Part shown: piece by piece, positions 1 to 64,000 of the stretch
How positions within the stretch are numbered: the stretch's first letter is position 1
Layout: the number at the start of each line of letters is the position of its first letter
Assembly: GCA_013415865.1 (NCBI GenBank)
Contig: CP058896.1
Location: 517,957-581,956, forward strand
DNA from: Methanomassiliicoccales archaeon
GTDB taxonomy: Archaea > Thermoplasmatota > Thermoplasmata > Methanomassiliicoccales > UBA472
Reading direction: 5' to 3'
DNA length: 64,000 nucleotides
Notes under the pieces: generated by a model
The model's database searches: none
What the model saw: the letters and a program-made list of their open reading frames with translations, nothing else
Told to the model about the DNA's origin: nothing
Position numbers and translations under genes: made by a program

Positions 1-3000
1 GCGTCCTCGTACCAGTCCATCTCTTCCCTGCTCATCGAGGTGACATCGACCTTTTCCTTCTCATCGATGAGGCTGGACACCTCATCCAGGAATTCATATG
101 GGATGTTGCATATGCGGAACATGTCCTCCTTGGAAAGCCTTCTTCCCATACGGTTCTCCATGGAAAGCACTTGTGCAGCATACTCCTTCACCTGCCTTTG
201 GTGGAGATCGCGCTGAACCATCTCCAGCCCTTCTGCCGCCGAGGACATCGCCGGGTCAAGTTCCAACGCCTTCTCGAAGGCCCGCTGGGCAGCCTCGCTC
301 TTTCCCATCCTGAGCAAGGCCATCCCCTTCCCGTTCCAGGCGATCGCATCGGAGATGTCCAGGCCCAGGACGGCATCGTAGGACCTGAGCACCTCCTCAT
401 CCTTGCCTAGTCCCTCCGCGATCGCCGCACGCTCCATCCAGACCCTTTTAGATGATGGGTCCAGGACAGAGGCCCTGTCTATCGCGGCAAAGGCGTTGTC
501 CAAATACTGTTGCTTCTCCTCTATCAATGCCAGGCGTTCCCAGGCCAAAGCATCGTTGGGCGCCACCACCGTCGCCCTCATGTAGGTCTCCCGGGCCTCC
601 TCGACCCGGCCCATCGCCTCCAGCGCCTTCCCCTTGGACCGCAGCAGGGGACCGTCCTCGGCACCTAGGTCGATCGCGGTGTTGTAGGCCTGTACGGCCT
701 TTGGCATCTCCCCCAGTCTGAGGTGCGCATTGCCCTTGAACTTCCATGCCTCCGCATGCGTCCGGTCGACCGAGATCGCCTGCTCGAAGGCATCGACGGC
801 CTCCTGCATCCTGTTCAGGGATGCCAGCGCCCTTCCCATGTCCGTGTGGAACCTTGGGTTGGCAGGGTTCGACCTCACGCATCTTTCGAAGCAATCGAGG
901 GCCTCCTCGAACCTCTGCATGTGCAGCAGCGTCCTTCCCTTGTTGTCGAGGATCATCATGTCCGAATCGTCCAGTCTCCACGCCTCGTCAAAGGCGGCCA
1001 ATGCATCTTCCATCCTGCCGATCGAGGTCAAAAGTATGCCGTTGCGGACGTGCAAGGCCTTGTCTGCAGGGTCCATCTCGATGGCCTTGTTCAAGACCTC
1101 GGCGGCGGCCTGGGCCTGTCCCAAGGCCTCCAAAGCGTTCACCTTGTCGATGAGCGCTGACCTGTTGCCAGGGTCGACGGCAAGTATGTCATCGCAGATC
1201 GCAAGGACCTTCTCCTGTTCATCCATCGCGATTAGGGCCATCTTCTTCAGCTCAAGTATCTTGACCTCGTTCGGGGAGGCCACAAGAGCCTGATTGAAGG
1301 ACGCGATCGCCTTCTTGTACTGCTCCAGACGATAATATGCCACCCCCTGGTCGACATAAGCGTCCACGTTCTTGGGGTCCAGACGGGATATCCGGTCGCA
1401 TACCTTTATGACCTCGTCAAGCCGTGCCAGCTCTATAAGGGACCGTTTCTTTCCCTCCAGGACGTCCAGGTCCTTGTGGTACATCTCAAGGGCCCGGTCG
1501 AAGGACCTCACCGCCTCCTCGTGCATGCCCATCTTCGCAAGGGCATGGCCCCTACGGACCATGGCGAAACGCATTCTCTTATCAAGGTTCAGGGCATAAT
1601 CATAGCATGTCAGGGCCTCGCTGTAACGGTCGAGCCATTCCAATGTTATGCCTTTGCTGATCCAGATGTTCTTGTCCCGGGGGTCCAGTTCCAGGGCGAC
1701 ATCATAGGCCAAGGCCGCCTCCTCATATCGCTTGGCCGCCTCAAGGGCCAGGCCGGTCGAGTAGGCGATGGACTTGTCCCTGGGACTTACCTCCCTTGCC
1801 TTCATGTAGGCGTCCACCGCCTCATTATAACGTTTAAGTGCGAACAGGCTGTCCCCCTGGACCCTCCAGAAAAGGACGTCGTCCGGGAATAGCTGGGCGG
1901 CATAGCTCGCGGTCTCCAACGACTCATCATATTTCTCCAGCTGGAAAAGGACCATGCTGGCATCTTTTAGGACGATGTGGTCCTGGGGGTGGATCCTCAG
2001 GACCCTGCGATAGAAGTCGACGGAGTTCTGATTCCTTCCGAGCCTGTCCAGCGCGACCCCCTTGTCCAGCAATGCCAGGTCGTTCTCCGGGTCCATCTTG
2101 AGGATCCTGTCGCTAAGCTCGATGACCTTCTTGTCCTTGCCCATGCGCTTGTAGCATTCCTTGATCTCGGTGAGTATATCGATGTTCTCCGGGGTGATCT
2201 TCAAGGCCTTTTCCAAAGACCTCAGCGCGTCATGATACCTTCCTGACGATATCAGCGCCTGCGCCTGCCTCACGGCATCGTTGGTCTCGGCGGTCCTGGG
2301 CTCCTGTGGTTGCTCTGGCAATCTTGGCGCCTCTTCCTGGGCCTTTTGCACTTTGGCTTTCTCGGCGAGATCGGTGACCTCTACCAGCCGGTTCTCTGCG
2401 ACCTCCTGTCCTGAGGGAGGAGCTATGCCCTGGGCCGCCTTCGATTTGCCTTCTATCGCATCCTTGCTCTCGGGGTCTATCGCCAACGCCCTGTCGAAGG
2501 CCATGGACGCCTCCTCATACCGATTGGCCATGAGCAGGAGGTTCCCCACCTCGTTCCAGGTGATGATGTCCGATGGGTCGGCCTTGATGGCCTCCTTGTA
2601 GAACTTCAACGCCTCTGGGACGTTGCCAGACCTTGCGACCAGCCTGGCCTTTCCGATCAGCGCGACCTTGTTCGAGGCGTCCCTTGACAAGATGATATCA
2701 TAGACCTGCTGCGCCTTGCCAGTATCATTGGTCCGCAGAAATATCTCGGCCTTGAGCATCAGGGCGTCGACCGCCGATGGTTCGAGCGATATTATCCTGT
2801 CGATCTCCTTGGAGGCCTCTGGCAACTTTCCCAACCTCAGCAACAGCTCGGCCTTCTTTCGCATCCATATCGTTCTCTCAGGGTCTTTGGCGATCACCAG
2901 CTCATAGAGCTTGGTGTCCAGAGGATCGATCGAGAGCGCCCTTTTGTAGCACTCAAGGGCATCTGGCACCCGCCCCTCTTTGTCACATATGACCCCTTTC

Positions 3001-3401
3001 ATGACCCAAAGCTGTTTCCTGTCAGGACACGATCGTATGAGGTCTTCGATCAAAGACAATGCATCGCCCGACCTGCCGGCCATGTGAAGGACCCTGGTCC
3101 TGACCATTTTCGCTTCTATATTGGACGGGGATATCTGAATAGCCCTCTCCGATGACCTTAGGGCCTCTTCCTTCATATCGCATTGCATCATGTCCTCCGC
3201 CATCCGGCCCAAGGCGTCTGACATCTCCTTAGAATTGAGTTCGGTGATGGGGCAGCTGGCCAATTGCTCGCTCGCCCTTTTGAGATGTACCTTGGCCCTT
3301 TCGATGTCGTTCCTGATTATAAGGGCCTCGGCCTCCTCGACGAGCTTCAATGCCTTTTTTATCGACCTAGGTTCCCCTTCCCTGGAGAATAGAAATCCCA
3401 T
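1..3401 (-). CDS. Giant tetratricopeptide-repeat (TPR) protein, C-terminus beyond window
   Basis: The reverse frame is open from an ATG at 3401 to the window edge (more than 1,130 codons, no stop), so the end is missing. The translation is a long series of TPR-like units of about 34 residues, with recurring patterns such as ALEYKRAL-type helices followed by DP and then a new helix (for example ALAIDPES, ALKITPEN, VLRIHPQD). A linker rich in Glu, Pro and Gln near residues 330-360 separates two repeat blocks. The last visible part (RRLSKEDMFRICNIPYEF and onward) is not TPR. The start is supported by a GGTGAT ribosome site just upstream. There is no signal peptide, so a cytoplasmic protein-interaction scaffold is likely; partner unknown. 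Confidence 0.85.
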   Translation of the reverse strand, partial: MGFLFSREGEPRSIKKALKLVEEAEALIIRNDIERAKVHLKRASEQLASCPITELNSKEMSDALGRMAEDMMQCDMKEEALRSSERAIQISPSNIEAKMVRTRVLHMAGRSGDALSLIEDLIRSCPDRKQLWVMKGVICDKEGRVPDALECYKRALSIDPLDTKLYELVIAKDPERTIWMRKKAELLLRLGKLPEASKEIDRIISLEPSAVDALMLKAEIFLRTNDTGKAQQVYDIILSRDASNKVALIGKARLVARSGNVPEALKFYKEAIKADPSDIITWNEVGNLLLMANRYEEASMAFDRALAIDPESKDAIEGKSKAAQGIAPPSGQEVAENRLVEVTDLAEKAKVQKAQEEAPRLPEQPQEPRTAETNDAVRQAQALISSGRYHDALRSLEKALKITPENIDILTEIKECYKRMGKDKKVIELSDRILKMDPENDLALLDKGVALDRLGRNQNSVDFYRRVLRIHPQDHIVLKDASMVLFQLEKYDESLETASYAAQLFPDDVLFWRVQGDSLFALKRYNEAVDAYMKAREVSPRDKSIAYSTGLALEAAKRYEEAALAYDVALELDPRDKNIWISKGITLEWLDRYSEALTCYDYALNLDKRMRFAMVRRGHALAKMGMHEEAVRSFDRALEMYHKDLDVLEGKKRSLIELARLDEVIKVCDRISRLDPKNVDAYVDQGVAYYRLEQYKKAIASFNQALVASPNEVKILELKKMALIAMDEQEKVLAICDDILAVDPGNRSALIDKVNALEALGQAQAAAEVLNKAIEMDPADKALHVRNGILLTSIGRMEDALAAFDEAWRLDDSDMMILDNKGRTLLHMQRFEEALDCFERCVRSNPANPRFHTDMGRALASLNRMQEAVDAFEQAISVDRTHAEAWKFKGNAHLRLGEMPKAVQAYNTAIDLGAEDGPLLRSKGKALEAMGRVEEARETYMRATVVAPNDALAWERLALIEEKQQYLDNAFAAIDRASVLDPSSKRVWMERAAIAEGLGKDEEVLRSYDAVLGLDISDAIAWNGKGMALLRMGKSEAAQRAFEKALELDPAMSSAAEGLEMVQRDLHQRQVKEYAAQVLSMENRMGRRLSKEDMFRICNIPYEFLDEVSSLIDEKEKVDVTSMSREEMDWYED

Positions 3402-3412
3402 CCCATCACCTA

Positions 3413-3423
3413 ATTTATAAAGG
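3413..3423 (-). promoter_or_regulatory. AT-rich TTTATAAATTA upstream of the TPR gene
   Basis: On the reverse strand TTTATAAATTA lies 12-22 bases before the ATG at 3401. It looks like a TATA element but is closer than the usual 25-30 bases, so it may lie in a leader; a second AT-rich block (around 3431-3447) is further up. Low confidence. Confidence 0.3.
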
Positions 3424-3586
3424 GAAATGCTATATTAAACTAAATACCTTTGTCTCCAGATGGTATTTTTTTGTACCTTTGTCCGACCAAACCCCTCCCT
3501 ATGTCTGACGGTTTATCTAAATATCAACGAACAAATTATCCTGATAAAAAATATGCTGGTCATCCTTTTACATTGAAAAAAGAAGC

Positions 3587-3594
3587 TTTAAATA
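3587..3594 (+). promoter_or_regulatory. TATA box of the candidate structured RNA
   Basis: TTTAAATA preceded by a purine-rich BRE-like stretch (AAAAAAGAAGC). Twenty-five to thirty bases downstream is 3617-3619, exactly where the first perfect hairpin of the proposed RNA begins. Confidence 0.5.
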
Positions 3595-3617
3595 CGGGGT
3601 GACATAATATCTCTATT

Positions 3618-3850
3618 TGTCCGACATAAGTCGGACGGATGGGATGCATGTGAGGTTCGATGCATCCGCTGGTATCTTAACCCATACTTTGAACGCGCGA
3701 ACGAACGCGACCGCCATGGGGATCACAGAGATATGGCCACCAAAGTGCGTGTTCGAGGTCGATGACGAGTCGGGGGACCGTCAAGATGTAGGGAGAAGAA
3801 CTGGTAGATGCGTCTAAGAAAAGGAGAGGATGGGACTCCTTTTCTTCCTC
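3618..3850 (+). ncRNA. Candidate structured non-coding RNA (unassigned family)
   Basis: A run of perfect inverted repeats begins where transcription from the 3587 TATA box should start. GTCCGAC/GTCGGAC (3619-3625 with 3630-3636) has a 4-base loop. GGATGCAT/ATGCATCC (3642-3649 with 3660-3667) has a 10-base loop. CCCAT/ATGGG (3681-3685 with 3716-3720) encloses CGCG/CGCG (3694-3697 with 3706-3709). AAGAAAAGGAG/CTCCTTTTCTT (3816-3826 with 3836-3846) is followed by an AT-rich run. A short open frame across it (about 57 codons from 3644) has no protein-like pattern. I do not recognise RNase P or SRP signatures. Function unknown. Confidence 0.45.
3816..3846 (+). terminator. 11-bp hairpin followed by T-rich sequence
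   Basis: AAGAAAAGGAG pairs perfectly with CTCCTTTTCTT across a 9-base loop and is followed by CCTCC and then AAATTTTTAAAC. It would end the candidate RNA upstream of tRNA-Gly. Archaeal termination usually needs only a T-run, so the stem may instead be part of the RNA. Confidence 0.4.
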
Positions 3851-3913
3851 CAAATTTTTAAACTTTCTCCTAGAACAGGACGAGGTCCCGGCCAGCCAGC
3901 CCTTGAAACAACA

Positions 3914-3923
3914 TTTTAATAAT
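3914..3923 (+). promoter_or_regulatory. TATA-like element for tRNA-Gly
   Basis: The AT-rich TTTTAATAAT lies about 25-34 bases before the first base of the tRNA, at the expected archaeal distance. Confidence 0.4.
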
Positions 3924-3947
3924 AAGATTAGATTAGGACCGACGCCT

Positions 3948-4019
3948 GCAGGTGTAATCTAGTGGTCAGGATCTTAGCCTTCCAAGCTAAAGGCCCGGGT
4001 TCGAATCCCGGCACCTGCA
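3948..4019 (+). tRNA. tRNA-Gly (anticodon TCC)
   Basis: The cloverleaf is complete. The acceptor stem is GCAGGTG with CACCTGC plus discriminator A. The anticodon stem is TTAGC/GCTAA around the loop CTTCCAA, giving TCC, which reads GGA. The T arm is CCGGG-TTCGAAT-CCCGG. CCA is not encoded, unlike the tRNA-Pro later in the window. The length is 72 bases. Confidence 0.95.
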
Positions 4020-4088
4020 CTCACCACCTCAATATTGTTCAAGGTCGGTAAAAGATAATTATATTCCTTCTTGCTGTTGAGCACATTG

Positions 4089-4508
4089 ATGGACCGAGCC
4101 GTAAGACTAAGACCTCACCACCTGCTCTGTATTCAATTCTACCAAGGACTGGGCTACGATGATGATTTCAACGAGAACATGGCCAAGGTGGTGGACCTTG
4201 TGAAGGGGAACAGGTGTTCCTATATCGAGGTCGTGCCCATGGTCGATGACATCTGTTCAAGATGTCCAGAGAACAAGGGAGGGGTCTGCACCTCTGAAGC
4301 GTCGGTCAGGGATAAAGACCGCTCGGTCCTCGAGTTTATAGAGATAAAGAGCTGGCAAAGGATGACACCGCAAGAGCTTGAGCGGTCGATGAGCGATAAG
4401 CTAGTGACGTTGGAAAATGTCAGCCAGATATGTGGAGAATGTTCCTGGTCAAAGGAATGCGACAGATCTCTGTCCGAACACAAGAGATCTAAGAAAAATT
4501 ATGGTTGA
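4089..4508 (+). CDS. DUF1284 family cysteine-rich (Fe-S type) protein
   Basis: The N-terminus contains the family signature RLRPHHLLCIQFY. Cysteines follow in pairs (DICSRCPENKGGVC near the middle, ICGECSWSKEC near the end), which suits a bound iron-sulfur cluster. The length is about 139 residues, normal for DUF1284. An upstream in-frame TTG (4071) exists, but the ATG at 4089 has an AATTATATT element about 26 bases ahead and is preferred (leaderless transcript). Function is unknown in the family; it stands alone between tRNA-Gly and the oppositely oriented arcS. Confidence 0.8.
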   Translation: MDRAVRLRPHHLLCIQFYQGLGYDDDFNENMAKVVDLVKGNRCSYIEVVPMVDDICSRCPENKGGVCTSEASVRDKDRSVLEFIEIKSWQRMTPQELERSMSDKLVTLENVSQICGECSWSKECDRSLSEHKRSKKNYG

Positions 4509-4739
4509 CGGAAGGGTCCGGGAGATCCCTTCCGCCATGTGGGATGGTCTTCATCGGGAAACGACCTGCACCGGCCGCTCCTCCTCGGTCAGATTATAGA
4601 GCCTGCCGATGCTCTGGTGCGTTGGGGCGCACCTTACAGATCACCGATGTCCCTTCTCATTTATATGCCCGACCGTGAGAGGTCGCCGAACAACAAAGCC
4701 GAAAAGAGTTCGACCAGATGTTCTCATCAAGCTCCGAAA
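4509..4739. other. Convergent intergenic stretch
   Basis: About 230 bases between the 3' ends of two convergent genes. It contains a weak inverted repeat just after the DUF1284 stop (GGAAGGGTCC and GGGAGATCCCTTCC) that could act as a terminator. No gene is seen. Confidence 0.3.
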
Positions 4740-6485
4740 TTACTTCGGCCTCTTGATATAATGCCTCATGCGGACCGCCTCACCGCGGTCGCTATCGGTC
4801 ATCTCCTCTCCGAACATCATCGCGACCCCCACGCCGACGACCTTTTCCGACCTTATGACCGCCACCTCGTCCCCGATCCTGATGCCTGGGTCCGCTTCGA
4901 TTATACCCTTTGCGAACAGGTTGCCTTCTATCTCGAAATCGCCCACTCTTACCAACCCAAGGCCCTTTCCTGCTATCCTCTCCGCCCCTTCGATGGTCAA
5001 TGATATCATCCCGCGTTCGGGGGTGAGCATGCCCATCTGCCTCTGGCCTTCCTGTATCCGTGAATATGGGTATGAGCCAGAGACACGGCACCCTTCTACC
5101 AGGGCCCCCGCATTCTTTCCGAACTGAAATCTCGCGACGGCGGCCATGGTCCTCTGTCTGTCCTCTCCCATTGGAGGTCTGGGGTGCTTTGCGCACTCCT
5201 CAGCGAGGACCTCCCTCAATCTGTTCAACGATTCCTTGGAGCCTGGGAGACCATGAGAGGTATCGATGCAGTCGATGACCTCCCTTACGATATCCCCTTC
5301 ATCCCCCAGATGACAGATGACCTTCTCATATCCTTGAGATGCGATATGGCCAACAAGCTCCTGGACCATTGCCACCTCCTCCCGGTCCCAATGTCCAGTG
5401 ACAGGTATGTCGTATTGAGCGGCCGGATAGAACAGCTCCAGCTCCCTTGGCACCACACCAAGGGGGGAGGTGACGATCACCTCATGGACCACATCGAAGT
5501 TGCTCACCGATTGTATAACCCTTCGGAATGTCTGGTGGCTCTTGGAGGTGGAATATGGCTTCTTTGCGGAACATGGAAGGAGCAGGAGCACCTTTTTTGT
5601 CTCGGGCCTTGTGTACCTCTCGATGATCCTCTTCCTATACCTCCAGACATCCGGACGGAAAAGGGACTGTTTGGCGTTCGCATAGAAACGCGGTCCCACC
5701 AATGGGTATCTTGTCTCCTGGAACTCGTAATGGTCCTCGTCAAATATCCTCAAGGCCGCGACCATCCATGGGCTTGAGTGGACCCTTGTCTCGACCAGCT
5801 CCCGAAGCCTCTCCTTTTTGATCATGTGCTTGACGAGCTGAAGCTCCTTCCATACGTTCATGGCACTGATATGGAGCACGTTCTTTTCTGGCCCATCGAA
5901 CAACCATTCTGACTCTGATGCTGACAATGGACCCTCGGTGGTGGTGATCTTGTCGATCGATGCCAGATATGATATCAGTGTGTCATCGAAGATATCCGCC
6001 CCCATATAGACCAAGAGCGCGAGGTTCGATGCATCCATCATTCCCGGCAGGTAGATCAGTCTCTTGTTCCCCGCGGTCCTCCTCAGGGACACGATCGAAG
6101 AAACGAAGGCCCTCGCATCCCTCCTCAGCTCGAACGCGTTGCCCAGTACCGCCACCTCCTTCCCTTTTACCTCATCTTCCGGAGGCGCCCTGCCGTCAGC
6201 AGAGGTCACGAAAGAGTTATCTCCCACAACAGGGAGGAGGTCCCCGGCCCATCTGAGCGCGCTCAGTGGAGTATAAAGCGTCTCAGGCACCGAGAACACC
6301 TGTTCCCCTGACTGCTGATGGACCGCCCTATGGGACTCAGAGGCATGGTCAAAGACGAGGTCGGACCTCCCTTGCATAAAAGGATAGGATTCGCCCCACA
6401 GCACAATGGGAGTGTCGAACCGCACCTGGCCATCGCTCCATCTCGCGATCCTGGCCGGGCCTGAACGGTACTTGACCTCGAGCAT
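4740..6485 (-). CDS. arcS: Archaeosine synthase ArcS (TgtA2-type, with PUA domain)
   Basis: The 581-residue protein has the ArcS layout. An N-terminal TGT-like domain without the bacterial catalytic signatures is followed by a central domain with the ArcS signature VLLLLPCSAKKPYSTSKSHQ, and a C-terminal PUA RNA-binding domain (about residues 500-575, including the GLGLVRVGDFEIEGNLFAKG region). ArcS acts on preQ0 at position 15 of archaeal tRNA in making archaeosine, with lysine as nitrogen donor and, in many archaea, a radical SAM partner RaSEA. No RaSEA gene is in the window. The gene is monocistronic with an ATG start at 6485. Confidence 0.88.
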   Translation of the reverse strand: MLEVKYRSGPARIARWSDGQVRFDTPIVLWGESYPFMQGRSDLVFDHASESHRAVHQQSGEQVFSVPETLYTPLSALRWAGDLLPVVGDNSFVTSADGRAPPEDEVKGKEVAVLGNAFELRRDARAFVSSIVSLRRTAGNKRLIYLPGMMDASNLALLVYMGADIFDDTLISYLASIDKITTTEGPLSASESEWLFDGPEKNVLHISAMNVWKELQLVKHMIKKERLRELVETRVHSSPWMVAALRIFDEDHYEFQETRYPLVGPRFYANAKQSLFRPDVWRYRKRIIERYTRPETKKVLLLLPCSAKKPYSTSKSHQTFRRVIQSVSNFDVVHEVIVTSPLGVVPRELELFYPAAQYDIPVTGHWDREEVAMVQELVGHIASQGYEKVICHLGDEGDIVREVIDCIDTSHGLPGSKESLNRLREVLAEECAKHPRPPMGEDRQRTMAAVARFQFGKNAGALVEGCRVSGSYPYSRIQEGQRQMGMLTPERGMISLTIEGAERIAGKGLGLVRVGDFEIEGNLFAKGIIEADPGIRIGDEVAVIRSEKVVGVGVAMMFGEEMTDSDRGEAVRMRHYIKRPK

Positions 6486-6556
6486 GCTCAGAGCATCCGC
6501 TCAAGTGATTAATAAATTTGCAAAAAAAAGAAAGATGAAAGGTGAGGAGCGTTTTC

Positions 6557-6916
6557 TTAGAATGTTGTGACCATGTCATGCTCGTCGATGATCTTCTTGG
6601 CCTGGGCCCAGTCGATCATCTCTATGAAGTCTAGGGTCTCGACCTCTCCGACCCTTTCGAGCAGGTCCGACCTGACACAGTATACCTTTGCATCGAAGTC
6701 GACCATGTCGCCGAGGGCCTCCATGTTCGATGGCATCCTCACCGCCTCTGGCTTTTGGGTCGCCACCGCGTTGAGGGTCCCGTCCCCGGCCAGGATGATA
6801 TTGCATTTATCCACATTCCCGCTCGATAGCATGGCCAGGGCGAGCCTTGAACCGGCGAACGCCTCCTCGAAGCCATATGGGGGTTTGGTTATCAATACCA
6901 GTACGCTCTTCGCCAT
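6557..6916 (-). CDS. DsrF/TusC-like sulfur-relay subunit
   Basis: A 119-residue DsrE-superfamily protein and the last gene of a five-gene sulfur-transfer operon. The TusC/DsrF pattern is clear: a first strand then KPPYGFEEAFAGSRLALAML, then an LAGDGTLNA segment, a Cys in AKVYCVRSDL, and a final DMVTTF that matches the D-x-L-T-F ending of TusC. The ATG at 6916 is preferred over a longer upstream reading because a GGTGA site precedes it and homologous sequence begins here. It probably forms a heteromer with the next two upstream proteins, as TusBCD/DsrEFH do. Confidence 0.82.
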   Translation of the reverse strand: MAKSVLVLITKPPYGFEEAFAGSRLALAMLSSGNVDKCNIILAGDGTLNAVATQKPEAVRMPSNMEALGDMVDFDAKVYCVRSDLLERVGEVETLDFIEMIDWAQAKKIIDEHDMVTTF

Positions 6917-6921
6917 CTTCT

Positions 6922-7281
6922 TCACCTCGCTATTGTTACCATGCGTTCCCCTTCGGCCACGTACCTGGAGAGGTCGTTCGTAAGGCTCCCGACCTTCATA
7001 CCTGGTATCTCCTCCCCTCTTCGAAGGCCCCTTGCCGCGCAGCAGGTGTTGCACACGCTGACCTCGACGTTCCGCTTCTCGACCAGCTCCTTGGCCTCGG
7101 CCCCGACGTTCGGGAACCTTTTCGGCTCCTGACCGTCCTTGACAAGAAGGACGCCTTCGCCGTAACCGAAGATCCTTACGTCATAGCCTTTCTCGACCGC
7201 CGCCTGGGCAAGCTTCACGGCCACGTTGGTGTCCATGTTCATCATCGTCCCCGTCCTGATCTGGATGACCATTGTCTTCAT
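6922..7281 (-). CDS. DsrE/TusD-like sulfur-relay subunit
   Basis: A 119-residue DsrE-family protein. The segment SVCNTCCAARG carries three cysteines where TusD/DsrE has its persulfide-carrying Cys, followed by the conserved ARG-LRRG motif. It ends with the LTNDLSRYV helix. The gene lies 5 bases upstream of the DsrF-like gene and 9 bases after the DsrH-like one, so translation is probably coupled. Role by family: receives sulfane sulfur from TusA and hands it to an acceptor. In this organism the acceptor is unknown; tRNA thiolation or sulfur supply to Fe-S or thiol enzymes are options. Confidence 0.82.
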   Translation of the reverse strand: MKTMVIQIRTGTMMNMDTNVAVKLAQAAVEKGYDVRIFGYGEGVLLVKDGQEPKRFPNVGAEAKELVEKRNVEVSVCNTCCAARGLRRGEEIPGMKVGSLTNDLSRYVAEGERMVTIAR

Positions 7282-7290
7282 GTAGCTCCC

Positions 7291-7593
7291 TCACAGCGTT
7301 ATCGTCTGGTCGAATTTCTCCATGATGAGGTCGACCGCCTCGTGGTATGTTATCGGTCTATAGCCCGCGTTAGCCTTTCCCTCGAATCCTCTCGCGGCCA
7401 GATCATCAGCCATCACGTATGCCTCGTTCACGACCTTCAGGAGCTCTGCAGAGCGCTTCTTGTCCACAGCGAAGTAGGCCGCATCCTCGAACAATATCAC
7501 TCCCGACCTTTCATCTCCCGCTATGTGCTTCATCATTTCCAGGCCGGTGAACTCATGCGGGCCCTTCAATAATATGAACAGTTTTGAAGGCAT
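7291..7593 (-). CDS. DsrH/TusB-like sulfur-relay subunit
   Basis: A 100-residue protein. VILFEDAAYFAV corresponds to the L-L-I-D-x-V-Y-A strand of TusB, and AYVMADDLAARGF to its conserved D-L-x-A-R-G motif. The protein has no cysteine at all, so it cannot carry persulfide itself and is likely a structural subunit of the DsrEFH-like complex. Its length is typical of TusB. It sits between the DsrE2-like and DsrE-like genes. Confidence 0.78.
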   Translation of the reverse strand: MPSKLFILLKGPHEFTGLEMMKHIAGDERSGVILFEDAAYFAVDKKRSAELLKVVNEAYVMADDLAARGFEGKANAGYRPITYHEAVDLIMEKFDQTITL

Positions 7594-7602
7594 ATCACTA
7601 CC

Positions 7603-8013
7603 TCATCCGATGAACATCGTCGAGTCCGCATCAACGGCAATATCGAGGAAACCCGCGGCCCCCAGGATCTTGACCCCGTCGTACATGTCCTCTTTTTTGA
7701 CGCCTAAAAGCTCAAGTGTCGTGTTGCAGGCATAGACGTTAACGCCCAGATCGAGGGCCATCTTCATCTGCTCCTCATACTTCTCGACCCCTATCTTTTT
7801 CATCTTCTTGATGAACATGCCCGTGAAGAGCCTGTACAGACCAGGGAGCTTAGGGCTCTTTTTCTTCTTCAAGAGGTTCAGCCCGAAGAAGGTATGGAAG
7901 ACGTGCACTTCCATACCCATGCTCGCCGCTGTATTGGCGATCATCATCGACATCATGCCCTTGTCAAAAGTCCCTTCCGATACCACAATAGCGATCTTTT
8001 TCGTCTCTGTCAT
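7603..8013 (-). CDS. DsrE2-like sulfurtransferase/peroxiredoxin-family protein
   Basis: A 136-residue protein of the DsrE/DsrF/DrsH-like group. It begins with a KKIAIVVSEGTFDKGMMSMM segment, then a VHVFHTFFGLNLL strand-helix, a basic loop (LKKKKSPKLPG) and a single conserved Cys in VYACNTTLELLGV, the position of the reactive Cys in DsrE2. No N-terminal membrane segment is seen. In bacteria rhodanese-TusA-DsrE2 sets move sulfur between carrier proteins, and here TusA is the neighbouring upstream gene, which fits. Confidence 0.78.
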   Translation of the reverse strand: MTETKKIAIVVSEGTFDKGMMSMMIANTAASMGMEVHVFHTFFGLNLLKKKKSPKLPGLYRLFTGMFIKKMKKIGVEKYEEQMKMALDLGVNVYACNTTLELLGVKKEDMYDGVKILGAAGFLDIAVDADSTMFIG

Positions 8014-8070
8014 CTTTACCGCCCCTTATTTCCTATCTTGTTTTACTCCATGAAAGTCGTCGATCCGGTC

Positions 8071-8089
8071 AGGCTTCTTTTTCAAGCCT
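8071..8089 (-). promoter_or_regulatory. Small hairpin between tusA and the dsrE2-like gene
   Basis: AGGCTT and AAGCCT pair across a 7-base loop in the 87-base gap between the first and second genes of the operon. It may be an RNA processing or partial-termination site that adjusts tusA relative to the dsr genes. Inference only. Confidence 0.3.
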
Positions 8090-8100
8090 TTAACAAGACC

Positions 8101-8340
8101 TTACTGGACCTTCTTTATATAGTAATAGAAGACCCCTTTGTCCTCTTTCTGCTCGAGAAGCTCATTGCCTGTCCTCTTCGCCCAAGCTGGAACATCTTCC
8201 TTGGAACCGACGTCATCGGCTATCAGCTCAAGGACCTTACCCACCTGCATCTCCTTGATCTTCTTCGACAGCTTCACTATCGGCATTGGGCACATCAGAC
8301 CCCTGGCATCCAAAGTCTCATCCTTTTGCATGATCACCAT
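8101..8340 (-). CDS. tusA: TusA/SirA family sulfur carrier protein
   Basis: A 79-residue TusA-like protein. LDARGLMCPMPIVKL holds the CPxP motif whose Cys carries persulfide. The C-terminal half has the usual GKVLELIADDVGSKEDVPAW and LLEQKEDKGVFYYYI pattern of a two-layer alpha/beta fold. It is the first gene of the sulfur-relay operon. The ATG at 8340 directly abuts a GAGGAG ribosome site; an ATG nine bases later (8331) has better spacing and is equally possible. A TATA element at 8371-8380 and a palindrome at 8351-8366 lie in its promoter. Confidence 0.88.
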   Translation of the reverse strand: MVIMQKDETLDARGLMCPMPIVKLSKKIKEMQVGKVLELIADDVGSKEDVPAWAKRTGNELLEQKEDKGVFYYYIKKVQ

Positions 8341-8350
8341 CTCCTCGGTT

Positions 8351-8366
8351 TTGCACGGTTGTGCAA
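8351..8366. promoter_or_regulatory. Palindromic operator candidate TTGCACGGTTGTGCAA
   Basis: A perfect inverted repeat (TTGCAC, GGTT, GTGCAA) lies between the leftward TATA element (8371-8380) and the tusA start, over the expected transcription start. It probably binds a repressor, the best candidate being the divergently encoded HTH protein. Confidence 0.55.
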
Positions 8367-8370
8367 CAAC

Positions 8371-8396
8371 TTTATATAACTGCTAATTATATAAGG
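8371..8396. promoter_or_regulatory. Back-to-back TATA elements of the tusA operon and its regulator
   Basis: TTATATAAAG on the reverse strand (8371-8380) serves tusA. AATTATATAAGG on the forward strand (about 8385-8396) lies about 28 bases before the regulator ATG at 8421. The two promoters are nearly adjacent, so one bound protein could affect both. Confidence 0.5.
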
Positions 8397-8420
8397 GTTT
8401 CGGATAGGTGGACCCGTAAT

Positions 8421-8777
8421 ATGGCCTTCGACAAGATGGTGACCAAGGTTGGCTCATGCCAGGACCTTGTGCAATGCGCCTATTCGCTCAACGAGTTCGA
8501 GGTCCAGGTATATAACAGACTTTTAGAACTAGGGCCAATGAGAGCCGATGACCTGGCGGACCGTATGGGCAAGGACCGTAGCACGGTCTATAGGGCCTTG
8601 CAGAAAATGATGAGCTGTGGGATCTGCTTCAGAGAGACGAAGAGCATTGAGAGGGGAGGATATTATCATGTATATCGGGCCATCGGTAAAGAGGAGCTCA
8701 AGGTGAAGCTGCGCGCGTGTGTCGAGAACTGGTACAGCAGCATGCAACAGATCCTCGAGAGGTTTGACCTTGAATGA
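8421..8777 (+). CDS. TrmB-like winged-helix regulator, likely controls the sulfur-relay operon
   Basis: A 118-residue protein with a central winged helix: LNEFEVQVYNRLLELGPMRA, then DDLADRMGKDRSTVYRALQ (recognition helix), then a wing with GGYYHVYRA. The C-terminal helix WYSSMQQILERF may dimerise. Cysteines near residues 13 and 19 (GSCQDLVQCAYS), plus others by the DNA-binding domain, could sense thiol or persulfide state, though this is inference. An upstream in-frame ATG-like start (8361) would run through the promoter palindrome, so the ATG at 8421, with an AGGTGG site and a TATA about 28 bases upstream, is chosen. Confidence 0.75.
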   Translation: MAFDKMVTKVGSCQDLVQCAYSLNEFEVQVYNRLLELGPMRADDLADRMGKDRSTVYRALQKMMSCGICFRETKSIERGGYYHVYRAIGKEELKVKLRACVENWYSSMQQILERFDLE

Positions 8778-8852
8778 CAGGGATCGTGGCGGATGCCTCG
8801 TTCATGATTCCGAAGATGTAAAATAGCCAGGTCGGGATTCTGGTCTGAGAGC

Positions 8853-9782
8853 ATGAGCTTCAAGGGTATGGACATCGTCTCCATCAGGGACCTGAGCTGC
8901 GAGCAGATCGAGGAGATCATGGACCTGTCAGAAAAAATGATCCCCTATGCCAAGGGAGAAAAGATGACAAAGGCCCTTGACGGCAAGATCCTTTCATGCC
9001 TATTCTTTGAACCGTCCACAAGGACAAGGATGTCGTTCGAGACCGCGATAAACCGCCTTGGAGGGAGGTCCCTTGACATGGGGACCCCTTCGATGACCTC
9101 TTTGGCCAAGGGCGAGACCCTTGCGGACACAATACGGATGCTAGAATCGTATTCGGATGTCATCGTGCTCCGTCATCCGCACGAAGGGGCCGCAAGATTG
9201 GCGGCAAGATTCTCCCAGAAGCCCGTGATCAATGCGGGGGATGGGGCCGGGCAACACCCTACGCAGACCCTTCTGGACCTTTTCACCATCAAGAAGAACA
9301 AAGGGAAGATGGACGGGCTGAAGGTCGCAATGGTCGGCGACCTGAAGTATGGCAGGACAGTGCACTCTCTCGCTGAAGCTCTGACGATGTTCGGAGCGGA
9401 ATTGAACTTCATAGCCCCGCCCACGCTCCAGATGCCCAAGGACACCATCAAACAGATCGAGAAGATGGGCGGGAAGCCTAAGATGAGGAACAAGCTCGAA
9501 GAGGTCATGAGCGAGATCGATGTGCTTTATGTCACCAGGATACAGAAGGAGAGATTCCCTGACCTGGCAGAGTATCAGAAGGTGGCTGGCACTTACCGTG
9601 TCGACCTGGATAGTTTGAGAGAGGCAAAGAGCAACATGATCATCATGCATCCGCTGCCCCGCATCGACGAGATCTCGCCTGAAGTGGACCAGACCTGTCA
9701 TGCCAAGTATTTCGATCAGGCGTTCAATGGAGTGCCGGTCAGGATGGCGCTACTGACGCTCGTTCTAGGAGGTGAGCTCTGA
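8853..9782 (+). CDS. pyrB: Aspartate carbamoyltransferase, catalytic subunit
   Basis: A 309-residue ATCase catalytic chain that joins carbamoyl phosphate and L-aspartate in pyrimidine synthesis. The carbamoyl-phosphate motif [14 protein letters not shown] and the HPLPRIDEI loop that binds both substrates are intact, as is [12 protein letters not shown]. Its stop overlaps the start of pyrI (TGATG), so the two subunits are translationally coupled and should form the regulated dodecamer. Confidence 0.97.
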
Positions 9783-10240
9783 TGAAAGAGTTCAAGGTGA
9801 CCCCCATCAGGAATGGGACGGTCATAGATCACATCGAGTGCGGAATGGCGTTGAAGGTATTGAGGATCATTGGTATGGACGGGGGGAATGTCCAGAGCCC
9901 TGTGAGCATATTGATGCACGTCCCGTCGAAGAAGACGGGGTGGAAGGACGTCGTGAAGGTTGAGGACCGGGAGCTTGACCCGAAGGAGGTTGACAAGATC
10001 GCCCTCATCGCACCAGAGGCGACGATAAACATCATAAGGGACTTCAATGTGGCCGAGAAACATGACGTCAGGCTACCTGCGAAGGTTTTGGGCAAGGCCC
10101 GTTGCAGCAACCCGAACTGCATCACGAACCAGAAGGAGCCCGTCGAGCCAGAGTTCAATGTGGAGGGAAAGAACCCTCCGGTCCTACGTTGCGTCTATTG
10201 CGACAGGGTCCTGGAGAACATCGCGGACAACCTGATCTGA
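9782..10240 (+). CDS. pyrI: Aspartate carbamoyltransferase, regulatory subunit
   Basis: A 152-residue regulatory chain. The N-terminal nucleotide-binding domain includes the NGTVIDHI start and [10 protein letters not shown]. The C-terminal zinc domain has the four expected cysteines in CSNPNC and CVYCDR. It confers allosteric control by nucleotides on PyrB. It begins on the last base of the pyrB stop. Confidence 0.96.
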
Positions 10241-10242
10241 GC

Positions 10243-10650
10243 TCATCTTAGCCAGACCAGCTCTTCCTTGGTCTTCGCGACGACCTTCTGAAGCCGTGAA
10301 AGTATCTCCTCGTCGTTCACTGTCCTTTCCGCCGTGAGCGCTATCATCAGGCTGGAGCTCAGCTCATGGACGAATATCTTCTTTGTCTTATAGACGCCGA
10401 TGACATGCTCGAGCTTCTCCTTCTTCGCATCGGCCCTTGTGGACTCGGCGGATGTGAAGATGACCGATATCATCGCCGAGAACATCTCGGGCCTTGAAGG
10501 GAGCTTTGAGGCATCCCCTGTTATCATCAGACCGCTCTTGGATACGACGGAGACGCTCTCGATGTTCGGATCGTTCCCGAACTCGGCCTTCAGTATCTCA
10601 TCTATGACGTTCTCGACCGACTTTGAAGATTGAATCTCGTCCCCCTCCAT
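10243..10650 (-). CDS. Roadblock/LC7 domain protein
   Basis: About 135 residues with the roadblock pattern: an N-terminal helix (VENVIDEILKAEF), strand ESVSVVSKSGLMITGD, long helix FSAMISVIFTSAESTRADA, strand HVIGVYKTKKIFVHEL, and a closing helix. Such proteins dimerise and often work with small Ras-like (MglA-type) GTPases. No GTPase gene is adjacent. ATG 10650 is chosen over the TTG at 10653. It is convergent with pyrI. Confidence 0.8.
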   Translation of the reverse strand: MEGDEIQSSKSVENVIDEILKAEFGNDPNIESVSVVSKSGLMITGDASKLPSRPEMFSAMISVIFTSAESTRADAKKEKLEHVIGVYKTKKIFVHELSSSLMIALTAERTVNDEEILSRLQKVVAKTKEELVWLR

Positions 10651-10698
10651 CAATAGCTTGTTCTGATTGTTCGCGAACGGAGCGATATCCTAGTACCA

Positions 10699-10709
10699 AT
10701 TTTATATTC
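10699..10709 (+). promoter_or_regulatory. TATA-like element upstream of the P-loop kinase gene
   Basis: TTTTATATTCT lies about 70-80 bases before the chosen ATG at 10777, implying a leader of roughly 45-50 bases. Confidence 0.35.
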
Positions 10710-10776
10710 TTTTCTCAATCCACCACGATTGTGAAAAGGTCCCGGGATGGTCCCGGACCTGAATGGAAGTGAAAAG

Positions 10777-11307
10777 ATGAGCGTCCTGGTCATATCAGGC
10801 ATGCCCGGTGCTGGAAAGGAGGAGTTCGCGCAGGTGGCGATGTCGGTCGGTTACCAAGTGGTCCGCATGGGAGATGTTGTCAGGGCCGAAGCGGCCAGGC
10901 AGGGCATCGCATTCAACGACCAAGGTGTCGGGGGATTCGCCAACGAAGAGAGAAAGAGACATGGATATGACATCTGGGCGAAGAGGGCGGTCGAACATGT
11001 CAAGCAGGAAAGGACCGTCATAGACGGGAGCAGGGGCCTGATGGAGCTTGAGGTCTTCAAGAAGGAGCTGAAAGATGTAAGGTTGATAGCCATCCATACC
11101 TGTCCCATAAAAAGGTTCCACAGGCTGAAGGCAAGGGGACGAGAGGACGCCCCGTCCACATATGAGGATTTCAAGGCCCGTGACGAGAGGGAGCTGGGCT
11201 GGGGCATTGGTTCCCTGATCGCCATGGCCGACATAATGATCGTGAACGAGGGTACGTTAGAAGAGTTCAAATCCTATTGCCTCAGATTGTTGAGAGAGTT
11301 GGACTGA
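10777..11307 (+). CDS. UPF0200-type P-loop nucleotide kinase-like protein
   Basis: A 176-residue protein with a Walker A loop near the N-terminus (SGMPGAGK), then YQVVRMGDVVRAEA as in nucleotide kinases, an IDGSRGLMELEVF segment (NMP-binding/Walker B region) and a lid with RLKARGREDAPSTYEDF. It resembles archaeal UPF0200 and dephospho-CoA/adenylate kinases; the substrate is unknown. An ATG at 10747 would add ten unconserved residues, while the ATG at 10777 has GGAAGTGA upstream and puts the first beta strand at the start. It heads an operon with two small proteins (1-base gap, then overlap). Confidence 0.78.
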   Translation: MSVLVISGMPGAGKEEFAQVAMSVGYQVVRMGDVVRAEAARQGIAFNDQGVGGFANEERKRHGYDIWAKRAVEHVKQERTVIDGSRGLMELEVFKKELKDVRLIAIHTCPIKRFHRLKARGREDAPSTYEDFKARDERELGWGIGSLIAMADIMIVNEGTLEEFKSYCLRLLRELD

Positions 11308-11308
11308 G

Positions 11309-11599
11309 ATGAGGTTCAAGGTCGTAAGGATATGCAACTCGGAAGCGAACACCTGCATTCCCTTGGATGACGTCAGGTTCGACCTGGATGCTACGGCCAT
11401 AAAATTGAAGGAACAAGGGTTCGATGTCGGACAAAAGGGCCTGATGCTCGTAGCGCGGAAGGATGGTGTGGAGTACACGATATACCGGACCGGTAAACTG
11501 TTGATCCACCCCATGGAGAAAGAGAAGGCCAAGGCGGCAGCCGATGAGTTCTACCCTTTATGTGTCAAGATGCCCCTCGAGGAGCGGGGTCTCATATGA
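11309..11599 (+). CDS. Small protein, possible TBP-fold half repeat (paralogue A)
   Basis: A 96-residue protein with no recognised name. It shares a pattern with the next gene: FKVVRIC at the start, then DLDATAIKLKEQGFDV, LMLVARKDGVEYTIY, TGKLLIHPM and a C-terminal amphipathic helix. The strand-turn-strand with T-G-K-L-L-I followed by a helix resembles one half of a TATA-binding-protein (helix-grip) domain. This is pattern resemblance only, and DNA binding is not shown. It starts one base after the kinase-like gene stop, so it is co-transcribed with it. Confidence 0.7.
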   Translation: MRFKVVRICNSEANTCIPLDDVRFDLDATAIKLKEQGFDVGQKGLMLVARKDGVEYTIYRTGKLLIHPMEKEKAKAAADEFYPLCVKMPLEERGLI

Positions 11600-11880
11600 C
11601 GACAAGGTTCAGAATTATAAGGGTGTGCAAGGGCGAATCGATGTCCGCGATACCTCAGGATGTCGCCAGATATGACCTTGAGGCCTCGGCCATCGCTCTA
11701 AAGGAGAGAGGGTACGAGGTCGATGATAAAGAGGTGATGCTCCTGGCAAAGAAGGACGGCATCGAGGTGACGGTCTACATGAACGGCCGGCTGATGATCT
11801 CTCCGATGAAGGATAGGGAGATGGCCAAGAACTTGGCCGAGAACTTATATTCCATCCTTGTGATGGAAAGGGAAGAGTGA
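11596..11880 (+). CDS. Small protein, possible TBP-fold half repeat (paralogue B)
   Basis: A 94-residue paralogue of the preceding gene, overlapping its stop (ATGA). It has the same layout: FRIIRVCKGE, RYDLEASAIALKERGYEV, MLLAKKDGIEVTVYMNG, RLMISPM and a final helix AKNLAENLYSILV. The longer in-frame extension back to 11560 lies inside paralogue A in another frame and is rejected. The tandem copies could pair to mimic a two-lobed fold. Function unknown. Confidence 0.72.
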   Translation: MTTRFRIIRVCKGESMSAIPQDVARYDLEASAIALKERGYEVDDKEVMLLAKKDGIEVTVYMNGRLMISPMKDREMAKNLAENLYSILVMEREE

Positions 11881-11942
11881 TAGAGGAGAAGATCGCAACG
11901 ATATCTGGCCATTTTATATATAATGTAATTTTAATAAAAATA

Positions 11943-11952
11943 ATATATTTAT
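11943..11952 (+). promoter_or_regulatory. TATA element of the giant surface-protein gene
   Basis: TATATTTATA sits about 30 bases before the ATG at 11982 in a very AT-rich gap, which suggests a leaderless or nearly leaderless transcript. Confidence 0.5.
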
Positions 11953-11981
11953 AATCAAGAAATCGATAACATGGCACCGCT

Positions 11982-14900
11982 ATGAGGATGGGAAGTAGTG
12001 GTGAGGTGAGAATATTCTTAGTAGTAGCTTTAGCTCTTTTGCTGGCCGCACCGGTCCTCATCTCCTCCAGTATGATCGCTGGAAGAGATGTTGAGGTGAC
12101 GGCCATGCCTGATGGGAAGAGCACTGGTACCTATGACCCGTTGACATCCCTTTTTGAGAATTTTACAAAGAGCCAGATAGTAGATGCAAAGCCAAGGAAG
12201 GTCGTCACAGGGTTCTTGAACCAGGACCTTCGAAAGGATCTGGCCGTCATCTACTTCGAAAGAACAGGGGTCGACATCTATTATCAATCGCAGGATGGGA
12301 CCTACCCGGCAGAGCCCTCCAAGAAGATTGTCACCTCGACCGTGCCGACCGCACTTGACATCGGGGACATGAACAATGATGGCCTGACCGACGTGGTCAT
12401 CGGCTATCCGTCCTCCCCGGGAAAGGTAGAGTTCTTTTATCAGAGGGCAGATGCTAGCTCGTTCACGACGAGCGGATATTTCTCGACGTCGAGGGTCCCG
12501 ATCGACCTGGTCACTAATGACTTCGACGGGGATGGATACACTGATGTCGCGATCGTATCTGCGAATTCGACAACGACCTGGGCCAGGTTGTATATCCACA
12601 AGAATTCCACCTCATTCAATGTCGTGACGATGACCCTTTACTCGATGACCCGTCCTGCCCAGGTTGTAAAAGGCGATTATGATCTGGACGGCAAGATGGA
12701 CCTTGCGATCGTAGACCGGGGGGCCAATCTTGTCCAGGTATATCGTAACACCTTCCTGGGGGCGGATGATGACACCCCGTGGTCACCATCGGCCAATCTG
12801 ACCCTTTCCCAGAACCTCATCTCCTCGCCGGTCTCGATAGATTTCATCAATGGGGAAGGGACAGGGGACACAATATTGGCGATCGCATGCAGTGGGAACA
12901 ATCAGGTCCGCATGTTCAAGCAGAACGGGGGGGGCTTCCAACTATGGAAATACATCGCCACAGAACCTGGCCTGGCCTATGCCAAGGGCATCTTCATCAA
13001 TAACGACGGCCTGGAGGATATGGCCCTCGTCTACGACACCTCATATAAGCTCGCATATTACATCACGCCCACAGGAACCTCGAACTATGGGTCTCCGAGC
13101 GGCACATTCCCGGTCCAGAACGGGCCGAGACAGCTCTTGGCCGCTGACCTGGACCTTGATGGGGATGAGGACCTGTTGATCGTTCAGAACAGAAGTGCTG
13201 CCAATGGTGTCCTGACCGTCTCATATTCGGTCAACGCTGTCCTCGCGAGCTCCAACGACCTGCTCTGGGGGGTCACCGACCAGAGGTCCATCTTCATCGG
13301 CAACCTCACCGGATCATCTCAGGCGGTCGGTGTATTGGACAGGGGCAACGGGAGGTTGTACATCTATGACTCGGGGGCCTGGCATAGTATAAGCGTTCCC
13401 AATACCTCTGACAGGGCCGTCGCATTATCCCTCTATTCCAATGCCATGAGCGATGTGGTCGTCAGCGACCCGGTGAACAACAAGGTCTACATCCTGCAGA
13501 GCGGGAGCGGGATCTACTCCACATCATACATCATGATCACTTTGGATGTGCCCTCTCCGTTGACCGGGCCGCTCGGTCTGGATGCCATCGATGAGAACTC
13601 AGATGGGCTCACAGACCTGGTGGTCGCCTGCTCGAACGGTATCGTCATCTTCTATCGGTCAGCATCGGGCCAGGGATTTTCGTCGTCGGACAATTACGTC
13701 TTCGTCAACGGTCAATATGTGGGGCAATGGGCCATAGCGGGGGATTTCAACAAGGGGGTCGATGGCGCAGGTCTGCCCGACCTGGCGGTCGTGAACATGA
13801 CCAGCAACCGTATCGAGGTCTATTTCCAACAGCCGTCCGGGCCAAGATATTCTGCCGACATCGGGAAGATGACCACCTTGGCCATACCCTCCGGTACGGT
13901 CGTCTGGGCCGATTCATGCGATGTGGACCGTAACGGTCTATTGGATATTGTGATCGGCACCAGCAGTGGAGACCTTGTGGCATACCGCCAGTACGCGACG
14001 GGGCTGGATTACTCATATCTGGTGTCATATGCCAGCCCACATGGGTTCCAGACGGCCGCCGTCGGTGATTATGACGATGATGGATGGGATGAGCTGGCCA
14101 TAGTAGGCTCGAAGGTAGGGTCCGTCTCCTTGGTCCAATTCTCATCCTCAACCTTCAAATTAGATTATGTCCAGACAGGGGGCGCAGGGCCGAATGTCGT
14201 GGCCCTCGGGGACATCGATGGGGACAAGAGGGTCGATATTGCATTGGGATCCCCAGGATCTGGTTCGATCTCGATATGGTACCAAAGGAACCTCCCGCCT
14301 CATGCCAGCTGGTCCTTGGTCGGAGGGGCGATAACAGAAGGTATCGCGGTGACCCTGGACGCCTCATCCTCCTGGGACAGCTTCTCTGACAACGGCAGCT
14401 TGATGTTCTATTGGAAATGGCGCACATCGGGCGGACCTTGGAACAACATACCATCCACGCCCAGCTCTCCTACAGTGCAGTACGCATTCCCTTCGGAAGG
14501 GGCCTATGAGGTCAATATGACGGTCATTGACAGGAGCGGGGCGTCGTCCTGGCAGATCAAGGAGCTGACCGTCGTGGACGGGACGCCGACGGCCAACTTC
14601 ACCTGGTCAGGTAGCCTGGTCGAGGGTTCTGTCATCACTTTCCAGAGCACATCGACCTCGCCTGTGGACCAGATAGTGAAATTCACCTGGGACTTCGGGG
14701 ACGGGTCGGCCGTGACGATATCTACCGCCAATGTGCCAGTGTCCCATCGTTATCTTTGGGACGGAACGTTCTCGGTCACGCTGTCCGTCGAGGATGTGGA
14801 TGGGGACGCGCATTCCATGACCAAGCAGTTAACGGTCGCGGACTCCGGCCCAGTGTTCACCGTCTCGTATTCACCGACGGGCGTGACCGAGGGCGACACT

Positions 14901-16715
14901 GTCAGCTTCACGGCCACTGTGACATCTCCAGACACTGTCGTGAGATATCTGTGGTCCGTACAGAACGACACCGTCACGATCGATGGGATGGGCAGTTCCA
15001 TCTCTCACAGGTTCATAAGAGATGGCTGGTACTGGGTGAACCTGACGGTGTTCGAGAACGACGCCGACCAAAATACCGTCAGCCTGCAGGTCATAGTCTC
15101 TGACACCTTGCCATCGGTCAGTTTCACCATGTCAAAGAGCGTGGTCGATGAGGGCGAGTTCATCACATTCCTCGACACCTCCTACGCATATGACGGCATA
15201 GCATCTAGGTACTGGACCTTTGGGGATGGGGGCTTTTCGACCTTACAGAGCCCCACATACAAATACAACGCCCATGGCAATTTCACGATAACGCTCTGGG
15301 TCCGCGATGGGGATGGTGACAATGTCTCGTTCAGCAGGACGGTGAAGGTCAACGATACGAATCCATCAGCTGGCAACATCATCTCGAGCGGCACGACGTT
15401 CAACAAGGGGACCGATGTCACATTCTCGGTCAATGTGACAAAAGGGGCCGAGACCCCCACATACCTATGGAACATTTCGGGCAGCAGCGGCTCGCCTGTG
15501 CTTATCTATACGTCCACCCCATCCTTGTCATATAAATTTACCGTCCCTGGCACTTTCTTTATTGTTCTGACCATCTCCGATTCTGATTTCTCACTTCAAA
15601 GGTCGATATCGATAACCATAGTGGACCAGCCCCCGGTACCGAAAGTGGTCGTTGAGAGGGTGGACGTCGACGCCTTCAAGGTGACGGTGTCCGCCAACAC
15701 GACCCAGGATATAGATGACGACATTGATGGCCTCGAGTTCAGATGGAATTTCGGGGATGGGAGCCCGTGGACCCCCTGGTCCAGCGACAACCGTTATTAC
15801 ACCTGGACCTATGCCAGGGCCGGTATCTACACCATCATATTGCAGGTAAAGGACCCATCGAGCACAAGGCAGACGGAGATCGTGGTGACCCTTGACAAAT
15901 GGCCCCCTGAGATCATCCTCCGGGACAGCCGTGAAGAGGCCTATGTGGGTGATGCTGTCAGGATAGATGTTAACGTCGTCGATGACATCGATTTCGAGGT
16001 ATTCCTCTTCTACTCCTATGATGGGAAGAACTGGTCAATGGTCCAGATGGCCCCGACCGACGGAGCTGGTAATTTCTCCGCACAGATCCCTCCGATGAAA
16101 AAGGAGGGCACGATGTTCTATCGGATAGTGGCGACCGACATCAACAACAACACAAAAGAGATAGGTCCTTTTGAGATCAAAGTGGTGGAGGAGCCCAGCT
16201 ATTTCCTTCTATATCTGGCACTGTCGATAATAGCGACCGTATTGGCGTTCTTTGCCATATGGCTGGTGAGGACCAGGCCGGTGGTGGACGAGGTGTTCGT
16301 CATCTATCACGATGGCAGCCTCATAGCGCATCAGGCAAGAAGGATGAAGCCTGGGATGGACGACCAGATCCTAGGGAGCATGTTCGTCGCCCTTCAAGGG
16401 TTCGTCAAAGATTCGTTCAAGGACGAGGCCTCTCCCATGCTCAAGCGCATGGACTTCGGCGACAGGACGATAATGGTCGAGAAGGGCGACTTCATCTATG
16501 TGGCGGTCGTGCTCAATGGAAAGAGGACGAGCAGCATCCCGCCTCGCTTGCAGAAGGTCATCGAGGCCATTGACGAGCGTTATGGCATCGACCTCATCGC
16601 ATGGGACGGCGACCTGGAAAAGCTCAGGGGCATCAGGGACATTACCGCTCCTTTGTTCAAGAGGAACCCGTTCCTTGACATGGCCGGAAGGAGGAGAGGA
16701 AAAAAGTCCGGATGA
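11982..16715 (+). CDS. Giant FG-GAP/PKD surface protein with one membrane span and cytoplasmic tail
   Basis: A 1,577-residue membrane protein. Residues 1-35 form a signal peptide (IFLVVALALLLAAPVLI core). About 60-770 hold FG-GAP/VCBS-type propeller repeats with Ca-binding loops such as DFDGDGYTDVAIV, DYDLDGKMDLAIV and DLDLDGDEDLLIV. About 780-1,290 hold PKD-like domains (WDFGDGS, WTFGDGG, WNFGDGS). Near 1,405-1,428 is one transmembrane helix, LALSIIATVLAFFAIWLV. The last 145 residues are cytoplasmic and look like a longin/roadblock-type fold (VDEVFVIYHDGSLIAH, then VEKGDFIYVAVVLNG). It may link extracellular binding to an internal GTPase or signalling partner, which is inference. Confidence 0.85.
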   Translation: MRMGSSGEVRIFLVVALALLLAAPVLISSSMIAGRDVEVTAMPDGKSTGTYDPLTSLFENFTKSQIVDAKPRKVVTGFLNQDLRKDLAVIYFERTGVDIYYQSQDGTYPAEPSKKIVTSTVPTALDIGDMNNDGLTDVVIGYPSSPGKVEFFYQRADASSFTTSGYFSTSRVPIDLVTNDFDGDGYTDVAIVSANSTTTWARLYIHKNSTSFNVVTMTLYSMTRPAQVVKGDYDLDGKMDLAIVDRGANLVQVYRNTFLGADDDTPWSPSANLTLSQNLISSPVSIDFINGEGTGDTILAIACSGNNQVRMFKQNGGGFQLWKYIATEPGLAYAKGIFINNDGLEDMALVYDTSYKLAYYITPTGTSNYGSPSGTFPVQNGPRQLLAADLDLDGDEDLLIVQNRSAANGVLTVSYSVNAVLASSNDLLWGVTDQRSIFIGNLTGSSQAVGVLDRGNGRLYIYDSGAWHSISVPNTSDRAVALSLYSNAMSDVVVSDPVNNKVYILQSGSGIYSTSYIMITLDVPSPLTGPLGLDAIDENSDGLTDLVVACSNGIVIFYRSASGQGFSSSDNYVFVNGQYVGQWAIAGDFNKGVDGAGLPDLAVVNMTSNRIEVYFQQPSGPRYSADIGKMTTLAIPSGTVVWADSCDVDRNGLLDIVIGTSSGDLVAYRQYATGLDYSYLVSYASPHGFQTAAVGDYDDDGWDELAIVGSKVGSVSLVQFSSSTFKLDYVQTGGAGPNVVALGDIDGDKRVDIALGSPGSGSISIWYQRNLPPHASWSLVGGAITEGIAVTLDASSSWDSFSDNGSLMFYWKWRTSGGPWNNIPSTPSSPTVQYAFPSEGAYEVNMTVIDRSGASSWQIKELTVVDGTPTANFTWSGSLVEGSVITFQSTSTSPVDQIVKFTWDFGDGSAVTISTANVPVSHRYLWDGTFSVTLSVEDVDGDAHSMTKQLTVADSGPVFTVSYSPTGVTEGDTVSFTATVTSPDTVVRYLWSVQNDTVTIDGMGSSISHRFIRDGWYWVNLTVFENDADQNTVSLQVIVSDTLPSVSFTMSKSVVDEGEFITFLDTSYAYDGIASRYWTFGDGGFSTLQSPTYKYNAHGNFTITLWVRDGDGDNVSFSRTVKVNDTNPSAGNIISSGTTFNKGTDVTFSVNVTKGAETPTYLWNISGSSGSPVLIYTSTPSLSYKFTVPGTFFIVLTISDSDFSLQRSISITIVDQPPVPKVVVERVDVDAFKVTVSANTTQDIDDDIDGLEFRWNFGDGSPWTPWSSDNRYYTWTYARAGIYTIILQVKDPSSTRQTEIVVTLDKWPPEIILRDSREEAYVGDAVRIDVNVVDDIDFEVFLFYSYDGKNWSMVQMAPTDGAGNFSAQIPPMKKEGTMFYRIVATDINNNTKEIGPFEIKVVEEPSYFLLYLALSIIATVLAFFAIWLVRTRPVVDEVFVIYHDGSLIAHQARRMKPGMDDQILGSMFVALQGFVKDSFKDEASPMLKRMDFGDRTIMVEKGDFIYVAVVLNGKRTSSIPPRLQKVIEAIDERYGIDLIAWDGDLEKLRGIRDITAPLFKRNPFLDMAGRRRGKKSG

Positions 16716-16768
16716 GATTAGACGCCTGACCCATCTGTTTTTTATACTGCCCTTGGAATCCGACAGGC

Positions 16769-17503
16769 ATGACCTCGACAGAGGAGCTCGTGCTGGTGCT
16801 AGGTCTCTGTGGGCTCCTGTCATTCATATCATTTAGATTCGAGCTGCTCACTGCGAGCGGCAGTGTGGCATCGTTCCTGATCGGGAGCCTGATAGGGGTC
16901 CTCGGCTCCATCGGCTGGCTTGCGCTCCTCATTGTCTTTGCCCTTACAGGTTTCATGGTGACAAGGTACAAGTTCGAGGTCAAGAGAAGGAAGGGACTGC
17001 AGGAAGGGACGAAGGGCGAGAGGACATGGAGGAACGTCGTCGCCAACGGCCTGGTACCTCTATTGGTCGCGGTCATCTTCTATCTTTCAGGGGACCAAGG
17101 AAACGAGACCGCTGGCCTCGTATATCTGTGTGCGATAGGGACGGCGGCCTCCGACACCATCGCCAGTGAGATGGGCGTTCTTAGCCCCAGGACGAGGTCT
17201 ATAATCACTTTCAAGAGGGTCGAGGCAGGGACGAACGGCGGTATCTCTCTCTATGGAACCGCATGGGCCTTCCTCGGGGCATGCTTCGCGAGCGCCGTGG
17301 GATGGGCGGTCCTCTTCCCTGGAGAGCTGCCCGACGTAAGGATCATGGTGCCGGCGGTTATGGGGTTCGTAGGCTGCAACATAGACTCGGTCATCGGTGC
17401 TACCCTTGAGAACCGGGGCTATGTGGGGAAGCTCGGAACGAACGTGCTGTCGATGGCGGCGGGGTCTGCCCTAGGGTATATGATCCTCATCCTGGCCTTA
17501 TGA
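16769..17503 (+). CDS. DUF92 (TMEM19/VTE6-like) integral membrane protein
   Basis: A 244-residue protein with six or seven hydrophobic segments. The DUF92 signatures are present: ASGSVASFLIGSLIG, then the basic loop KFEVKRRKGLQEG, GTAASDTIASEMGVLSPR and EAGTNGGISLYGTAW. Plant VTE6 of this family phosphorylates phytyl phosphate using CTP, so a polyprenyl-phosphate kinase role is plausible for an archaeon that makes isoprenoid lipids. The isoprenoid genes lie 1.2 kb downstream. Confidence 0.85.
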   Translation: MTSTEELVLVLGLCGLLSFISFRFELLTASGSVASFLIGSLIGVLGSIGWLALLIVFALTGFMVTRYKFEVKRRKGLQEGTKGERTWRNVVANGLVPLLVAVIFYLSGDQGNETAGLVYLCAIGTAASDTIASEMGVLSPRTRSIITFKRVEAGTNGGISLYGTAWAFLGACFASAVGWAVLFPGELPDVRIMVPAVMGFVGCNIDSVIGATLENRGYVGKLGTNVLSMAAGSALGYMILILAL

Positions 17504-17539
17504 CATATATGAGCAATCAAATGTGCCTTGATAAAAACG

Positions 17540-17547
17540 TATAAATA
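17540..17547 (+). promoter_or_regulatory. TATA box of 5S rRNA
   Basis: TATAAATA is 32-39 bases upstream of the mature 5S start, consistent with a short processed leader. Confidence 0.6.
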
Positions 17548-17578
17548 CAACATTTTACTTCGGTGGGTTCAAGAAAGG

Positions 17579-17699
17579 TTTGACGGCCAAAGCGGCGGGG
17601 TCACGCCTGGTCTCATCCGAACCCAGAAGCTAAGCCCGCCCGCGTACGCTGTTGTACTGTGGTGCGCGAGCCCACGGGAAGCTTCGCACGCTGTCAGCC
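17579..17699 (+). rRNA. rrf: 5S ribosomal RNA (solitary gene)
   Basis: About 120 bases matching archaeal 5S. Ends TGACGGC (17581-17587) and GCTGTCA (17690-17696) form helix I. The middle has the conserved loop text CATCCGAACCCAGAAGCTAAG, broken here as CATCCGAACC then CAGAAGCTAAGC, and then GCGTACGCTGTTGTACTGTGG. The exact ends are uncertain by a few bases. A T-rich run follows at 17700-17710 as terminator. No 16S or 23S is nearby, as in Thermoplasmata with scattered rRNA genes. Confidence 0.93.
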
Positions 17700-17810
17700 T
17701 TTCTTATTTTCATCAAATCGATCTAAGGGGCATCTTTTCTTAAGATAAATTCTTATGCGTAGAGGTTTCTAATCAGTAATGATGTTCCTGGGGGCCCGGC
17801 TCTGGACTGG

Positions 17811-18626
17811 ATGTTGATCTTCATAGCGTTGCTGTTAGTGCTTCTGATAATGGTCATTTGGTTCGAGTTCAAGTACATGCGGCCGAAGCGAAGGGAGGAG
17901 ATAGAGGCCGTCCTTAACAGGGATGAAGCTTATAACGCCCTGATGAGCGCCAAGGCGGTCTCGAGGTCCCTCAAGGACATGGGCAAGGACACAAGGGAGG
18001 CCGAGGTGCTCCTGGAACGCGCCCAGATGTCATATGACCAGAGGGACTATGCAAAGACAATAAGCGTTGCCAAGGCCACGAAAGAGGTCCTGATCAAGGC
18101 GAAGGACATGCCCATTCCAGAGAGGCCAAGGTCGCCCGATGCCCCGGCCGAGATGAAGGAAAGACCGCCTGAAGAGCACAGCGTCCATGAGGTGAAGAAG
18201 CTGCCTCAGAACTATCTTGAATCGAAGTTCATGATGACCACCGCGAGGGCGGAGATAGATAAGGCCTCCGCCGATGGAAGGGACGTCGTGGAGGCCGAGA
18301 AGCTCATGAGGGAGGCACAGGCATCGTTCGACGCCGCCGACTACACCGAATGCCTCAAGACGTCCTTGAAGGCCAAGAGGTCCATAGGGGCGTCTCCTGC
18401 AAAGGATGCTCCCCCATCGCCCGAGGCGAAGGCAGAGATGAAGGCGCCCCCGGCCGTCCCAGGACCAGAAAGGTGCAGGCAATGCGGGGCCGATCTGGTG
18501 GAAGGCGACAATTTCTGCGGAAAGTGCGGGGCCAAGGCCGAGAGGGAGGCCAGATGTGCGTCCTGTGGAAACATCCTCGGAGAAGATGACGTGTTCTGCA
18601 GGAAGTGCGGCGCGAGAAGGGCATGA
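17811..18626 (+). CDS. Membrane-anchored helical-repeat protein with two zinc ribbons
   Basis: A 271-residue protein. It starts with one transmembrane helix (LIFIALLLVLLIMVIWF), then two similar helical hairpin units (ALMSAKAVSRSLKDMGKDT with AEVLLERAQMSYDQRDYAKT; and TARAEIDKASADGRDVVEAE with LMREAQASFDAADYTE) separated by a Pro/Glu-rich linker. The C-terminus has two zinc ribbons, CRQCGADLVEGDNFCGKCG and CASCGNILGEDDVFCRKCG. The arrangement suggests a membrane-tethered scaffold facing the cytoplasm. Function unknown. Confidence 0.78.
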   Translation: MLIFIALLLVLLIMVIWFEFKYMRPKRREEIEAVLNRDEAYNALMSAKAVSRSLKDMGKDTREAEVLLERAQMSYDQRDYAKTISVAKATKEVLIKAKDMPIPERPRSPDAPAEMKERPPEEHSVHEVKKLPQNYLESKFMMTTARAEIDKASADGRDVVEAEKLMREAQASFDAADYTECLKTSLKAKRSIGASPAKDAPPSPEAKAEMKAPPAVPGPERCRQCGADLVEGDNFCGKCGAKAEREARCASCGNILGEDDVFCRKCGARRA

Positions 18627-18670
18627 AGAGAAGCTATTTATCAGGCCCGTAATATGTTCCAGCAGTTGAA

Positions 18671-19444
18671 ATGATACTGATTAAACTGGGCGGGAGCGTC
18701 ATCACCGACAAGCGCCGATACAGGACGTTCAGGGAGAGCACCGTCCGCCGCCTCGCCAGGGAGATATTGGGATCGGGCGAGAAGGTCATGATCATACATG
18801 GCGCAGGGTCTTTCGGTCACGTCGTGGCCAAGAAGTATGCGCTACATCTAGGCCGTATGTCAGAGGAACAGGTGAAAGGCGTGGCGCAGGTCAGCTGGGA
18901 CGTCAGGGACCTCGATAACCGGTTCATGAAGGCCCTTGCCGACGAGGGCCTGGACGCTGTCAGCATAGTCCCGGGGTCGGCCGCCAAGCTCAGCGAGGGC
19001 AGGTTGTGCGAGCTCGATGTGTCGAAGTTCAAGGACTATTTCGCCCTCGGTATAACGCCAGTATCCTTCGGGGACGTGGTCCTCGATGATGTCAGAGGCT
19101 TCGGCATATGCTCGGGGGACCAGCTGATGGCCCGCCTGGCCAAGGATCTGAGACCTAGGAAGGTCATCTTCGTCACGGACGTCGACGGTGTCTTCACCAG
19201 CGACCCTCATATGGACCCGGATGCGGAACTGCTGAGAACGATCGACCGGGGCGTGCTGAGCTCCCTTCCCCGCAGCGAGAGGTGCGACGACGTCACTGGC
19301 AGCATATTCGCCAAGCTCGAGCACATGCTCGATATGGCGGAGAGCACCGAAGAGGTGATGATCATCAACGGGAATGTGCCAGGAAGGCTCTGCTCTGCCC
19401 TGAGGGGAGAAGAGCTGGTCTGTTCCAGGGTCAGGAGCGGTTGA
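18671..19444 (+). CDS. ipk: Isopentenyl phosphate kinase
   Basis: A 257-residue amino-acid-kinase-fold enzyme that turns isopentenyl phosphate into IPP in the archaeal mevalonate route. It has MILIKLGGSVITDK at the N-terminus, the catalytic-His region IIHGAGSFGHVVAKKY typical of IPK, and FVTDVDGVFTSDP for nucleotide binding. It is the first gene of a tight isoprenoid operon with fni (1-base gap) and a prenyl synthase. Confidence 0.94.
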   Translation: MILIKLGGSVITDKRRYRTFRESTVRRLAREILGSGEKVMIIHGAGSFGHVVAKKYALHLGRMSEEQVKGVAQVSWDVRDLDNRFMKALADEGLDAVSIVPGSAAKLSEGRLCELDVSKFKDYFALGITPVSFGDVVLDDVRGFGICSGDQLMARLAKDLRPRKVIFVTDVDGVFTSDPHMDPDAELLRTIDRGVLSSLPRSERCDDVTGSIFAKLEHMLDMAESTEEVMIINGNVPGRLCSALRGEELVCSRVRSG

Positions 19445-19445
19445 G

Positions 19446-20504
19446 ATGAGGAAGATAGAGAAGAGAAAAGCCGACCATATCCAGGTGGCATTGGGAGAGA
19501 AGGTCGTACAGGAGCACAACAATTGGGACGACGTGAAGCTCATACACAACTCGCTCCCCGAGGTGGACCTTGATGAAATTGACACATCCGTGACCATCTT
19601 CAAGAAGAGGCTGAGCATGCCGTTGATAGTGACGGCCATCACCGGAGGCTTCAAGGACGCCGAGAGGATCAATGCGAACCTTGCCGAGGCATGCGCGGAG
19701 ATGAGGGTCGGCCTGGGCATCGGGAGCCAGAGGGCGGCCATTGAGAACCGGAAGGACCCGAGCTACACGGTCCTTAAAGAGCATGATGTACCATTGAAGA
19801 TAGGCAATGTCGGGGCCCCGCAGCTGATCGCTCAGAAGAGGAGGAGGGCCTTCACCGTTGATGACGTGAAGGACGCGATGGAGATGGTCGATGCCGATGT
19901 CATGGCCATCCACCTGAACTACCTGCAGGAGGTCGCCCAGCCCGAAGGGGACACGAGGGCCAAGGGGGTGTTGGACGCCATCAGGGCGGTGGCAAGGGAG
20001 GTCCCCTGCATCGCCAAGGAGACCGGTGCCGGTATCTCGAGGGAGGCGGCCATCCGGCTGAAGGGGACGGGGATCGTGGGCATCGACATATCTGGCGTGT
20101 CAGGCACGTCGTTCGCCGCGGTGGAGATGTTCAGGGCACGACAGATGGGCGACGCGAGATGCGAGGCCATCGGAAGGCTGTTCTCGGACTGGGGGGTTCC
20201 AGCACCTGTATCCCTCGTTGAGGCCGACGTCGGCCTGCCGCTTATCGCATCCGGCGGCATCCTCAACGGTCGACATGTGGCATCGAGCATAGTGCTCGGG
20301 GCGAGCTGCGCAGGTATGGCAAAGGCCGTCCTTCCGGCGGCCATGGAGTCCGCCGAGGCCGTGAGAAAGGTGCTTTCCCAGGTCCGGGAGGAGCTGAGGG
20401 TCGCGATGTTCCTCACAGGTTCGAAGGACATACCCTCTTTGGCCGAGAAGGACTGCGTGCTCACCGGCATCACCAGGGAATGGATCGTTCAGAGGGAGGG
20501 TTGA
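19446..20504 (+). CDS. fni: Type 2 isopentenyl-diphosphate delta-isomerase (FMN-dependent)
   Basis: A 352-residue flavoenzyme interconverting IPP and DMAPP. The TIM-barrel signatures are present: MPLIVTAITGGF, GLGIGSQRAAIE, the HLNYLQEVAQPEGD active-site helix and late GG-type FMN phosphate loops (IASGGILNGRHVASSIVLGA). It supplies both C5 units for the synthase encoded just downstream. Start ATG at 19446 immediately after ipk. Confidence 0.95.
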   Translation: MRKIEKRKADHIQVALGEKVVQEHNNWDDVKLIHNSLPEVDLDEIDTSVTIFKKRLSMPLIVTAITGGFKDAERINANLAEACAEMRVGLGIGSQRAAIENRKDPSYTVLKEHDVPLKIGNVGAPQLIAQKRRRAFTVDDVKDAMEMVDADVMAIHLNYLQEVAQPEGDTRAKGVLDAIRAVAREVPCIAKETGAGISREAAIRLKGTGIVGIDISGVSGTSFAAVEMFRARQMGDARCEAIGRLFSDWGVPAPVSLVEADVGLPLIASGGILNGRHVASSIVLGASCAGMAKAVLPAAMESAEAVRKVLSQVREELRVAMFLTGSKDIPSLAEKDCVLTGITREWIVQREG

Positions 20505-20506
20505 AG

Positions 20507-21493
20507 ATGGAGCTTCCGAAAGAGATGGACAAGATGGCAAAAGAACTCCACCAGAGCATCATGGGCTATCTGGAGTATGGCAAGTATGAGAAGCTCAGGA
20601 AGGCGATGATGCATTATCCAGAGGCGGGGGGAAAGCGCATGAGGCCTATCCTGGCCATGCTGGTCGCCGAGGCGGTCGGCAAGAACGGTAAAAAGGCCGT
20701 ACCTTTCGGCTGCTGCCTAGAGATGATACACAATTTCACATTGGTGCATGACGACGTGATGGACAAGGACCCCGTCAGAAGGGGAAGGCCGGCGGTGCAC
20801 ATCGTCTACGACGAGCCGACCGCCATCATCGCCGGAGATGCGCTCTTCGCCAGGGCATATGATGTCCTCAGCGAGACGGACGTGCCTGGAGAGGCCCTTA
20901 GAGAGCTGGTGCACATCGTCTCGGAGACGGTCTATCTCATCGCCGAGGGGCAGCAGATGGACATCGACAATGAGGACCGCCCGACCGTGAGCATCGAAGA
21001 GTACCTTGAGATGGTGGAGAAGAAGACCGCCGTGCTCTTCTCCTGCGCGGCCGAGGGGGGTGCCATCATCGGCGGCGGCACGAAGGAGCAGGTCTCCGCA
21101 ATGAAGGAATGCGCCAGGCTCTTCGGCATAGGGTTCCAGATATGGGATGACGTGCTCGGTATCATCGGCGACAGCAAGAGGACCGGGAAGCCGGTCGGCT
21201 CTGACATCAGGAACGGGAAGAGGACGCTCATCATCGTGCACGCGCTGCAGCACCTGAAGGAAGGAAAGGATAAGGAGACGTTGATGAGGGCGTTGGGCAA
21301 TGCGCACGCCACTGACGAAGAGGTCAGCGCCGCCATCGATGTGCTCAGGCGCACAGGGAGCATAGATTATGTCACAAAGGCCTCTCAGGACCTTGCCCTG
21401 AGGGCGAAAGAGCTTCTAAAATGCCTCCCGGACTGCCGCGAGCGGGAGATGCTGGAGCAGCTCATATCCTACTCGGTCGGAAGGGACAGGTGA
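20507..21493 (+). CDS. idsA: Geranylgeranyl diphosphate synthase-type polyprenyl synthase
   Basis: A 328-residue trans-prenyltransferase making the C20 (or C15/C20) precursor of archaeal ether lipids. The first aspartate motif DDVMD is followed by PVRRGRP, the second is WDDVLG, with GKRMRP at the IPP site. The ATG at 20507 with GGAGG ahead is preferred; the longer frame from 20480 would overlap fni. It ends the isoprenoid operon and is convergent with radB with a 1-base gap. Confidence 0.92.
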   Translation: MELPKEMDKMAKELHQSIMGYLEYGKYEKLRKAMMHYPEAGGKRMRPILAMLVAEAVGKNGKKAVPFGCCLEMIHNFTLVHDDVMDKDPVRRGRPAVHIVYDEPTAIIAGDALFARAYDVLSETDVPGEALRELVHIVSETVYLIAEGQQMDIDNEDRPTVSIEEYLEMVEKKTAVLFSCAAEGGAIIGGGTKEQVSAMKECARLFGIGFQIWDDVLGIIGDSKRTGKPVGSDIRNGKRTLIIVHALQHLKEGKDKETLMRALGNAHATDEEVSAAIDVLRRTGSIDYVTKASQDLALRAKELLKCLPDCREREMLEQLISYSVGRDR

Positions 21494-21494
21494 C

Positions 21495-22166
21495 TCATCC
21501 GCACTCGATGCCGCCCTCCGTCAGCTGGATCTCCGCGCTCTTTCCTTCGGGCAGATGACGGTGCTTCATGACCGTCATCCTTCTCCTCCCTACTCCCGAC
21601 CTCTCGAGGCGGACTATCGTCTTCGCGTTATGATGCAGCACGTTGCCCCCGAGCGCCTCCACCGACCCTTTGTCGATGTCCATGAACACCTGCGACGTCA
21701 TCACCACGGGCAGTCCCTTCTTCCTTGCCAATGAGAGGAGCTTTGCGCTCTGCCCTGCCATCGACCTTCTTTCGGCACGCTCCTCGTCCTTGTCCTGCAG
21801 GCGATAGAACATGGTCATCGAATCGACTATGATCATCCCTATATCAGGGTTCCCTTCAGCGAGCTTGATGGCCTTGTCAACCATCTGTTCCTGCTCCTTG
21901 AAGGAATGGACCTCGCTGAACAGGATGTTCTTGCTCACGTTCTCGAAATCATCGCCGCATATCTGCCTCAGCCGCTCCAGGGATACTCCCTCGGAATCGA
22001 TGTATATGACCTTCTTCCCCCTCCGGACCATGTTCCTCGCGAGCACCAGGCAGAGATTGGTCTTGCCAGTGCCTGCCTCGCCGTAGATGAGGGTGATGCA
22101 TCCCATCTCGATGCCCCCTCCGAGCATCGAGTCCAATGACGCGCAGCCGTAAGGAAGATAGTCCAC
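21495..22166 (-). CDS. radB: DNA repair and recombination protein RadB
   Basis: A 223-residue RecA/RadA-like ATPase lacking the N-terminal HhH domain, as is typical for RadB. It has Walker A GEAGTGKT, VIYIDSEGVS and a Walker B segment MIIVDSM. It modulates RadA-mediated strand exchange in euryarchaea. The start is GTG at 22166, at the conserved YLPYGCASLDSMLGGG beginning. Confidence 0.93.
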   Translation of the reverse strand: MDYLPYGCASLDSMLGGGIEMGCITLIYGEAGTGKTNLCLVLARNMVRRGKKVIYIDSEGVSLERLRQICGDDFENVSKNILFSEVHSFKEQEQMVDKAIKLAEGNPDIGMIIVDSMTMFYRLQDKDEERAERRSMAGQSAKLLSLARKKGLPVVMTSQVFMDIDKGSVEALGGNVLHHNAKTIVRLERSGVGRRRMTVMKHRHLPEGKSAEIQLTEGGIECG

Positions 22167-22195
22167 GAAGGCCTAACCGACTCTGGACACATAAA

Positions 22196-23434
22196 TCATT
22201 GGTCATCCTTCGCGGAGCGCTCATAGGCACGGAAGGCGAAGATGCAGCACGCGGCCGCCACCTGCGAGACCGCCATGACCGCTATGCCTGAATCGAAGTT
22301 TTCGGTCAATGCCACGCTGAGCCCGATGACCACTGGGCCGAAGACCCCTAGCCCGTTGCTCAGGCCGTTGAGAAGGCCAGTAGCGGCGCCGGTGTCCTTG
22401 GCCGGGACGATCAGCTGCAAGAGCGTGTAGGCATTGGCAGGGAGCAATGATATGCAGAAGAAAACCGCGAAGCAGCATGCGACTATCTCAGCCTGCCCAC
22501 TGGCGAACATCATCAGGAGAAGGGAGAGCGCCCCTCCCAAGGTGAAGGCCGCCGTGACCTCGGACCTCCTCCCGATACGGTCGCTCAGCCATGACCCTAT
22601 AAGTATGCCCAATACGCCTCCCGTGTATGCCAAGGGCAGCGCCCAGACGAGATCGTCCAAGGAGAAGCCCTTGCCGTTGAGAAGATATGTCGGCATCCAC
22701 AGCGACAGACCCCAGAAGGCCAGGTTCATCGACGCGTCGGCGAACGTCACCGTCATGAACCCCTTGACCTTGATGACGCGCCTCAATGAGACGATTATGT
22801 CGCCATACGCCTCCCGCACGCCCTTCGGCCTATGGTTGAGGCCGGTCCCGTCCGAAAGGTGTCTCCAGACGATGATGGCGAGAGCGAATCCGACCATAGC
22901 TACCACGCAGAGCGCCGGCCGCCAATCGATCAGCCTGATGAGGGGGAGCATCAAAAGGGCGATCAGGATGTTCGACATGAACATCGCGCTCATGTAGAGG
23001 CCGTTGACTCGGGACCTGAGCTTCGGCTCGAACCCTGTCTTGGTCACCTTGCTGGCAGAAGGGAACAGCACGCCCTGCGAGACCCCTAGGAGAAGTCTCA
23101 GGACCATGAACGCGCTGAATATCAGGCCGAGCACGCCGGTCAGGAACGTGATGAACGACCATATCGCGATGGCCGCGGTGAGACATTTCCTCGGGCCGTA
23201 GACGTCTATCAGAGGGCTCAGGAGGGTGTTCGACACGCCATACCCCACAAGGAATATGCCTAGCAGGATGCCTCCCCAATACCCCTGCTCGGACGAGGTC
23301 CATCCGTAATCGTCCGAGATGAACGGGAGGGCGACCGATATCGTCGAGCGGGAGATGTATCCCATCAAGGTGCAGCACAGGAGCAACAGCGCGACCGATA
23401 TGCCCTTCCTTCCTCTGTAATATCCGACGTCCAC
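22196..23434 (-). CDS. MFS transporter (anion/sugar-acid type)
   Basis: A 412-residue major facilitator protein with about 12 hydrophobic segments. The loop 2-3 signature is LSPLIDVYGPRKC, and the central loop is followed by a second repeat (GSWLSDRIGRRSE). The pattern SRSTISVALPFISDDYGWTSSE near the first helix is like ACS-family (organic anion/sugar acid) permeases. Substrate unknown. The GTG start at 23434 is likely. It is on the opposite strand from the helicase gene. Confidence 0.85.
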   Translation of the reverse strand: MDVGYYRGRKGISVALLLLCCTLMGYISRSTISVALPFISDDYGWTSSEQGYWGGILLGIFLVGYGVSNTLLSPLIDVYGPRKCLTAAIAIWSFITFLTGVLGLIFSAFMVLRLLLGVSQGVLFPSASKVTKTGFEPKLRSRVNGLYMSAMFMSNILIALLMLPLIRLIDWRPALCVVAMVGFALAIIVWRHLSDGTGLNHRPKGVREAYGDIIVSLRRVIKVKGFMTVTFADASMNLAFWGLSLWMPTYLLNGKGFSLDDLVWALPLAYTGGVLGILIGSWLSDRIGRRSEVTAAFTLGGALSLLLMMFASGQAEIVACCFAVFFCISLLPANAYTLLQLIVPAKDTGAATGLLNGLSNGLGVFGPVVIGLSVALTENFDSGIAVMAVSQVAAACCIFAFRAYERSAKDDQ

Positions 23435-23531
23435 CTGGCCAGGAACGCCTGATGAGGTTAATAGGATTATGGGGCCCGTAGCCTGGATCTAATAGAAACG
23501 GTTGACTTGGCCTGTGTAACTTAGCTAGGAC

Positions 23532-25382
23532 ATGGAAGCCCATGAACCGCTGATAGGATGTCCTGATGGGGCAGGGGGCCTCTTCCCATTCGCCTCGGCA
23601 AGGGAGGGGCAGAGACAGTTCCTCGAGGACGCGAGGTCTTGCGTGAGGAACAGGGTGAACCTGGTGGCACATGCCCCCACCGGGATGGGGAAGACCGCCG
23701 TGGCATTGACCGCGGCGCTGGAGACCACGCTGCAAGAGGAAGGCCTTGTAATTTTCATGACGTCAAGGCAATCTCAGCACAATGCCGCGATAGAGACCGC
23801 GAGGAGGATATGGAGGGTACAGAAGATAGCCGTCGTCGACCTCATCTCCAGGGAGGACATGTGCCTGTGCAGGAGGAAGGGAGAGGTCTGCCCCTGCCTG
23901 TCATCCGATGACTGCTATTTCCTCGACGAGAAAAGGATATCAGATGCTGCGATGAGGCTCCTTGACTATCCGCTCCATGCGACGGAGGCACAAAGGATGT
24001 GCCTTCGGGCGGGGGCGTGCCCTTGGCGCTCCGCCCTGAGGGCTTTGGCAGAGTCTGACGTCGTGGTCTGCGACTATAATCATCTCTTCTCGCCGACGGA
24101 CGGCTCGATCATCGACCGGGCAGGAAGGGAGATGGACAGGTGTGTTCTCATTGTTGATGAGGCGCACGGTCTCCCGACAAGGATGGTCGAGGCCTGTTCC
24201 TCCTCCCTCTCAAGAGCGGCGCTGTTGTCCGCCTCAAGGTCGATCAAGGACCGCGCTGCCAGAAGAGCGCTCCAGGCCATGTTGAGGCAGTTCGACGTCC
24301 TCTGCTTCGGGCCACAGAGGGAGATCTCTGCCGAGGAGCTCGAGACCATTGTGACCGATGAATGCGGATTGTCCTGTCAGGAGCTGGCGGAGCTCATCTC
24401 CTCCTCCCTGAAGAAGAAAACAAGAGGGCCTTTGGAAAAGGTGGCAATGTTCCTAAGGGCCTGGAACGCCAACGGCTCCTCAAGCTTCAGGTACGCCGAC
24501 CCTTCCACAGGCGAGCTGCACTGCAGGTTCATGGAACCCTGGTTGATGGCCGCGCCTGTGTTCGAGAAGATGAGGTCGTCGATCGTCATGAGCGGCACGC
24601 TCCACCCTCCGGAGATGTTCGCGGACCTGCTCGGCATCGGCGATATGAGCGCGTGCAGGCGCTACAGATCGCCCTTCGACCCCTCCAACAGGAACATCCT
24701 GGCGGTCAAGGACGTGACATCGAGATATGAGCAGAGGGGGAAGGAGATGTACACGAGGATGGCATTGAGATTGATGGAGATCTCAGATGCGGTGGAGGGC
24801 AATGTCGCGGCCTTCTTCCCTTCCTACGAGATGCTAGGTTCCGTCGAGGCGGAGATGAGGAGGCTGACCGGAGGCTCAAGGCTCCTGGTCGAGAGGAGAG
24901 GGATGGCCAGGTCAGAGAGGGACGCGATGCTCGTCTCCCTGCGTCGAGATGAAAGGTCGGTGCTCCTGGCCAACATATCCGGTTCCTTCGCGGAGGGTGT
25001 GGACTTCCATGATAATGTCCTGTCGGCCGTGGTCGTGGTCGGATGGCCGCTGTCCCCGCCGAGCATCGTCACGGAGGAGATGGTGAGGAGGTTGAGCGCG
25101 AGATATGGGCATGAGAGGGCGCAATGTTATGTGAGGACCTACCCGGCCGTGGCCAAGGTGCTCCAGGCGGCGGGAAGGGCCATAAGGGGCGAGAACGACA
25201 GGGCGAGCATCGTCCTGATGGACGAACGCTATGCGTCGATGGCGGTGAGGGGCGCCTTCCCGGAGGATTTCTGTTACAAGGTCAGCGAGGACATCGCGTC
25301 GGACCTGAGGGCCTTCCACCATCCAGAGAGCGGGGGCAAGGGGCCCGATGGTAAGGAGGGTGATGCGGAAAAAGGTTATTAG
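23532..25382 (+). CDS. XPD/DinG-type Fe-S superfamily 2 DNA helicase
   Basis: A 616-residue 5'-3' helicase. Walker A APTGMGKT and the DEAH box (LIVDEAHGLP) are present. Between them is a Cys-rich insert (MCLCRRKGEVCPC, DDCYF, then MCLRAGACPW) fitting the 4Fe-4S domain. Late motifs include GSFAEGVDF and the final QAAGRAIRGEND (motif VI). It probably works in repair or recombination. It heads a forward run with bud32, the ITPase and an epimerase. Confidence 0.9.
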   Translation: MEAHEPLIGCPDGAGGLFPFASAREGQRQFLEDARSCVRNRVNLVAHAPTGMGKTAVALTAALETTLQEEGLVIFMTSRQSQHNAAIETARRIWRVQKIAVVDLISREDMCLCRRKGEVCPCLSSDDCYFLDEKRISDAAMRLLDYPLHATEAQRMCLRAGACPWRSALRALAESDVVVCDYNHLFSPTDGSIIDRAGREMDRCVLIVDEAHGLPTRMVEACSSSLSRAALLSASRSIKDRAARRALQAMLRQFDVLCFGPQREISAEELETIVTDECGLSCQELAELISSSLKKKTRGPLEKVAMFLRAWNANGSSSFRYADPSTGELHCRFMEPWLMAAPVFEKMRSSIVMSGTLHPPEMFADLLGIGDMSACRRYRSPFDPSNRNILAVKDVTSRYEQRGKEMYTRMALRLMEISDAVEGNVAAFFPSYEMLGSVEAEMRRLTGGSRLLVERRGMARSERDAMLVSLRRDERSVLLANISGSFAEGVDFHDNVLSAVVVVGWPLSPPSIVTEEMVRRLSARYGHERAQCYVRTYPAVAKVLQAAGRAIRGENDRASIVLMDERYASMAVRGAFPEDFCYKVSEDIASDLRAFHHPESGGKGPDGKEGDAEKGY

Positions 25383-25403
25383 AGGCGACCTTGATTCTCG
25401 GCC

Positions 25404-26018
25404 GTGGAAGTAATCAGAAGGGGCGCCGAGGCAGAGATCCGCAAGGACGTGTGGATGGGGAGGGACGTCATCGTCAAGTCAAGGGTTCCGAAGGCATATC
25501 GGCATCCCGACCTGGACTCGTCGTTGCGGGCCTCGAGGACGAAGAACGAGGCGAGGCTCATACAGGAGGCGAGGAGGCTTGGGGTGCCTACGCCCATCAT
25601 CTATGATGTGGACGTCATTGGCTCGGAGATGGTCATGCAGGAGGTCAAGGGGCCGAGGGTCAAGGACCTCCTAGAATCGGCCGAGGAGCCCGAAAGGGTC
25701 GATCTGTGCAGGGAGATAGGCAGGCTCGTGGCGCTGCTTCATAAGGGCTCCATGACGCATGGCGACCTCACCACCTCCAACATGATATTCTCCGAGGGGA
25801 GGGTCTGGTTCATCGATTTCTCGCTTGGAGGTAAGAACGCGACCGTCGAGGAGATGGGCGTGGACCTCCATCTCCTGAAGGAGGCGTTCCAATCAGCGCA
25901 CTCGGGCATGCTGCATCTTTTCGATGTCATCCTGGCCTCCTACTCGGAGCATTTCGATAAGGCGCCAGAGGTCATCAGGAAGATCAAGGACATCGAGGAC
26001 AGGGGGCGCTACACTTGA
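25404..26018 (+). CDS. bud32: KEOPS complex kinase Bud32
   Basis: A 204-residue piD261/Bud32 atypical kinase of the KEOPS complex, which makes t6A37 in tRNA. It has IRRGAEAEIRKDVWMG as the nucleotide-binding N-lobe, ARTKNEARLIQEARRLGVPT-like text (here SRTKNEARL), the catalytic loop HGDLTTSNMI and the metal site IDFSLG. It is encoded alone, not fused to Kae1. GTG start at 25404; the last bases overlap the TTG start of the next gene. Confidence 0.93.
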   Translation: MEVIRRGAEAEIRKDVWMGRDVIVKSRVPKAYRHPDLDSSLRASRTKNEARLIQEARRLGVPTPIIYDVDVIGSEMVMQEVKGPRVKDLLESAEEPERVDLCREIGRLVALLHKGSMTHGDLTTSNMIFSEGRVWFIDFSLGGKNATVEEMGVDLHLLKEAFQSAHSGMLHLFDVILASYSEHFDKAPEVIRKIKDIEDRGRYT

Positions 26019-26584
26019 AAGAGCTGGCGCTCGTGACGTCCAACATGCACAAGCTGGAGGAGTTCAGGCACGGACTTGCGCCCCTCGGGTACAAGGTCAG
26101 GCACCTTGCGGTGGAATGCGACGAGATACAGGCGGACACCCTGGAGGAGGTGGTGGAGTGCTGCCTGGACCAGATAATGTCGATGGGGCATGACGGTTTC
26201 ATCCTCGACGACTCGGGGCTGTTCGTCGACGCCCTCAAAGGGTTCCCGGGGGTCTATTCCAGCTACGTGTTCTCGACCATAGGGTGCGAGGGCATATTGA
26301 AACTGCTGGAAGGGGTCGAGGACCGTAGGGCGAGGTTCGAATGCTGCATCGGATGCCATATGAGCGACCGGGGCCGGACCGTCGTCAAGGGCGTCTCCCA
26401 TGGAAGGATAATCGATGAGATAAGGGGCACGGGAGGCTTCGGCTACGACCCGATATTCATTCCCGACGGCTCAGAGAAGACGTTCGCGGAGATGGAGATG
26501 GAGGAGAAGAACAGGTTCTCCCACCGTGGCAATGCCATGAGGCTCTTCGTGGAGGCCTTGAGGTCGAAGGAGGGGGAGAGATGA
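26015..26584 (+). CDS. rdgB: XTP/dITP pyrophosphatase (RdgB/HAM1 family)
   Basis: A 189-residue house-cleaning nucleotide hydrolase removing deaminated purine nucleotides. It has VTSNMHKLEEF at the N-terminus, DDSGLFVDALKGFPGVYSS, GGFGYDPIF and the terminal SHRGNAM motif. A TTG start at 26015 overlaps the bud32 stop (TTGA). Its stop overlaps the next ATG. Confidence 0.93.
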   Translation: MKELALVTSNMHKLEEFRHGLAPLGYKVRHLAVECDEIQADTLEEVVECCLDQIMSMGHDGFILDDSGLFVDALKGFPGVYSSYVFSTIGCEGILKLLEGVEDRRARFECCIGCHMSDRGRTVVKGVSHGRIIDEIRGTGGFGYDPIFIPDGSEKTFAEMEMEEKNRFSHRGNAMRLFVEALRSKEGER

Positions 26585-27543
26585 AGGTGGCGGGACGCAA
26601 GGTCATGGTCACGGGATGCGCAGGTTTCATCGGGAGCCATCTCACCGACCGCCTCCTCTCGTTGGGATGCGATGTCGTCGGTATCGACAACCTCTCCGCT
26701 GGAAGGATGGAGTTCCTGTCGAACGCTTTCCAAGATGATAGGTTCGAGCTGGTGAACGCCGACCTTCTGGGCAATGGACTGGAGGACCATATGGAGGGTG
26801 TCGAGGTCGTTTTCCATTTCGCTGCCAACCCAGATGTGAGACAAGGCCCGAACAACACAAGGACTCACATCGACCAGAACATCTTGGCCACATACAGGGT
26901 CCTTGAGGTGATGAGGGCCAATGGTGTGAAGGGCATATGCTTCCCCTCCACCTCGACGGTCTATGGCGAGCCGACCGTCATACCGACGCCCGAGGATTAT
27001 GGCCCGTTGCTGCCGATATCCATCTACGGGGCCTCGAAGCTCGCGTGCGAGGCCCTCATATCCTCATACGCGCACACCTTCGACATGGAGGGCGTCATCT
27101 ACAGGTTCGCGAACGTCGTGGGGCCTAGGAGCACGCACAACGTCCTTCACGATTTCATCAGGAAGCTCAGGGAGGACCCCTCGCGGTTGGAGATACTCGG
27201 CGCGGAGCCGGGGACGAACAAGTCCTATGTCCACGTGTCGGATTGCGTAGAGGGCATGGTCATCGGAGCTGAGAGGGCGTCGGAGCAGGTCGCCGTCTAC
27301 AACATAGGTTCCAAGGACAGGCTGAACGTCAAGGGCATAGCCGACATCGTGGTCGAGGAGATGGGGCTGCGCGATGTGAGATATGAGTGGACCGGCGGGG
27401 TCAAGGGAGGCAGGGGATGGGTTGGCGATGTCAAGGAGATGCTCCTCGCCATCGATGCCCTCGAGGCCAAGGGCTGGAGCCCAAAGATGGGATCTGAAGG
27501 GTCCATAAGGCGGGCGGTCAGGGAGATACTCGGCAAGGCGTGA
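26581..27543 (+). CDS. NAD-dependent sugar epimerase (UDP-glucose 4-epimerase-like)
   Basis: A 320-residue extended SDR protein: Rossmann motif GCAGFIGSHL, FHFAANPDV, catalytic STSTVYGE with Ser/Thr, and Tyr-Lys in YGASK. The substrate is most likely a UDP- or GDP-sugar for glycosylation. It starts on the ATGA overlap with the ITPase stop and ends the forward run. Confidence 0.88.
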   Translation: MKVAGRKVMVTGCAGFIGSHLTDRLLSLGCDVVGIDNLSAGRMEFLSNAFQDDRFELVNADLLGNGLEDHMEGVEVVFHFAANPDVRQGPNNTRTHIDQNILATYRVLEVMRANGVKGICFPSTSTVYGEPTVIPTPEDYGPLLPISIYGASKLACEALISSYAHTFDMEGVIYRFANVVGPRSTHNVLHDFIRKLREDPSRLEILGAEPGTNKSYVHVSDCVEGMVIGAERASEQVAVYNIGSKDRLNVKGIADIVVEEMGLRDVRYEWTGGVKGGRGWVGDVKEMLLAIDALEAKGWSPKMGSEGSIRRAVREILGKA

Positions 27544-27546
27544 TCA

Positions 27547-28659
27547 TCATACGATATCGATGGTGTAGAGGAAGTCGGTGTCCTCGAAGGCAAAGTCGTT
27601 GATCCCCAGGCCTGTCGGCACCGAGAGGGTGGGCATGCCGCCGCAATAATGATAGCTTGTGGAGTCGAGGACGAGCCAGTATCCCAATGCATCGATGAGG
27701 AAGAACGCCCTGACCTCAAGGCCATAGTGAGAGCTTATGGCGTCCTGTACCTGCTGCATGGTGCCCGGTGTGTCGCCTACGTATACCGTGGCGAACGCAT
27801 GACCTTTTATGAAGTTCATCCTCGCGTTCCCGCCGAGCTCCAATACCATGGAGCAGAGCAGGAGCGCCTGGTCCTCGCAGTCCCCGCCTCCCTGCGCAAT
27901 GGTCTCGGAGGCCGAGAGCCAGACGTCATTCGGGTCATTGACATATTTTATGTTCGAACGGACCCAGTCGAAGGCGGCGACGACCTCTTGGATATCGTAC
28001 GAGGAGGCTATGTCGAATCCCTGGACTATATTTTTCACTGCATCCGCCTCGACGAGGTCGTTGACCCTCTTGAAGTATCTCACCGGGTTGTCAGTGATGT
28101 CATAGGACCTGTCCGTGCCCAGAGGAAGGATCTCAGAGCTGTGCCTCTCGCTGCGCACCTCGCCGAAGTCGTACCAGGCCCCGAACTTGTTCTGCGCGGA
28201 CAATGATATCACGATGGCGTAATCGGCCGAGGAGACCCCTGATGGGGCCTGGAAGTAGATGGCACCGAGGTCGGCGGACCTTCCCTTGGTGATGTTGACA
28301 TTGACGACCTTGTAGGTCGAGATGGAATGGTCCGGCCATTCGATCCCGACTGAATAGATGTGCAGCTTGGTGTTGCCTGTGTTGGTCAGTGTGATGTTGA
28401 GCGAGCCGCCGAAACCGCTATAGACCGGCGTGATCCACCACCTCATGCTGAAGTCCTTGCTTGGAGGTGATGTCGCTACGGGAGAGCCTGTCCATGCGAC
28501 GAGCGCCGGCCCGATCGTGAGCGAGGGGGCCTTGAGGTCCTCTTTCTCGAACCCGTCGGGGACGAAGCTTTCCCAGTATGGTATCAGGATGAACAACAGG
28601 GCTATGAACACCGTCGCCGCGGCGATGCCTATGGTGGCGGCCTTGGCCAAAGGACGCAT
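27547..28659 (-). CDS. Membrane-anchored transglutaminase-like protein
   Basis: A 370-residue protein. An N-terminal hydrophobic segment (TIGIAAATVFIALLFILIPYW) anchors or exports it. Then comes a beta-sandwich-like region and a transglutaminase-like core from about residue 200: catalytic Cys in AQGGGDCEDQALLLCSM, His in KGHAFATVYV and Asp in LVLDST. Probably an external cysteine peptidase or crosslinker. Convergent with the epimerase. Confidence 0.85.
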   Translation of the reverse strand: MRPLAKAATIGIAAATVFIALLFILIPYWESFVPDGFEKEDLKAPSLTIGPALVAWTGSPVATSPPSKDFSMRWWITPVYSGFGGSLNITLTNTGNTKLHIYSVGIEWPDHSISTYKVVNVNITKGRSADLGAIYFQAPSGVSSADYAIVISLSAQNKFGAWYDFGEVRSERHSSEILPLGTDRSYDITDNPVRYFKRVNDLVEADAVKNIVQGFDIASSYDIQEVVAAFDWVRSNIKYVNDPNDVWLSASETIAQGGGDCEDQALLLCSMVLELGGNARMNFIKGHAFATVYVGDTPGTMQQVQDAISSHYGLEVRAFFLIDALGYWLVLDSTSYHYCGGMPTLSVPTGLGINDFAFEDTDFLYTIDIV

Positions 28660-28762
28660 GAGGTTCTGAACGGAGCTGTAAGGATTAAAGGATATTCAGG
28701 AGGTTCCGGCATCCGATAATTTATGCGACAGGGCATGGGACGTGAGGGGGAACAGCCATGAT

Positions 28763-28772
28763 AAACTATATT
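28763..28772 (+). promoter_or_regulatory. TATA-like element for tRNA-Pro
   Basis: AACTATATTG, about 30-38 bases ahead of the tRNA. Modest support. Confidence 0.35.
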
Positions 28773-28801
28773 GATAAGTTCTGCATTAGAGCGGGATACC
28801 T

Positions 28802-28879
28802 GGGTCTGTGGGGTAGCTTGGTCCATCCTTCGAGCTTTGGGAGCTTGAGACCCCGATTCAAATTCGGGCAGACCCACCA
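28802..28879 (+). tRNA. tRNA-Pro (anticodon TGG), CCA encoded
   Basis: Acceptor GGGTCTG pairs with CAGACCC, then A plus an encoded CCA at 28877-28879. The anticodon stem CGAGC/GCTTG surrounds TTTGGGA, giving TGG (codon CCA). T arm CCCGA-TTCAAAT-TCGGG. It marks the left edge of the AT-rich accessory region, a common integration position. I found no copy of its 3' end further on by eye. Confidence 0.93.
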
Positions 28880-28980
28880 ATCAATTCATTTTGTATTTTC
28901 TTTATTATTTATAAATAAATATGATAATACAATCCGACAATTGTAATAATACGAATTATATCAGAGGTGAAATCAAGACT

Positions 28981-29580
28981 TTAAGCAATAATCATTTTAA
29001 AAAGCCTGTCCCCAGTGTCGGGACCTTTTCCATCCTTCTGATATAATGTTTTTGAACCTACGAATTGATTTCTTGATGTTCGGATAGCGTATGCATTCTT
29101 TCCTTCGAGTACCTTTACCATTTTTTCTTGGACTACATTAACAGAAATAATCGCTTGGGTGCAAAAGTATTCGATTTTATTTAAAACTGAAAATAAACTT
29201 TGACCAGTATTTAGTACGGCATCCACCAGAATGACATATTTATTTTTAATGTAAGGCAAATTGTATTCAATATACTTATTAAAATAAATAGAATCTGGTG
29301 ATGACCATAGGGTGTCATTCTTTTCGTCCAATAACAGAAGAGTGCAATCTAATTCATCAACGATGCCCAATCCAAAACAAAGGCCGGATCGCATGAGACA
29401 TAAAGTGGTAAATTCCGCAGGATTTGTTTGTTTGAAATCCTGAGTGATTTGTCGACCCATAATTTTGCCAAGTTCGTAGTGTGCCAATCTAAGCTTTTGA
29501 CCTGTCACGCCAGAATCGCTTTTACAAATCTCTATGTGTATATTAACTTCGCTCGGGCAAACCTCAGATAATATCTTCAT
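28981..29580 (-). CDS. Uracil phosphoribosyltransferase-like protein
   Basis: A 199-residue type I PRTase-like protein. The PRPP-binding loop ILVDAVLNTGQS (about residues 117-128) and the C-terminal GKGPDTGDRLF resemble uracil PRTase (P-G-x-G-D-x-G-D-R-x-F). LMRSGLCFGLGIVDEL matches the upstream helix. The acidic pair at the PRPP loop is reduced to one Asp, so the substrate may differ from uracil. ATG 29580 follows GGGGAG and overlaps the preceding gene by 17 bases, so it is the last gene of an operon whose members could make or salvage a nucleotide-like metabolite. Confidence 0.78.
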   Translation of the reverse strand: MKILSEVCPSEVNIHIEICKSDSGVTGQKLRLAHYELGKIMGRQITQDFKQTNPAEFTTLCLMRSGLCFGLGIVDELDCTLLLLDEKNDTLWSSPDSIYFNKYIEYNLPYIKNKYVILVDAVLNTGQSLFSVLNKIEYFCTQAIISVNVVQEKMVKVLEGKNAYAIRTSRNQFVGSKTLYQKDGKGPDTGDRLFKMIIA

Positions 29581-30778
29581 GGATGCTCCCCACAACATCT
29601 ACCCCATGAAAAAAGAATTTGTTGTACACAGGTTGTTTAATTGAATGCCGATTTGCTAATAAGTATGTTTGGAGAGAGGAACTTATCTTTTGAGTGGCAA
29701 CAACATAGCTATTGTCTGCCATTTCGAGCATTATATAGTCATTCATGCTATCCCCAACAGCAACAACCCTCTTTCCTCGCTCCCTGAGGAATTTCGCAAT
29801 GTAACCCTTTAACATATCGGATACGACCAATCTGTCTGTGTTGAAGTTGCTCCCCCCTATAATTACATCGGGGAAGCCATTTGATTGCCTAATTATTTCC
29901 CAACTTTTATACAGACCAGAAGTTATTCCTACGAAATAACATCTATGTATTAATTTCACATCGTTTATGAGGGGCCAATTCAAAGATACACCTTTTGCAG
30001 CTTTGGAACAATAGTAATCATAATTATTTACCATTGAGTACCTCACGGCCATCTTCCAGAACTGGTATGAAGAGTATCTATTATCCCCAAAGGTTTCTTT
30101 CATGATTGTTGGACTTATGCCAGCGTACGTTAAGAAATCATATGTCACGTCATTTAACGCCAGAGTTCGATCACAATCTAATAAGCAGATGATATTTTTC
30201 CCAGAAGAATTGTTGATGATGTCTTGGACAATTTTTTTCGCGTTAGCGATTGTATCAGTGATTGGTTCCTTTTTTAATATTAGGTTGAAATATTCTAAAG
30301 CAGCTGGTATATCAGAATCGAATATTACAAGGTCCTTATCACGCATCACACATTCTTTTCTTAGGCCTTCAATCTCAAAATTTTTCCATGCATCAATGTC
30401 TTGGGTTCTAAGTCCTCGGTATTTCTCATTTTTATCTGAATTCTGCAATCTTTCAAGATTTTTATTAGATGGTGTATCCAGATAAACAAATAAATCATAG
30501 CAATCAGCATCATCCTCCGTAAACACTACTCTGAAGGTCCCGTTCATATCTGGGAAAGAATAATGCCCATCAACAACAAGGTGCTTACCTATCTGTTGAT
30601 TGACGAATCTAATGAAATCCTTTCTTATTGTTTCTTTATCGTGCTCCGGGAGGCTTTTGAACTTGCCATTCGATCTCTCGTCAAGCCACTTAGAGCCCTG
30701 GATGTGTATAACCTTATCTAAGTGAGTAATAAAAAAATCTTTTCCACTCCTCGGGAGACCATAAATAGCTACTTTCAC
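29564..30778 (-). CDS. P-loop kinase / HAD phosphatase fusion
   Basis: A 404-residue fusion. Residues 1-170 are a P-loop nucleoside/nucleotide kinase: IYGLPRSGKDFF Walker A (7-14), then KHLVVDGHYSF and a lid-like stretch with RLQNS and YRGLRTQD. Residues 195-404 are a HAD hydrolase: LLDCDRTLA (D201, D203), the T-containing GITSG motif near 287, then VGDSMND (342-347). All HAD motifs look intact. The GTG at 30778 overlaps the previous stop (GTGA) and has GGGAGG ahead. The combination of adding and removing phosphate in one chain is unusual. Confidence 0.8.
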   Translation of the reverse strand: MKVAIYGLPRSGKDFFITHLDKVIHIQGSKWLDERSNGKFKSLPEHDKETIRKDFIRFVNQQIGKHLVVDGHYSFPDMNGTFRVVFTEDDADCYDLFVYLDTPSNKNLERLQNSDKNEKYRGLRTQDIDAWKNFEIEGLRKECVMRDKDLVIFDSDIPAALEYFNLILKKEPITDTIANAKKIVQDIINNSSGKNIICLLDCDRTLALNDVTYDFLTYAGISPTIMKETFGDNRYSSYQFWKMAVRYSMVNNYDYYCSKAAKGVSLNWPLINDVKLIHRCYFVGITSGLYKSWEIIRQSNGFPDVIIGGSNFNTDRLVVSDMLKGYIAKFLRERGKRVVAVGDSMNDYIMLEMADNSYVVATQKISSSLQTYLLANRHSIKQPVYNKFFFHGVDVVGSIHEDII

Positions 30779-31719
30779 AAAGCTTCCTCCCGTCCATTTG
30801 TCGATGAGAGTGGGAACGTCTTTTGTTCTGCAATATGTGAGTCGTAATAACATTGATTTGGAGAGTTCGAATGAAAACGTTTCATGTTAAGTTCAACATC
30901 TTGAATTGGTGTGTCGTATTGACCTATGACATAATCTTCTAAATTTATAAAACGCCCACACGGGAAGATATTCCCATTTGCATAGAAAATGTTGGTTCTC
31001 CCGACCCCACATTTCATACCATACACAGTGCAATCATATGAGTCCATTTTCTGCAACTGGCGCATATCAAAACCTTGAACTAAGGCTTCTAATAAAAAAT
31101 GTTCAAATGACTCTGTGGAAATATTTAGTCCTAAATCGTATCCGCCGATCATTCTGGAAAAGCATACCCTGTTGAATCCATTGCTCTTAAAGAAATGAAA
31201 GACTTTTTCCCTCATTTCAATTGTCTTTGCGTGCACGGTGCAATTGATAATCGGTTCTTCGCCAAACATTGATGTGTAACGCTTAACTGCATCCATCACG
31301 ACATCAAAGCTACCACTATCATCATGCCCCTTCCGACAGAGATTATGCAATTCTCTATAACCATCAAGTGAAAAGTTGAGATTGATTTTATTTTTCTCCT
31401 CTTTAAAAAATGATAATATTTCTTCTGTTACAAGTGTCCCGTTTGTGATTGTATAAAATGAAAATAAATCACATCTTTTTGAATAATTTATTATTTTCTT
31501 GATAAGGTCGAACTGCAATAATGGCTCGCCTCCGCCTACGAGACCTATCTTGAACCGTTCTACCCTCCTCTCCTCAGCATATTCCATAAAATTATCTAAG
31601 ATGAGCTTGATCTGATAGAATGTCATATTCTCATGCTTTGCTCTATTTCTTCTAAGGTGACAATAGCTACAATTCATATTGCAATCGCCACTAATAGAAA
31701 TGCACGCTCGATCAATCAT
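30775..31719 (-). CDS. SPASM-like radical SAM protein
   Basis: A 314-residue radical SAM enzyme. The cluster motif CNMNCSYC (Cys 13, 17, 20) is followed by a GGGEPLL SAM-binding segment. The C-terminal third has extra cysteines (DCTVYGMKCG, FPCGRF, NQCYYDS) and an NGNIFPCG signature as in SPASM proteins, which often modify peptides. No precursor-peptide gene is visible. Its stop overlaps the kinase-HAD start, so it is the second gene of the four-gene operon. Substrate unknown. Confidence 0.82.
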   Translation of the reverse strand: MIDRACISISGDCNMNCSYCHLRRNRAKHENMTFYQIKLILDNFMEYAEERRVERFKIGLVGGGEPLLQFDLIKKIINYSKRCDLFSFYTITNGTLVTEEILSFFKEEKNKINLNFSLDGYRELHNLCRKGHDDSGSFDVVMDAVKRYTSMFGEEPIINCTVHAKTIEMREKVFHFFKSNGFNRVCFSRMIGGYDLGLNISTESFEHFLLEALVQGFDMRQLQKMDSYDCTVYGMKCGVGRTNIFYANGNIFPCGRFINLEDYVIGQYDTPIQDVELNMKRFHSNSPNQCYYDSHIAEQKTFPLSSTNGREEAL

Positions 31720-31740
31720 TTAATCTCCCGCCAGTTATGA

Positions 31741-32985
31741 TTATCGTGCTAAATTTTCTGAGCGAAAGAGTTTTTTAATCCGCTCATTTTTAATAGCATA
31801 GTCCTCGGCAATCTTTCCTTCTCTGCTTCTTACATCTTTGTCTGTCCCATCAATCAGTAACTGAACAATTTCAGGGTGGTTCCTTATGCAAGCTTTCATA
31901 AGTGGAGTGTAGCCATTGTTATCTTGCTGGTTCAGGCATGCTCCTTCTTTTATCAACAACTCTGCTATTTCTTTAAATCCGCTCCAACAAGCAATCATAA
32001 GTGGAGTGTTTCCTGCATTCTTACCATTACTTCCCAGGTCAAAGTCGCAGCCTCCAGCAATAAGTTTTTTCACGATCTCTATGCTATTTAATTGAACTGC
32101 ATGGGAAATGGGTGGAAGTTCATACTTGCTCATATCCATTTTGTTGATGTCGGTACCAGGGAGGGAAAGGAGGAAATCAATCGCTTGTAAATCCCTATTC
32201 CTAATTGCCTGAATCAAGGGAGTGAACCCCGAATTTGGATCGATTTTATTAATGTCTATACCTCTTGCCAGAAGCTTTTGAGCTTTATCCAGACGCTTGG
32301 CCTTAATCTCGCTAAAGAATTCTTGCGTGGCCACTTGATCGTACAAGCAAGCATCCTCATATAGGATGCTACTATATTCGCTTAGAGATATAAATTTGAG
32401 GTTTGGAGCGAATTTCTTTTGCAATGAAAAATATATGTCATCTGAAAGAACATTAACAACGGCATTTGGATGTTCACGGGCCTGAAGGGATGCCATATAG
32501 ATGATTCGGTCATCATTTGTTTCCCTCTTCGATTCATCGAGAATATATTCCACCTTGCTACCAGGCTTCTTTAAATGTTCTTCGAGTCCAGCCATGGCCA
32601 CCCATGCTTGCTGTCTCATCTTATGATTACTTTTTTCTTTGATGTGATTAAGCTCTGATATGACTATCTCTGAAACAAGGACCTTATCGAACTTTCTAAC
32701 TAATTCCTCAATTAACCTAGGCCTCTTCAATAAAACTGATGTGTCAGGAACTATCCATGACTCAACATTCACATTTATTCCTAGAATCGAATCTACGCTC
32801 ACCGAAAATGTTTTACTTATGAGAATTAATTGTTCCGACGTTGGAATTACTTTCCCGTTCTCCCAATTTGAAATTGTTGGCCTAGCGACACCAAGCTTTT
32901 GTGCGAAATCCTCCTGAGATAAACCATTTCTTTCCCTGAGGTTTCTAATCTTAACCGCTATTGAGGAGTAATCATTAAAACTCAT
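31741..32985 (-). CDS. XRE helix-turn-helix / PIN / ankyrin-repeat fusion
   Basis: A 414-residue protein, first gene of the operon. Residues 8-70 form an XRE HTH (LSQEDFAQKLGVARPTISNW). Residues 76-205 form a PIN RNase domain with the four acidic positions D81 (VPDTSVL), E111 (ISELNHI), D158/159 (NDDR) and D182/183 (SDDIYF). Residues 220-410 hold about five ankyrin repeats (GFTPLIQA, NTPLMIACWSG, GYTPLMKAC). It may autoregulate through HTH and cleave RNA. ATG 32985 is chosen because TTATAAAAAG lies about 30 bases upstream; an earlier TTG (33000) is possible. Confidence 0.82.
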   Translation of the reverse strand: MSFNDYSSIAVKIRNLRERNGLSQEDFAQKLGVARPTISNWENGKVIPTSEQLILISKTFSVSVDSILGINVNVESWIVPDTSVLLKRPRLIEELVRKFDKVLVSEIVISELNHIKEKSNHKMRQQAWVAMAGLEEHLKKPGSKVEYILDESKRETNDDRIIYMASLQAREHPNAVVNVLSDDIYFSLQKKFAPNLKFISLSEYSSILYEDACLYDQVATQEFFSEIKAKRLDKAQKLLARGIDINKIDPNSGFTPLIQAIRNRDLQAIDFLLSLPGTDINKMDMSKYELPPISHAVQLNSIEIVKKLIAGGCDFDLGSNGKNAGNTPLMIACWSGFKEIAELLIKEGACLNQQDNNGYTPLMKACIRNHPEIVQLLIDGTDKDVRSREGKIAEDYAIKNERIKKLFRSENLAR

Positions 32986-33000
32986 AAAAAATGTAAACAA

Positions 33001-33384
33001 CTCATACTTTTTATAATTATCGATATTTTTATATTTTTTAAATGTAATATATAATTACAATTGCTCGGAATTTGTAAGAATTATATACACACGACAAATT
33101 ATTATATATAATATCATAATAATTTTATTAAACATATTTCTAATCAATGAAATTATATAATAATAAAGATGAGATTATCAATAAGCACAATGGAGATTTG
33201 TTTCAAATTATGGTCCAAAGATGTGGCCTTAGAAATTTGAATAAACCCTTTTTTCGAAATGGTTATTTTTGATACGATTTGTTGCTTTACTGAAATTGTA
33301 GTTCCACCCAATATTTTTAGAAGACTGTTGCACTTATTAAATCTGGATAGTATTATAAGTTTGATTTGAAAATTATTATCTGGG
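33001..33384. other. AT-rich noncoding stretch with the operon promoter
   Basis: About 380 bases, strongly AT-rich, with the leftward TATA (TTATAAAAAG, about 33008-33017) next to the XRE gene. No open frame or RNA gene is evident in the rest; many short A/T runs only. Confidence 0.4.
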
Positions 33385-33902
33385 ATGCACTTTATGGTTC
33401 AAAAAGGACTCGCTCGAAATAGGGGAACGGCTGGCCCCGTACAGGGGTTGCTCAGCAAACCCCAGTGGGGGGATTTTCAGGCGTACATCGGCGGCCTCAT
33501 CCTGAGAGATGATGGCGACAAGAACATTATGGACATCGCCTCGTTCGCGTTGGACGGCAAGAGCCAGAGCTCCTTGAATGGATTCCTGCATCGCTCCGGC
33601 AACGCTCTCCGCCGGGCGGACCGCCTGCGGCTCTAGATATCGATGCAGGGGCGTACTGGAGATCGTTTGATTATCGATGACACCTTGATTGAGAAGACAG
33701 GCAAGACATGGAAGGCGCTAGATTCATCTTCGATCGGGGTCAAGGCAGGAACATCTGGTCACACAACTTTGTAAACTGCGTCTGGTCTGACGGGACCGAC
33801 ACGGTCCCACCGTCCTTCAGGACCTACCTGAAGGACAACGTGGCTAAGAAGATGAATGGAATGTACCGTATGAAGGTCGAGAAGGCGATTCAGCTCATCT
33901 AG
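33385..33902 (+). pseudogene. Decayed transposase (IS701/IS4-like DDE type), fragments
   Basis: The first reading block (33385-33636) gives PQWGDFQAYIGGLI and KSQSSLNGFLHRSG, typical of the N-terminus of DDE transposases. A TAG at 33634-33636 interrupts it. The same frame then continues with RLIIDDTLIEKTGKTWK, carrying the catalytic Asp region. A second block in another frame (33708-33902) starts FDRGQGRNIWSHNFVNCVW, the expected next segment. A stop and a frameshift plus truncation show it is dead. Its GC content is nearer to the host background than to the AT-rich gene cluster beside it. Confidence 0.75.
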
Positions 33903-34098
33903 GAGATTAAGCGCTGACAACTACGTTCTATCTCTAATCATTGATGGCCTGCTTGAACCTGTTTGTTCATAGGAATTATATCAGTTCGCAATCTAGAACA
34001 GCATATCCCCAATCGACGAGTCATCACGTTAACCGTCCGATTATAGAACCTGTTGCAGGGCGCACAGAACACTATTTTCAAGGGAGTGGGAAGGGTAC

Positions 34099-34440
34099 AT
34101 GACTGATTATTTCGACATGGAAGAGGAGGTCCTAAGGTACATTAAAGAAGGAAGTACGTTAGGAAACCTTCCTGTCAAAGAGGCGTGGATTGCGCAGGGC
34201 ATCCATTTGACCTTTGATGTTGTACGGTCCGAAGTTCCCGTAGAGGACATGACGCAGAACGTTTTGGACCAGTGCTTCAATGGTCCGCGACCTTCTAAGA
34301 TCAGGGCGTTCGAGACCCTTGTGGACATGGCCGAAATAGGATACGCATCAGATACATCACTACAGATACTCAAAGATCATCTGGGCAAGGACCCTGCGTT
34401 CACAAAAGCTGTCTCCAGGGTGTTGTTGTTTCATACATGA
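34099..34440 (+). CDS. Hypothetical small protein
   Basis: A 113-residue frame beginning ATG at 34099 with GGGAAGGGTA upstream. The translation (starting MTDYFDMEEEVLRYIKEG) is globular-looking and acidic, with DMAEIGYASDTSLQILKDH near the end. No family is recognised and there is no conserved neighbour. It lies between the transposase remnant and the convergent 3' end of the large helicase gene. It may be real or chance. Confidence 0.45.
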   Translation: MTDYFDMEEEVLRYIKEGSTLGNLPVKEAWIAQGIHLTFDVVRSEVPVEDMTQNVLDQCFNGPRPSKIRAFETLVDMAEIGYASDTSLQILKDHLGKDPAFTKAVSRVLLFHT

Positions 34441-34719
34441 TGGAGATATTATAAAAAGGTCCCCGATTAAAAAATTAAGAACCTCAATGCCGTTCGGTGT
34501 TGACATTAAGGTATTGAGATAATATGTTTGGAAATCACCATACAAATGGAAATCTTATAAAATCGTGCTGAACCAATTTCTTGGCTCTAGAATGACATGT
34601 TTCGTTGTCGATTTTCATTGAGTTTTAGATTGACATTCTTTAATATTTTATCGATTGTCGCGAGATTACCAGAGCCCAACAAAATTTCACCAAGGAGCAA
34701 TCTTTACCCCCGATATTGA
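34441..34719. other. AT-rich gap before the large helicase gene end
   Basis: Contains CTCAATGCC pairing with GGTATTGAG (one G-T wobble) across an 18-base loop around 34482-34518, possibly the terminator of the small gene or of the leftward helicase transcript. Nothing else is recognised. Confidence 0.3.
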
Positions 34720-37700
34720 CTACATCTGTGAGTTCATCGCATTTACTATTTGTTCGTAGAACAGGTCCATCGCCCTTGGGTCATCGAGGTCGGTGGCGGC
34801 AATTTCGATCACCTCTATGCCCATCGATCTCAATCTGCTCCGTATCATGCGGTCCCTGTTTTTGACGCCTTGATTTCCATGGATGTTCCTTGATAGCCCG
34901 TCCAGATAGATCGCGATGGTTATCTTGCCTTCTAAATTCCTATAATAGAAGTCTGGGTATGTTTGGAACCGCTTATCAAGTTCGACCGTTATCTCGCCCT
35001 GTGGCTCAAAGCCCCAGATACCCTTTTGCTTAAGCCAGGCAGCCAATCTATCTTCTGCTGAATTCGTACATCCCCAATCCTCTCCCCAGATCGTCACACA
35101 AGGGGGGACGCTGCCTATCTTTTCAACCGTTCCCTTGAATTCGTTCAACATTTTGACGGCCAACCCTCTGTCCAATTTTTCATGATCGACCATGTTGCGA
35201 TAGGTCTTCATACAGTCGTAACATGCTTTGGCACAATTGCCTGGACAATTCTGTAGCACCCTTGACCCGGTCTCGATGATCTCGGACCATCTTTCGATTA
35301 TCTGATCGATCAAGCCCGATCCTCCTGGCATCGGATCGTAAAGCATGACGTCGAACATCCCGTCCATGTTTGGCAATATAATTATCTGAAGGTCCTCTAC
35401 CTCCATTTCTAAAAGAACGGCCGCGGCGATCCTTATTCCTTCTGTCAGGTTTATCGCCTCATCTAAACTCACCAGCCCTGAGAACAGCAAACCATCTACC
35501 TGAGATTCGGTGTAAAGACCTAACCGGGACGGGGCCACGCTACAGCTGACCTTATGTTTTTTCTCGAAATCCTTTATTGTCTCATCCGAAGCGTAAGGAG
35601 ACCGGACAGCCCCACAGACAGCGCATATCGGATAGCCTAGATTCTTATCCTTGACCTGGTCCGCCGCACCTATATTGACCAATCTGACCCTTTGTCCATG
35701 CCTGTGCTCGAACTCCTTTCTTACCGTAAGTCCTGTCCTATATCTATCGATCCCACGATGCTCATTGCGAAGATGACCAGTCATGAAGACCGGCATCCTG
35801 AAACGTCCTTCCTCTTCATCGGACACGAGCGAGATAAATGCCAGTTCAACATCTCCGATCGGGATGGCCCCGAGTTCCTTTACATCGTCCGACCGATAAT
35901 CTGTAGGTGTCTCGTTAATCTCATAAATTGACTGTTTATTGACATCGACCATGAACTTGTCTGGGCTGGTCTGACCTCTGTCCAATGGTAAATGATAATA
36001 TGAGGTCTTGTAACGTCCGCCGTTTGCATAGATGATGTTTCCAGGAACGAACTCCTGTACAGCCAAAGTGTTCGGACGTGGGAGATCGAATGATATGGGC
36101 CTCGAAGAGGTGCTGTAAGACCTTACTGCAAAACCTATGGTATTGCCCTGACTGGACGTATAACCTGGCAGGAAGCCTTCTCTGGCCAATACGCTCAATG
36201 TATAATTTTCCAGGTCGCTCTTGGTTATCTTCTCAATGTAATCCTGACATCTCTTTTTCAGACGTTTCTCACCTTCGTCCAATGAAACGACGTCCTTTTC
36301 TTTTTCTGACAGGTTGTCCCTGGTCATCTTCGCCCACATCATCCTTCTGTGGATCGTCTTCACATGTTCAGCGAGCTTGAGGCCTGTACTTGAGATGTAT
36401 TCTCTCAATCTCACCTCTTCGACCTCTGAGATCGCATCGAGGGGCCAATTCTCCTTGAACACGCCATTGATATACCGCTCGATCTCTGGACCTACAGATT
36501 CTATCGTTCTCTGCAGCGGGGAGGTGTCGAGCGGTCTGTGACGATATTTTCCGTTCTCATCTATGATGTAATCCCTGATGAAATTGGGAAGGTATTTACT
36601 GAGCTCAGACGTGATCTTCGGGTCGGCGCCATCGGCCTTGGCCGCTTCAAATAATTTGGTCAGCACGCACGCATGGACATGCTTCTCGATCATGACCGGA
36701 TTGCGTAGGTTGAACCTCGGTGGGCCTATGCGCCCCGACAGTATGCGCATCGGTTCCTCGAAGAAATACTCATCATGGACGCTTTTCCTGCAATACGTGT
36801 AAATGACGGCCATCCTATGTCTTCGGCCCGCCCTGCCTGCCCTCTGCCAATAGTTTGATGAAAGAGGGGGGACGTTGCGCATCAGGACCATGTCCAGGGC
36901 CCCGATGTCTACCCCGAGCTCGAGGGTGGGCGTTGCCACGAGGCAGTTGACCGCCCCATTGGACTTCTTGAACTCCTTCTCTATGTCATGACGCATCTCT
37001 TGCGGGACCTGAGCGGTGTGCTCTTTTGCCACCAACATGGTGAAGTCCCTTTCCAGAAGGCTGACGTCATAATCGTTCTCAGATGGTTCCTGTCTTTCGA
37101 GATGTCCCCTGCAATTATATGCTGTACAGACCATCCTCGGTGTCGCGCGGGTATGTGACCTGCCACAGATATTGCACACGAATTTCTCGTTTTGGATCAC
37201 TATTCCGATCTGGCTTGAGTCGACCTGATAGGCACCTGAGCTTCCCGGAAGCGGACGCCCTCGATGATCTATCAATGTCACGGATTTGAGCAACTTCCAT
37301 TTAGAGACCAGCGCCGACCAGATGTCTTCCACGAAATCTGTTATCTGTCCTTCCTCGACCCCCCATTTTCTAGCCAGATGCTGGACCAAGGTGCTGCCTC
37401 GATCGGAGAGCAATTGCGTGATGTAGTCCTTCTTATCATTACCTTCTCTCCTCAGCTTCAGACCTTTTGGGGGATAATCCCTGTAGGGAAGGTAACCGCG
37501 CAGAACATCAGGGCTCCCCTCTGACCAACGCTGGGTGAAGATGGGCTCGACAGGGTCGTAAAAATGTCCCTGACGGCGGAACACGTCCAACAGGTTCTCG
37601 ATCCCCAGGACAAGGTCGGTGGTGGAGATTCCATATTTCACTGCCAGGTCCTGGACCGTCCCATCGCTCTCATCGAGCCCGTAGTAGATGACCTTCGCCT

Positions 37701-40080
37701 TACCCCAACCTTCCAAGTTCTCCGACTTGCTGAATGAGGTGACCAGCTCCCTTATCAGGAGTATCCTGAGGTAACGTTTCATTTGATCATCGAGGTGTGT
37801 AGTGAACTTTTCCTCCACCTCTCCTACGAAGACCTCGGGGGCCAGTGCCCTGGCAAGGTCGTTGTTCTTTTTAAGCTGCTCCTGGAGCCTGCGTTGTATG
37901 TCCCCTATTGACATAGGTGAACTTGCATCTTTGATGATCAGGTAGATCATGTGGCGCAAACGATACCTTCTGGCGTGGTCTGCCATCCATGCGGCCTGGA
38001 ACGCCGCGTCCTGACGGTTATCGGCGAACACGATCAATTTGCGGTTGTCGACAGCCTGTGAGTTGATCATATTCTGCGCCATGATATGGACATCTGCGAC
38101 CTGGACGGCGCTCAGGGGACGGAGCGGGGACCTTTGCTTCCCTCCAGCCCGACCACCGGATTGACCACAGCTTGGGCAAGAAGAGACGAAGCCGTCATTA
38201 TCGGTCTTGATCACGTAGATAGGCAGCAGCTCGTCCTTCTTGGCGCATAAGGGGTTCGAGCATTTTATTGATGACATCCAATGTATGGAGCCGCAATGCC
38301 TGCACAGATACATCAACTGCCTTTTCTCGTCCAATCTCCTAGAATGTTTTTCGCTGTCCTCGAGGTCCTCCTCCTCTGAGACAAAACGATTTGTGAATAC
38401 TACCGTACGTCCTTCTCCTTCTGGACTGACCCTGAGGAATGTGTTCTCCCCAGAGATTTCCCCTACGAGTTCTTCTCCATTTTGGACCGCCTGATGTACC
38501 TGGGTCTGGAAGTAATGCTGTCCGCAGTTGCCGCAGCTCAGCACCGGGTATATGACCTCTGGAACCACATCCTCGGTGTGCGCTGCCTTGGCCTTTGAAA
38601 AATACAGCCTCGCCTGGGTCTGTCCTTTTTCAATATAGAGCGTTGCGACGGCACCGGTCATTCCTCGGACAAAATAATGCAGCTGAGGTCTCAGCAGCGG
38701 AACGCCATCTTTCTCCGCTGCCGCCCCTAGGGCGAGATATGTAAGCACCTCGAGGGTCGCATTCGGATCCGGGTCTTTTCTGTCCAACCTGTTCCATAGC
38801 TCCTTCGTCACCATCTCGATTGGCTTCGGCTCGCTTATGATCTCGAACAGGGAACGGACCACCCCATTGCGGCGGAGGACGTCGTACAGGGAAGACCTCC
38901 AATCCGAGGATACCTTGATGCCTGTTCCGATCTTATCGATGATCTTAGATGCATATTCCATCCCTCTCTCTGAATCGACCATCTCCAAGGCCATATCATA
39001 GAGCCCGGCCGCTTCCTCACCGAATTTATCTGGAACAATATTTTCCTCTGCCCAATCCTGTTCATCATACCGTTCCTTCACCAGAACGACCTTTTCCTTA
39101 TCTACACCGAAAAAACGATGAGCGAACTTTCTGGCAGCATCCTTGTCGTTCGGGTCGACGATGGTCGCGCTGGTGCCGATGCAGATCACATCATCGGACG
39201 TCTTCTTGCAGAAGGCCCTCAGGCGGCGGATGAGGACGGAGACCTCGGCACCTCTCGAGCCGGTATAGGTATGGGCCTCATCGAAGACGATGAACTTCAA
39301 AGGGGCGTCTGAGAACATGCCCAGGTCCTTACCTCTGGTGAGGAGGAACTCCAGCTGGTTAACGTTGGTGAGCAGCAGACGTGGAGGGTCATCCCTCATC
39401 TCCTCTTCAGATATCCTTTCCTCATAAGGAGCGAACGACGTGGTGGGATCGTCAAGATATCTTTTCTTATAGGATTCTACATGCTCGGGCCCCTCGCCTT
39501 CTTTCATCTTGACCAGGCCCGTGACGTTCTCATTCTTCTCAGGCGTGGACCCGACATACATCCCGTACGTGATCCCTGTTCCGACCAACAATGGCCTTAA
39601 TCTTTCCAACTGGTCCTGTGCTAGGGCGTTCATCGGATAGACGATGATCGCCACGATGCCTTTCCTGGCGTTCTGGTCTTTTAACCTGAAGCAATGGTCC
39701 AGTATAGGGTACAGGAAGGCCTCCGTCTTGCCCGACCCCGTGCCGGTCGAGATGAGGCAATGCTTTCCAGAGGTGACCGCGTCAAAAGCGTCCTGCTGAT
39801 GCGCATACATCTTACGGATGCCGTTCCTCGAGAATATCTCCTGGATGCCGGGATGCAATCTACCAGCTCGGACCAGTTCATCGAGGCCCGCACCTTCTGC
39901 GAACGATCGCGAGAGGGATATGTACGGTCCCTTTATCAGCTCGGACCTGGCGCTGTGAAGTCCGAGCATCTCCTCGGCCTGACGTGAAAGGTCCTTGTCA
40001 GAGAGGGGAAAGGCAGATAGCTGATATCGAAGGAACTGGCGATTGACATCTTCGGCGAATGCAATTGGGTTTATCGTCAT
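34720..40080 (-). CDS. DISARM/Druantia-type large helicase-DUF1998 protein with C-terminal nuclease-like domain
   Basis: A 1,786-residue protein. Lhr-like SF2 helicase core: Walker A STGTGSGKT (about 111-119), DEAH in VFDEAHTYTG, SAT motif IGTSAT, and motif VI in YWQRAGRAGRR. Many zinc Cys pairs lie between. Then the DUF1998 region has DPMPGGSGLIDQI and CPGNCAKACYDCMKTY with RNMVDHEKLDR. The last about 115 residues look Vsr/PD-(D/E)XK-like: SAEDRLAAWL, YPDFYY, IAIYLDG then a His, and RDRMIRSRLRSMGIEVIEI. It resembles DrmA plus DrmB joined, or DruE. ATG 40080 follows GGAGG and the methylase stop by 16 bases. Confidence 0.82.
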   Translation of the reverse strand: MTINPIAFAEDVNRQFLRYQLSAFPLSDKDLSRQAEEMLGLHSARSELIKGPYISLSRSFAEGAGLDELVRAGRLHPGIQEIFSRNGIRKMYAHQQDAFDAVTSGKHCLISTGTGSGKTEAFLYPILDHCFRLKDQNARKGIVAIIVYPMNALAQDQLERLRPLLVGTGITYGMYVGSTPEKNENVTGLVKMKEGEGPEHVESYKKRYLDDPTTSFAPYEERISEEEMRDDPPRLLLTNVNQLEFLLTRGKDLGMFSDAPLKFIVFDEAHTYTGSRGAEVSVLIRRLRAFCKKTSDDVICIGTSATIVDPNDKDAARKFAHRFFGVDKEKVVLVKERYDEQDWAEENIVPDKFGEEAAGLYDMALEMVDSERGMEYASKIIDKIGTGIKVSSDWRSSLYDVLRRNGVVRSLFEIISEPKPIEMVTKELWNRLDRKDPDPNATLEVLTYLALGAAAEKDGVPLLRPQLHYFVRGMTGAVATLYIEKGQTQARLYFSKAKAAHTEDVVPEVIYPVLSCGNCGQHYFQTQVHQAVQNGEELVGEISGENTFLRVSPEGEGRTVVFTNRFVSEEEDLEDSEKHSRRLDEKRQLMYLCRHCGSIHWMSSIKCSNPLCAKKDELLPIYVIKTDNDGFVSSCPSCGQSGGRAGGKQRSPLRPLSAVQVADVHIMAQNMINSQAVDNRKLIVFADNRQDAAFQAAWMADHARRYRLRHMIYLIIKDASSPMSIGDIQRRLQEQLKKNNDLARALAPEVFVGEVEEKFTTHLDDQMKRYLRILLIRELVTSFSKSENLEGWGKAKVIYYGLDESDGTVQDLAVKYGISTTDLVLGIENLLDVFRRQGHFYDPVEPIFTQRWSEGSPDVLRGYLPYRDYPPKGLKLRREGNDKKDYITQLLSDRGSTLVQHLARKWGVEEGQITDFVEDIWSALVSKWKLLKSVTLIDHRGRPLPGSSGAYQVDSSQIGIVIQNEKFVCNICGRSHTRATPRMVCTAYNCRGHLERQEPSENDYDVSLLERDFTMLVAKEHTAQVPQEMRHDIEKEFKKSNGAVNCLVATPTLELGVDIGALDMVLMRNVPPLSSNYWQRAGRAGRRHRMAVIYTYCRKSVHDEYFFEEPMRILSGRIGPPRFNLRNPVMIEKHVHACVLTKLFEAAKADGADPKITSELSKYLPNFIRDYIIDENGKYRHRPLDTSPLQRTIESVGPEIERYINGVFKENWPLDAISEVEEVRLREYISSTGLKLAEHVKTIHRRMMWAKMTRDNLSEKEKDVVSLDEGEKRLKKRCQDYIEKITKSDLENYTLSVLAREGFLPGYTSSQGNTIGFAVRSYSTSSRPISFDLPRPNTLAVQEFVPGNIIYANGGRYKTSYYHLPLDRGQTSPDKFMVDVNKQSIYEINETPTDYRSDDVKELGAIPIGDVELAFISLVSDEEEGRFRMPVFMTGHLRNEHRGIDRYRTGLTVRKEFEHRHGQRVRLVNIGAADQVKDKNLGYPICAVCGAVRSPYASDETIKDFEKKHKVSCSVAPSRLGLYTESQVDGLLFSGLVSLDEAINLTEGIRIAAAVLLEMEVEDLQIIILPNMDGMFDVMLYDPMPGGSGLIDQIIERWSEIIETGSRVLQNCPGNCAKACYDCMKTYRNMVDHEKLDRGLAVKMLNEFKGTVEKIGSVPPCVTIWGEDWGCTNSAEDRLAAWLKQKGIWGFEPQGEITVELDKRFQTYPDFYYRNLEGKITIAIYLDGLSRNIHGNQGVKNRDRMIRSRLRSMGIEVIEIAATDLDDPRAMDLFYEQIVNAMNSQM

Positions 40081-40096
40081 TGTTCTTCCCCTCCTT

Positions 40097-42289
40097 TCAA
40101 TAATCAAATAGCTTCTTTTGCGCGTTCATAGACGTCTCTAGTGTTGACATTTTATCAGCGGCAGAATCTAGGACGTCTTTTACACTTGGACCGATGACCT
40201 TGTCTGGGCCGCCCTCTTCCATTTCTTTCATGAACTTTTTGAAACCTTCATCCCCCAGAATATTGCGGGCATGCATCTCGCATTCCCTCCAGCTCTCCTC
40301 TGGAGTACCCTCAAGCTGCCAAGGGAGATATCTTGGACCGAGACATGAGGCAACCTCACATTCCGTTCCGTTCGGGTCGTCGAAATTCATCATTCCTTGG
40401 TCATCCAAAGAGATCTTCAGTTTATCTGGTATTGCCCAACCATCCCCTTCATTTAAATTGATGAAATTGTCAAACCCGATCTTGTTCATGTCGTGATAGG
40501 CGGCCAGGGCCAAGGTCGTTAATCGGATCTGGATCGGTTTCCGTGAATCGACGCGCCAGAATCCCTTTGGGTCCGAATCGTCCAACCTCAATATCCATCG
40601 GAAATCATCGTAACTGAGACCGTATAGATGCGCATTGATGGCATCAAGGATCGCCCTGATCCTGATCCTTTCATGATCGGTGACCGCCCATAGTTTTTTC
40701 ACGTTGTAATTCTCGATCTGAGGGATTTTTTTCCTTAAAGAGATCCAATGCGCTGAAAATATTTTATTGGCTAATGCAAGTCTGGCGGAGAATAATGCAA
40801 CTTTATTATTGAATTTAATAAGAGTTGGTAATGGTGTGTCTTCCAGTATATGTAAATTGAGATGTGTTCCCCCTACCCTAATCCTCAATGAATAATCGTA
40901 AGATAATGAGTTTATTGATGATAATAGGCATATATAATAGTCGATTTTTAATCTATCATCTAATTCTACTATTGGAACGGCATTTATACTTGGATAGTCG
41001 GGGATCAACGCCGCAATCATCGTTCTTTCATTTGTGGAGTTTGTTATGTCCCTGAAACCGATTTTTGATCTGACGCTCTCTGATCTATACTTAGGGTAAA
41101 CACTAGATGGCATAACAAATTGTGGTTCAATGTTTTTCTCGGATGTGAAAGGTATCTGCCGCCATATCGTCTTGCTGCCAGAGCCGCTGACGAATCCTTG
41201 ATAGCTAAAATCGTACTGCCATATCATAGCACCTTGATAAACCGGCAATCCTATGTCCCCAGGAGGTCCGATCTCCTTATCTTTGTAAATCAGTTGAGGT
41301 CTCTCCCCTTCAGGCGGCAACCATCGCCCGTACTGGTCAGGGCGATATCCCTTCTCCTCCCACCAGCTCTTCGGCGGGAAGAGATGGGAATCGTTCGTCA
41401 TATCGAACTCTCTGTCATATTTGATCCCCCAGCCCTTTTCACTGTTATCCCCAAGCAGAACCGAGCTGGCATAGATCTTCGTCAGGATCTCCTGGTCCCT
41501 CTTCGTCCTGATCTCCAATATCGATCTCGACCTGGGCGAAAATCTCTCGATCTGTTCTCTGGTATAATCGATCGCGAACTTCTCTGGGTCCTCCCAATCG
41601 GCAAGGTCGTGCCTCATGAAAGCTGTGCGTATCCTCTCTGTCCTTCCGCCTTTTTGCACGATGACGGGCCCGAACTTGAAACTTGAATGTATATGGAATA
41701 TTTTCTTCCTGTTCTCGAAACAGAATATCCAATCCCATCTGCTGCGATCGATGAAAAGTTCCCTGAGCGCCTTTGTACCTAGGTCGGTAAAAATGCCAGA
41801 AGGCACTATCATCCCCATCCTTCCATTCTCTTTGCATAAGGACCTGGACAGCTCCAGGAACATCTTGTATGTGTTCAGGTCCGCGCTTCCCTGGTGCCTG
41901 AAAGGATGCTCAGGGTCTGAGAAACATCTGTGTTTGGCCCTTCGGGACCTCCAGACATCGTGAAGGTCCATCTTCTTTTTCCCTTTTTGCGATTTAAATG
42001 GCTCGGATGACCCCCCATGATCCTCGTCCAAAGGGTCCCCGAAGGGGAATGCGACGTTCTTGACCCAATTCGTCATCGCATTAAAATAGGCCTGGTGGGC
42101 CACCCATGCGTGCTCAATTCCATCGTTCTTTGCAAACAGTTTCTTCTGAACATCGAGGGCCTCCTGCTTTCCATAGGTCCTGTAGATAGGGTCATATTGA
42201 GAGAAGAATTCCTTTGATATGGGCTTGGATACCTCCCATGGCGGGTTTCCCACTACGGCGTCGAAGCCTCCTGCCCCGTTGACGAACAC
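40097..42289 (-). CDS. Adenine-specific DNA methylase, C-terminal part (after frameshift)
   Basis: The 730-residue frame holds the catalytic motif FDAVVGNPPWE near its start, then regions typical of PglX/Eco57I-type methylases (LELSRSLCKENGRMGMIVPSG, SKTIWRQIPFTSE) and a target-recognition-like half. In the +1 frame just upstream the expected FFHWELEFPDVF text runs straight into it, so it is the second half of one gene, not an independent one; the GTG at 42289 is only the first start-like codon in the block. The broken gene is part of a DISARM-like cassette, ending 16 bases before the helicase start. Confidence 0.85.
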   Translation of the reverse strand: MFVNGAGGFDAVVGNPPWEVSKPISKEFFSQYDPIYRTYGKQEALDVQKKLFAKNDGIEHAWVAHQAYFNAMTNWVKNVAFPFGDPLDEDHGGSSEPFKSQKGKKKMDLHDVWRSRRAKHRCFSDPEHPFRHQGSADLNTYKMFLELSRSLCKENGRMGMIVPSGIFTDLGTKALRELFIDRSRWDWIFCFENRKKIFHIHSSFKFGPVIVQKGGRTERIRTAFMRHDLADWEDPEKFAIDYTREQIERFSPRSRSILEIRTKRDQEILTKIYASSVLLGDNSEKGWGIKYDREFDMTNDSHLFPPKSWWEEKGYRPDQYGRWLPPEGERPQLIYKDKEIGPPGDIGLPVYQGAMIWQYDFSYQGFVSGSGSKTIWRQIPFTSEKNIEPQFVMPSSVYPKYRSESVRSKIGFRDITNSTNERTMIAALIPDYPSINAVPIVELDDRLKIDYYICLLSSINSLSYDYSLRIRVGGTHLNLHILEDTPLPTLIKFNNKVALFSARLALANKIFSAHWISLRKKIPQIENYNVKKLWAVTDHERIRIRAILDAINAHLYGLSYDDFRWILRLDDSDPKGFWRVDSRKPIQIRLTTLALAAYHDMNKIGFDNFINLNEGDGWAIPDKLKISLDDQGMMNFDDPNGTECEVASCLGPRYLPWQLEGTPEESWRECEMHARNILGDEGFKKFMKEMEEGGPDKVIGPSVKDVLDSAADKMSTLETSMNAQKKLFDY

Positions 42290-45128
42290 GTCGGGGAACT
42301 CCAGCTCCCAATGGAAGAACCCCGAACTTCTGCGCCAAGGCCCTCGCGCGCTTCATCATCGACTCCGAAGGGGAGTAGAACGCCTTGGGCGTCGGAGGCT
42401 CGTCCATCCAATCGCCTGGCCAGAACCACACCGCACACCACAGGTCAAATCTTGATCTTAGGTCCTGGAACTCTTTGTTGTCCTCGAAGGCCGAACGGTA
42501 CGCCTGCTCCCTCCTCTCGAAACCGTCGCCGAAGAGGGGAAGGTCATGAAGATCGGCGATCCTCTTGCCAAGGTCGGCCATCAACGCCCTTGGAACGCCG
42601 TCATCACCGTACTCCCAATCGTCGAGGGTGTGCTGTCCCAGTAAGATGCTCTCCAGCTCAGGCTTGACCTTCTTTGAATAAATGTCCTTGATCTCCTCGG
42701 TCCAAACTTTTTTCTTGTGATGGACGCCGTCGTGCTTCGCGTCCCCTCCCTCCCGCTTCCATGCCAAAAGGGGATACTCCTGGAACCTGTCCGCCCAGCA
42801 TCCCACCAGGCTGTTCCCGCACTTCAGTTTGTGGTCCAAGAACCCGAATGGGAGGCCGCGGTCCATGGTCTCGACCCAGAGCGAGAGCTTGGCAAGTTCC
42901 ACCGCAAGGTGGTTGATGTCGACCCCGTAGATGCATCTCTCCACCACGTATCTCTTGAGCCTTGCCTTCACCTTCATCTCGAAGGCTTCGTCGTCGGTCC
43001 TGCAGGGAATGATGTCCTCGGGAAGAAGCCCTTTTGACCTCTCGCCGAAGGGAAGGACGACAGCGGTCTGGTCTTCGGGCAAAGATCGGAATCTGTTATG
43101 CTCCCAGAGCGAGCTGTAAAGACAGTCGGTGATGTAATTCAGCGCTGCGACCAGGAAAGAGCCGGAGCCCATGGCGGGATCGCATACCTTTACGGACAAT
43201 ATCTCCTCGGGGGTCTTCGGTACAAGGACCTTCCTTCCTTCGACCTCCTTCACATCGTTCAGCAAGGGCTCGAGCGTCCTTATGACCGTGGGGACGGCCA
43301 GCTGCGGCTTGGTATAGAAGGTGCCCGTGCCTTTTCTTGTACCGCTCCCCCGCACAAGGTAGGTCTCGCCCGCCTTGACCTCTTTTACAATAAGTCTGGC
43401 CGCGGCCTTTCTCCTCTCCTCTTCATACCTGATCATGTCCGGGTTCTTGCCCCTTGGCCTCTTGACTATGCCCGCTTTCTCGACCGCTCTCATGGCCCAA
43501 AGAAGGGCATCGGGGACCACATCGTTGCAAGATAACGATGGCCCTTCTTCTTCAGACGATATCGCCTCAAGCTCAGGCTCTTCATTGGAGCATGCCTCAT
43601 CCTCTGGCCCCTCGGAGCCCTCTTCGTCCTCATCATCAAGTTTTTTCGTCTCGACCTTCCCCAGCTCCTTTATCATATTTTTCAGAGAGCTGTCATCGAG
43701 AGATTCCAATAGCGACAAAGGAAGAGCGGGCTGTTCGCCTATGTTGAGGAAGATCACCGCCTTCTCCTCTTCCTTCACCCTCCGGAGCCGATAATCGAGC
43801 AGCCCCTCGTACATCATCCCTATGTACTCTGTCCTCAGGTCCGAGAAGTCGACCAGTCCCGAGACCTTTCTGGTGCTCCTTCCGACCTTTATCCTTACCT
43901 CTCCCTTCTTCAGCCAGTTCAAGACCTTGAGGACGGTTGCATCGCTCACCTCGTTCCGTTGGTCCTCGAACAATGCCAACGCCCGGAGGACGGGGTCGCT
44001 GCTTTTCTTGTCCCCTCGTCGGAACAACGCCCCGCCATAGGGGATTATGTTAAGATTCACATCTGAGGAGCCCTCATGAATAAGCCTGAAGAGGGAAAGA
44101 AGCCTGGGCCATGAATACTGGGCCGTCTCCAATGAATTTAGGCCCAATGTGGTCTCGGCCTTCTTCAACAGGGCGTAGAGGCCCTCCACGCCATATGAGG
44201 CGTGATAGGATTCTATGTTCCTCGGCAACAGATCACGGGACTCGGCGAACAGCACCACCACGATCCTCATCACGAGGCGAATGGAGGCCTGATAGAGGGC
44301 CTCCAGCTCTTCTTCCTCTGAGATCGTAGAGTGGCTGACCGGGTCTTTCAAAAGGATATCCCTCATCTCAGGATAAAGTCTCATGGACCTGTCCAGGGAT
44401 GACAACAGCTCCTCCACGGCCAATCTTGTGTTCTCTCCGAGCACCTGTGAGAGCTCCCCCTGCTTGGAACGGCTATCAAGGACCGCCTGTAGCAGACGAT
44501 GCTCGTTGCCTTTGGTGTTGAACTCCGGGCCGCACAGGGCCTGGAACCCCGCGAGCTGCTCCCTTCCCTCGATGTTCTCGAACCATCTGGCCACATCCCA
44601 TTCGACCCAACTGTCCGAATCCATCGCAGCGTAGACAAGGCGGACCTGCATTCCGTTCGTGATAATCCCGAGCTTGACGCCAGTTCCGCGCAAGAGCTCC
44701 ACGAACTTGCTGTACTCGCTCCTCGCCCTGCCCATCCCGACGGCCCTGGATGTCCGGTCTATCTTCAACATCAGGCGTGGGTTGGACTCTGATTGGAAGA
44801 ATAGGACACGGTCCGGCCGGAGCTCCAGTTGGAGCTCTGAGGTTTTCAGTTTGAACCTGTCAGAGACGCTAGCGTCCTTCTGCCAGGTGGATGAACCGTA
44901 TTCCAAGAACGACTCGAAGAGGGCGTTTATCCATATCCTCAAAGGCGTGGGATCGGGCCTCTCCTCCTGTTCGAACCAGGTACGGAACTTGGCGTAGGCG
45001 TCCCTCAATTTCTCATATTTCTGCTGATCGACCGGGGCGGGACCTTTTGGCAATTCATCCTCCAGGACCGAGGGAGAGATCAACATCCCGTTCTGCTTGA
45101 GTTCGTAGAACCAGCGGTTGTTGCTCAT
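42192..45128 (-). CDS. Adenine-specific DNA methylase, N-terminal part (frameshifted)
   Basis: The 978-codon frame contains the N-terminal restriction-associated region and a methylase motif I VCDPAMGSGSFLVAAL (about 647-662), with GTGTFYTKPQLAVPT before it. It runs out of frame at a CCCC (GGGG on the coding strand) at 42320-42323, and the last about 45 residues (VLPLGAGVPRRVRQRGRR onward) are out-of-frame nonsense. Removing one G would restore KFGFFHWELEFPDVF and join it to the downstream frame (total about 1,675 residues). ATG overlaps the helicase stop (ATGA). Likely the DrmMI/PglX-like methylase of the cassette. Confidence 0.87.
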   Translation of the reverse strand: MSNNRWFYELKQNGMLISPSVLEDELPKGPAPVDQQKYEKLRDAYAKFRTWFEQEERPDPTPLRIWINALFESFLEYGSSTWQKDASVSDRFKLKTSELQLELRPDRVLFFQSESNPRLMLKIDRTSRAVGMGRARSEYSKFVELLRGTGVKLGIITNGMQVRLVYAAMDSDSWVEWDVARWFENIEGREQLAGFQALCGPEFNTKGNEHRLLQAVLDSRSKQGELSQVLGENTRLAVEELLSSLDRSMRLYPEMRDILLKDPVSHSTISEEEELEALYQASIRLVMRIVVVLFAESRDLLPRNIESYHASYGVEGLYALLKKAETTLGLNSLETAQYSWPRLLSLFRLIHEGSSDVNLNIIPYGGALFRRGDKKSSDPVLRALALFEDQRNEVSDATVLKVLNWLKKGEVRIKVGRSTRKVSGLVDFSDLRTEYIGMMYEGLLDYRLRRVKEEEKAVIFLNIGEQPALPLSLLESLDDSSLKNMIKELGKVETKKLDDEDEEGSEGPEDEACSNEEPELEAISSEEEGPSLSCNDVVPDALLWAMRAVEKAGIVKRPRGKNPDMIRYEEERRKAAARLIVKEVKAGETYLVRGSGTRKGTGTFYTKPQLAVPTVIRTLEPLLNDVKEVEGRKVLVPKTPEEILSVKVCDPAMGSGSFLVAALNYITDCLYSSLWEHNRFRSLPEDQTAVVLPFGERSKGLLPEDIIPCRTDDEAFEMKVKARLKRYVVERCIYGVDINHLAVELAKLSLWVETMDRGLPFGFLDHKLKCGNSLVGCWADRFQEYPLLAWKREGGDAKHDGVHHKKKVWTEEIKDIYSKKVKPELESILLGQHTLDDWEYGDDGVPRALMADLGKRIADLHDLPLFGDGFERREQAYRSAFEDNKEFQDLRSRFDLWCAVWFWPGDWMDEPPTPKAFYSPSESMMKRARALAQKFGVLPLGAGVPRRVRQRGRRLRRRSGKPAMGGIQAHIKGILLSI

Positions 45129-48100
45129 TCGGTCGCCTCCTTTGGCAATATGACCTCTACGCCCGCGACCTGGACGTCGACACCGTTCTCGACCAAAGAG
45201 TACCTGTTGGGCAGGACGCGCTCGAGCATCCGCTCCCTCTCTCGGTTAAGTTTCTCGAGCATCACCTCTATGTTTTTCCTGCCGGTCTCCGATCTCAGTT
45301 CCTCGTACTCCTGCCGTTTTATCTCGTACTCCAGCCTTCTCTCCTCATTTATGTCTTCGAACAATGTTTGCTGCCGCCACCTTTCTTCTGCTTCCTTGAG
45401 TTCGTCCAATAATTTTTCAATGTTCTTAGGGTCTGTCCTTTCCATCAAGGACCTTTTCCTGAGCTCGAACAGCTCCTGATATTCCTTAGAACGGAGAGAG
45501 CGCTCCCTCCTAAGCTCCTCCTCAGTTAGGGACGCTATCTGCTTGGCTATCTCCTTCTTGCGAATCTCCAGAGCGCTCTCGACCTTTATCCACTTCGACC
45601 TGACCTCTGGAAGATATCTCTCAAGTTTGGACCTCTCTATTTTATCTGGAAAGGTGGAAATCTCTTTGGCAGTGTTCAAGGGACCGCTGTCGCCCATGAC
45701 CATCGTCTCTTTGAAAATTCCCGTCCTGGCCCTTTCTCCAAGCTTGTTGGTCGCGGTGATCAAGAAGAACACATTGAATGCGATGATGGATCTTGGAACT
45801 TTCCCTTCTATTATCGTCCATCGGCTAAGCCCTGAGTCGTTGCTTGGCATCCATAATCTCCTTTTGAATGATAGAAGTGCCCTTTCCATGAGAGGATGCG
45901 ATAACATCAGGAGCCTGGTGTCCTTTGGCTGCCTGAAAAAGTTGAGACCGTTCTCGATGGTGACCATCCGTGAAGGGTCGAAACATATTTTGGGATATCC
46001 TACACCCTGATGGGATTTTATCAGCAAGGACCCTTCGACCAATTTTTGCCATTTCAGGGGGATCTTGTAAAATCGATAGAAGCCCTCGCCCTCCTTTCTT
46101 ATCTCTCCTTTATCCGCTTTATCGAGCACTATGGCCTGATCCAACAATCTGGCAATGCCGCCCTCACCGATCCCTAGGATCTCCCGGGTCTCCTCGAACA
46201 TCTTCATGGCAACGGAGTACTCGGTCTCCGTCCCCTTCGAACTGAAGCTTATATCTTCCTTGTCCTGTCCATCTTTCTTGACCTTCCCTAGCTTCTCCTC
46301 TATCTTCTTTTCGTCGACATTTCCATTTGTGAAGTATTCTAAGACCGCCTCGTCCAGCACCTTGCCCATACTTCCCAGGTCCTCTCGCACATTATGGACC
46401 TTTCGGACGACCTTGTCCAAGAAGAGAAGGTCCTCGGACTGGTCGGATACGAAATGATGGACCACGACATCCCTGACCTGCCCATGCCGGTCCACACGTC
46501 CATTCCTCTGCTCCAACCTCATGGGGTTCCAAGGGATCTCCTGATGGATGACGTACCGGCATGAGGTCTGAAGGTTCAGCCCTTCCGATGCGGCATCGGT
46601 GGCGACCAATACCCGAAGCTGTGACGACGGTTCATTGAACTCTTCCTTGACAAGCCGCCTTTGGTTCGCGTCGGCCCCACCATACAATAATTGTAGAACA
46701 GGTTCTTTGAACCCCATCTGGTTCAATCTCTTGACCAGATAGTCCTGAGTGTCCTTGTACTCTGTGAAAATGATCAATCGCTCATCGCCACGTACCTTGC
46801 CCTCCACCATCAGGTTCTTCTCGATCCATTTTTTAAGCTGTTCCCATCTGCTGTCGATAGGGAGATGCTTCACGTTTGCCATCTGGATGGTGTTCTCCCT
46901 CGTCCATCCCAGTTCCTCGAGGGCTTTCGATACGGGACCGATATACTGGTCAAGGACTGCTTTGTACCTTTTCAACCAGGCGGCCCCGTGGCGTACCGCG
47001 TCCTCCTCCCTTTGCTCCTTCTCTTGGTCCTCATCGACCGGTTGCTCCGCCCTTTTCCTAGATTCTTCAGCCTGTTCCCTGTCGAACTCTTCCAGATCGA
47101 AACCATCGACATGGTTCCACCATGAGCGGGCGAAAGCGTAGGAGGAGGAAAGAAGACGTTTTGTCAGCAATTGGAGTATGAAGCCTCCAAGTGCTTTCTC
47201 CTTCCTGCCTAACCGCCCCAGCTCCCTCGTGCCCATCGAACGATATCTGGCCATGGCATCATAGAGGCGTACCTCTTTCTGATCCATGATAACGGGGATG
47301 GCCGTCAATGATCTCGACGTGAACCTTTTTTTATCTTGGTTCAGCTGTGACTTCATCCTCCTTATCATTACAAGGCCGATCTGCTTGTGGTCCTCTTCAT
47401 TTAGCTTCGTCTTCTGATGGAACCTTACCGGGTCCAAAAGCTCGAGAAGACCTGTGAAGGATTCTGTGTGGCCGTTATGAGGGGTTGCGGTCAAGAAGAG
47501 CCTGTGCTCGAAAAAAGGTGCGACCTGGCGCAACATCGATACCCTATCGCTTTGATCGTTCAAGCTCGAGGGCATGAAGTTATGGGCCTCATCGACGATG
47601 AGCATGTCCCATGGTAGAAGGGAAGAATCCTTGGGCAAGAGGTTTTGTGATCCATTGGAGAAACTGCTCAATACATATTTCTGCTTCAGATAGTCCATCG
47701 ATGTTATTATGCGCGGAAAAGCGGTCCATGGGTTGAGATCGATGCCCAGCTCCTTTTGGACCTGGAAAACCTTATCGCTGTCCATGATCTCAAAATCAAG
47801 ATGGAACTTTTCCCTCATCTCGTCCTGCCATTGGATCTGCAACGATGCGGGACAGATGATCATGATCCTCCTTATCCGTCGTTGGCGGATAAGCTCTTGA
47901 AGTATCAGTCCGGCCTCGATTGTTTTCCCAAGGCCTACATCATCTGCGAGCAACATGTTCACTCTGGGCATGGCCATGGCCTTGAGGACAGGGTACAATT
48001 GATAGTCCTCGACCTGCACTGAGCTGAACCAGGGGCTGAGGACCGATAAACTTCTAGATTGCAATCTTTCATTGTTCAAGAAATAGGAGGTGTTCGATGT

Positions 48101-48382
48101 CCACTTTAAAGAGTCTATGAACGCTTGAAATTTTTCCGGAGGATCTGGCTGATTTCTAGGGGTTTTTATCTCCGGTACATCCTGAAAAGAGAACAATTGT
48201 GCATTGACCTCTCTTTCCCAAACGATCTGGTCCTCCTCGGGGAAGTCATGGCCATCGAAATAATCTACGTCAACCAGATGCATCTGCTCGGAGGTTGATG
48301 CATCGGTGAATGTTTTCACCTGCCGAACTATTGCAGGTCGTTTCCTTACCAATACGTTCATGCCGACTTCAGGTGAGTTCAC
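45125..48382 (-). CDS. drmD: DrmD-like SNF2-family helicase of the DISARM type
   Basis: A 1,085-residue SNF2/HepA-like ATPase. Motif I is LADDVGLGKTIEAGL, DEAH in LIVDEAHNF, LTATPHNGH follows, and motif VI is NPMRLEQRNGRVDRHGQ. The N-terminus (VGMNVLVRKRPAIV) fits the small beta domain of DISARM-associated SNF2 proteins, and the C-terminus has long coiled-coil runs rich in Glu/Arg (SLTEEELRRERSLRSKEY). It is first in the cassette, whose next gene overlaps its stop. A GTG at 48382 or the ATG at 48361 could be the start. Confidence 0.82.
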   Translation of the reverse strand: MNSPEVGMNVLVRKRPAIVRQVKTFTDASTSEQMHLVDVDYFDGHDFPEEDQIVWEREVNAQLFSFQDVPEIKTPRNQPDPPEKFQAFIDSLKWTSNTSYFLNNERLQSRSLSVLSPWFSSVQVEDYQLYPVLKAMAMPRVNMLLADDVGLGKTIEAGLILQELIRQRRIRRIMIICPASLQIQWQDEMREKFHLDFEIMDSDKVFQVQKELGIDLNPWTAFPRIITSMDYLKQKYVLSSFSNGSQNLLPKDSSLLPWDMLIVDEAHNFMPSSLNDQSDRVSMLRQVAPFFEHRLFLTATPHNGHTESFTGLLELLDPVRFHQKTKLNEEDHKQIGLVMIRRMKSQLNQDKKRFTSRSLTAIPVIMDQKEVRLYDAMARYRSMGTRELGRLGRKEKALGGFILQLLTKRLLSSSYAFARSWWNHVDGFDLEEFDREQAEESRKRAEQPVDEDQEKEQREEDAVRHGAAWLKRYKAVLDQYIGPVSKALEELGWTRENTIQMANVKHLPIDSRWEQLKKWIEKNLMVEGKVRGDERLIIFTEYKDTQDYLVKRLNQMGFKEPVLQLLYGGADANQRRLVKEEFNEPSSQLRVLVATDAASEGLNLQTSCRYVIHQEIPWNPMRLEQRNGRVDRHGQVRDVVVHHFVSDQSEDLLFLDKVVRKVHNVREDLGSMGKVLDEAVLEYFTNGNVDEKKIEEKLGKVKKDGQDKEDISFSSKGTETEYSVAMKMFEETREILGIGEGGIARLLDQAIVLDKADKGEIRKEGEGFYRFYKIPLKWQKLVEGSLLIKSHQGVGYPKICFDPSRMVTIENGLNFFRQPKDTRLLMLSHPLMERALLSFKRRLWMPSNDSGLSRWTIIEGKVPRSIIAFNVFFLITATNKLGERARTGIFKETMVMGDSGPLNTAKEISTFPDKIERSKLERYLPEVRSKWIKVESALEIRKKEIAKQIASLTEEELRRERSLRSKEYQELFELRKRSLMERTDPKNIEKLLDELKEAEERWRQQTLFEDINEERRLEYEIKRQEYEELRSETGRKNIEVMLEKLNRERERMLERVLPNRYSLVENGVDVQVAGVEVILPKEATE

Positions 48383-48622
48383 GCCATCGCCCCATCTATC
48401 AATAGCAAAAATAGCATCAATCTCTCCCCTTTCCCCTCATCCGAAAAACGAATTGGATGACTTAAAGATTATCTGAGACGATTAAGTCGTGGCTTCTGGA
48501 GAGAACCGTTTTTAAATATTCGTAATAAAGGAAAAGGTGATGAGGAAAGAGCGAAAAACAACTCTCATCCCCCCCGTCCCCATTAATCTCATCCTGAACA
48601 GATAAAAGTAAGTGGGCTTGGC
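48383..48622. other. Gap between the helicase cassette and the AddA-like gene
   Basis: About 240 bases containing the leftward promoter region of the cassette and the 3' end of the leftward AddA transcript. It holds a TTTTTAAATATTCG TATA-like element (about 48510-48523) and a long run of C (48570-48577). No gene, RNA or att-like repeat of tRNA-Pro is seen here. Confidence 0.35.
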
Positions 48623-51600
48623 TTACAATCTTGTTATTCTTTCAAGGACCGCAGCGACCTTTGATTCGATTTCTGACCTCACACCCTCATCCCCTTTCAC
48701 CATTACAGACCTCCCAACCTTGGTGAAATATATATTTCCGTCCACGTGACCTTTTACCGTGTCGCTCACCGCGAGCATATATATCCGCACCTGGTCCGCA
48801 TATCTCTCCGCTTTCTTCTCCTCATCCCCTTTTATGTCATCGGTCTTGAAATCTATGACCGTCCATGTGCCGTCGTTAATCTGCTCCAGGCGGTCCATGG
48901 CCCCATGTAACCTCACCCCCCTGACCTTCATCATGAAGGGGAGTTCTGAAAATCGAGCATTTATTCGGACGTCTCCTGACCTCTCGTCAAAGGACCTCTT
49001 GATGAGCATGATCTCCTCTATATCCATTTCAACCAGGCCATATCTCCTCGCCACGGACCCCGGGTCCCTTCCACGCATCACCTCATGCACCGCATTCCCG
49101 AACCTCAGGGCCTTGTCCTCGTGCATCCTGTCCAGCCAACCTTCCGGGACCCCGAAGAGATACCTCCTGACGTAACGTTCGGGGCAGTCCTCGAAGGCCT
49201 TGAGACCCGTCGGCGTCAGCGACAGGCTTCTCTTCGGCCTCGGCAGCGGAGCCCACTCTTTCAGCATCTTTACCTCTTGGCCGATCTTCAGCAGTTCAGG
49301 CCTTTCTCTCTCCTTCACCTCCCCCTCAAGGTCCTTCGACCTCAGCACCCCCATCTCCACATCGGGGGCCAGCTCCACCTTGTTGCCATCGGGGCTAAAG
49401 CACCCGTTGGGCATCGCTGATCTCAGGAGTTCCAGCCAACGCACACCCTTGTCCTTGCCTGAAGCCTTGTTTTTATCTGAAGGCTTGTCCTTATCTGAAG
49501 AGTTGCTGCCTGAGAGAATCAGATGGTCCCTCGCCCTTGTCATGGCCACATACAGCAACCTCTTGGACTCCTCGGCCTCCTTCGCCTCCAGCTCCTCCGA
49601 TATCATGCCGTAGGCCAGGTCCGCTTCCAGCTCATATCCCTCGTCCAGGACCTTGATGCCCAGCCCGACCTTCTCATCGAAGAGCACGTCCGGGGCCCTG
49701 CCCCTGTTGGAGCCGCCCATCTCCGGAACGACCACGATAGGGAACTCCAGGCCCTTCGCCGCGTGCACGGTCATGATCTTGACCGCGTCCATCTCGATGG
49801 CCTCCATCGGGGCCTCCCCTTCCAGAGACGCAAGGGACCTGGCCTTGTCCATCCAGTCCACCGCCTGGTGCGGGGTGATGACCGCTTCGCCCTCCATTAG
49901 CATGGCGTTCAGCTTCTCGATGTTGGAGAGCATCTGTCGCCCGTTCGCCTGCGCCCCGTAGACCGCATATATGCCAGATGTGACCTGGATATGGCGCAGG
50001 AGGTCGGCGACCGGCACCCTTCCCGACCTCTGGATCCATGAGGTGAGCGCCTGCACCGCCCTCTTGCATCTCTCATTGCTCTCTGCCATCGAGCGCAATC
50101 TGTGCCAGATGTCAGGACCGTCCGCACGGCATACCCAATAGAGCTCCTCGTCGGAGAACCCGAAATAGGGGGACCTGAGGACACCGTAAAGCGCCACGTC
50201 GTCCGAGGTGTCGGCAAGGAAGCGGAGGATGTTGTAGATGTCGAGTACCTCCTGCCTGTCGAAGAACCCGATACCCTTGTGCACATGATATGGTATCCCC
50301 CTGTCCCGTAGCGCCTTCTCATAGAGCTTGAGGTGCGTCCTGGACCTCAGCAGGATCGCGATATCGTCCGGTCCGGGCCTTCTGCCCGCCAGCAGCCTTT
50401 TCCCTTCCTTATCAAGGTAGACCATCTTCTCCTCGCTGGCGAGCAATTGTCCTATCCGGCATGCGACCATCTCAGCCTCGGACAATCCCTCTTGCTTCGG
50501 GCCCGACAATAAAAGCTCAACCGAGCCCTTGTCATCCTTCCTTTCCTCGGAGAACCTCATCTCCTCATATCTGAACTGATACTCCCTTTCCTCCCTGTCC
50601 ATTATCCTTGAGAAGACATGATTGACGAACCTCACCACCTGCGGCGAGGACCTGAAGTTGACGTCCAGGTGGACGCTCGCGTCCGGGTCCTTCTCCAAAA
50701 GCCTTCCCTTTGCCCTCTGGAACATGACGACGTCAGCGTTCCTGAAGCCGTAGATCGACTGCTTCGGGTCGCCGACGATGAAAAGCCTGTCCTTCGGGTC
50801 GTCACCGACCACGGCCCATACGATGAACGCCTGGACGGGGTCGGTGTCCTGGAACTCGTCGACGAGAAGGTATCTGAACCTCTCCCTCAGCTCATGCAGC
50901 ATCCTCTCATCATCTCGCACCAGCCTCCTGACCGTCCTGACCATGTCCTCGAAATCGATGGCATTGCGCTCCCTCTTCAGCTCTTCCATCTTGTTCGAGT
51001 AGACGTCGTATATGGCCAGCAGGTCCTCGATGGACTCGAGCGAGCGCCTCCTCATATCTTCGTCGCATGAGGACAGCATCTCGAACCTCAAGGCCTCCAG
51101 GCGTTCCTTGAGGAGGTCTAAGGCATCATTGAGGTCCTTTTTTTCCTTGGCTGTGAAATAATTTTTCGACCCCATGTTCGGGATACGCTTCAGGTCGCGC
51201 AGTCCTTGAAGGGCCGCGATGATCTCGTCGTCGGTCCCGCCCTTGAGCAGAATATCCAGGAACGGAGATGCATCAAGCAGGAACCTCTGTCCTGCGTCCC
51301 CGGTGCCGGAATGCGAGGCGGAAAGCCGTGCCAATGTCCTTATGGCGCCCCAGAGGGCGGCGTCGGTCCTTAAACCCACGATGATGGACCTTCGCATGTC
51401 ATCATACAGCCCGTCATGCCATCGCTTCAGTCTCTCAGGGTCGCGATGTGCATCGATCCAATCCTCCATCTCCGCCCTTTTTCCGTAAAGATATCGGAGC
51501 CTGTGCCAAAGCCCCCAGCTTTCATATAGCGTCAGCGCCCGGACCAGCCTGTCCGATATGCCCTCGGTACCATGGCCGCGTATCAGGGCCTGGAACGCCT

Positions 51601-51979
51601 CCTCCCGGACCAGGCCGGTGCTCACCTCGTCCAGAACGGTGAAGCGTGGGGATATTCCTGACTCTAGCGGACGCTGACGTATGAGCTCCGCACAGAAGGA
51701 ATGGAAGGTGGAGATGTTGCACCAGTTGAAGTCCTCGAGCCTCCCTCCCCACTCATCGCCGGACCTCTCTGCCAACGCCCTACGTACCCTCTCCTTCATC
51801 TCTGCGGCGGCCTTCTCGGTGAAGGTGAGCGCAAGGATCTGGGATATGCTAGCGCCTTCCTCTAAAAGCCTGATGTACCTGTCAACGAGCACCTTTGTCT
51901 TCCCGGCCCCGGCGCCCGCGGACACGCACAAGCTCCTATCTATGTCCAACGCCCTTCTTTGCGCCTCGGTCAGTTCCAT
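48623..51979 (-). CDS. addA: AddA/RecB-like UvrD-family helicase-nuclease
   Basis: An 1,118-residue protein. UvrD-type Walker A SAGAGAGKTKV, motif II LLVDEFQDTD, later VKIMTVHAAKGLEFP and SKRLLYVAMTRARD. The C-terminal PD-(D/E)XK nuclease has RFGNAVHEVM, then HGAMDRLEQI and VIDFKTDD (catalytic Asp, Lys). With the upstream AddB-like partner it would resect double-strand breaks. ATG 51979 (MELTEAQRRALDID) is chosen over an in-frame extension overlapping the upstream gene. It begins one base after that gene's stop. Confidence 0.87.
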   Translation of the reverse strand: MELTEAQRRALDIDRSLCVSAGAGAGKTKVLVDRYIRLLEEGASISQILALTFTEKAAAEMKERVRRALAERSGDEWGGRLEDFNWCNISTFHSFCAELIRQRPLESGISPRFTVLDEVSTGLVREEAFQALIRGHGTEGISDRLVRALTLYESWGLWHRLRYLYGKRAEMEDWIDAHRDPERLKRWHDGLYDDMRRSIIVGLRTDAALWGAIRTLARLSASHSGTGDAGQRFLLDASPFLDILLKGGTDDEIIAALQGLRDLKRIPNMGSKNYFTAKEKKDLNDALDLLKERLEALRFEMLSSCDEDMRRRSLESIEDLLAIYDVYSNKMEELKRERNAIDFEDMVRTVRRLVRDDERMLHELRERFRYLLVDEFQDTDPVQAFIVWAVVGDDPKDRLFIVGDPKQSIYGFRNADVVMFQRAKGRLLEKDPDASVHLDVNFRSSPQVVRFVNHVFSRIMDREEREYQFRYEEMRFSEERKDDKGSVELLLSGPKQEGLSEAEMVACRIGQLLASEEKMVYLDKEGKRLLAGRRPGPDDIAILLRSRTHLKLYEKALRDRGIPYHVHKGIGFFDRQEVLDIYNILRFLADTSDDVALYGVLRSPYFGFSDEELYWVCRADGPDIWHRLRSMAESNERCKRAVQALTSWIQRSGRVPVADLLRHIQVTSGIYAVYGAQANGRQMLSNIEKLNAMLMEGEAVITPHQAVDWMDKARSLASLEGEAPMEAIEMDAVKIMTVHAAKGLEFPIVVVPEMGGSNRGRAPDVLFDEKVGLGIKVLDEGYELEADLAYGMISEELEAKEAEESKRLLYVAMTRARDHLILSGSNSSDKDKPSDKNKASGKDKGVRWLELLRSAMPNGCFSPDGNKVELAPDVEMGVLRSKDLEGEVKERERPELLKIGQEVKMLKEWAPLPRPKRSLSLTPTGLKAFEDCPERYVRRYLFGVPEGWLDRMHEDKALRFGNAVHEVMRGRDPGSVARRYGLVEMDIEEIMLIKRSFDERSGDVRINARFSELPFMMKVRGVRLHGAMDRLEQINDGTWTVIDFKTDDIKGDEEKKAERYADQVRIYMLAVSDTVKGHVDGNIYFTKVGRSVMVKGDEGVRSEIESKVAAVLERITRL

Positions 51980-51980
51980 A

Positions 51981-54900
51981 TCAATCGCCCTCCATGTCCA
52001 GGGTCCTGTGCGCATCGAACCTGCATATGCTGGCATAGTCGCAGTAGCTGCTGCAATCCCTTTGATCCAGGGCCGGATGGAACCTCCCGGCCCTCATGGC
52101 ATGTAATATCGATACGACCTTCGCATTGCTCTCATCGAGCAATGAATCCATCGAGTCGAACAGCTTTCTCTTGCTGAGCAGCGGCATGAGGTCTTCGCCT
52201 ATGGCCCCATCAAGGACCAGCGTCCCGAACCCCAGGTCCTTCTCGCTCTTCACCTGATAATAGATACCACCGAGCCCTTTCCTGCCCTTCAATATCTGCT
52301 GAACCGCCTGAAGGTAGAGCTGCACCTGCAGGTTCCTCCCTTCACGAACGTCCTTTTGAGAAGGGCACATACCGGTCTTGTAATCGATGATGAGGAAGCG
52401 GTCGCCCTTGACGTCGATGCGGTCCACGCGGCCGGCCAGGAGAATGCTCTCATCGGGGGAGAGCCTTACTGATACTGGCTCCTCCGAGGACATCGGGTCG
52501 CATTCCTCCGGCAACCTCCTTCCGAACGAGAGCTCGAAATATGATGGGATGAAGCCAGAGACGTTGTCCGCCTCTTTCTCGAGGAACGCCCTCAGGAGCC
52601 CCTTGCGATGTTCCGAGCCGAGCATCCTCGCCTTGTAAGCATCGAATGCGGGGCCGGAGAACGGGAACCTTGACATCTCCTCCTCGGCGAGCGCCCTGGC
52701 CATGCGCTCGATGTCCTCGATGTTGGTGGACGTCACCCTTGTGATGCCATCTTCCTTCATCTTCCTGAAGAGCCTGAAGGCGAGGGAATGTACAAAGGTC
52801 CCTTGGTCCTTCGGGCTGATCTCCATCTCTACCTCCTCCTTCGGCTCGATGCTCAGGACCCGGGAGAGGTAGTATCTATAAGGGCAGGCCGCGTACATCT
52901 CTAGGTCCGTCACGGAGAAGATGCGGTCCGGCCCCAGGCTCCTTCCTAGGTCCGACAATATGCTCTCGTCCTTGAGGACCCCATCATATTCTGAATCGTA
53001 GTCCCCTGAACGGTGGCATCTCTCGACATTTATCCGCATCAGGATGTCATCCAGGTCCAAAAAAGGAGGGCGAAGAAGCCCTTCCCATGGGCCGTCTCCG
53101 GCGACCGCCCTCCCCAATAAGGTCGACTGATGGGCCAATGAATAGGTCGGTTCCGCGTTCATGAAGGGCTCGGTCCTCTGAGCGCGCAAGAGCTCGTCGA
53201 AGAAGGAAGAGGTGACGACCTTCTCGCCGTCCTCGGTGGCGTGGGAGCTCAGCCACAGACCTTTCCTTGCGCACATTATGGCACTATAGAGGTACATCTT
53301 CTCCTGCTTGAACATGTCCCACCTGGTCAGAAGATACAGCTCCTCGATGTCCCTTTCCGTGATGAAAGGGTTGCCTGCGCCGAGGAAGGGGATGTCCCCG
53401 TCCACCATGCCGATGATGAAGACGTGGTCATATCGTGACATGACCGACGACCTGATACCCGTCACCATCACGGCGTCCTCATATTTTGGCTCCAATGACC
53501 TTGAGCACGAGGAGCACATCAACCTCACCCTCTGCACATAGGAACTGAACGTTTCCCCACCTGAGGGGAGGAGCCTCTCCGTCGCGACCAGCTCGTCAAG
53601 TATGTCAAAGAATGCGGAGAGCGACCTCGCCTCCAGCGTATATATGCGCTCGTCCTCGAACTCCAGATGCCTGTCCGCCTCCAGCTCCTTCAGCAACGCC
53701 TTTATGCGGACAAGCCTCTCCTCGGCGTCCATCACGCCGTCGATGGACCTCAGCCTGGTGAAAAGGGCCTGAAGGCCTTCGGAGATACAGGAGATCCTTT
53801 CCGCCTTGGCCAGCATCCATTCCCTCTTGGGCACAGGCACATCGGGTGCGGACGCTTCCTCTATCGTCCTGATGCGAAGGGCATCGAGCTTTTCCCTCCA
53901 ATCCTCCGGGCCACCTATGACACCGGCCTCGTGTGCATATCTGCCGACCATCCCTCCGCCCAGTACCTTCCTCTCGCCGTCCTGCTGATAATACCACCTG
54001 ACGTAGGGGGAGCTGAGGAGACGGACGATATGTTCCCTCGGCATGTCCTCGACCACCGCATCGAATATCCGCAAGAGTGTCTGCACCACCGAGGACCTCA
54101 TGAGGTCCGTTGGGACGTCGAGGTTGCACCATACTCCACAGTCCTCGAACGCCTGTCTGTAGCGCTCGGCCGTCTTCTGCCTCATCGGCATCATGACACA
54201 GATGCTGCCTGGGGGAGCGCCTCCTTCTATCAATGACCGTATCTCGGACGCGACGGCCCTCGCCTCCGCCAAGGGATCGACGAACACCTGCGCCCTGACC
54301 TTGACGCCCCTTTCGGACAGGTCCGCTTTCTCGATCGGGGCGAGGTTGTCAATCTCGATCTTGCCGGCAAAGGTCCATGCCAGATACTCGTTGAAGACCC
54401 TCCCCCTATCCCGCCTTGCAATGAAGACCGCACGTTCCGTTCGCTCCATCAAGGCCTTCGCCAACATCCGGTCCAAAGGACATAGCTCATTGAGGCCGAG
54501 CATCCATATCGTGCCAGGTACCTTCACCTTCCCCTGTTCTAGCCATCTGACCGCCATCTCTTTTATGCGGATGTCATCGCAGAACCCGTTCTCATCCAAT
54601 TTCCTGAGGTATGAGAGGTAGATGGCCTTCAACTGCTGTCTACGGGCGTCCCCTTTGATGCGATCGATGCCGACCAAGAACTCTCTCCAGGTGTCGAAAA
54701 GGGCCCTCAGCTCCGCTACCGTCGGGGCCAGGTTGCCCCACAACGGGTGAAAATCAGGGACCTCGGCCCTATGCTCCTCCATCACATTCCTCAGGATGAG
54801 CTCCGACTGCTGCCTTGTTATCTCCACCTCTTTCTCGGCACAGGTCCTGAAGATGCCCTTGGCCAATTGGTCCAATGTGCAGACCGGTTCCCCTAGGACC

Positions 54901-55100
54901 GTGATACCATCATCGAGAATCCTCTCGATGACCTGCTCGCAGGCGGTAGGGGAGGGCAATATCATCATGGCTCCGAAGGGGTCCCTCCTCAGGGCCTCCT
55001 TCAGCTCGTTCTCGACCCTCTCGATACGGTCCTGAGGTTCGGCCATTATCAGCTCGACATTCCGCATGTCTCTGGTCCATCTGGGTATCATCATTTTCAA
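51981..55100 (-). CDS. addB: AddB-like nuclease subunit with Fe-S staple
   Basis: A 1,039-residue protein with a degenerate helicase body (a normal Walker A is not seen near the N-terminus, instead AMMILPSPTACEQ) and a C-terminal PD-(D/E)XK nuclease: GTFVHSLAF, LAGRVDRIDVKG, FLIIDYKTG, QVQLYLQAVQQ. Cysteines YAACPYRYYL and DCSSYCDYASICRF bracket the nuclease as in the AddB 4Fe-4S staple. The TTG at 55100 has GGTGAT five bases upstream; the ATG at 55094 is an alternative. Partner of the AddA-like gene. Confidence 0.83.
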   Translation of the reverse strand: MKMMIPRWTRDMRNVELIMAEPQDRIERVENELKEALRRDPFGAMMILPSPTACEQVIERILDDGITVLGEPVCTLDQLAKGIFRTCAEKEVEITRQQSELILRNVMEEHRAEVPDFHPLWGNLAPTVAELRALFDTWREFLVGIDRIKGDARRQQLKAIYLSYLRKLDENGFCDDIRIKEMAVRWLEQGKVKVPGTIWMLGLNELCPLDRMLAKALMERTERAVFIARRDRGRVFNEYLAWTFAGKIEIDNLAPIEKADLSERGVKVRAQVFVDPLAEARAVASEIRSLIEGGAPPGSICVMMPMRQKTAERYRQAFEDCGVWCNLDVPTDLMRSSVVQTLLRIFDAVVEDMPREHIVRLLSSPYVRWYYQQDGERKVLGGGMVGRYAHEAGVIGGPEDWREKLDALRIRTIEEASAPDVPVPKREWMLAKAERISCISEGLQALFTRLRSIDGVMDAEERLVRIKALLKELEADRHLEFEDERIYTLEARSLSAFFDILDELVATERLLPSGGETFSSYVQRVRLMCSSCSRSLEPKYEDAVMVTGIRSSVMSRYDHVFIIGMVDGDIPFLGAGNPFITERDIEELYLLTRWDMFKQEKMYLYSAIMCARKGLWLSSHATEDGEKVVTSSFFDELLRAQRTEPFMNAEPTYSLAHQSTLLGRAVAGDGPWEGLLRPPFLDLDDILMRINVERCHRSGDYDSEYDGVLKDESILSDLGRSLGPDRIFSVTDLEMYAACPYRYYLSRVLSIEPKEEVEMEISPKDQGTFVHSLAFRLFRKMKEDGITRVTSTNIEDIERMARALAEEEMSRFPFSGPAFDAYKARMLGSEHRKGLLRAFLEKEADNVSGFIPSYFELSFGRRLPEECDPMSSEEPVSVRLSPDESILLAGRVDRIDVKGDRFLIIDYKTGMCPSQKDVREGRNLQVQLYLQAVQQILKGRKGLGGIYYQVKSEKDLGFGTLVLDGAIGEDLMPLLSKRKLFDSMDSLLDESNAKVVSILHAMRAGRFHPALDQRDCSSYCDYASICRFDAHRTLDMEGD

Positions 55101-55172
55101 TGCCTATCACCGTCCCCTGCTTTCACTAATAGGGGCCACCTATCCTCAACCTTCGTCATGTCCTTTCATATT

Positions 55173-56231
55173 TCACCCTGACCTTCTCCCACAATAGGGA
55201 CAGAATCTCATATCTGACGCTATGTCCTTTCCACAGCCCTGACATCGTGTGCCCAAAGATGAAGATGGCTCCCCTGATCTTCCTAGTTGCCAAGATGGTT
55301 GATGGCCAGGATGGAGATGTACGCCCTCCAATGACCTCAGCCTCTCGATCCTCTTGTGGATCGGAGGATGACTGGAGATGAGCCTGTCCTTCAATGACGT
55401 CGGCTCGTGATAGAATGATAGGTCGAGTGTCGCCTCCCCTGCCCAGCCCTTGCTCCTTCGAACATCTATCATCTGACCCGTGGCATGGATCTTTTCCAGT
55501 GCCCTTATCAGAGGACCCGGCCCCCCCGTCCTCAGTGAGGCCGCCTCGTCCGCATCGTATTCCAACCTCCTAGAAAATGCCATCTGACATGCCATTATGA
55601 AGAGCGGGAACATGATGACGGTGACCGCCGAGATCACGCCCCATAGAAGTAATGCGCTTCCGGACGAGGAACGTCCCTTCGAGAACAATGCCAGCAGTAT
55701 GAGTGCAACGATGAACACCAACGCACCGACGACCATAGCACAGGCACGCAGCACCAGCCCTATGCCCGTCGCCATGCACCCCAGGGCAACGTCCTTGTGA
55801 CTGATGTGCGCCATCTCATGCGCTATGACGGCCCTGAGCTCCTCCTGCGACAAGGTTCTGATCAGACCGCTGCTGATCATGATGATGTGCTCCTTCCCGA
55901 CCCCGACAGTGAAGGCGTTCGGGTCATCGTCCATAAATATGCCTACCATGGGGGTCGGAAGACCGAAGGACCTGGCGACCTCTTCTACAAGACTTTGGAC
56001 CTCCGAGGGGATGTCGCTCTGGTCAACAGTACCTCTGATGTTGCCTATCAGCAATTTCGGCATGATGAGGAGCAGCAGAAGGTTGCCCGCGATGGTGACG
56101 ATCGTCCATCCCACTAGCAATGAAAGGGAGAACCTGAACACATACCATAACAGGAGAATGAACGATACCGGTGATGCGGCCAAGAGGAGCGCTTTGGAAA
56201 TGAACACCATATCCTCCTTTTTCACATCCAT
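55173..56231 (-). CDS. htpX: HtpX-like M48 membrane metallopeptidase with zinc ribbon
   Basis: A 352-residue protease. Two N-terminal membrane helices, then NAFTVGVG, catalytic zinc motif HEMAHISH, two further helices, and RRLEYDADEAA supplying the third ligand. The C-terminus ends in a zinc ribbon CQGCGKDIASDMRFCPYCG, absent from bacterial HtpX. A membrane protein quality-control role is expected. ATG 56231 is preferred, with a GGTGG site upstream, over the upstream GTG at 56243. Confidence 0.88.
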   Translation of the reverse strand: MDVKKEDMVFISKALLLAASPVSFILLLWYVFRFSLSLLVGWTIVTIAGNLLLLLIMPKLLIGNIRGTVDQSDIPSEVQSLVEEVARSFGLPTPMVGIFMDDDPNAFTVGVGKEHIIMISSGLIRTLSQEELRAVIAHEMAHISHKDVALGCMATGIGLVLRACAMVVGALVFIVALILLALFSKGRSSSGSALLLWGVISAVTVIMFPLFIMACQMAFSRRLEYDADEAASLRTGGPGPLIRALEKIHATGQMIDVRRSKGWAGEATLDLSFYHEPTSLKDRLISSHPPIHKRIERLRSLEGVHLHPGHQPSWQLGRSGEPSSSLGTRCQGCGKDIASDMRFCPYCGRRSG

Positions 56232-56243
56232 GGGACCGACCAC

Positions 56244-57632
56244 CTACCTCCCTTCCTCCAGCTGGTGATATCTGGGGGTCTTCTCGACCTCGCAGACGTC
56301 GTCTATCTCCTCCTCGACCGTAACGTTCAGCTCCTTCAGCTTCCTCGCGCTGACCAAGAGCCTTGATTGGAACGTCGGGACCGAGCTGTTATAAGCATCG
56401 ACAGCACTGGCCAGGTGTTTCCCGACCTTCGCGTAGCTCTCCCTGAACTTGTCAATCCTGTCATACAGCTCCTTCCCGATCGAGCTTATCTTCTGCGCAT
56501 TTTCTGCGATGTGGTGCTCCCTCCATCCATGGGCGATGGCCAGCAGCAGCGCGATGAGGGTCGTCGGTGATGCCAATATGACCTTGCTGCTGACACCATA
56601 CTCTATAAGCTGGGGGTCGATCTCAAGTGCGGCGCTGAAGAACATCTCCCCCGGTATGAACATGACAACGAACTCGGGGTCGTTGTCCATCAGATCCCAA
56701 TATTTCTTCGAGGAAAGGTCGTCGATGTGCGTCCTGATCTGCCTGGCATGCCTCTCAAGGCATGACCTCCTTGTCTCCTCGTCCGAAGATTCCAAGGCCT
56801 CGAGATAGGCGGTCAGGGGCACCTTCGAGTCGACGATTATCGTCCTGTCGCCAGGGAGGTTGATGACCATGTCAGGCCTCCTCTTCCCCTCCTCGGCATC
56901 GGCCGACATCTGCTCGTCGAAGTCACAATGCTCGGTCATCCCTGCCATCTCGACCAGGCGCCTGAGGTGCATCTCACCCCATCTCCCCCTCACCCCTGGT
57001 GTCCTTAGGGCGTTCACCAGCTTTGCTGTCTCGGCCTGGAGCCTCAGCTCGTTCTCCGACAGCTGCCTTATTCCCTCCTGGATCTGGACGGTGCTCTTCA
57101 GATGGTCCTCCTCGACCTTCTTTATCACCGTGTCGAGGCTGGTCAGGGTGGAGGATATCGGCTGCAGGACGGTCTCTATGGATCTCTGCCTGCTCTCGAG
57201 GTCCATATTGGCCTTCTCCTGGAACTTCTTCAGGTTCTCCTCCGCGAGCGCGAGGAAGGACCGGTTGTTCATGTCCAAGGCCTGATAGGACAATGACCTG
57301 AAGGTCTCGGTGAACCTCTCCTCTGCCTTCGCCAGGAGCTCTACCTGTTCCTTCAGCTTCTCCCTCTCTGTCATCAGCTGCTGCCTGAGGGAGGACCTCT
57401 CTTCGATGAGCTCGGTCCTTTCTTTATGAAGACCTTCCAATTGCTGTCTCAGGTCCGTTATCGTGCCCTCCTTGTACCTGATGTTCTCGTTCAGGGCCTC
57501 TATCTGCGACCTCGATTCGGTCATCGCCTTCTCCCTGGCGGTCTCGACCCTGTCTTTGGTGACAAAATACGTAAAGCCGATGCCCATGCCCAGTCCCAGC
57601 ACCAATAGTATGATACCGATTAAGTCCTCCAT
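56244..57632 (-). CDS. rmuC: RmuC-family DNA recombination protein
   Basis: A 462-residue protein: an N-terminal membrane segment (IGIILLVLGLGMGIGFTYF), a long coiled coil (residues about 30-180), and the RmuC nuclease-like domain with GVRGRWGEMHLRRLVE, RPDMVINLPGDRTIIVDSK, and VVMFIPGEMFFSAAL. RmuC restrains sequence inversions in bacteria. It precedes the protease and the AddB-AddA pair on the same strand, consistent with a recombination-related operon. Confidence 0.9.
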   Translation of the reverse strand: MEDLIGIILLVLGLGMGIGFTYFVTKDRVETAREKAMTESRSQIEALNENIRYKEGTITDLRQQLEGLHKERTELIEERSSLRQQLMTEREKLKEQVELLAKAEERFTETFRSLSYQALDMNNRSFLALAEENLKKFQEKANMDLESRQRSIETVLQPISSTLTSLDTVIKKVEEDHLKSTVQIQEGIRQLSENELRLQAETAKLVNALRTPGVRGRWGEMHLRRLVEMAGMTEHCDFDEQMSADAEEGKRRPDMVINLPGDRTIIVDSKVPLTAYLEALESSDEETRRSCLERHARQIRTHIDDLSSKKYWDLMDNDPEFVVMFIPGEMFFSAALEIDPQLIEYGVSSKVILASPTTLIALLLAIAHGWREHHIAENAQKISSIGKELYDRIDKFRESYAKVGKHLASAVDAYNSSVPTFQSRLLVSARKLKELNVTVEEEIDDVCEVEKTPRYHQLEEGR

Positions 57633-57717
57633 GACCTCCCCACCTTTTCACTTGTCCATATCTCAGGAATATATCTTTGAGCTTGATAAAAATGCGATTT
57701 AAGGCCTCCCCTCGACC

Positions 57718-58128
57718 TCAGTACTGCCTGAACCCTTTGCAGTTGATCAGGAAATCAGCAAACCGGTCTATCAGCTTCATCAGTTCAGGTTCAGGCTCCT
57801 CGATGCTCAGGACCTTGGCCTTCTCATCGACATATTGGCTGACGATATCATTTATCTCATCATTGTTCATGGTCCTCAGGACCATCACCGTGCGCTCCAG
57901 CCCATTCTTGCTCAAAACGTTGACGGCCTTGAGGAGATGCTTCTTCTCTTGCAGCAGCCTTCCCCATCCTTCGGCCGCCTTTTGTGAGATCTCCTCCCCG
58001 TCGTTGAATATCGTGAACTCGGTCATGTCCGCGTCGAGCACATCGAGCGCATTGATGAGGACCGCATATGCCCAGATGTTGGCCTCGAAACCCTCTATGT
58101 CCGCGTTAGGTTTTAGATAGTACGTCAT
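57718..58128 (-). CDS. Hypothetical helical protein
   Basis: About 136 residues from ATG 58128, which follows GTGGGG; a longer frame from 58164 is less likely. The translation begins MTYYLKPNADIEGFEANIWA and is mostly helical, with acidic stretches (DDGEEI-like, EEPEPELMKL). There is no recognised domain. It is divergent from the aminopeptidase gene. Confidence 0.6.
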   Translation of the reverse strand: MTYYLKPNADIEGFEANIWAYAVLINALDVLDADMTEFTIFNDGEEISQKAAEGWGRLLQEKKHLLKAVNVLSKNGLERTVMVLRTMNNDEINDIVSQYVDEKAKVLSIEEPEPELMKLIDRFADFLINCKGFRQY

Positions 58129-58301
58129 TTCCCCACATCTCCGCTCGGGGCAACAATCTTTCAAAATAAATGGATGTTCTAAGACGGTTTGAGAATTGAT
58201 GATACCATGTCCGCCATCATTACGGCCTGGGCATCAGAACAGGACCGTTGCGGCCGTCCATACCAAATGAGCTATGACCTGGCCATCGACGTCCCCTCAA
58301 C

Positions 58302-58309
58302 CCATATAT
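58302..58309 (+). promoter_or_regulatory. TATA element for the M29-like aminopeptidase
   Basis: CATATATA lies 25-32 bases before the chosen ATG at 58334. Spacing fits a short or absent leader. Confidence 0.5.
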
Positions 58310-58333
58310 ACGTTCAGTTCCCCTCAGGGGGAT

Positions 58334-59398
58334 ATGGCCGATGATGCAAAGCTCAAGGAGGCCGCCTCGGTCGCACTGAAGGAATGCCTGGCGGTCAAGG
58401 AGGGGGAGAGGGTCCTGATAGTCACCAACCTCGGAGGTGATGTCTTCGAGATATGCCAGGAACTGTTCATACAGGCGAGAGAGATGAAGGCCACGCCCGT
58501 GATGGTTGTCCAGGAGGAGAAGGACAACTTCTCGTTCGCCGACCCTGCCGTCCTGGACGCGATAAGGGGCGAGCCCGATATAGTGATCGCGATCTGTCGC
58601 GGCAGGATCGGGAAGGACCCGTACGGCACTCATATCGGCTACATAGGCAGGGATGAGAGGAAGCACTCGCACATCTACGACAAGGTGCTTGAGGGCGACA
58701 AGCGCTGCAGGTCGTTCTGGTCACCGAACTGCACGAGGGACATATTTGAAAGGGGCGTGCCGATCGACTATACGGAGCTCCGACGTAACGCCAAGGCCTT
58801 GAAGGAGCTGATAGACGAAGGAAAAGAGGTCCACGTTACCTCGCCCTCCGGCACGGACATAAGGTTCAGGATAGAGGGGAGGAAGGGGCATTACGATGAC
58901 GGGGACTTCCGCCAGCCCGGTCAAGGCGGCAACCTGCCGACCGGCGAGGTGTACGTGTCGCCGGCCAATGGGACGGCAGAGGGGGCCATAGTGTTCGACG
59001 GTACCATCGACCTAGACACCGCCGCCGAGCTCCCTGATGAGCCTGTGAGGGTAAGGTTCGAAAAGGGATTTGCCGTTGAGATATCCGGGAAGGAGACCGC
59101 AAGGAAGTTACGTGAGCTCCTCGATAGGTCGGAGGCGCAGGCGAGGGGCCTTGGCAAGCTCGAGGATGCGAAGAACACGAGGCACCTGGGCGAGATGGGC
59201 ATCGGTCTGAACCCCAGGGCAAAGATGTCCTGCAACATCCTGGAGGACGAGAAGGTGGGCGGCACGGTGCATTTCGCCATAGGCATGAACCTTGAGAACG
59301 ACGCCCATGCCATGATACATCTGGACTGCCTCGTTCTCCGTCCTGACGTCTTCATCGATGGACGACAGGTGATGAAGGAAGGCAGGCCTCTGGTCTGA
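58334..59398 (+). CDS. M29-family aminopeptidase
   Basis: A 354-residue protein resembling aminopeptidase T/AmpS. Metal-site residues expected for M29 are visible: Glu in HLGEMGIGLNP, Glu and His in LEDEKVGGTVHFAIGMN, and the His-x-Asp of AMIHLDCLV. It ends with VLRPDVFIDGRQVMKEG, a family hallmark. The extended frame from 58274 is disfavoured: the ATG at 58334 is preceded by AGGGGG and a TATA at the expected distance. Confidence 0.85.
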   Translation: MADDAKLKEAASVALKECLAVKEGERVLIVTNLGGDVFEICQELFIQAREMKATPVMVVQEEKDNFSFADPAVLDAIRGEPDIVIAICRGRIGKDPYGTHIGYIGRDERKHSHIYDKVLEGDKRCRSFWSPNCTRDIFERGVPIDYTELRRNAKALKELIDEGKEVHVTSPSGTDIRFRIEGRKGHYDDGDFRQPGQGGNLPTGEVYVSPANGTAEGAIVFDGTIDLDTAAELPDEPVRVRFEKGFAVEISGKETARKLRELLDRSEAQARGLGKLEDAKNTRHLGEMGIGLNPRAKMSCNILEDEKVGGTVHFAIGMNLENDAHAMIHLDCLVLRPDVFIDGRQVMKEGRPLV

Positions 59399-59409
59399 GG
59401 TGGTGATGG

Positions 59410-59916
59410 ATGGCGGAGAAGGTCTATGGGCTGAACGTCGGGGACAAGGCACCGGACTTCGAGCTCCCCAAGGAGGACAATGAGCCCGTCAGGCTGAGCT
59501 CGTTCATCGGCAAGAGACCTGTCATCCTGGCGTTCTACCCTTCCGACTTCGGCATGATGTGCACCGTCGAGATTAAGGGCCTGAAGGAGTACTATCCGCA
59601 GCTCAAGGATATCTGCACGCTCCTCCCGATAAGCACGAACACCACCTATTCCCATGGCAATTGGATCATCGCCCTCGACCTGCCGTTCTCGCTCCTCAGC
59701 GACCGGGATGGAAAGGTCTCGAGGATGTATGATGTGATGCCCGACCCGAACGACATCGCCTATGGCTACCTGGAGGGCGGAAGGAGCTACAGGTGCGTGT
59801 TCATACTCGACCTCAAAGGGGTCATAAGATACAAGTGGGCCCCGGAGGACCCCTCCCTGGAGCCTGACTACGATGAGCTCGTCAGGGTGTGCACCGAGCT
59901 GATGAAGGAGAGATGA
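59410..59916 (+). CDS. AhpC/TSA-family peroxiredoxin, unusual active site (A)
   Basis: A 168-residue thioredoxin-fold peroxiredoxin. VGDKAPDFELP begins the fold; the peroxidatic Cys lies in FYPSDFGMMCTVE. Relative to the consensus P-x3-T-x2-C the Thr is Gly here, which removes a residue normally important for peroxide activation. A further Cys in SYRCVFILD may be the resolving one. Eleven bases after the aminopeptidase stop and paralogous to the next gene. Confidence 0.87.
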   Translation: MAEKVYGLNVGDKAPDFELPKEDNEPVRLSSFIGKRPVILAFYPSDFGMMCTVEIKGLKEYYPQLKDICTLLPISTNTTYSHGNWIIALDLPFSLLSDRDGKVSRMYDVMPDPNDIAYGYLEGGRSYRCVFILDLKGVIRYKWAPEDPSLEPDYDELVRVCTELMKER

Positions 59917-59966
59917 TCGGTCAGGGACCAAAACAATCTTTAACCATATGGACAGCTCCCGTTGTG

Positions 59967-60455
59967 ATGATAACAGGAAAGGCCCCTCCGCTCGGTACCA
60001 AGGTGGTAGACTTCACCCTGCCCGATGAGAGCAACAGACCGGTGGGCCTGAGCGAACTTAGGGCGGACGGCCCTGTGCTGATCTTCTTCTATCCGTCCGA
60101 CTTCGGCATGCTGTGCTCGATACAGATGGGCGAGGTGCGGGACAAGTACCAGCAGTTCGTCGATGCCGGGGTGAGGGTGGTCGGTATCAGCACGAACACT
60201 TACTATTCGCACGCCGCCTGGCGCTCGAACATGCGGCTGCCGTTCACCCTGCTCTCTGATGTGGATGGTAAGGTGGCAGAGGCCTTCGGCGTCCTCTGCC
60301 CCAAGGACAGCTGGTTCAAGGGCAGGGCATGCAGGTCGGCCTTCATAATCTCGAAGGAGGGCGTGCTCCTCTACGCTTGGGTCCCGGAGGACACGCATCA
60401 GACGCCCGACATCGACGGTCTGATCAAGGAATGCAGGAAGATCACCGGGAGATGA
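59967..60455 (+). CDS. AhpC/TSA-family peroxiredoxin, unusual active site (B)
   Basis: About 162 residues from the ATG at 59967; an ATG at 59913, overlapping the preceding stop (ATGA), would add 18 residues that lack conserved features. APPLGTKVVDFTLPDE begins the fold; the active site reads FYPSDFGMLCSIQ, again with Gly in place of the usual Thr. A Cys in GRACRSAFII matches the second Cys of the paralogue. TTTAAC at about 59939-59945 could be a promoter element. Confidence 0.82.
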   Translation: MITGKAPPLGTKVVDFTLPDESNRPVGLSELRADGPVLIFFYPSDFGMLCSIQMGEVRDKYQQFVDAGVRVVGISTNTYYSHAAWRSNMRLPFTLLSDVDGKVAEAFGVLCPKDSWFKGRACRSAFIISKEGVLLYAWVPEDTHQTPDIDGLIKECRKITGR

Positions 60456-61148
60456 TCATGCGAGGTCCGCATCGGTCACCACCAGCCTTGATGACGACCT
60501 GTCCTCTTCCACATAGCTGGAAAGCACTTTGATCGGACGGGAGTGCAAAGGCGATGAGAGCACGAGGGTCTCGTACTCCCCGCCCTCGCCGGAGACGTTG
60601 ATGCCAAACCTCTTCTTAAGACGTATAAGCTCGTCTATCGCGAAGGTGTCGATCTCCCTGCCCAGCCAGCTTCTGTCCATGCCCTCCACGAAGGTGCCGA
60701 CGATGATGGCCCTGATGCCTGCGGCGACCATGTCCCTCAGGAGCATCTCCTGGTCCTTCCTCCATAGGGGGGAGAGGCATCTCAGCCCCGACCGTTCGCA
60801 GACGCCGTTGATCCTGTCCCATTGGTAGTCCGACGCGATCGCACCGGTGACGACGCCGTCGACGTCAAGAGCTGAAAGCTCATCGCTCAACGCACGCAGG
60901 TCGTCCTTCTCCTCGCCGCTCGTCCTCACCATCCTGACCTCCTTGCCCATCGACCTCGAATGCAGGGGCATGAGGTCCAGGTTCAACGTGTGGAAGAGCA
61001 TGGCATAGGGGTCCCTCGGCACCATGGTGACGAGCACCGTCACCTCATGGCCCATCTGCTCTTCCAGATAGAGCGCGTATGTCGAGTCCTTCCCTCCAGA
61101 GAAAAGTGCGGCGAGCTTCACGTCAGGCCGATGTCCCTCGCCTCTCAT
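60456..61148 (-). CDS. Diphthine-ammonia ligase family (DphE/DPH6-type, ATP-PPase)
   Basis: A 230-residue N-type ATP pyrophosphatase. VKLAALFSGGKDSTYALY carries the SGGKDS PP-loop, followed by ITGAI-like GVVTGAIASDYQWDRI and GEGGEYETLVL, typical of the DUF71 family that makes diphthamide on EF2. The upstream in-frame extension to 61316 runs through the start of the next forward gene and is rejected; ATG 61148 has AAGGTTG upstream. It is divergent from the small zinc-ribbon gene. Confidence 0.87.
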   Translation of the reverse strand: MRGEGHRPDVKLAALFSGGKDSTYALYLEEQMGHEVTVLVTMVPRDPYAMLFHTLNLDLMPLHSRSMGKEVRMVRTSGEEKDDLRALSDELSALDVDGVVTGAIASDYQWDRINGVCERSGLRCLSPLWRKDQEMLLRDMVAAGIRAIIVGTFVEGMDRSWLGREIDTFAIDELIRLKKRFGINVSGEGGEYETLVLSSPLHSRPIKVLSSYVEEDRSSSRLVVTDADLA

Positions 61149-61194
61149 CAACCTTGCTAGGAGAAAATATCTAGGGCCTCGACAATGCCAGGTC

Positions 61195-61344
61195 ATGTAC
61201 TGCCCCAAGTGCGGCAAGACGATACCGGACGAGAGGTTGGAGGAGATCAACAGGACCCTGGTCGAGAGGTTCAACAAGGATTCGTTGTCCAAGGGCCTCT
61301 GCCCTGTCTGCGGCACGAAACTGATAGCGCCGAAGAGGAAGTGA
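61195..61344 (+). CDS. 49-residue double-CxxC zinc-ribbon protein
   Basis: ATG at 61195 to TGA at 61342-61344. The translation starts MYCPKCGKTIPDERLEE and has a second pair in GLCPVCGTKL near the end, with a helical middle. Two CxxC pairs suit one zinc. It is five bases upstream of the creatininase-family gene (61349) and probably co-transcribed. AAAATATC at about 61164-61171 may be its TATA. Function unknown. Confidence 0.72.
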   Translation: MYCPKCGKTIPDERLEEINRTLVERFNKDSLSKGLCPVCGTKLIAPKRK

Positions 61345-61348
61345 TGAC

Positions 61349-62062
61349 ATGAGGATCGAGGAGATGAGCTCGGTGGATTTCGCCAAGGCGGTGAAGAAAG
61401 GCCCTGTGGTCATACTTCCCTTTGGGGCGGTCGAGGCGCACGGTGAGCATCTGCCCTTGGGAACGGACTCGTTCCAGCCCATGTATGTCGCAGATGAGGT
61501 CGCCAGGAGGATAGGAGGGCTCGTGGCCCCGATAGTGGCATATGGGCAGCACAGCTCCACAAGGCGGATGCCCGGCACGCTGGGCATAAGGATGGAGACC
61601 CTCAAGGCGGTCGCCATAGATGTGGTCTCATCGCTCTATGACCAAGGCATCAGGAAGGTCGTGATATTGACAGGCCACGCCGGGACCGTGCACATGGCCG
61701 CCCTCAAGTCCGCAGGAGAGGAGCTTGTCTGGAAATATGAGGACCTTCAGCTCATGGTGCTCTCCGATTATGATTATGCGTTCAAGATGAAGGACGAGCT
61801 CTGCGGAGAGGAGGACGATGGCCATGGGGGCATAATCGAGACCTCCAGGGTCTTGGCGCTGAGGCCCGAGCTTGTAAAGAAGAAAAGGAGGCGCGGATGC
61901 GCGACGAGCCCGAACTTCATGGTCGTCCGTCATCCGGAGAGGTTCTATCCCGACTGCTTCGTCGGGGATGCGGCAAAGGCCAGTGCCGAGAAGGGCAAGA
62001 AGGTGAACGATTTCGTGGTCGAGAAGCTGACCGCGGCGATCAAGATGAACTTCGGGGTCTGA
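61349..62062 (+). CDS. Creatininase-family amidohydrolase (ArfB-like candidate)
   Basis: A 237-residue protein. Metal and catalytic residues typical of the fold are visible: GAVEAHGEHLPLGTDSF (E, H, D), TGHAGTVHMAALKSA (H) and HGGIIETS (E). Archaeal members include the FAPy-riboflavin/F420 pathway hydrolase ArfB (2-amino-5-formylamino-6-ribosylaminopyrimidinone 5'-phosphate deformylase). The exact substrate here is inferred. The gene sits between the zinc-ribbon and rpiA genes with gaps of 1-5 bases. Confidence 0.8.
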   Translation: MRIEEMSSVDFAKAVKKGPVVILPFGAVEAHGEHLPLGTDSFQPMYVADEVARRIGGLVAPIVAYGQHSSTRRMPGTLGIRMETLKAVAIDVVSSLYDQGIRKVVILTGHAGTVHMAALKSAGEELVWKYEDLQLMVLSDYDYAFKMKDELCGEEDDGHGGIIETSRVLALRPELVKKKRRRGCATSPNFMVVRHPERFYPDCFVGDAAKASAEKGKKVNDFVVEKLTAAIKMNFGV

Positions 62063-62063
62063 C

Positions 62064-62729
62064 ATGAGCGAACTTAAAAAGGCGGCGGAGAGGGCGGTCG
62101 GGCTCGTCAAGGACGGCATGATATTGGGCCTGGGCACCGGAAGCACCACATATTACGCGGTGGAGGCGATCGGAAGGCTCGTCGCCCAGGGGTATGACCT
62201 CAAAGGTGTTCCGACGTCCAAGGCCACCGAGGAGCAGGCGAGGAGACTGGGCATACCTCTCTTAGAGCTTGACGACGTGGACCGTATCGACCTCACCATC
62301 GATGGCGCGGACGAGGTCGACGGAAGGATGGACCTGATCAAGGGGATGGGCGGCGCCCTTCTGAGGGAGAAGATGGTCGCGTACGTGTCAAGGCAGGAGG
62401 TCATCATCGTCGATGGGTCAAAGATGGTCGACAAGCTAGGTACGAGGTCGCCGCTCCCGGTGGAGGTCGTGAGGTTCGGGCATAAAAGGACGAGAAGGCA
62501 CCTCGAGATGCTTGGCTGCCAACCGGAGCTCAAGGGCGGGGCGACGCCTTTCATCACCGACAACGGGAACTACATCTACAACTGCAGGTTCGATTGCATC
62601 GAGGACCCCTATGCCCTCGAGCTACAGCTCAAACAGATACCGGGCGTGGTAGAGACCGGTCTGTTCCTGAGAATGGCCACAAAGGTCGTGATCGCCCGGG
62701 AGAACGGCATAGAGATAAGAGAACGCTAG
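62064..62729 (+). CDS. rpiA: Ribose-5-phosphate isomerase A
   Basis: A 221-residue aldose-ketose isomerase of the pentose phosphate route. LGLGTGSTTYYAVEAIG is the phosphate-binding loop, DLTIDGADEVD the acidic catalytic motif, and KGMGGALLREKMVA and KLGTRSPLPVEVV follow. Starts one base after the creatininase-family gene. Confidence 0.94.
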   Translation: MSELKKAAERAVGLVKDGMILGLGTGSTTYYAVEAIGRLVAQGYDLKGVPTSKATEEQARRLGIPLLELDDVDRIDLTIDGADEVDGRMDLIKGMGGALLREKMVAYVSRQEVIIVDGSKMVDKLGTRSPLPVEVVRFGHKRTRRHLEMLGCQPELKGGATPFITDNGNYIYNCRFDCIEDPYALELQLKQIPGVVETGLFLRMATKVVIARENGIEIRER

Positions 62730-62763
62730 AAGGTCATGGATAAATGGTTTGTCACTAAGGGGG

Positions 62764-63144
62764 TCAGGGACCCTGTCCCTGCTGGGCCTGTTGCTTCAGC
62801 AGCTCTATGTTCGCCTCGATCCTCTCGATGCGCTTCCTCTCTTCTTTTTCCAATGTCTCTATGATCCTTTCAAAAGGTATCGCGAGCTTGTACGAATGCA
62901 CAGGCCTGCCCTTTCCCTCTTTCTTTATGTCACGCTTGATGACCCACTTGCGCCTTCTTAGCTCCTGCATCGCTATCGAGACCTCTGGCTGCCTCAGCTG
63001 GGTAGAAAGCTCGATGTCGACCGACGTGGTCTCCTCCTTCTTGCGCAGGTAGGCCAACGTCTTGGCGACGTTCTTGGGCATGCCTGTGCCCATCAGTATC
63101 TCGACGAGCGTCTCGTCTTTCTTGTTAAAGCCTCTCTCGACCAT
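62764..63144 (-). CDS. Winged-helix transcriptional regulator
   Basis: About 126 residues. GMPKNVAKTLAYLRK, then VDIELSTQLRQPEVSIAMQELRRRKWV forms the HTH with a recognition helix and a wing (KEGKGRPVHSYKL). A C-terminal coiled helix (IIETLEKEERKRIERIEANI) probably dimerises. Start uncertain: ATG 63144, or TTG at 63150 with GGGGAG at better spacing. Target unknown. Confidence 0.78.
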   Translation of the reverse strand: MVERGFNKKDETLVEILMGTGMPKNVAKTLAYLRKKEETTSVDIELSTQLRQPEVSIAMQELRRRKWVIKRDIKKEGKGRPVHSYKLAIPFERIIETLEKEERKRIERIEANIELLKQQAQQGQGP

Positions 63145-63348
63145 TTTCAAACACGCTCCCCTTAGTAAAACGGTTTATTCGATTTTGAACGGTTCCTTAA
63201 AAACATTTATTATGTCGTAGATATAAATGATTTTCTATTTCTCATTATTATTGAAATGCCTGGATAAGATGCTGGCATATGATTTAATTGTAACAGTCCC
63301 AGATAAATTATGCCTCTTCTCGTGATTATAATGCCATTACTAAAATAA

Positions 63349-63520
63349 TTTAAATATTCCCTAAGGGCGCGATCAGCTTCTGGCGGTCGACCGGTATGAG
63401 CCGTTTACAAGGGCGCCCCTTACATGATGAACATGCCCCTCCGGCCCTTGACATTTTGACCTCTGGAATAGCATCGCTGCATCATGGCCAGCATACTTCC
63501 AGATGGCCTCATAGTGCTAA
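63349..63520 (+). other. TATA box plus GC-rich palindromic segment, possible leader or ncRNA
   Basis: TTTAAATA (63349-63356) is followed 28 bases later by the perfect palindrome CGGTCGACCG (63384-63393) and a GC-rich stretch in an otherwise AT-rich gap. TAAGGGCGC (63362-63370) can pair with GCGCCCCTTA (63413-63422) with one bulge. A second TATA for L44e follows at 63525. It may be an RNA gene or a regulated leader. Not recognised. Confidence 0.35.
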
Positions 63521-63524
63521 GAGT

Positions 63525-63532
63525 TTAAATAA
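63525..63532 (+). promoter_or_regulatory. TATA box for rpl44e-rps27e
   Basis: TTTAAATA lies about 45 bases before ATG 63573, giving a leader of about 17 bases with a GGGTGAT ribosome site six bases ahead of the start. Confidence 0.5.
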
Positions 63533-63572
63533 TAATTGAGTATTAGGGCTCCTTCATCCAAGGGTGATATTG

Positions 63573-63851
63573 ATGAAGATGCCCAGGGCGATCAAGACTT
63601 ACTGTCCCACTTGCAAGGTCCACACCGACCATGAGGTCGAGAGGGTCAAGAAGAAGAAGGCAAGTGAGCTCAAGTGGGGCCAGAGGAGATTCAGGAGGGC
63701 CACCTCAGGTTATGGAGGTTTCCCAAGGCCAAAGCCGGAGGGGCGTGAGAAGCCCACCAAGAGGATCTCCCTCAGATACCGCTGCAAGAAATGCAAGAAA
63801 GCGCACCAGAAGCCATGCTTCCGTGCAAAGAAGTTCGAGCTGACGGAGTGA
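63573..63851 (+). CDS. rpl44e: Large ribosomal subunit protein L44e
   Basis: A 92-residue basic zinc-ribbon ribosomal protein. [17 protein letters not shown] and [21 protein letters not shown] hold the two zinc-binding pairs, with a lysine/arginine-rich centre. ATG 63573 follows GGGTGAT; the frame from 63564 adds three residues and is less likely. It overlaps rps27e (TGATG). Confidence 0.95.
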
Positions 63852-64000
63852 TGCTCATGACCCACACCAACAATTTCGTGAAGATCAAATGCGCGGACTG
63901 CGGGAACGAGCAGGTCGCGTTCAAGAAGCCAGCGACGAATGTCACCTGCCACGTGTGCGGCTCCACTTTGATCAGGCCCAAGGGAGGCCAAGGGGAGATC
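63851..64000 (+). CDS. rps27e: Small ribosomal subunit protein S27e (partial)
   Basis: Fifty codons of S27e up to the window edge; the stop is missing. VKIKCADCGNEQVAF and TCHVCGSTLIRPKGGQ carry the zinc-binding CxxC pairs. ATG 63851 overlaps the L44e stop; an ATG at 63857 is possible. In archaea L44e-S27e is a common pair, often followed by aIF2-alpha. Confidence 0.93.
   Translation, partial: MLMTHTNNFVKIKCADCGNEQVAFKKPATNVTCHVCGSTLIRPKGGQGEI

What the first reader, a model, noticed from the sequence alone, without database searches (positions are those of the whole stretch)
28981..32985. Four-gene XRE-PIN-ankyrin / radical SAM / kinase-HAD / UPRT-like operon beside tRNA-Pro
On the reverse strand a fused XRE-PIN-ANK protein is followed by a SPASM-like radical SAM enzyme, a P-loop kinase fused to a complete HAD phosphatase, and a UPRT-like phosphoribosyltransferase, with gaps or overlaps of 21, -4 and -17 bases. 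The whole block is AT-rich relative to its surroundings and follows a tRNA, as mobile islands do. The catalytic residues of all four look intact. HAD plus PRTase pairs are known from ter-type operons thought to make a nucleoside-like product; a radical SAM modifier and a regulator with its own RNase and ankyrin domains add to that. I propose a nucleotide-derived signal or modified metabolite with a PIN effector, possibly defence or toxin-like. The operon is not one I can name.
Basis: partly seen in the sequence, partly recalled or inferred. Interest (0 to 1): 0.85.

Follow-up and report, generated by a model that had tools for sequence, protein, structure and literature searches.

The report
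Phage-borne PIN-ankyrin radical SAM operon
An undescribed four-gene operon, shared by archaea, spirochaetes, gut Firmicutes and their prophages, links an RNA-cutting ankyrin protein to a radical SAM enzyme, a kinase-phosphatase and a uracil-salvage-like enzyme, and looks like a mobile defence or addiction system that may signal with a nucleotide-like molecule.

Summary
In detail: an AT-rich four-gene operon (28981-32985, minus strand) beside tRNA-Pro in a 1.82-Mb archaeal genome, encoding XRE-PIN-ankyrin, a short SPASM-like radical SAM enzyme, an adenylate-kinase-like kinase fused to a HAD phosphatase, and a UPRT-like phosphoribosyltransferase. It is a real unit. The same four activities, in the same order and usually with overlapping genes, occur in about 15 loci: a second archaeal genus, Treponema and other spirochaetes, Clostridia and five phage/prophage contigs. 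One phage copy lies between portal and terminase genes; two follow endolysin and precede serine integrases. Catalytic residues are conserved. The three enzymes have evolved together (identity-matrix r = 0.87-0.95), while the PIN-ankyrin protein is more loosely coupled (r = 0.31-0.42), as expected of an effector. A palindrome, TGTAAT-N5-ATTACA, precedes the XRE gene in five related loci and occurs once in the 64-kb window, suggesting autoregulation. A related kinase sits beside a true viperin and a PemK RNase in the same archaeal order. Best reading: a mobile conflict module in which a nucleotide-derived product of the enzyme trio controls the PIN-ankyrin RNase. The module is shown; its function is inferred. 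It matches no catalogued defence system or paper I could search.

The parts
33043..33059 (.). Palindromic operator TGTAAT-N5-ATTACA, about 60-74 bp upstream of the XRE-PIN-ANK start codon
   Evidence: Only match with 1 mismatch or fewer in 64 kb (0.09 expected); the same motif with 0-1 mismatch lies upstream of the orthologous gene in L003, L009, L010 and L145. Found by inspection first, so the motif is post hoc in the founding sequences. Binding is inferred.
31741..32985 (-). XRE (HTH_3) - PIN_4 - ankyrin protein, 414 aa; predicted autoregulator plus RNase effector/sensor
   Evidence: Pfam HTH_3 63.5 bits, PIN_4 51.1, Ank_2 98.9; D81, E111, D158 and D183 invariant in 10 homologues; ANK is the best conserved part (mean pairwise identity 45%, against 32% for XRE and 35% for PIN).
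30775..31719 (-). Radical SAM enzyme, 314 aa, CxxxCxxC plus C-terminal Cys 230/237/254/290 (one auxiliary [4Fe-4S] site predicted)
   Evidence: Radical_SAM 66.7 bits; closest models PapB 120 bits, far below its cut-off of 340; AlphaFold pLDDT 82, best PDB matches CteB 5wgg and anSME 4k37, viperin weaker.
29564..30778 (-). P-loop kinase fused to HAD phosphatase, 404 aa (GTG start overlapping the rSAM stop)
   Evidence: AlphaFold pLDDT 92.5; Foldseek: archaeal adenylate kinases (E 5.9e-8) for the N half, HAD family/phosphoserine phosphatase (E about 2e-5) for the C half; profile to PSP 1f5s E 1.2e-6.
28981..29580 (-). Uracil-phosphoribosyltransferase-like enzyme, 199 aa; in Ruminococcus and Clostridia fused to the kinase-HAD protein
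   Evidence: UPRTase PF14681 32.7 bits (cut-off 27), Pribosyltran 29.7; profile best hit is a UPRT structure, 2ehj; fusions in L011, L012 and L100.
28802..28879 (+). tRNA-Pro(TGG) at the left edge of the AT-rich, lineage-variable segment
   Evidence: ARAGORN; left and right flanks (28.88 and about 58.3 kb) are conserved in a same-genus genome with different genes between them; no att repeat found.

Best explanation
It is a horizontally mobile, phage- and defence-island-borne conflict module. SHOWN: a four-activity operon kept in the same order across Archaea, Spirochaetes, Clostridia and prophages, with intact catalytic motifs, usually overlapping genes, three co-evolving enzymes and a more loosely coupled, sometimes duplicated PIN-ankyrin protein. 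INFERRED: the XRE part represses the operon at the TGTAAT-N5-ATTACA palindrome. The PIN domain is an RNase effector. The enzyme trio makes or turns over a nucleotide-derived ligand: the PRTase joins a uracil-like base to PRPP, the adenylate-kinase-like domain phosphorylates the product, HAD dephosphorylates it, and the radical SAM enzyme modifies either the nucleotide or the PIN-ankyrin protein. The ankyrin repeats, the best conserved part of that protein, read this state and release the RNase when infection or a competing phage disturbs the nucleotide pool. This would be a logic like RNase L (ankyrin plus RNase gated by a nucleotide) built from unrelated parts. Rough odds: real unit 0.98; mobile conflict role (defence, superinfection exclusion or addiction) 0.75; nucleotide-ligand gating of PIN-ankyrin 0.4.
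For: Conserved order and overlaps in 14 tabulated loci, with loci. Phage carriage: L145 between a portal protein (PHROG 2739, E 1e-67) and a terminase (PHROG 2, E 2e-31); L146 and L147 between endolysin/amidase and serine integrase genes. The L113 copy is near conjugation genes; L011 is near a serine recombinase. Defence neighbours: DrmD and helicase genes in the window; DUF499/DUF1156/NOV_C genes plus an integrase beside L003, a combination tied to restriction operons in PMC3710099; a DUF4011 helicase beside L009. Co-evolution: rSAM/KH/PRT r 0.87-0.95, PIN-ANK 0.31-0.42; duplicated PIN-ANK in L146. Nucleotide chemistry: UPRT profile hits, adenylate-kinase fold, and a homologous kinase next to a true viperin (pVip 224 bits) and a PemK RNase in G1356. 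Patchy spread: 8 of 147 genomes in the own order match the kinase-HAD profile, and 4 of those show the operon or part of it.
Against: No function was tested. The radical SAM enzyme resembles peptide/protein maturases more than viperin, so a protein substrate is at least as likely as a nucleotide. Ankyrin repeats usually bind proteins, and the hits to RNase L are generic ankyrin hits. One spirochaete copy (L100) keeps PIN-ANK and kinase-HAD-PRTase with no orthologous rSAM in its genome, so the rSAM is not always needed, though that copy also looks decayed.
Confidence: 0.45

Rival explanations
1. Toxin-antitoxin or addiction module: PIN-ankyrin is a toxin held inactive because the trio modifies it or its ligand. 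The radical SAM enzyme, translated directly after it, would modify the PIN-ankyrin protein itself, as sulfatase maturases do to sulfatases.
For: Start/stop overlap of PIN-ANK and rSAM in most loci; closest rSAM relatives are peptide/protein maturases; the enzymes persist where PIN-ANK is frameshifted (L100, L101) and the kinase-HAD persists alone (L008, L115, L116), as an antitoxin may outlive its toxin; carried on prophages and an ICE-like element.
Against: A three-enzyme antitoxin has no precedent that I know of. The PRTase and kinase fit small-molecule chemistry better than protein modification. Both frameshifts lie at A-runs and could be sequencing errors.
Confidence: 0.22
2. Viperin-like antimetabolite system: the trio makes a modified nucleotide that itself poisons phage RNA or DNA synthesis, and XRE-PIN-ankyrin mainly regulates or backs it up.
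For: All family rSAMs tested score to pVip models (45-62 bits); the kinase family also sits beside a true viperin; bacterial viperins make ddhCTP/UTP/GTP (PMC10732462).
Against: True pVip scores 224 bits and the viperin equivalog cut-off (180) is missed (56 bits); the C-terminal auxiliary-cluster Cys are a SPASM-like, not a viperin, feature.
Confidence: 0.13
3. Biosynthetic operon for a natural product (nucleoside or peptide) with a dedicated regulator, no immune role.
For: Radical SAM + PRTase + HAD + kinase are typical tailoring enzymes; rSAM relatives include RiPP maturases.
Against: No precursor-peptide gene fits between the overlapping genes, and no transporter or resistance gene is shared between loci. 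Placement in phage genomes and the PIN RNase do not fit.
Confidence: 0.1
4. RNA damage and end-healing module: PIN cuts RNA, and the kinase-HAD protein heals ends like phage T4 polynucleotide kinase-phosphatase.
For: Same kinase-then-HAD order; the best viral structure match is a phage polynucleotide kinase (E 5e-5).
Against: No RNA ligase in the operon; the HAD resembles phosphoserine phosphatase and the kinase resembles adenylate kinase; PRTase and rSAM would be unexplained.
Confidence: 0.06

Closest known systems
Ter system nucleoside-signal branch (nucleobase PRTases + HAD phosphoesterases)
   Same: PRTase and HAD proposed to make a nucleoside/nucleotide signal; found in phages, proposed role against superinfection (PMC7824862)
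   Different: No TerB/C/D/F or TelA was recognised in the loci; adds a radical SAM enzyme, an adenylate-kinase-like domain and a PIN-ankyrin effector
Prokaryotic viperins (pVip / SAND)
   Same: Radical SAM plus nucleotide-type kinase; the operon's kinase family also accompanies a true pVip in genome G1356
   Different: rSAM far below the pVip cut-off; carries SPASM-like auxiliary Cys; PRTase, HAD and PIN-ankyrin added
PapB / CteB / anSME SPASM radical SAM maturases
   Same: Closest by sequence and fold
   Different: Below every equivalog cut-off; keeps one of the two auxiliary-cluster Cys sets; no precursor gene
RNase L / 2-5A pathway
   Same: Ankyrin repeats plus RNase; proposed gating by a nucleotide made by a partner enzyme
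   Different: PIN instead of KEN RNase, no kinase-like domain in the RNase, unrelated enzymes; an analogy of logic only
T4 Pnkp-type RNA repair
   Same: Kinase-HAD fusion in the same order
   Different: No ligase; different kinase and HAD subtypes

Membership tests
Prokaryotic viperin (pVip) | Score above the NCBIfam viperin equivalog cut-off (180 bits) and comparable with true pVips | tested here: not met
   56 bits on NF038283; 61.5 bits on PADLOC pVip against 224 for a true pVip in L118
Prokaryotic viperin (pVip) | Makes ddh-nucleotides | not testable with these tools
   needs biochemistry
PapB-type ranthipeptide maturase | Above equivalog cut-off (340 bits) with a small precursor peptide gene | tested here: not met
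   120 bits; intergenic gaps of -17 to +21 nt leave no room inside the window operon
Ter system | PRTase + HAD biosynthetic pair | tested here: met
Ter system | TerB/TerC/TerD/TelA components in the locus | tested here: inconclusive
   None among the window proteins scanned or the flanking genes scanned; most flanking genes were only read by eye
RNA repair cassette | RNA ligase (ATP-grasp or RtcB) in the operon | tested here: not met
   No ligase among the four window proteins or recognised next to the homologous operons
Uracil phosphoribosyltransferase superfamily | PF14681 above gathering score and UPRT-type tail motif | tested here: met
   32.7 against 27 bits; GPDTxDR tail in most of the alignment; housekeeping upp equivalog not met (18.5 against 208)
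Catalogued anti-phage system (PADLOC v2, 2023) | Components match models of one known system | tested here: not met
   PRTase and kinase-HAD have no PADLOC hit; rSAM and XRE/ANK hits are partial domain matches
VapBC-type PIN toxin-antitoxin | PIN catalytic acidic residues | tested here: met
   D81/E111/D158/D183 invariant
VapBC-type PIN toxin-antitoxin | Separate small cognate antitoxin gene | tested here: not met
   none in the operon; XRE is fused to PIN

The most novel reading that the evidence does not exclude
A new class of nucleotide-signalled immunity shared by archaea, bacteria and phages: a radical SAM enzyme, a phosphoribosyltransferase and a kinase-phosphatase make and erase a previously unknown modified nucleotide that switches an ankyrin-PIN RNase, an RNase L-like pathway evolved independently.
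Probability: 0.27. Interest if true: 0.95.

Novelty: categorically new. Interest (0 to 1): 0.8.

Why it matters
No library or paper searched here describes this combination (PADLOC of 2023, and only openly licensed papers could be searched). If the inferred logic holds, it adds a new kind of small-molecule-controlled RNase system used by prophages and defence islands in two domains of life, and the conserved, compact operon makes the hypothesis directly testable in laboratory hosts.

Tried and rejected
Plasmid and isolate-phage collections with kinase-HAD (archaeal, Ruminococcus and prophage versions) and PIN queries: no matches. Kinase-HAD viral scans using archaeal or Ruminococcus patterns: empty; the ankyrin-profile scan found the phage copies. 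Most of the roughly 25%-identity rSAM hits (L013-L089) and most hits are other rSAM families. L150 is only ankyrin genes; L149 repeats part of the L147 phage, is truncated and was not counted. att site: none found. PF01850 PIN search of the genome was negative because the domain is PIN_4. Viperin membership was considered and rejected on scores. Sigma-70 promoter scan was no better than chance.
Full report
OBSERVATION. The four reported genes are present at the stated coordinates, with gaps of +21, -4 and -17 nt. GC drops to 0.37-0.39 across 29-33 kb against 0.52-0.60 on the tRNA-Pro side. Pfam assigns HTH_3 + PIN_4 + ankyrin, Radical_SAM, AAA_18 (below cut-off) + HAD, and UPRTase/Pribosyltran. 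The window lies in a complete 1.82-Mb archaeal genome (archaeal by its gene content, my own reading). In a same-genus genome, the left flank with tRNA-Pro and the right flank at about 58.3 kb are conserved but the 29 kb between them is replaced by unrelated genes. The segment is therefore lineage-variable, but I found no repeat of the tRNA 3' end and saw no integrase, so a classical tRNA-island insertion is not shown.

IT IS A REAL UNIT. A complete operon at 61-77% identity exists in another genus of the family (L003). A contig-edge copy occurs in another family (L009). A genome-wide scan with the rSAM alignment returned bacterial copies: Treponema L010, Ruminococcus L011, Clostridia L012. Profile searches of further genomes added spirochaete copies L099, L100 and L101, clostridial copies L113, L114 and L119, and an archaeal fragment L117; the PRTase of L114 was found by tblastn. 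In L011 and L012 the PRTase is fused to kinase-HAD in one 533-aa protein, and L100 has the same fusion. Adjacent genes overlap or nearly touch in 14 tabulated loci, except where a NERD-domain gene is inserted in L011. The module is rare: 8 of 147 genomes of the own order match the kinase-HAD profile, of which four carry the operon or part of it; 4 of 296 spirochaete-phylum genomes, 2 of 275 and 3 of 291 in two clostridial samples match (the sampled groups overlap).

PHAGE AND MOBILE CONTEXT. A viral-contig scan with the XRE-PIN-ANK alignment found the whole operon in five distinct phage or prophage contigs. In L145 it sits, in the opposite orientation, between head/portal genes and a terminase large subunit. 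In L146 and L147 it lies directly after tail, holin and endolysin genes and before serine integrases, the usual slot for lysogenic-conversion cargo. L148 and L151 are beside serine recombinases. L113 is near conjugation genes (T4SS coupling protein, DUF3801, RepA_N) and L011 near a serine recombinase. In the window and in L003 and L009, neighbours are defence-type genes: DrmD and helicases, DUF499/DUF1156/NOV_C plus an integrase, and a DUF4011 helicase. PMC3710099 describes DUF499 and DUF3883 proteins in restriction operons. Isolate-phage and plasmid collections gave nothing.

ANATOMY. In homologues the PIN acidic residues D81, E111, D158 and D183, the rSAM CxxxCxxC motif, the HAD DxDxT/K/D motifs, the kinase P-loop Lys and most PRTase PRPP-loop and GPDTxDR residues are conserved. 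The rSAM also keeps Cys 230, 237 and 254 and, in all but one, Cys 290, consistent with a single auxiliary cluster; the second SPASM set is absent. Structure models: rSAM pLDDT 82, nearest CteB and anaerobic sulfatase-maturating enzyme, with viperin and MoaA weaker; kinase-HAD pLDDT 92.5, nearest archaeal adenylate kinases and phosphoserine-phosphatase-type HADs. The PRTase profile finds UPRT structures first. The ankyrin part is the best conserved part of its protein (mean pairwise identity 45%, against 35% PIN and 32% XRE).

TWO FURTHER OBSERVATIONS. First, identity matrices of the three enzymes correlate at 0.87-0.95 over 14 loci, but with XRE-PIN-ANK only at 0.31-0.42 (part of the low value may come from the harder alignment of the variable XRE part), and L146 carries two XRE/PIN-ANK genes. 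This is the pattern of a conserved enzymatic core with an exchangeable effector or sensor. Second, a palindrome TGTAAT-N5-ATTACA precedes the XRE gene in the window (33043-33059, the only site in 64 kb), L003, L009, L010 and L145, suggesting autoregulation; it was noticed by reading these upstream regions, so it is post hoc, and it is absent from the clostridial copies, whose XRE domains differ.

LINK TO VIPERIN. Genome G1356 of the same order has a true pVip (224 bits) followed by a PemK-like RNase and a protein whose N-terminal kinase is homologous to the operon's kinase (hhalign probability 97.9, E 3.5e-13). Thus RNase + radical SAM + this kinase family recur together, which favours nucleotide chemistry. 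The operon's own rSAM is not a viperin by score.

MECHANISM. Best reading: PIN-ankyrin is an RNase effector and XRE autoregulator; the trio builds and removes a nucleotide-derived ligand, or installs a modification, that sets its activity, and phage infection disturbs that balance. Steps shown: operon, conservation, phage carriage, co-evolution. Steps inferred: RNase activity, ligand identity, gating, trigger and defence. Whether the rSAM acts on the nucleotide or on PIN-ankyrin is open: its relatives argue for protein, its partners for nucleotide. Copies with frameshifted PIN-ankyrin but open enzyme genes (L100, L101; both at A-runs, possibly sequencing errors) and solitary kinase-HAD genes (L008, L115, L116) would fit an antitoxin-like role as well, hence the addiction rival. 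I did not test by a whole-genome profile search whether PIN-ankyrin occurs without the enzymes.

COMPARISON. Ter systems share the PRTase + HAD signal idea (PMC7824862), but no Ter sensor or membrane genes were recognised. T4 Pnkp shares the kinase-HAD order, but there is no ligase. RNase L shares the ankyrin-RNase logic only. PADLOC, PHROGs, NCBIfam and literature searches gave no described system, with the limits that PADLOC is of 2023 and only openly licensed papers were searchable.

VERDICT. A real, undescribed, mobile four-activity module with a probable conflict role; the mechanism is proposed, not shown.

Noticed in passing
window 34720-48382: DISARM-like defence cluster: DrmD helicase (718 bits), DrmMI-like methyltransferase split over two overlapping frames (40097-42289 and 42192-45128; frameshift or sequencing error), and an MZB-domain/DruE-like helicase; no DrmB/DrmC seen.
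   Followed up: partly
L118 4463-7111 (genome G1356): A true prokaryotic viperin followed by a PemK/MazF-like RNase and a 487-aa protein with a kinase homologous to the operon's: a parallel RNase + radical SAM + kinase cluster.
   Followed up: partly
L008, L115, L116 (same archaeal order): Stand-alone kinase-HAD genes without the other three; L116 has a damaged P-loop (GLPCVAKAE) and L008 lacks about 40 residues of the kinase.
   Followed up: partly
L011, L114, L146, L147, L148, L151: A NERD-nuclease-domain gene accompanies the clostridial and prophage versions of the operon, downstream or inserted after the rSAM (Pfam tested in L011 and L114; the rest by sequence similarity).
   Followed up: partly
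L100 7557-8559 and L101 about 6100-7173: PIN-ankyrin genes lack XRE and are frameshifted at A-runs while the kinase-HAD and PRTase frames stay open; phase variation, decay or sequencing error.
   Followed up: partly
L146 6532-9035: Two consecutive XRE/PIN-ankyrin genes before one set of enzymes in a prophage.
   Followed up: no
L003 11509-12726: A fifth, 405-aa gene with no recognised domain overlaps the end of the archaeal operon in genome G015; absent from the window.
   Followed up: no
L100 10187-10996: A different, divergent radical SAM gene converges on the operon that lost its own rSAM; could be a replacement or chance.
   Followed up: no
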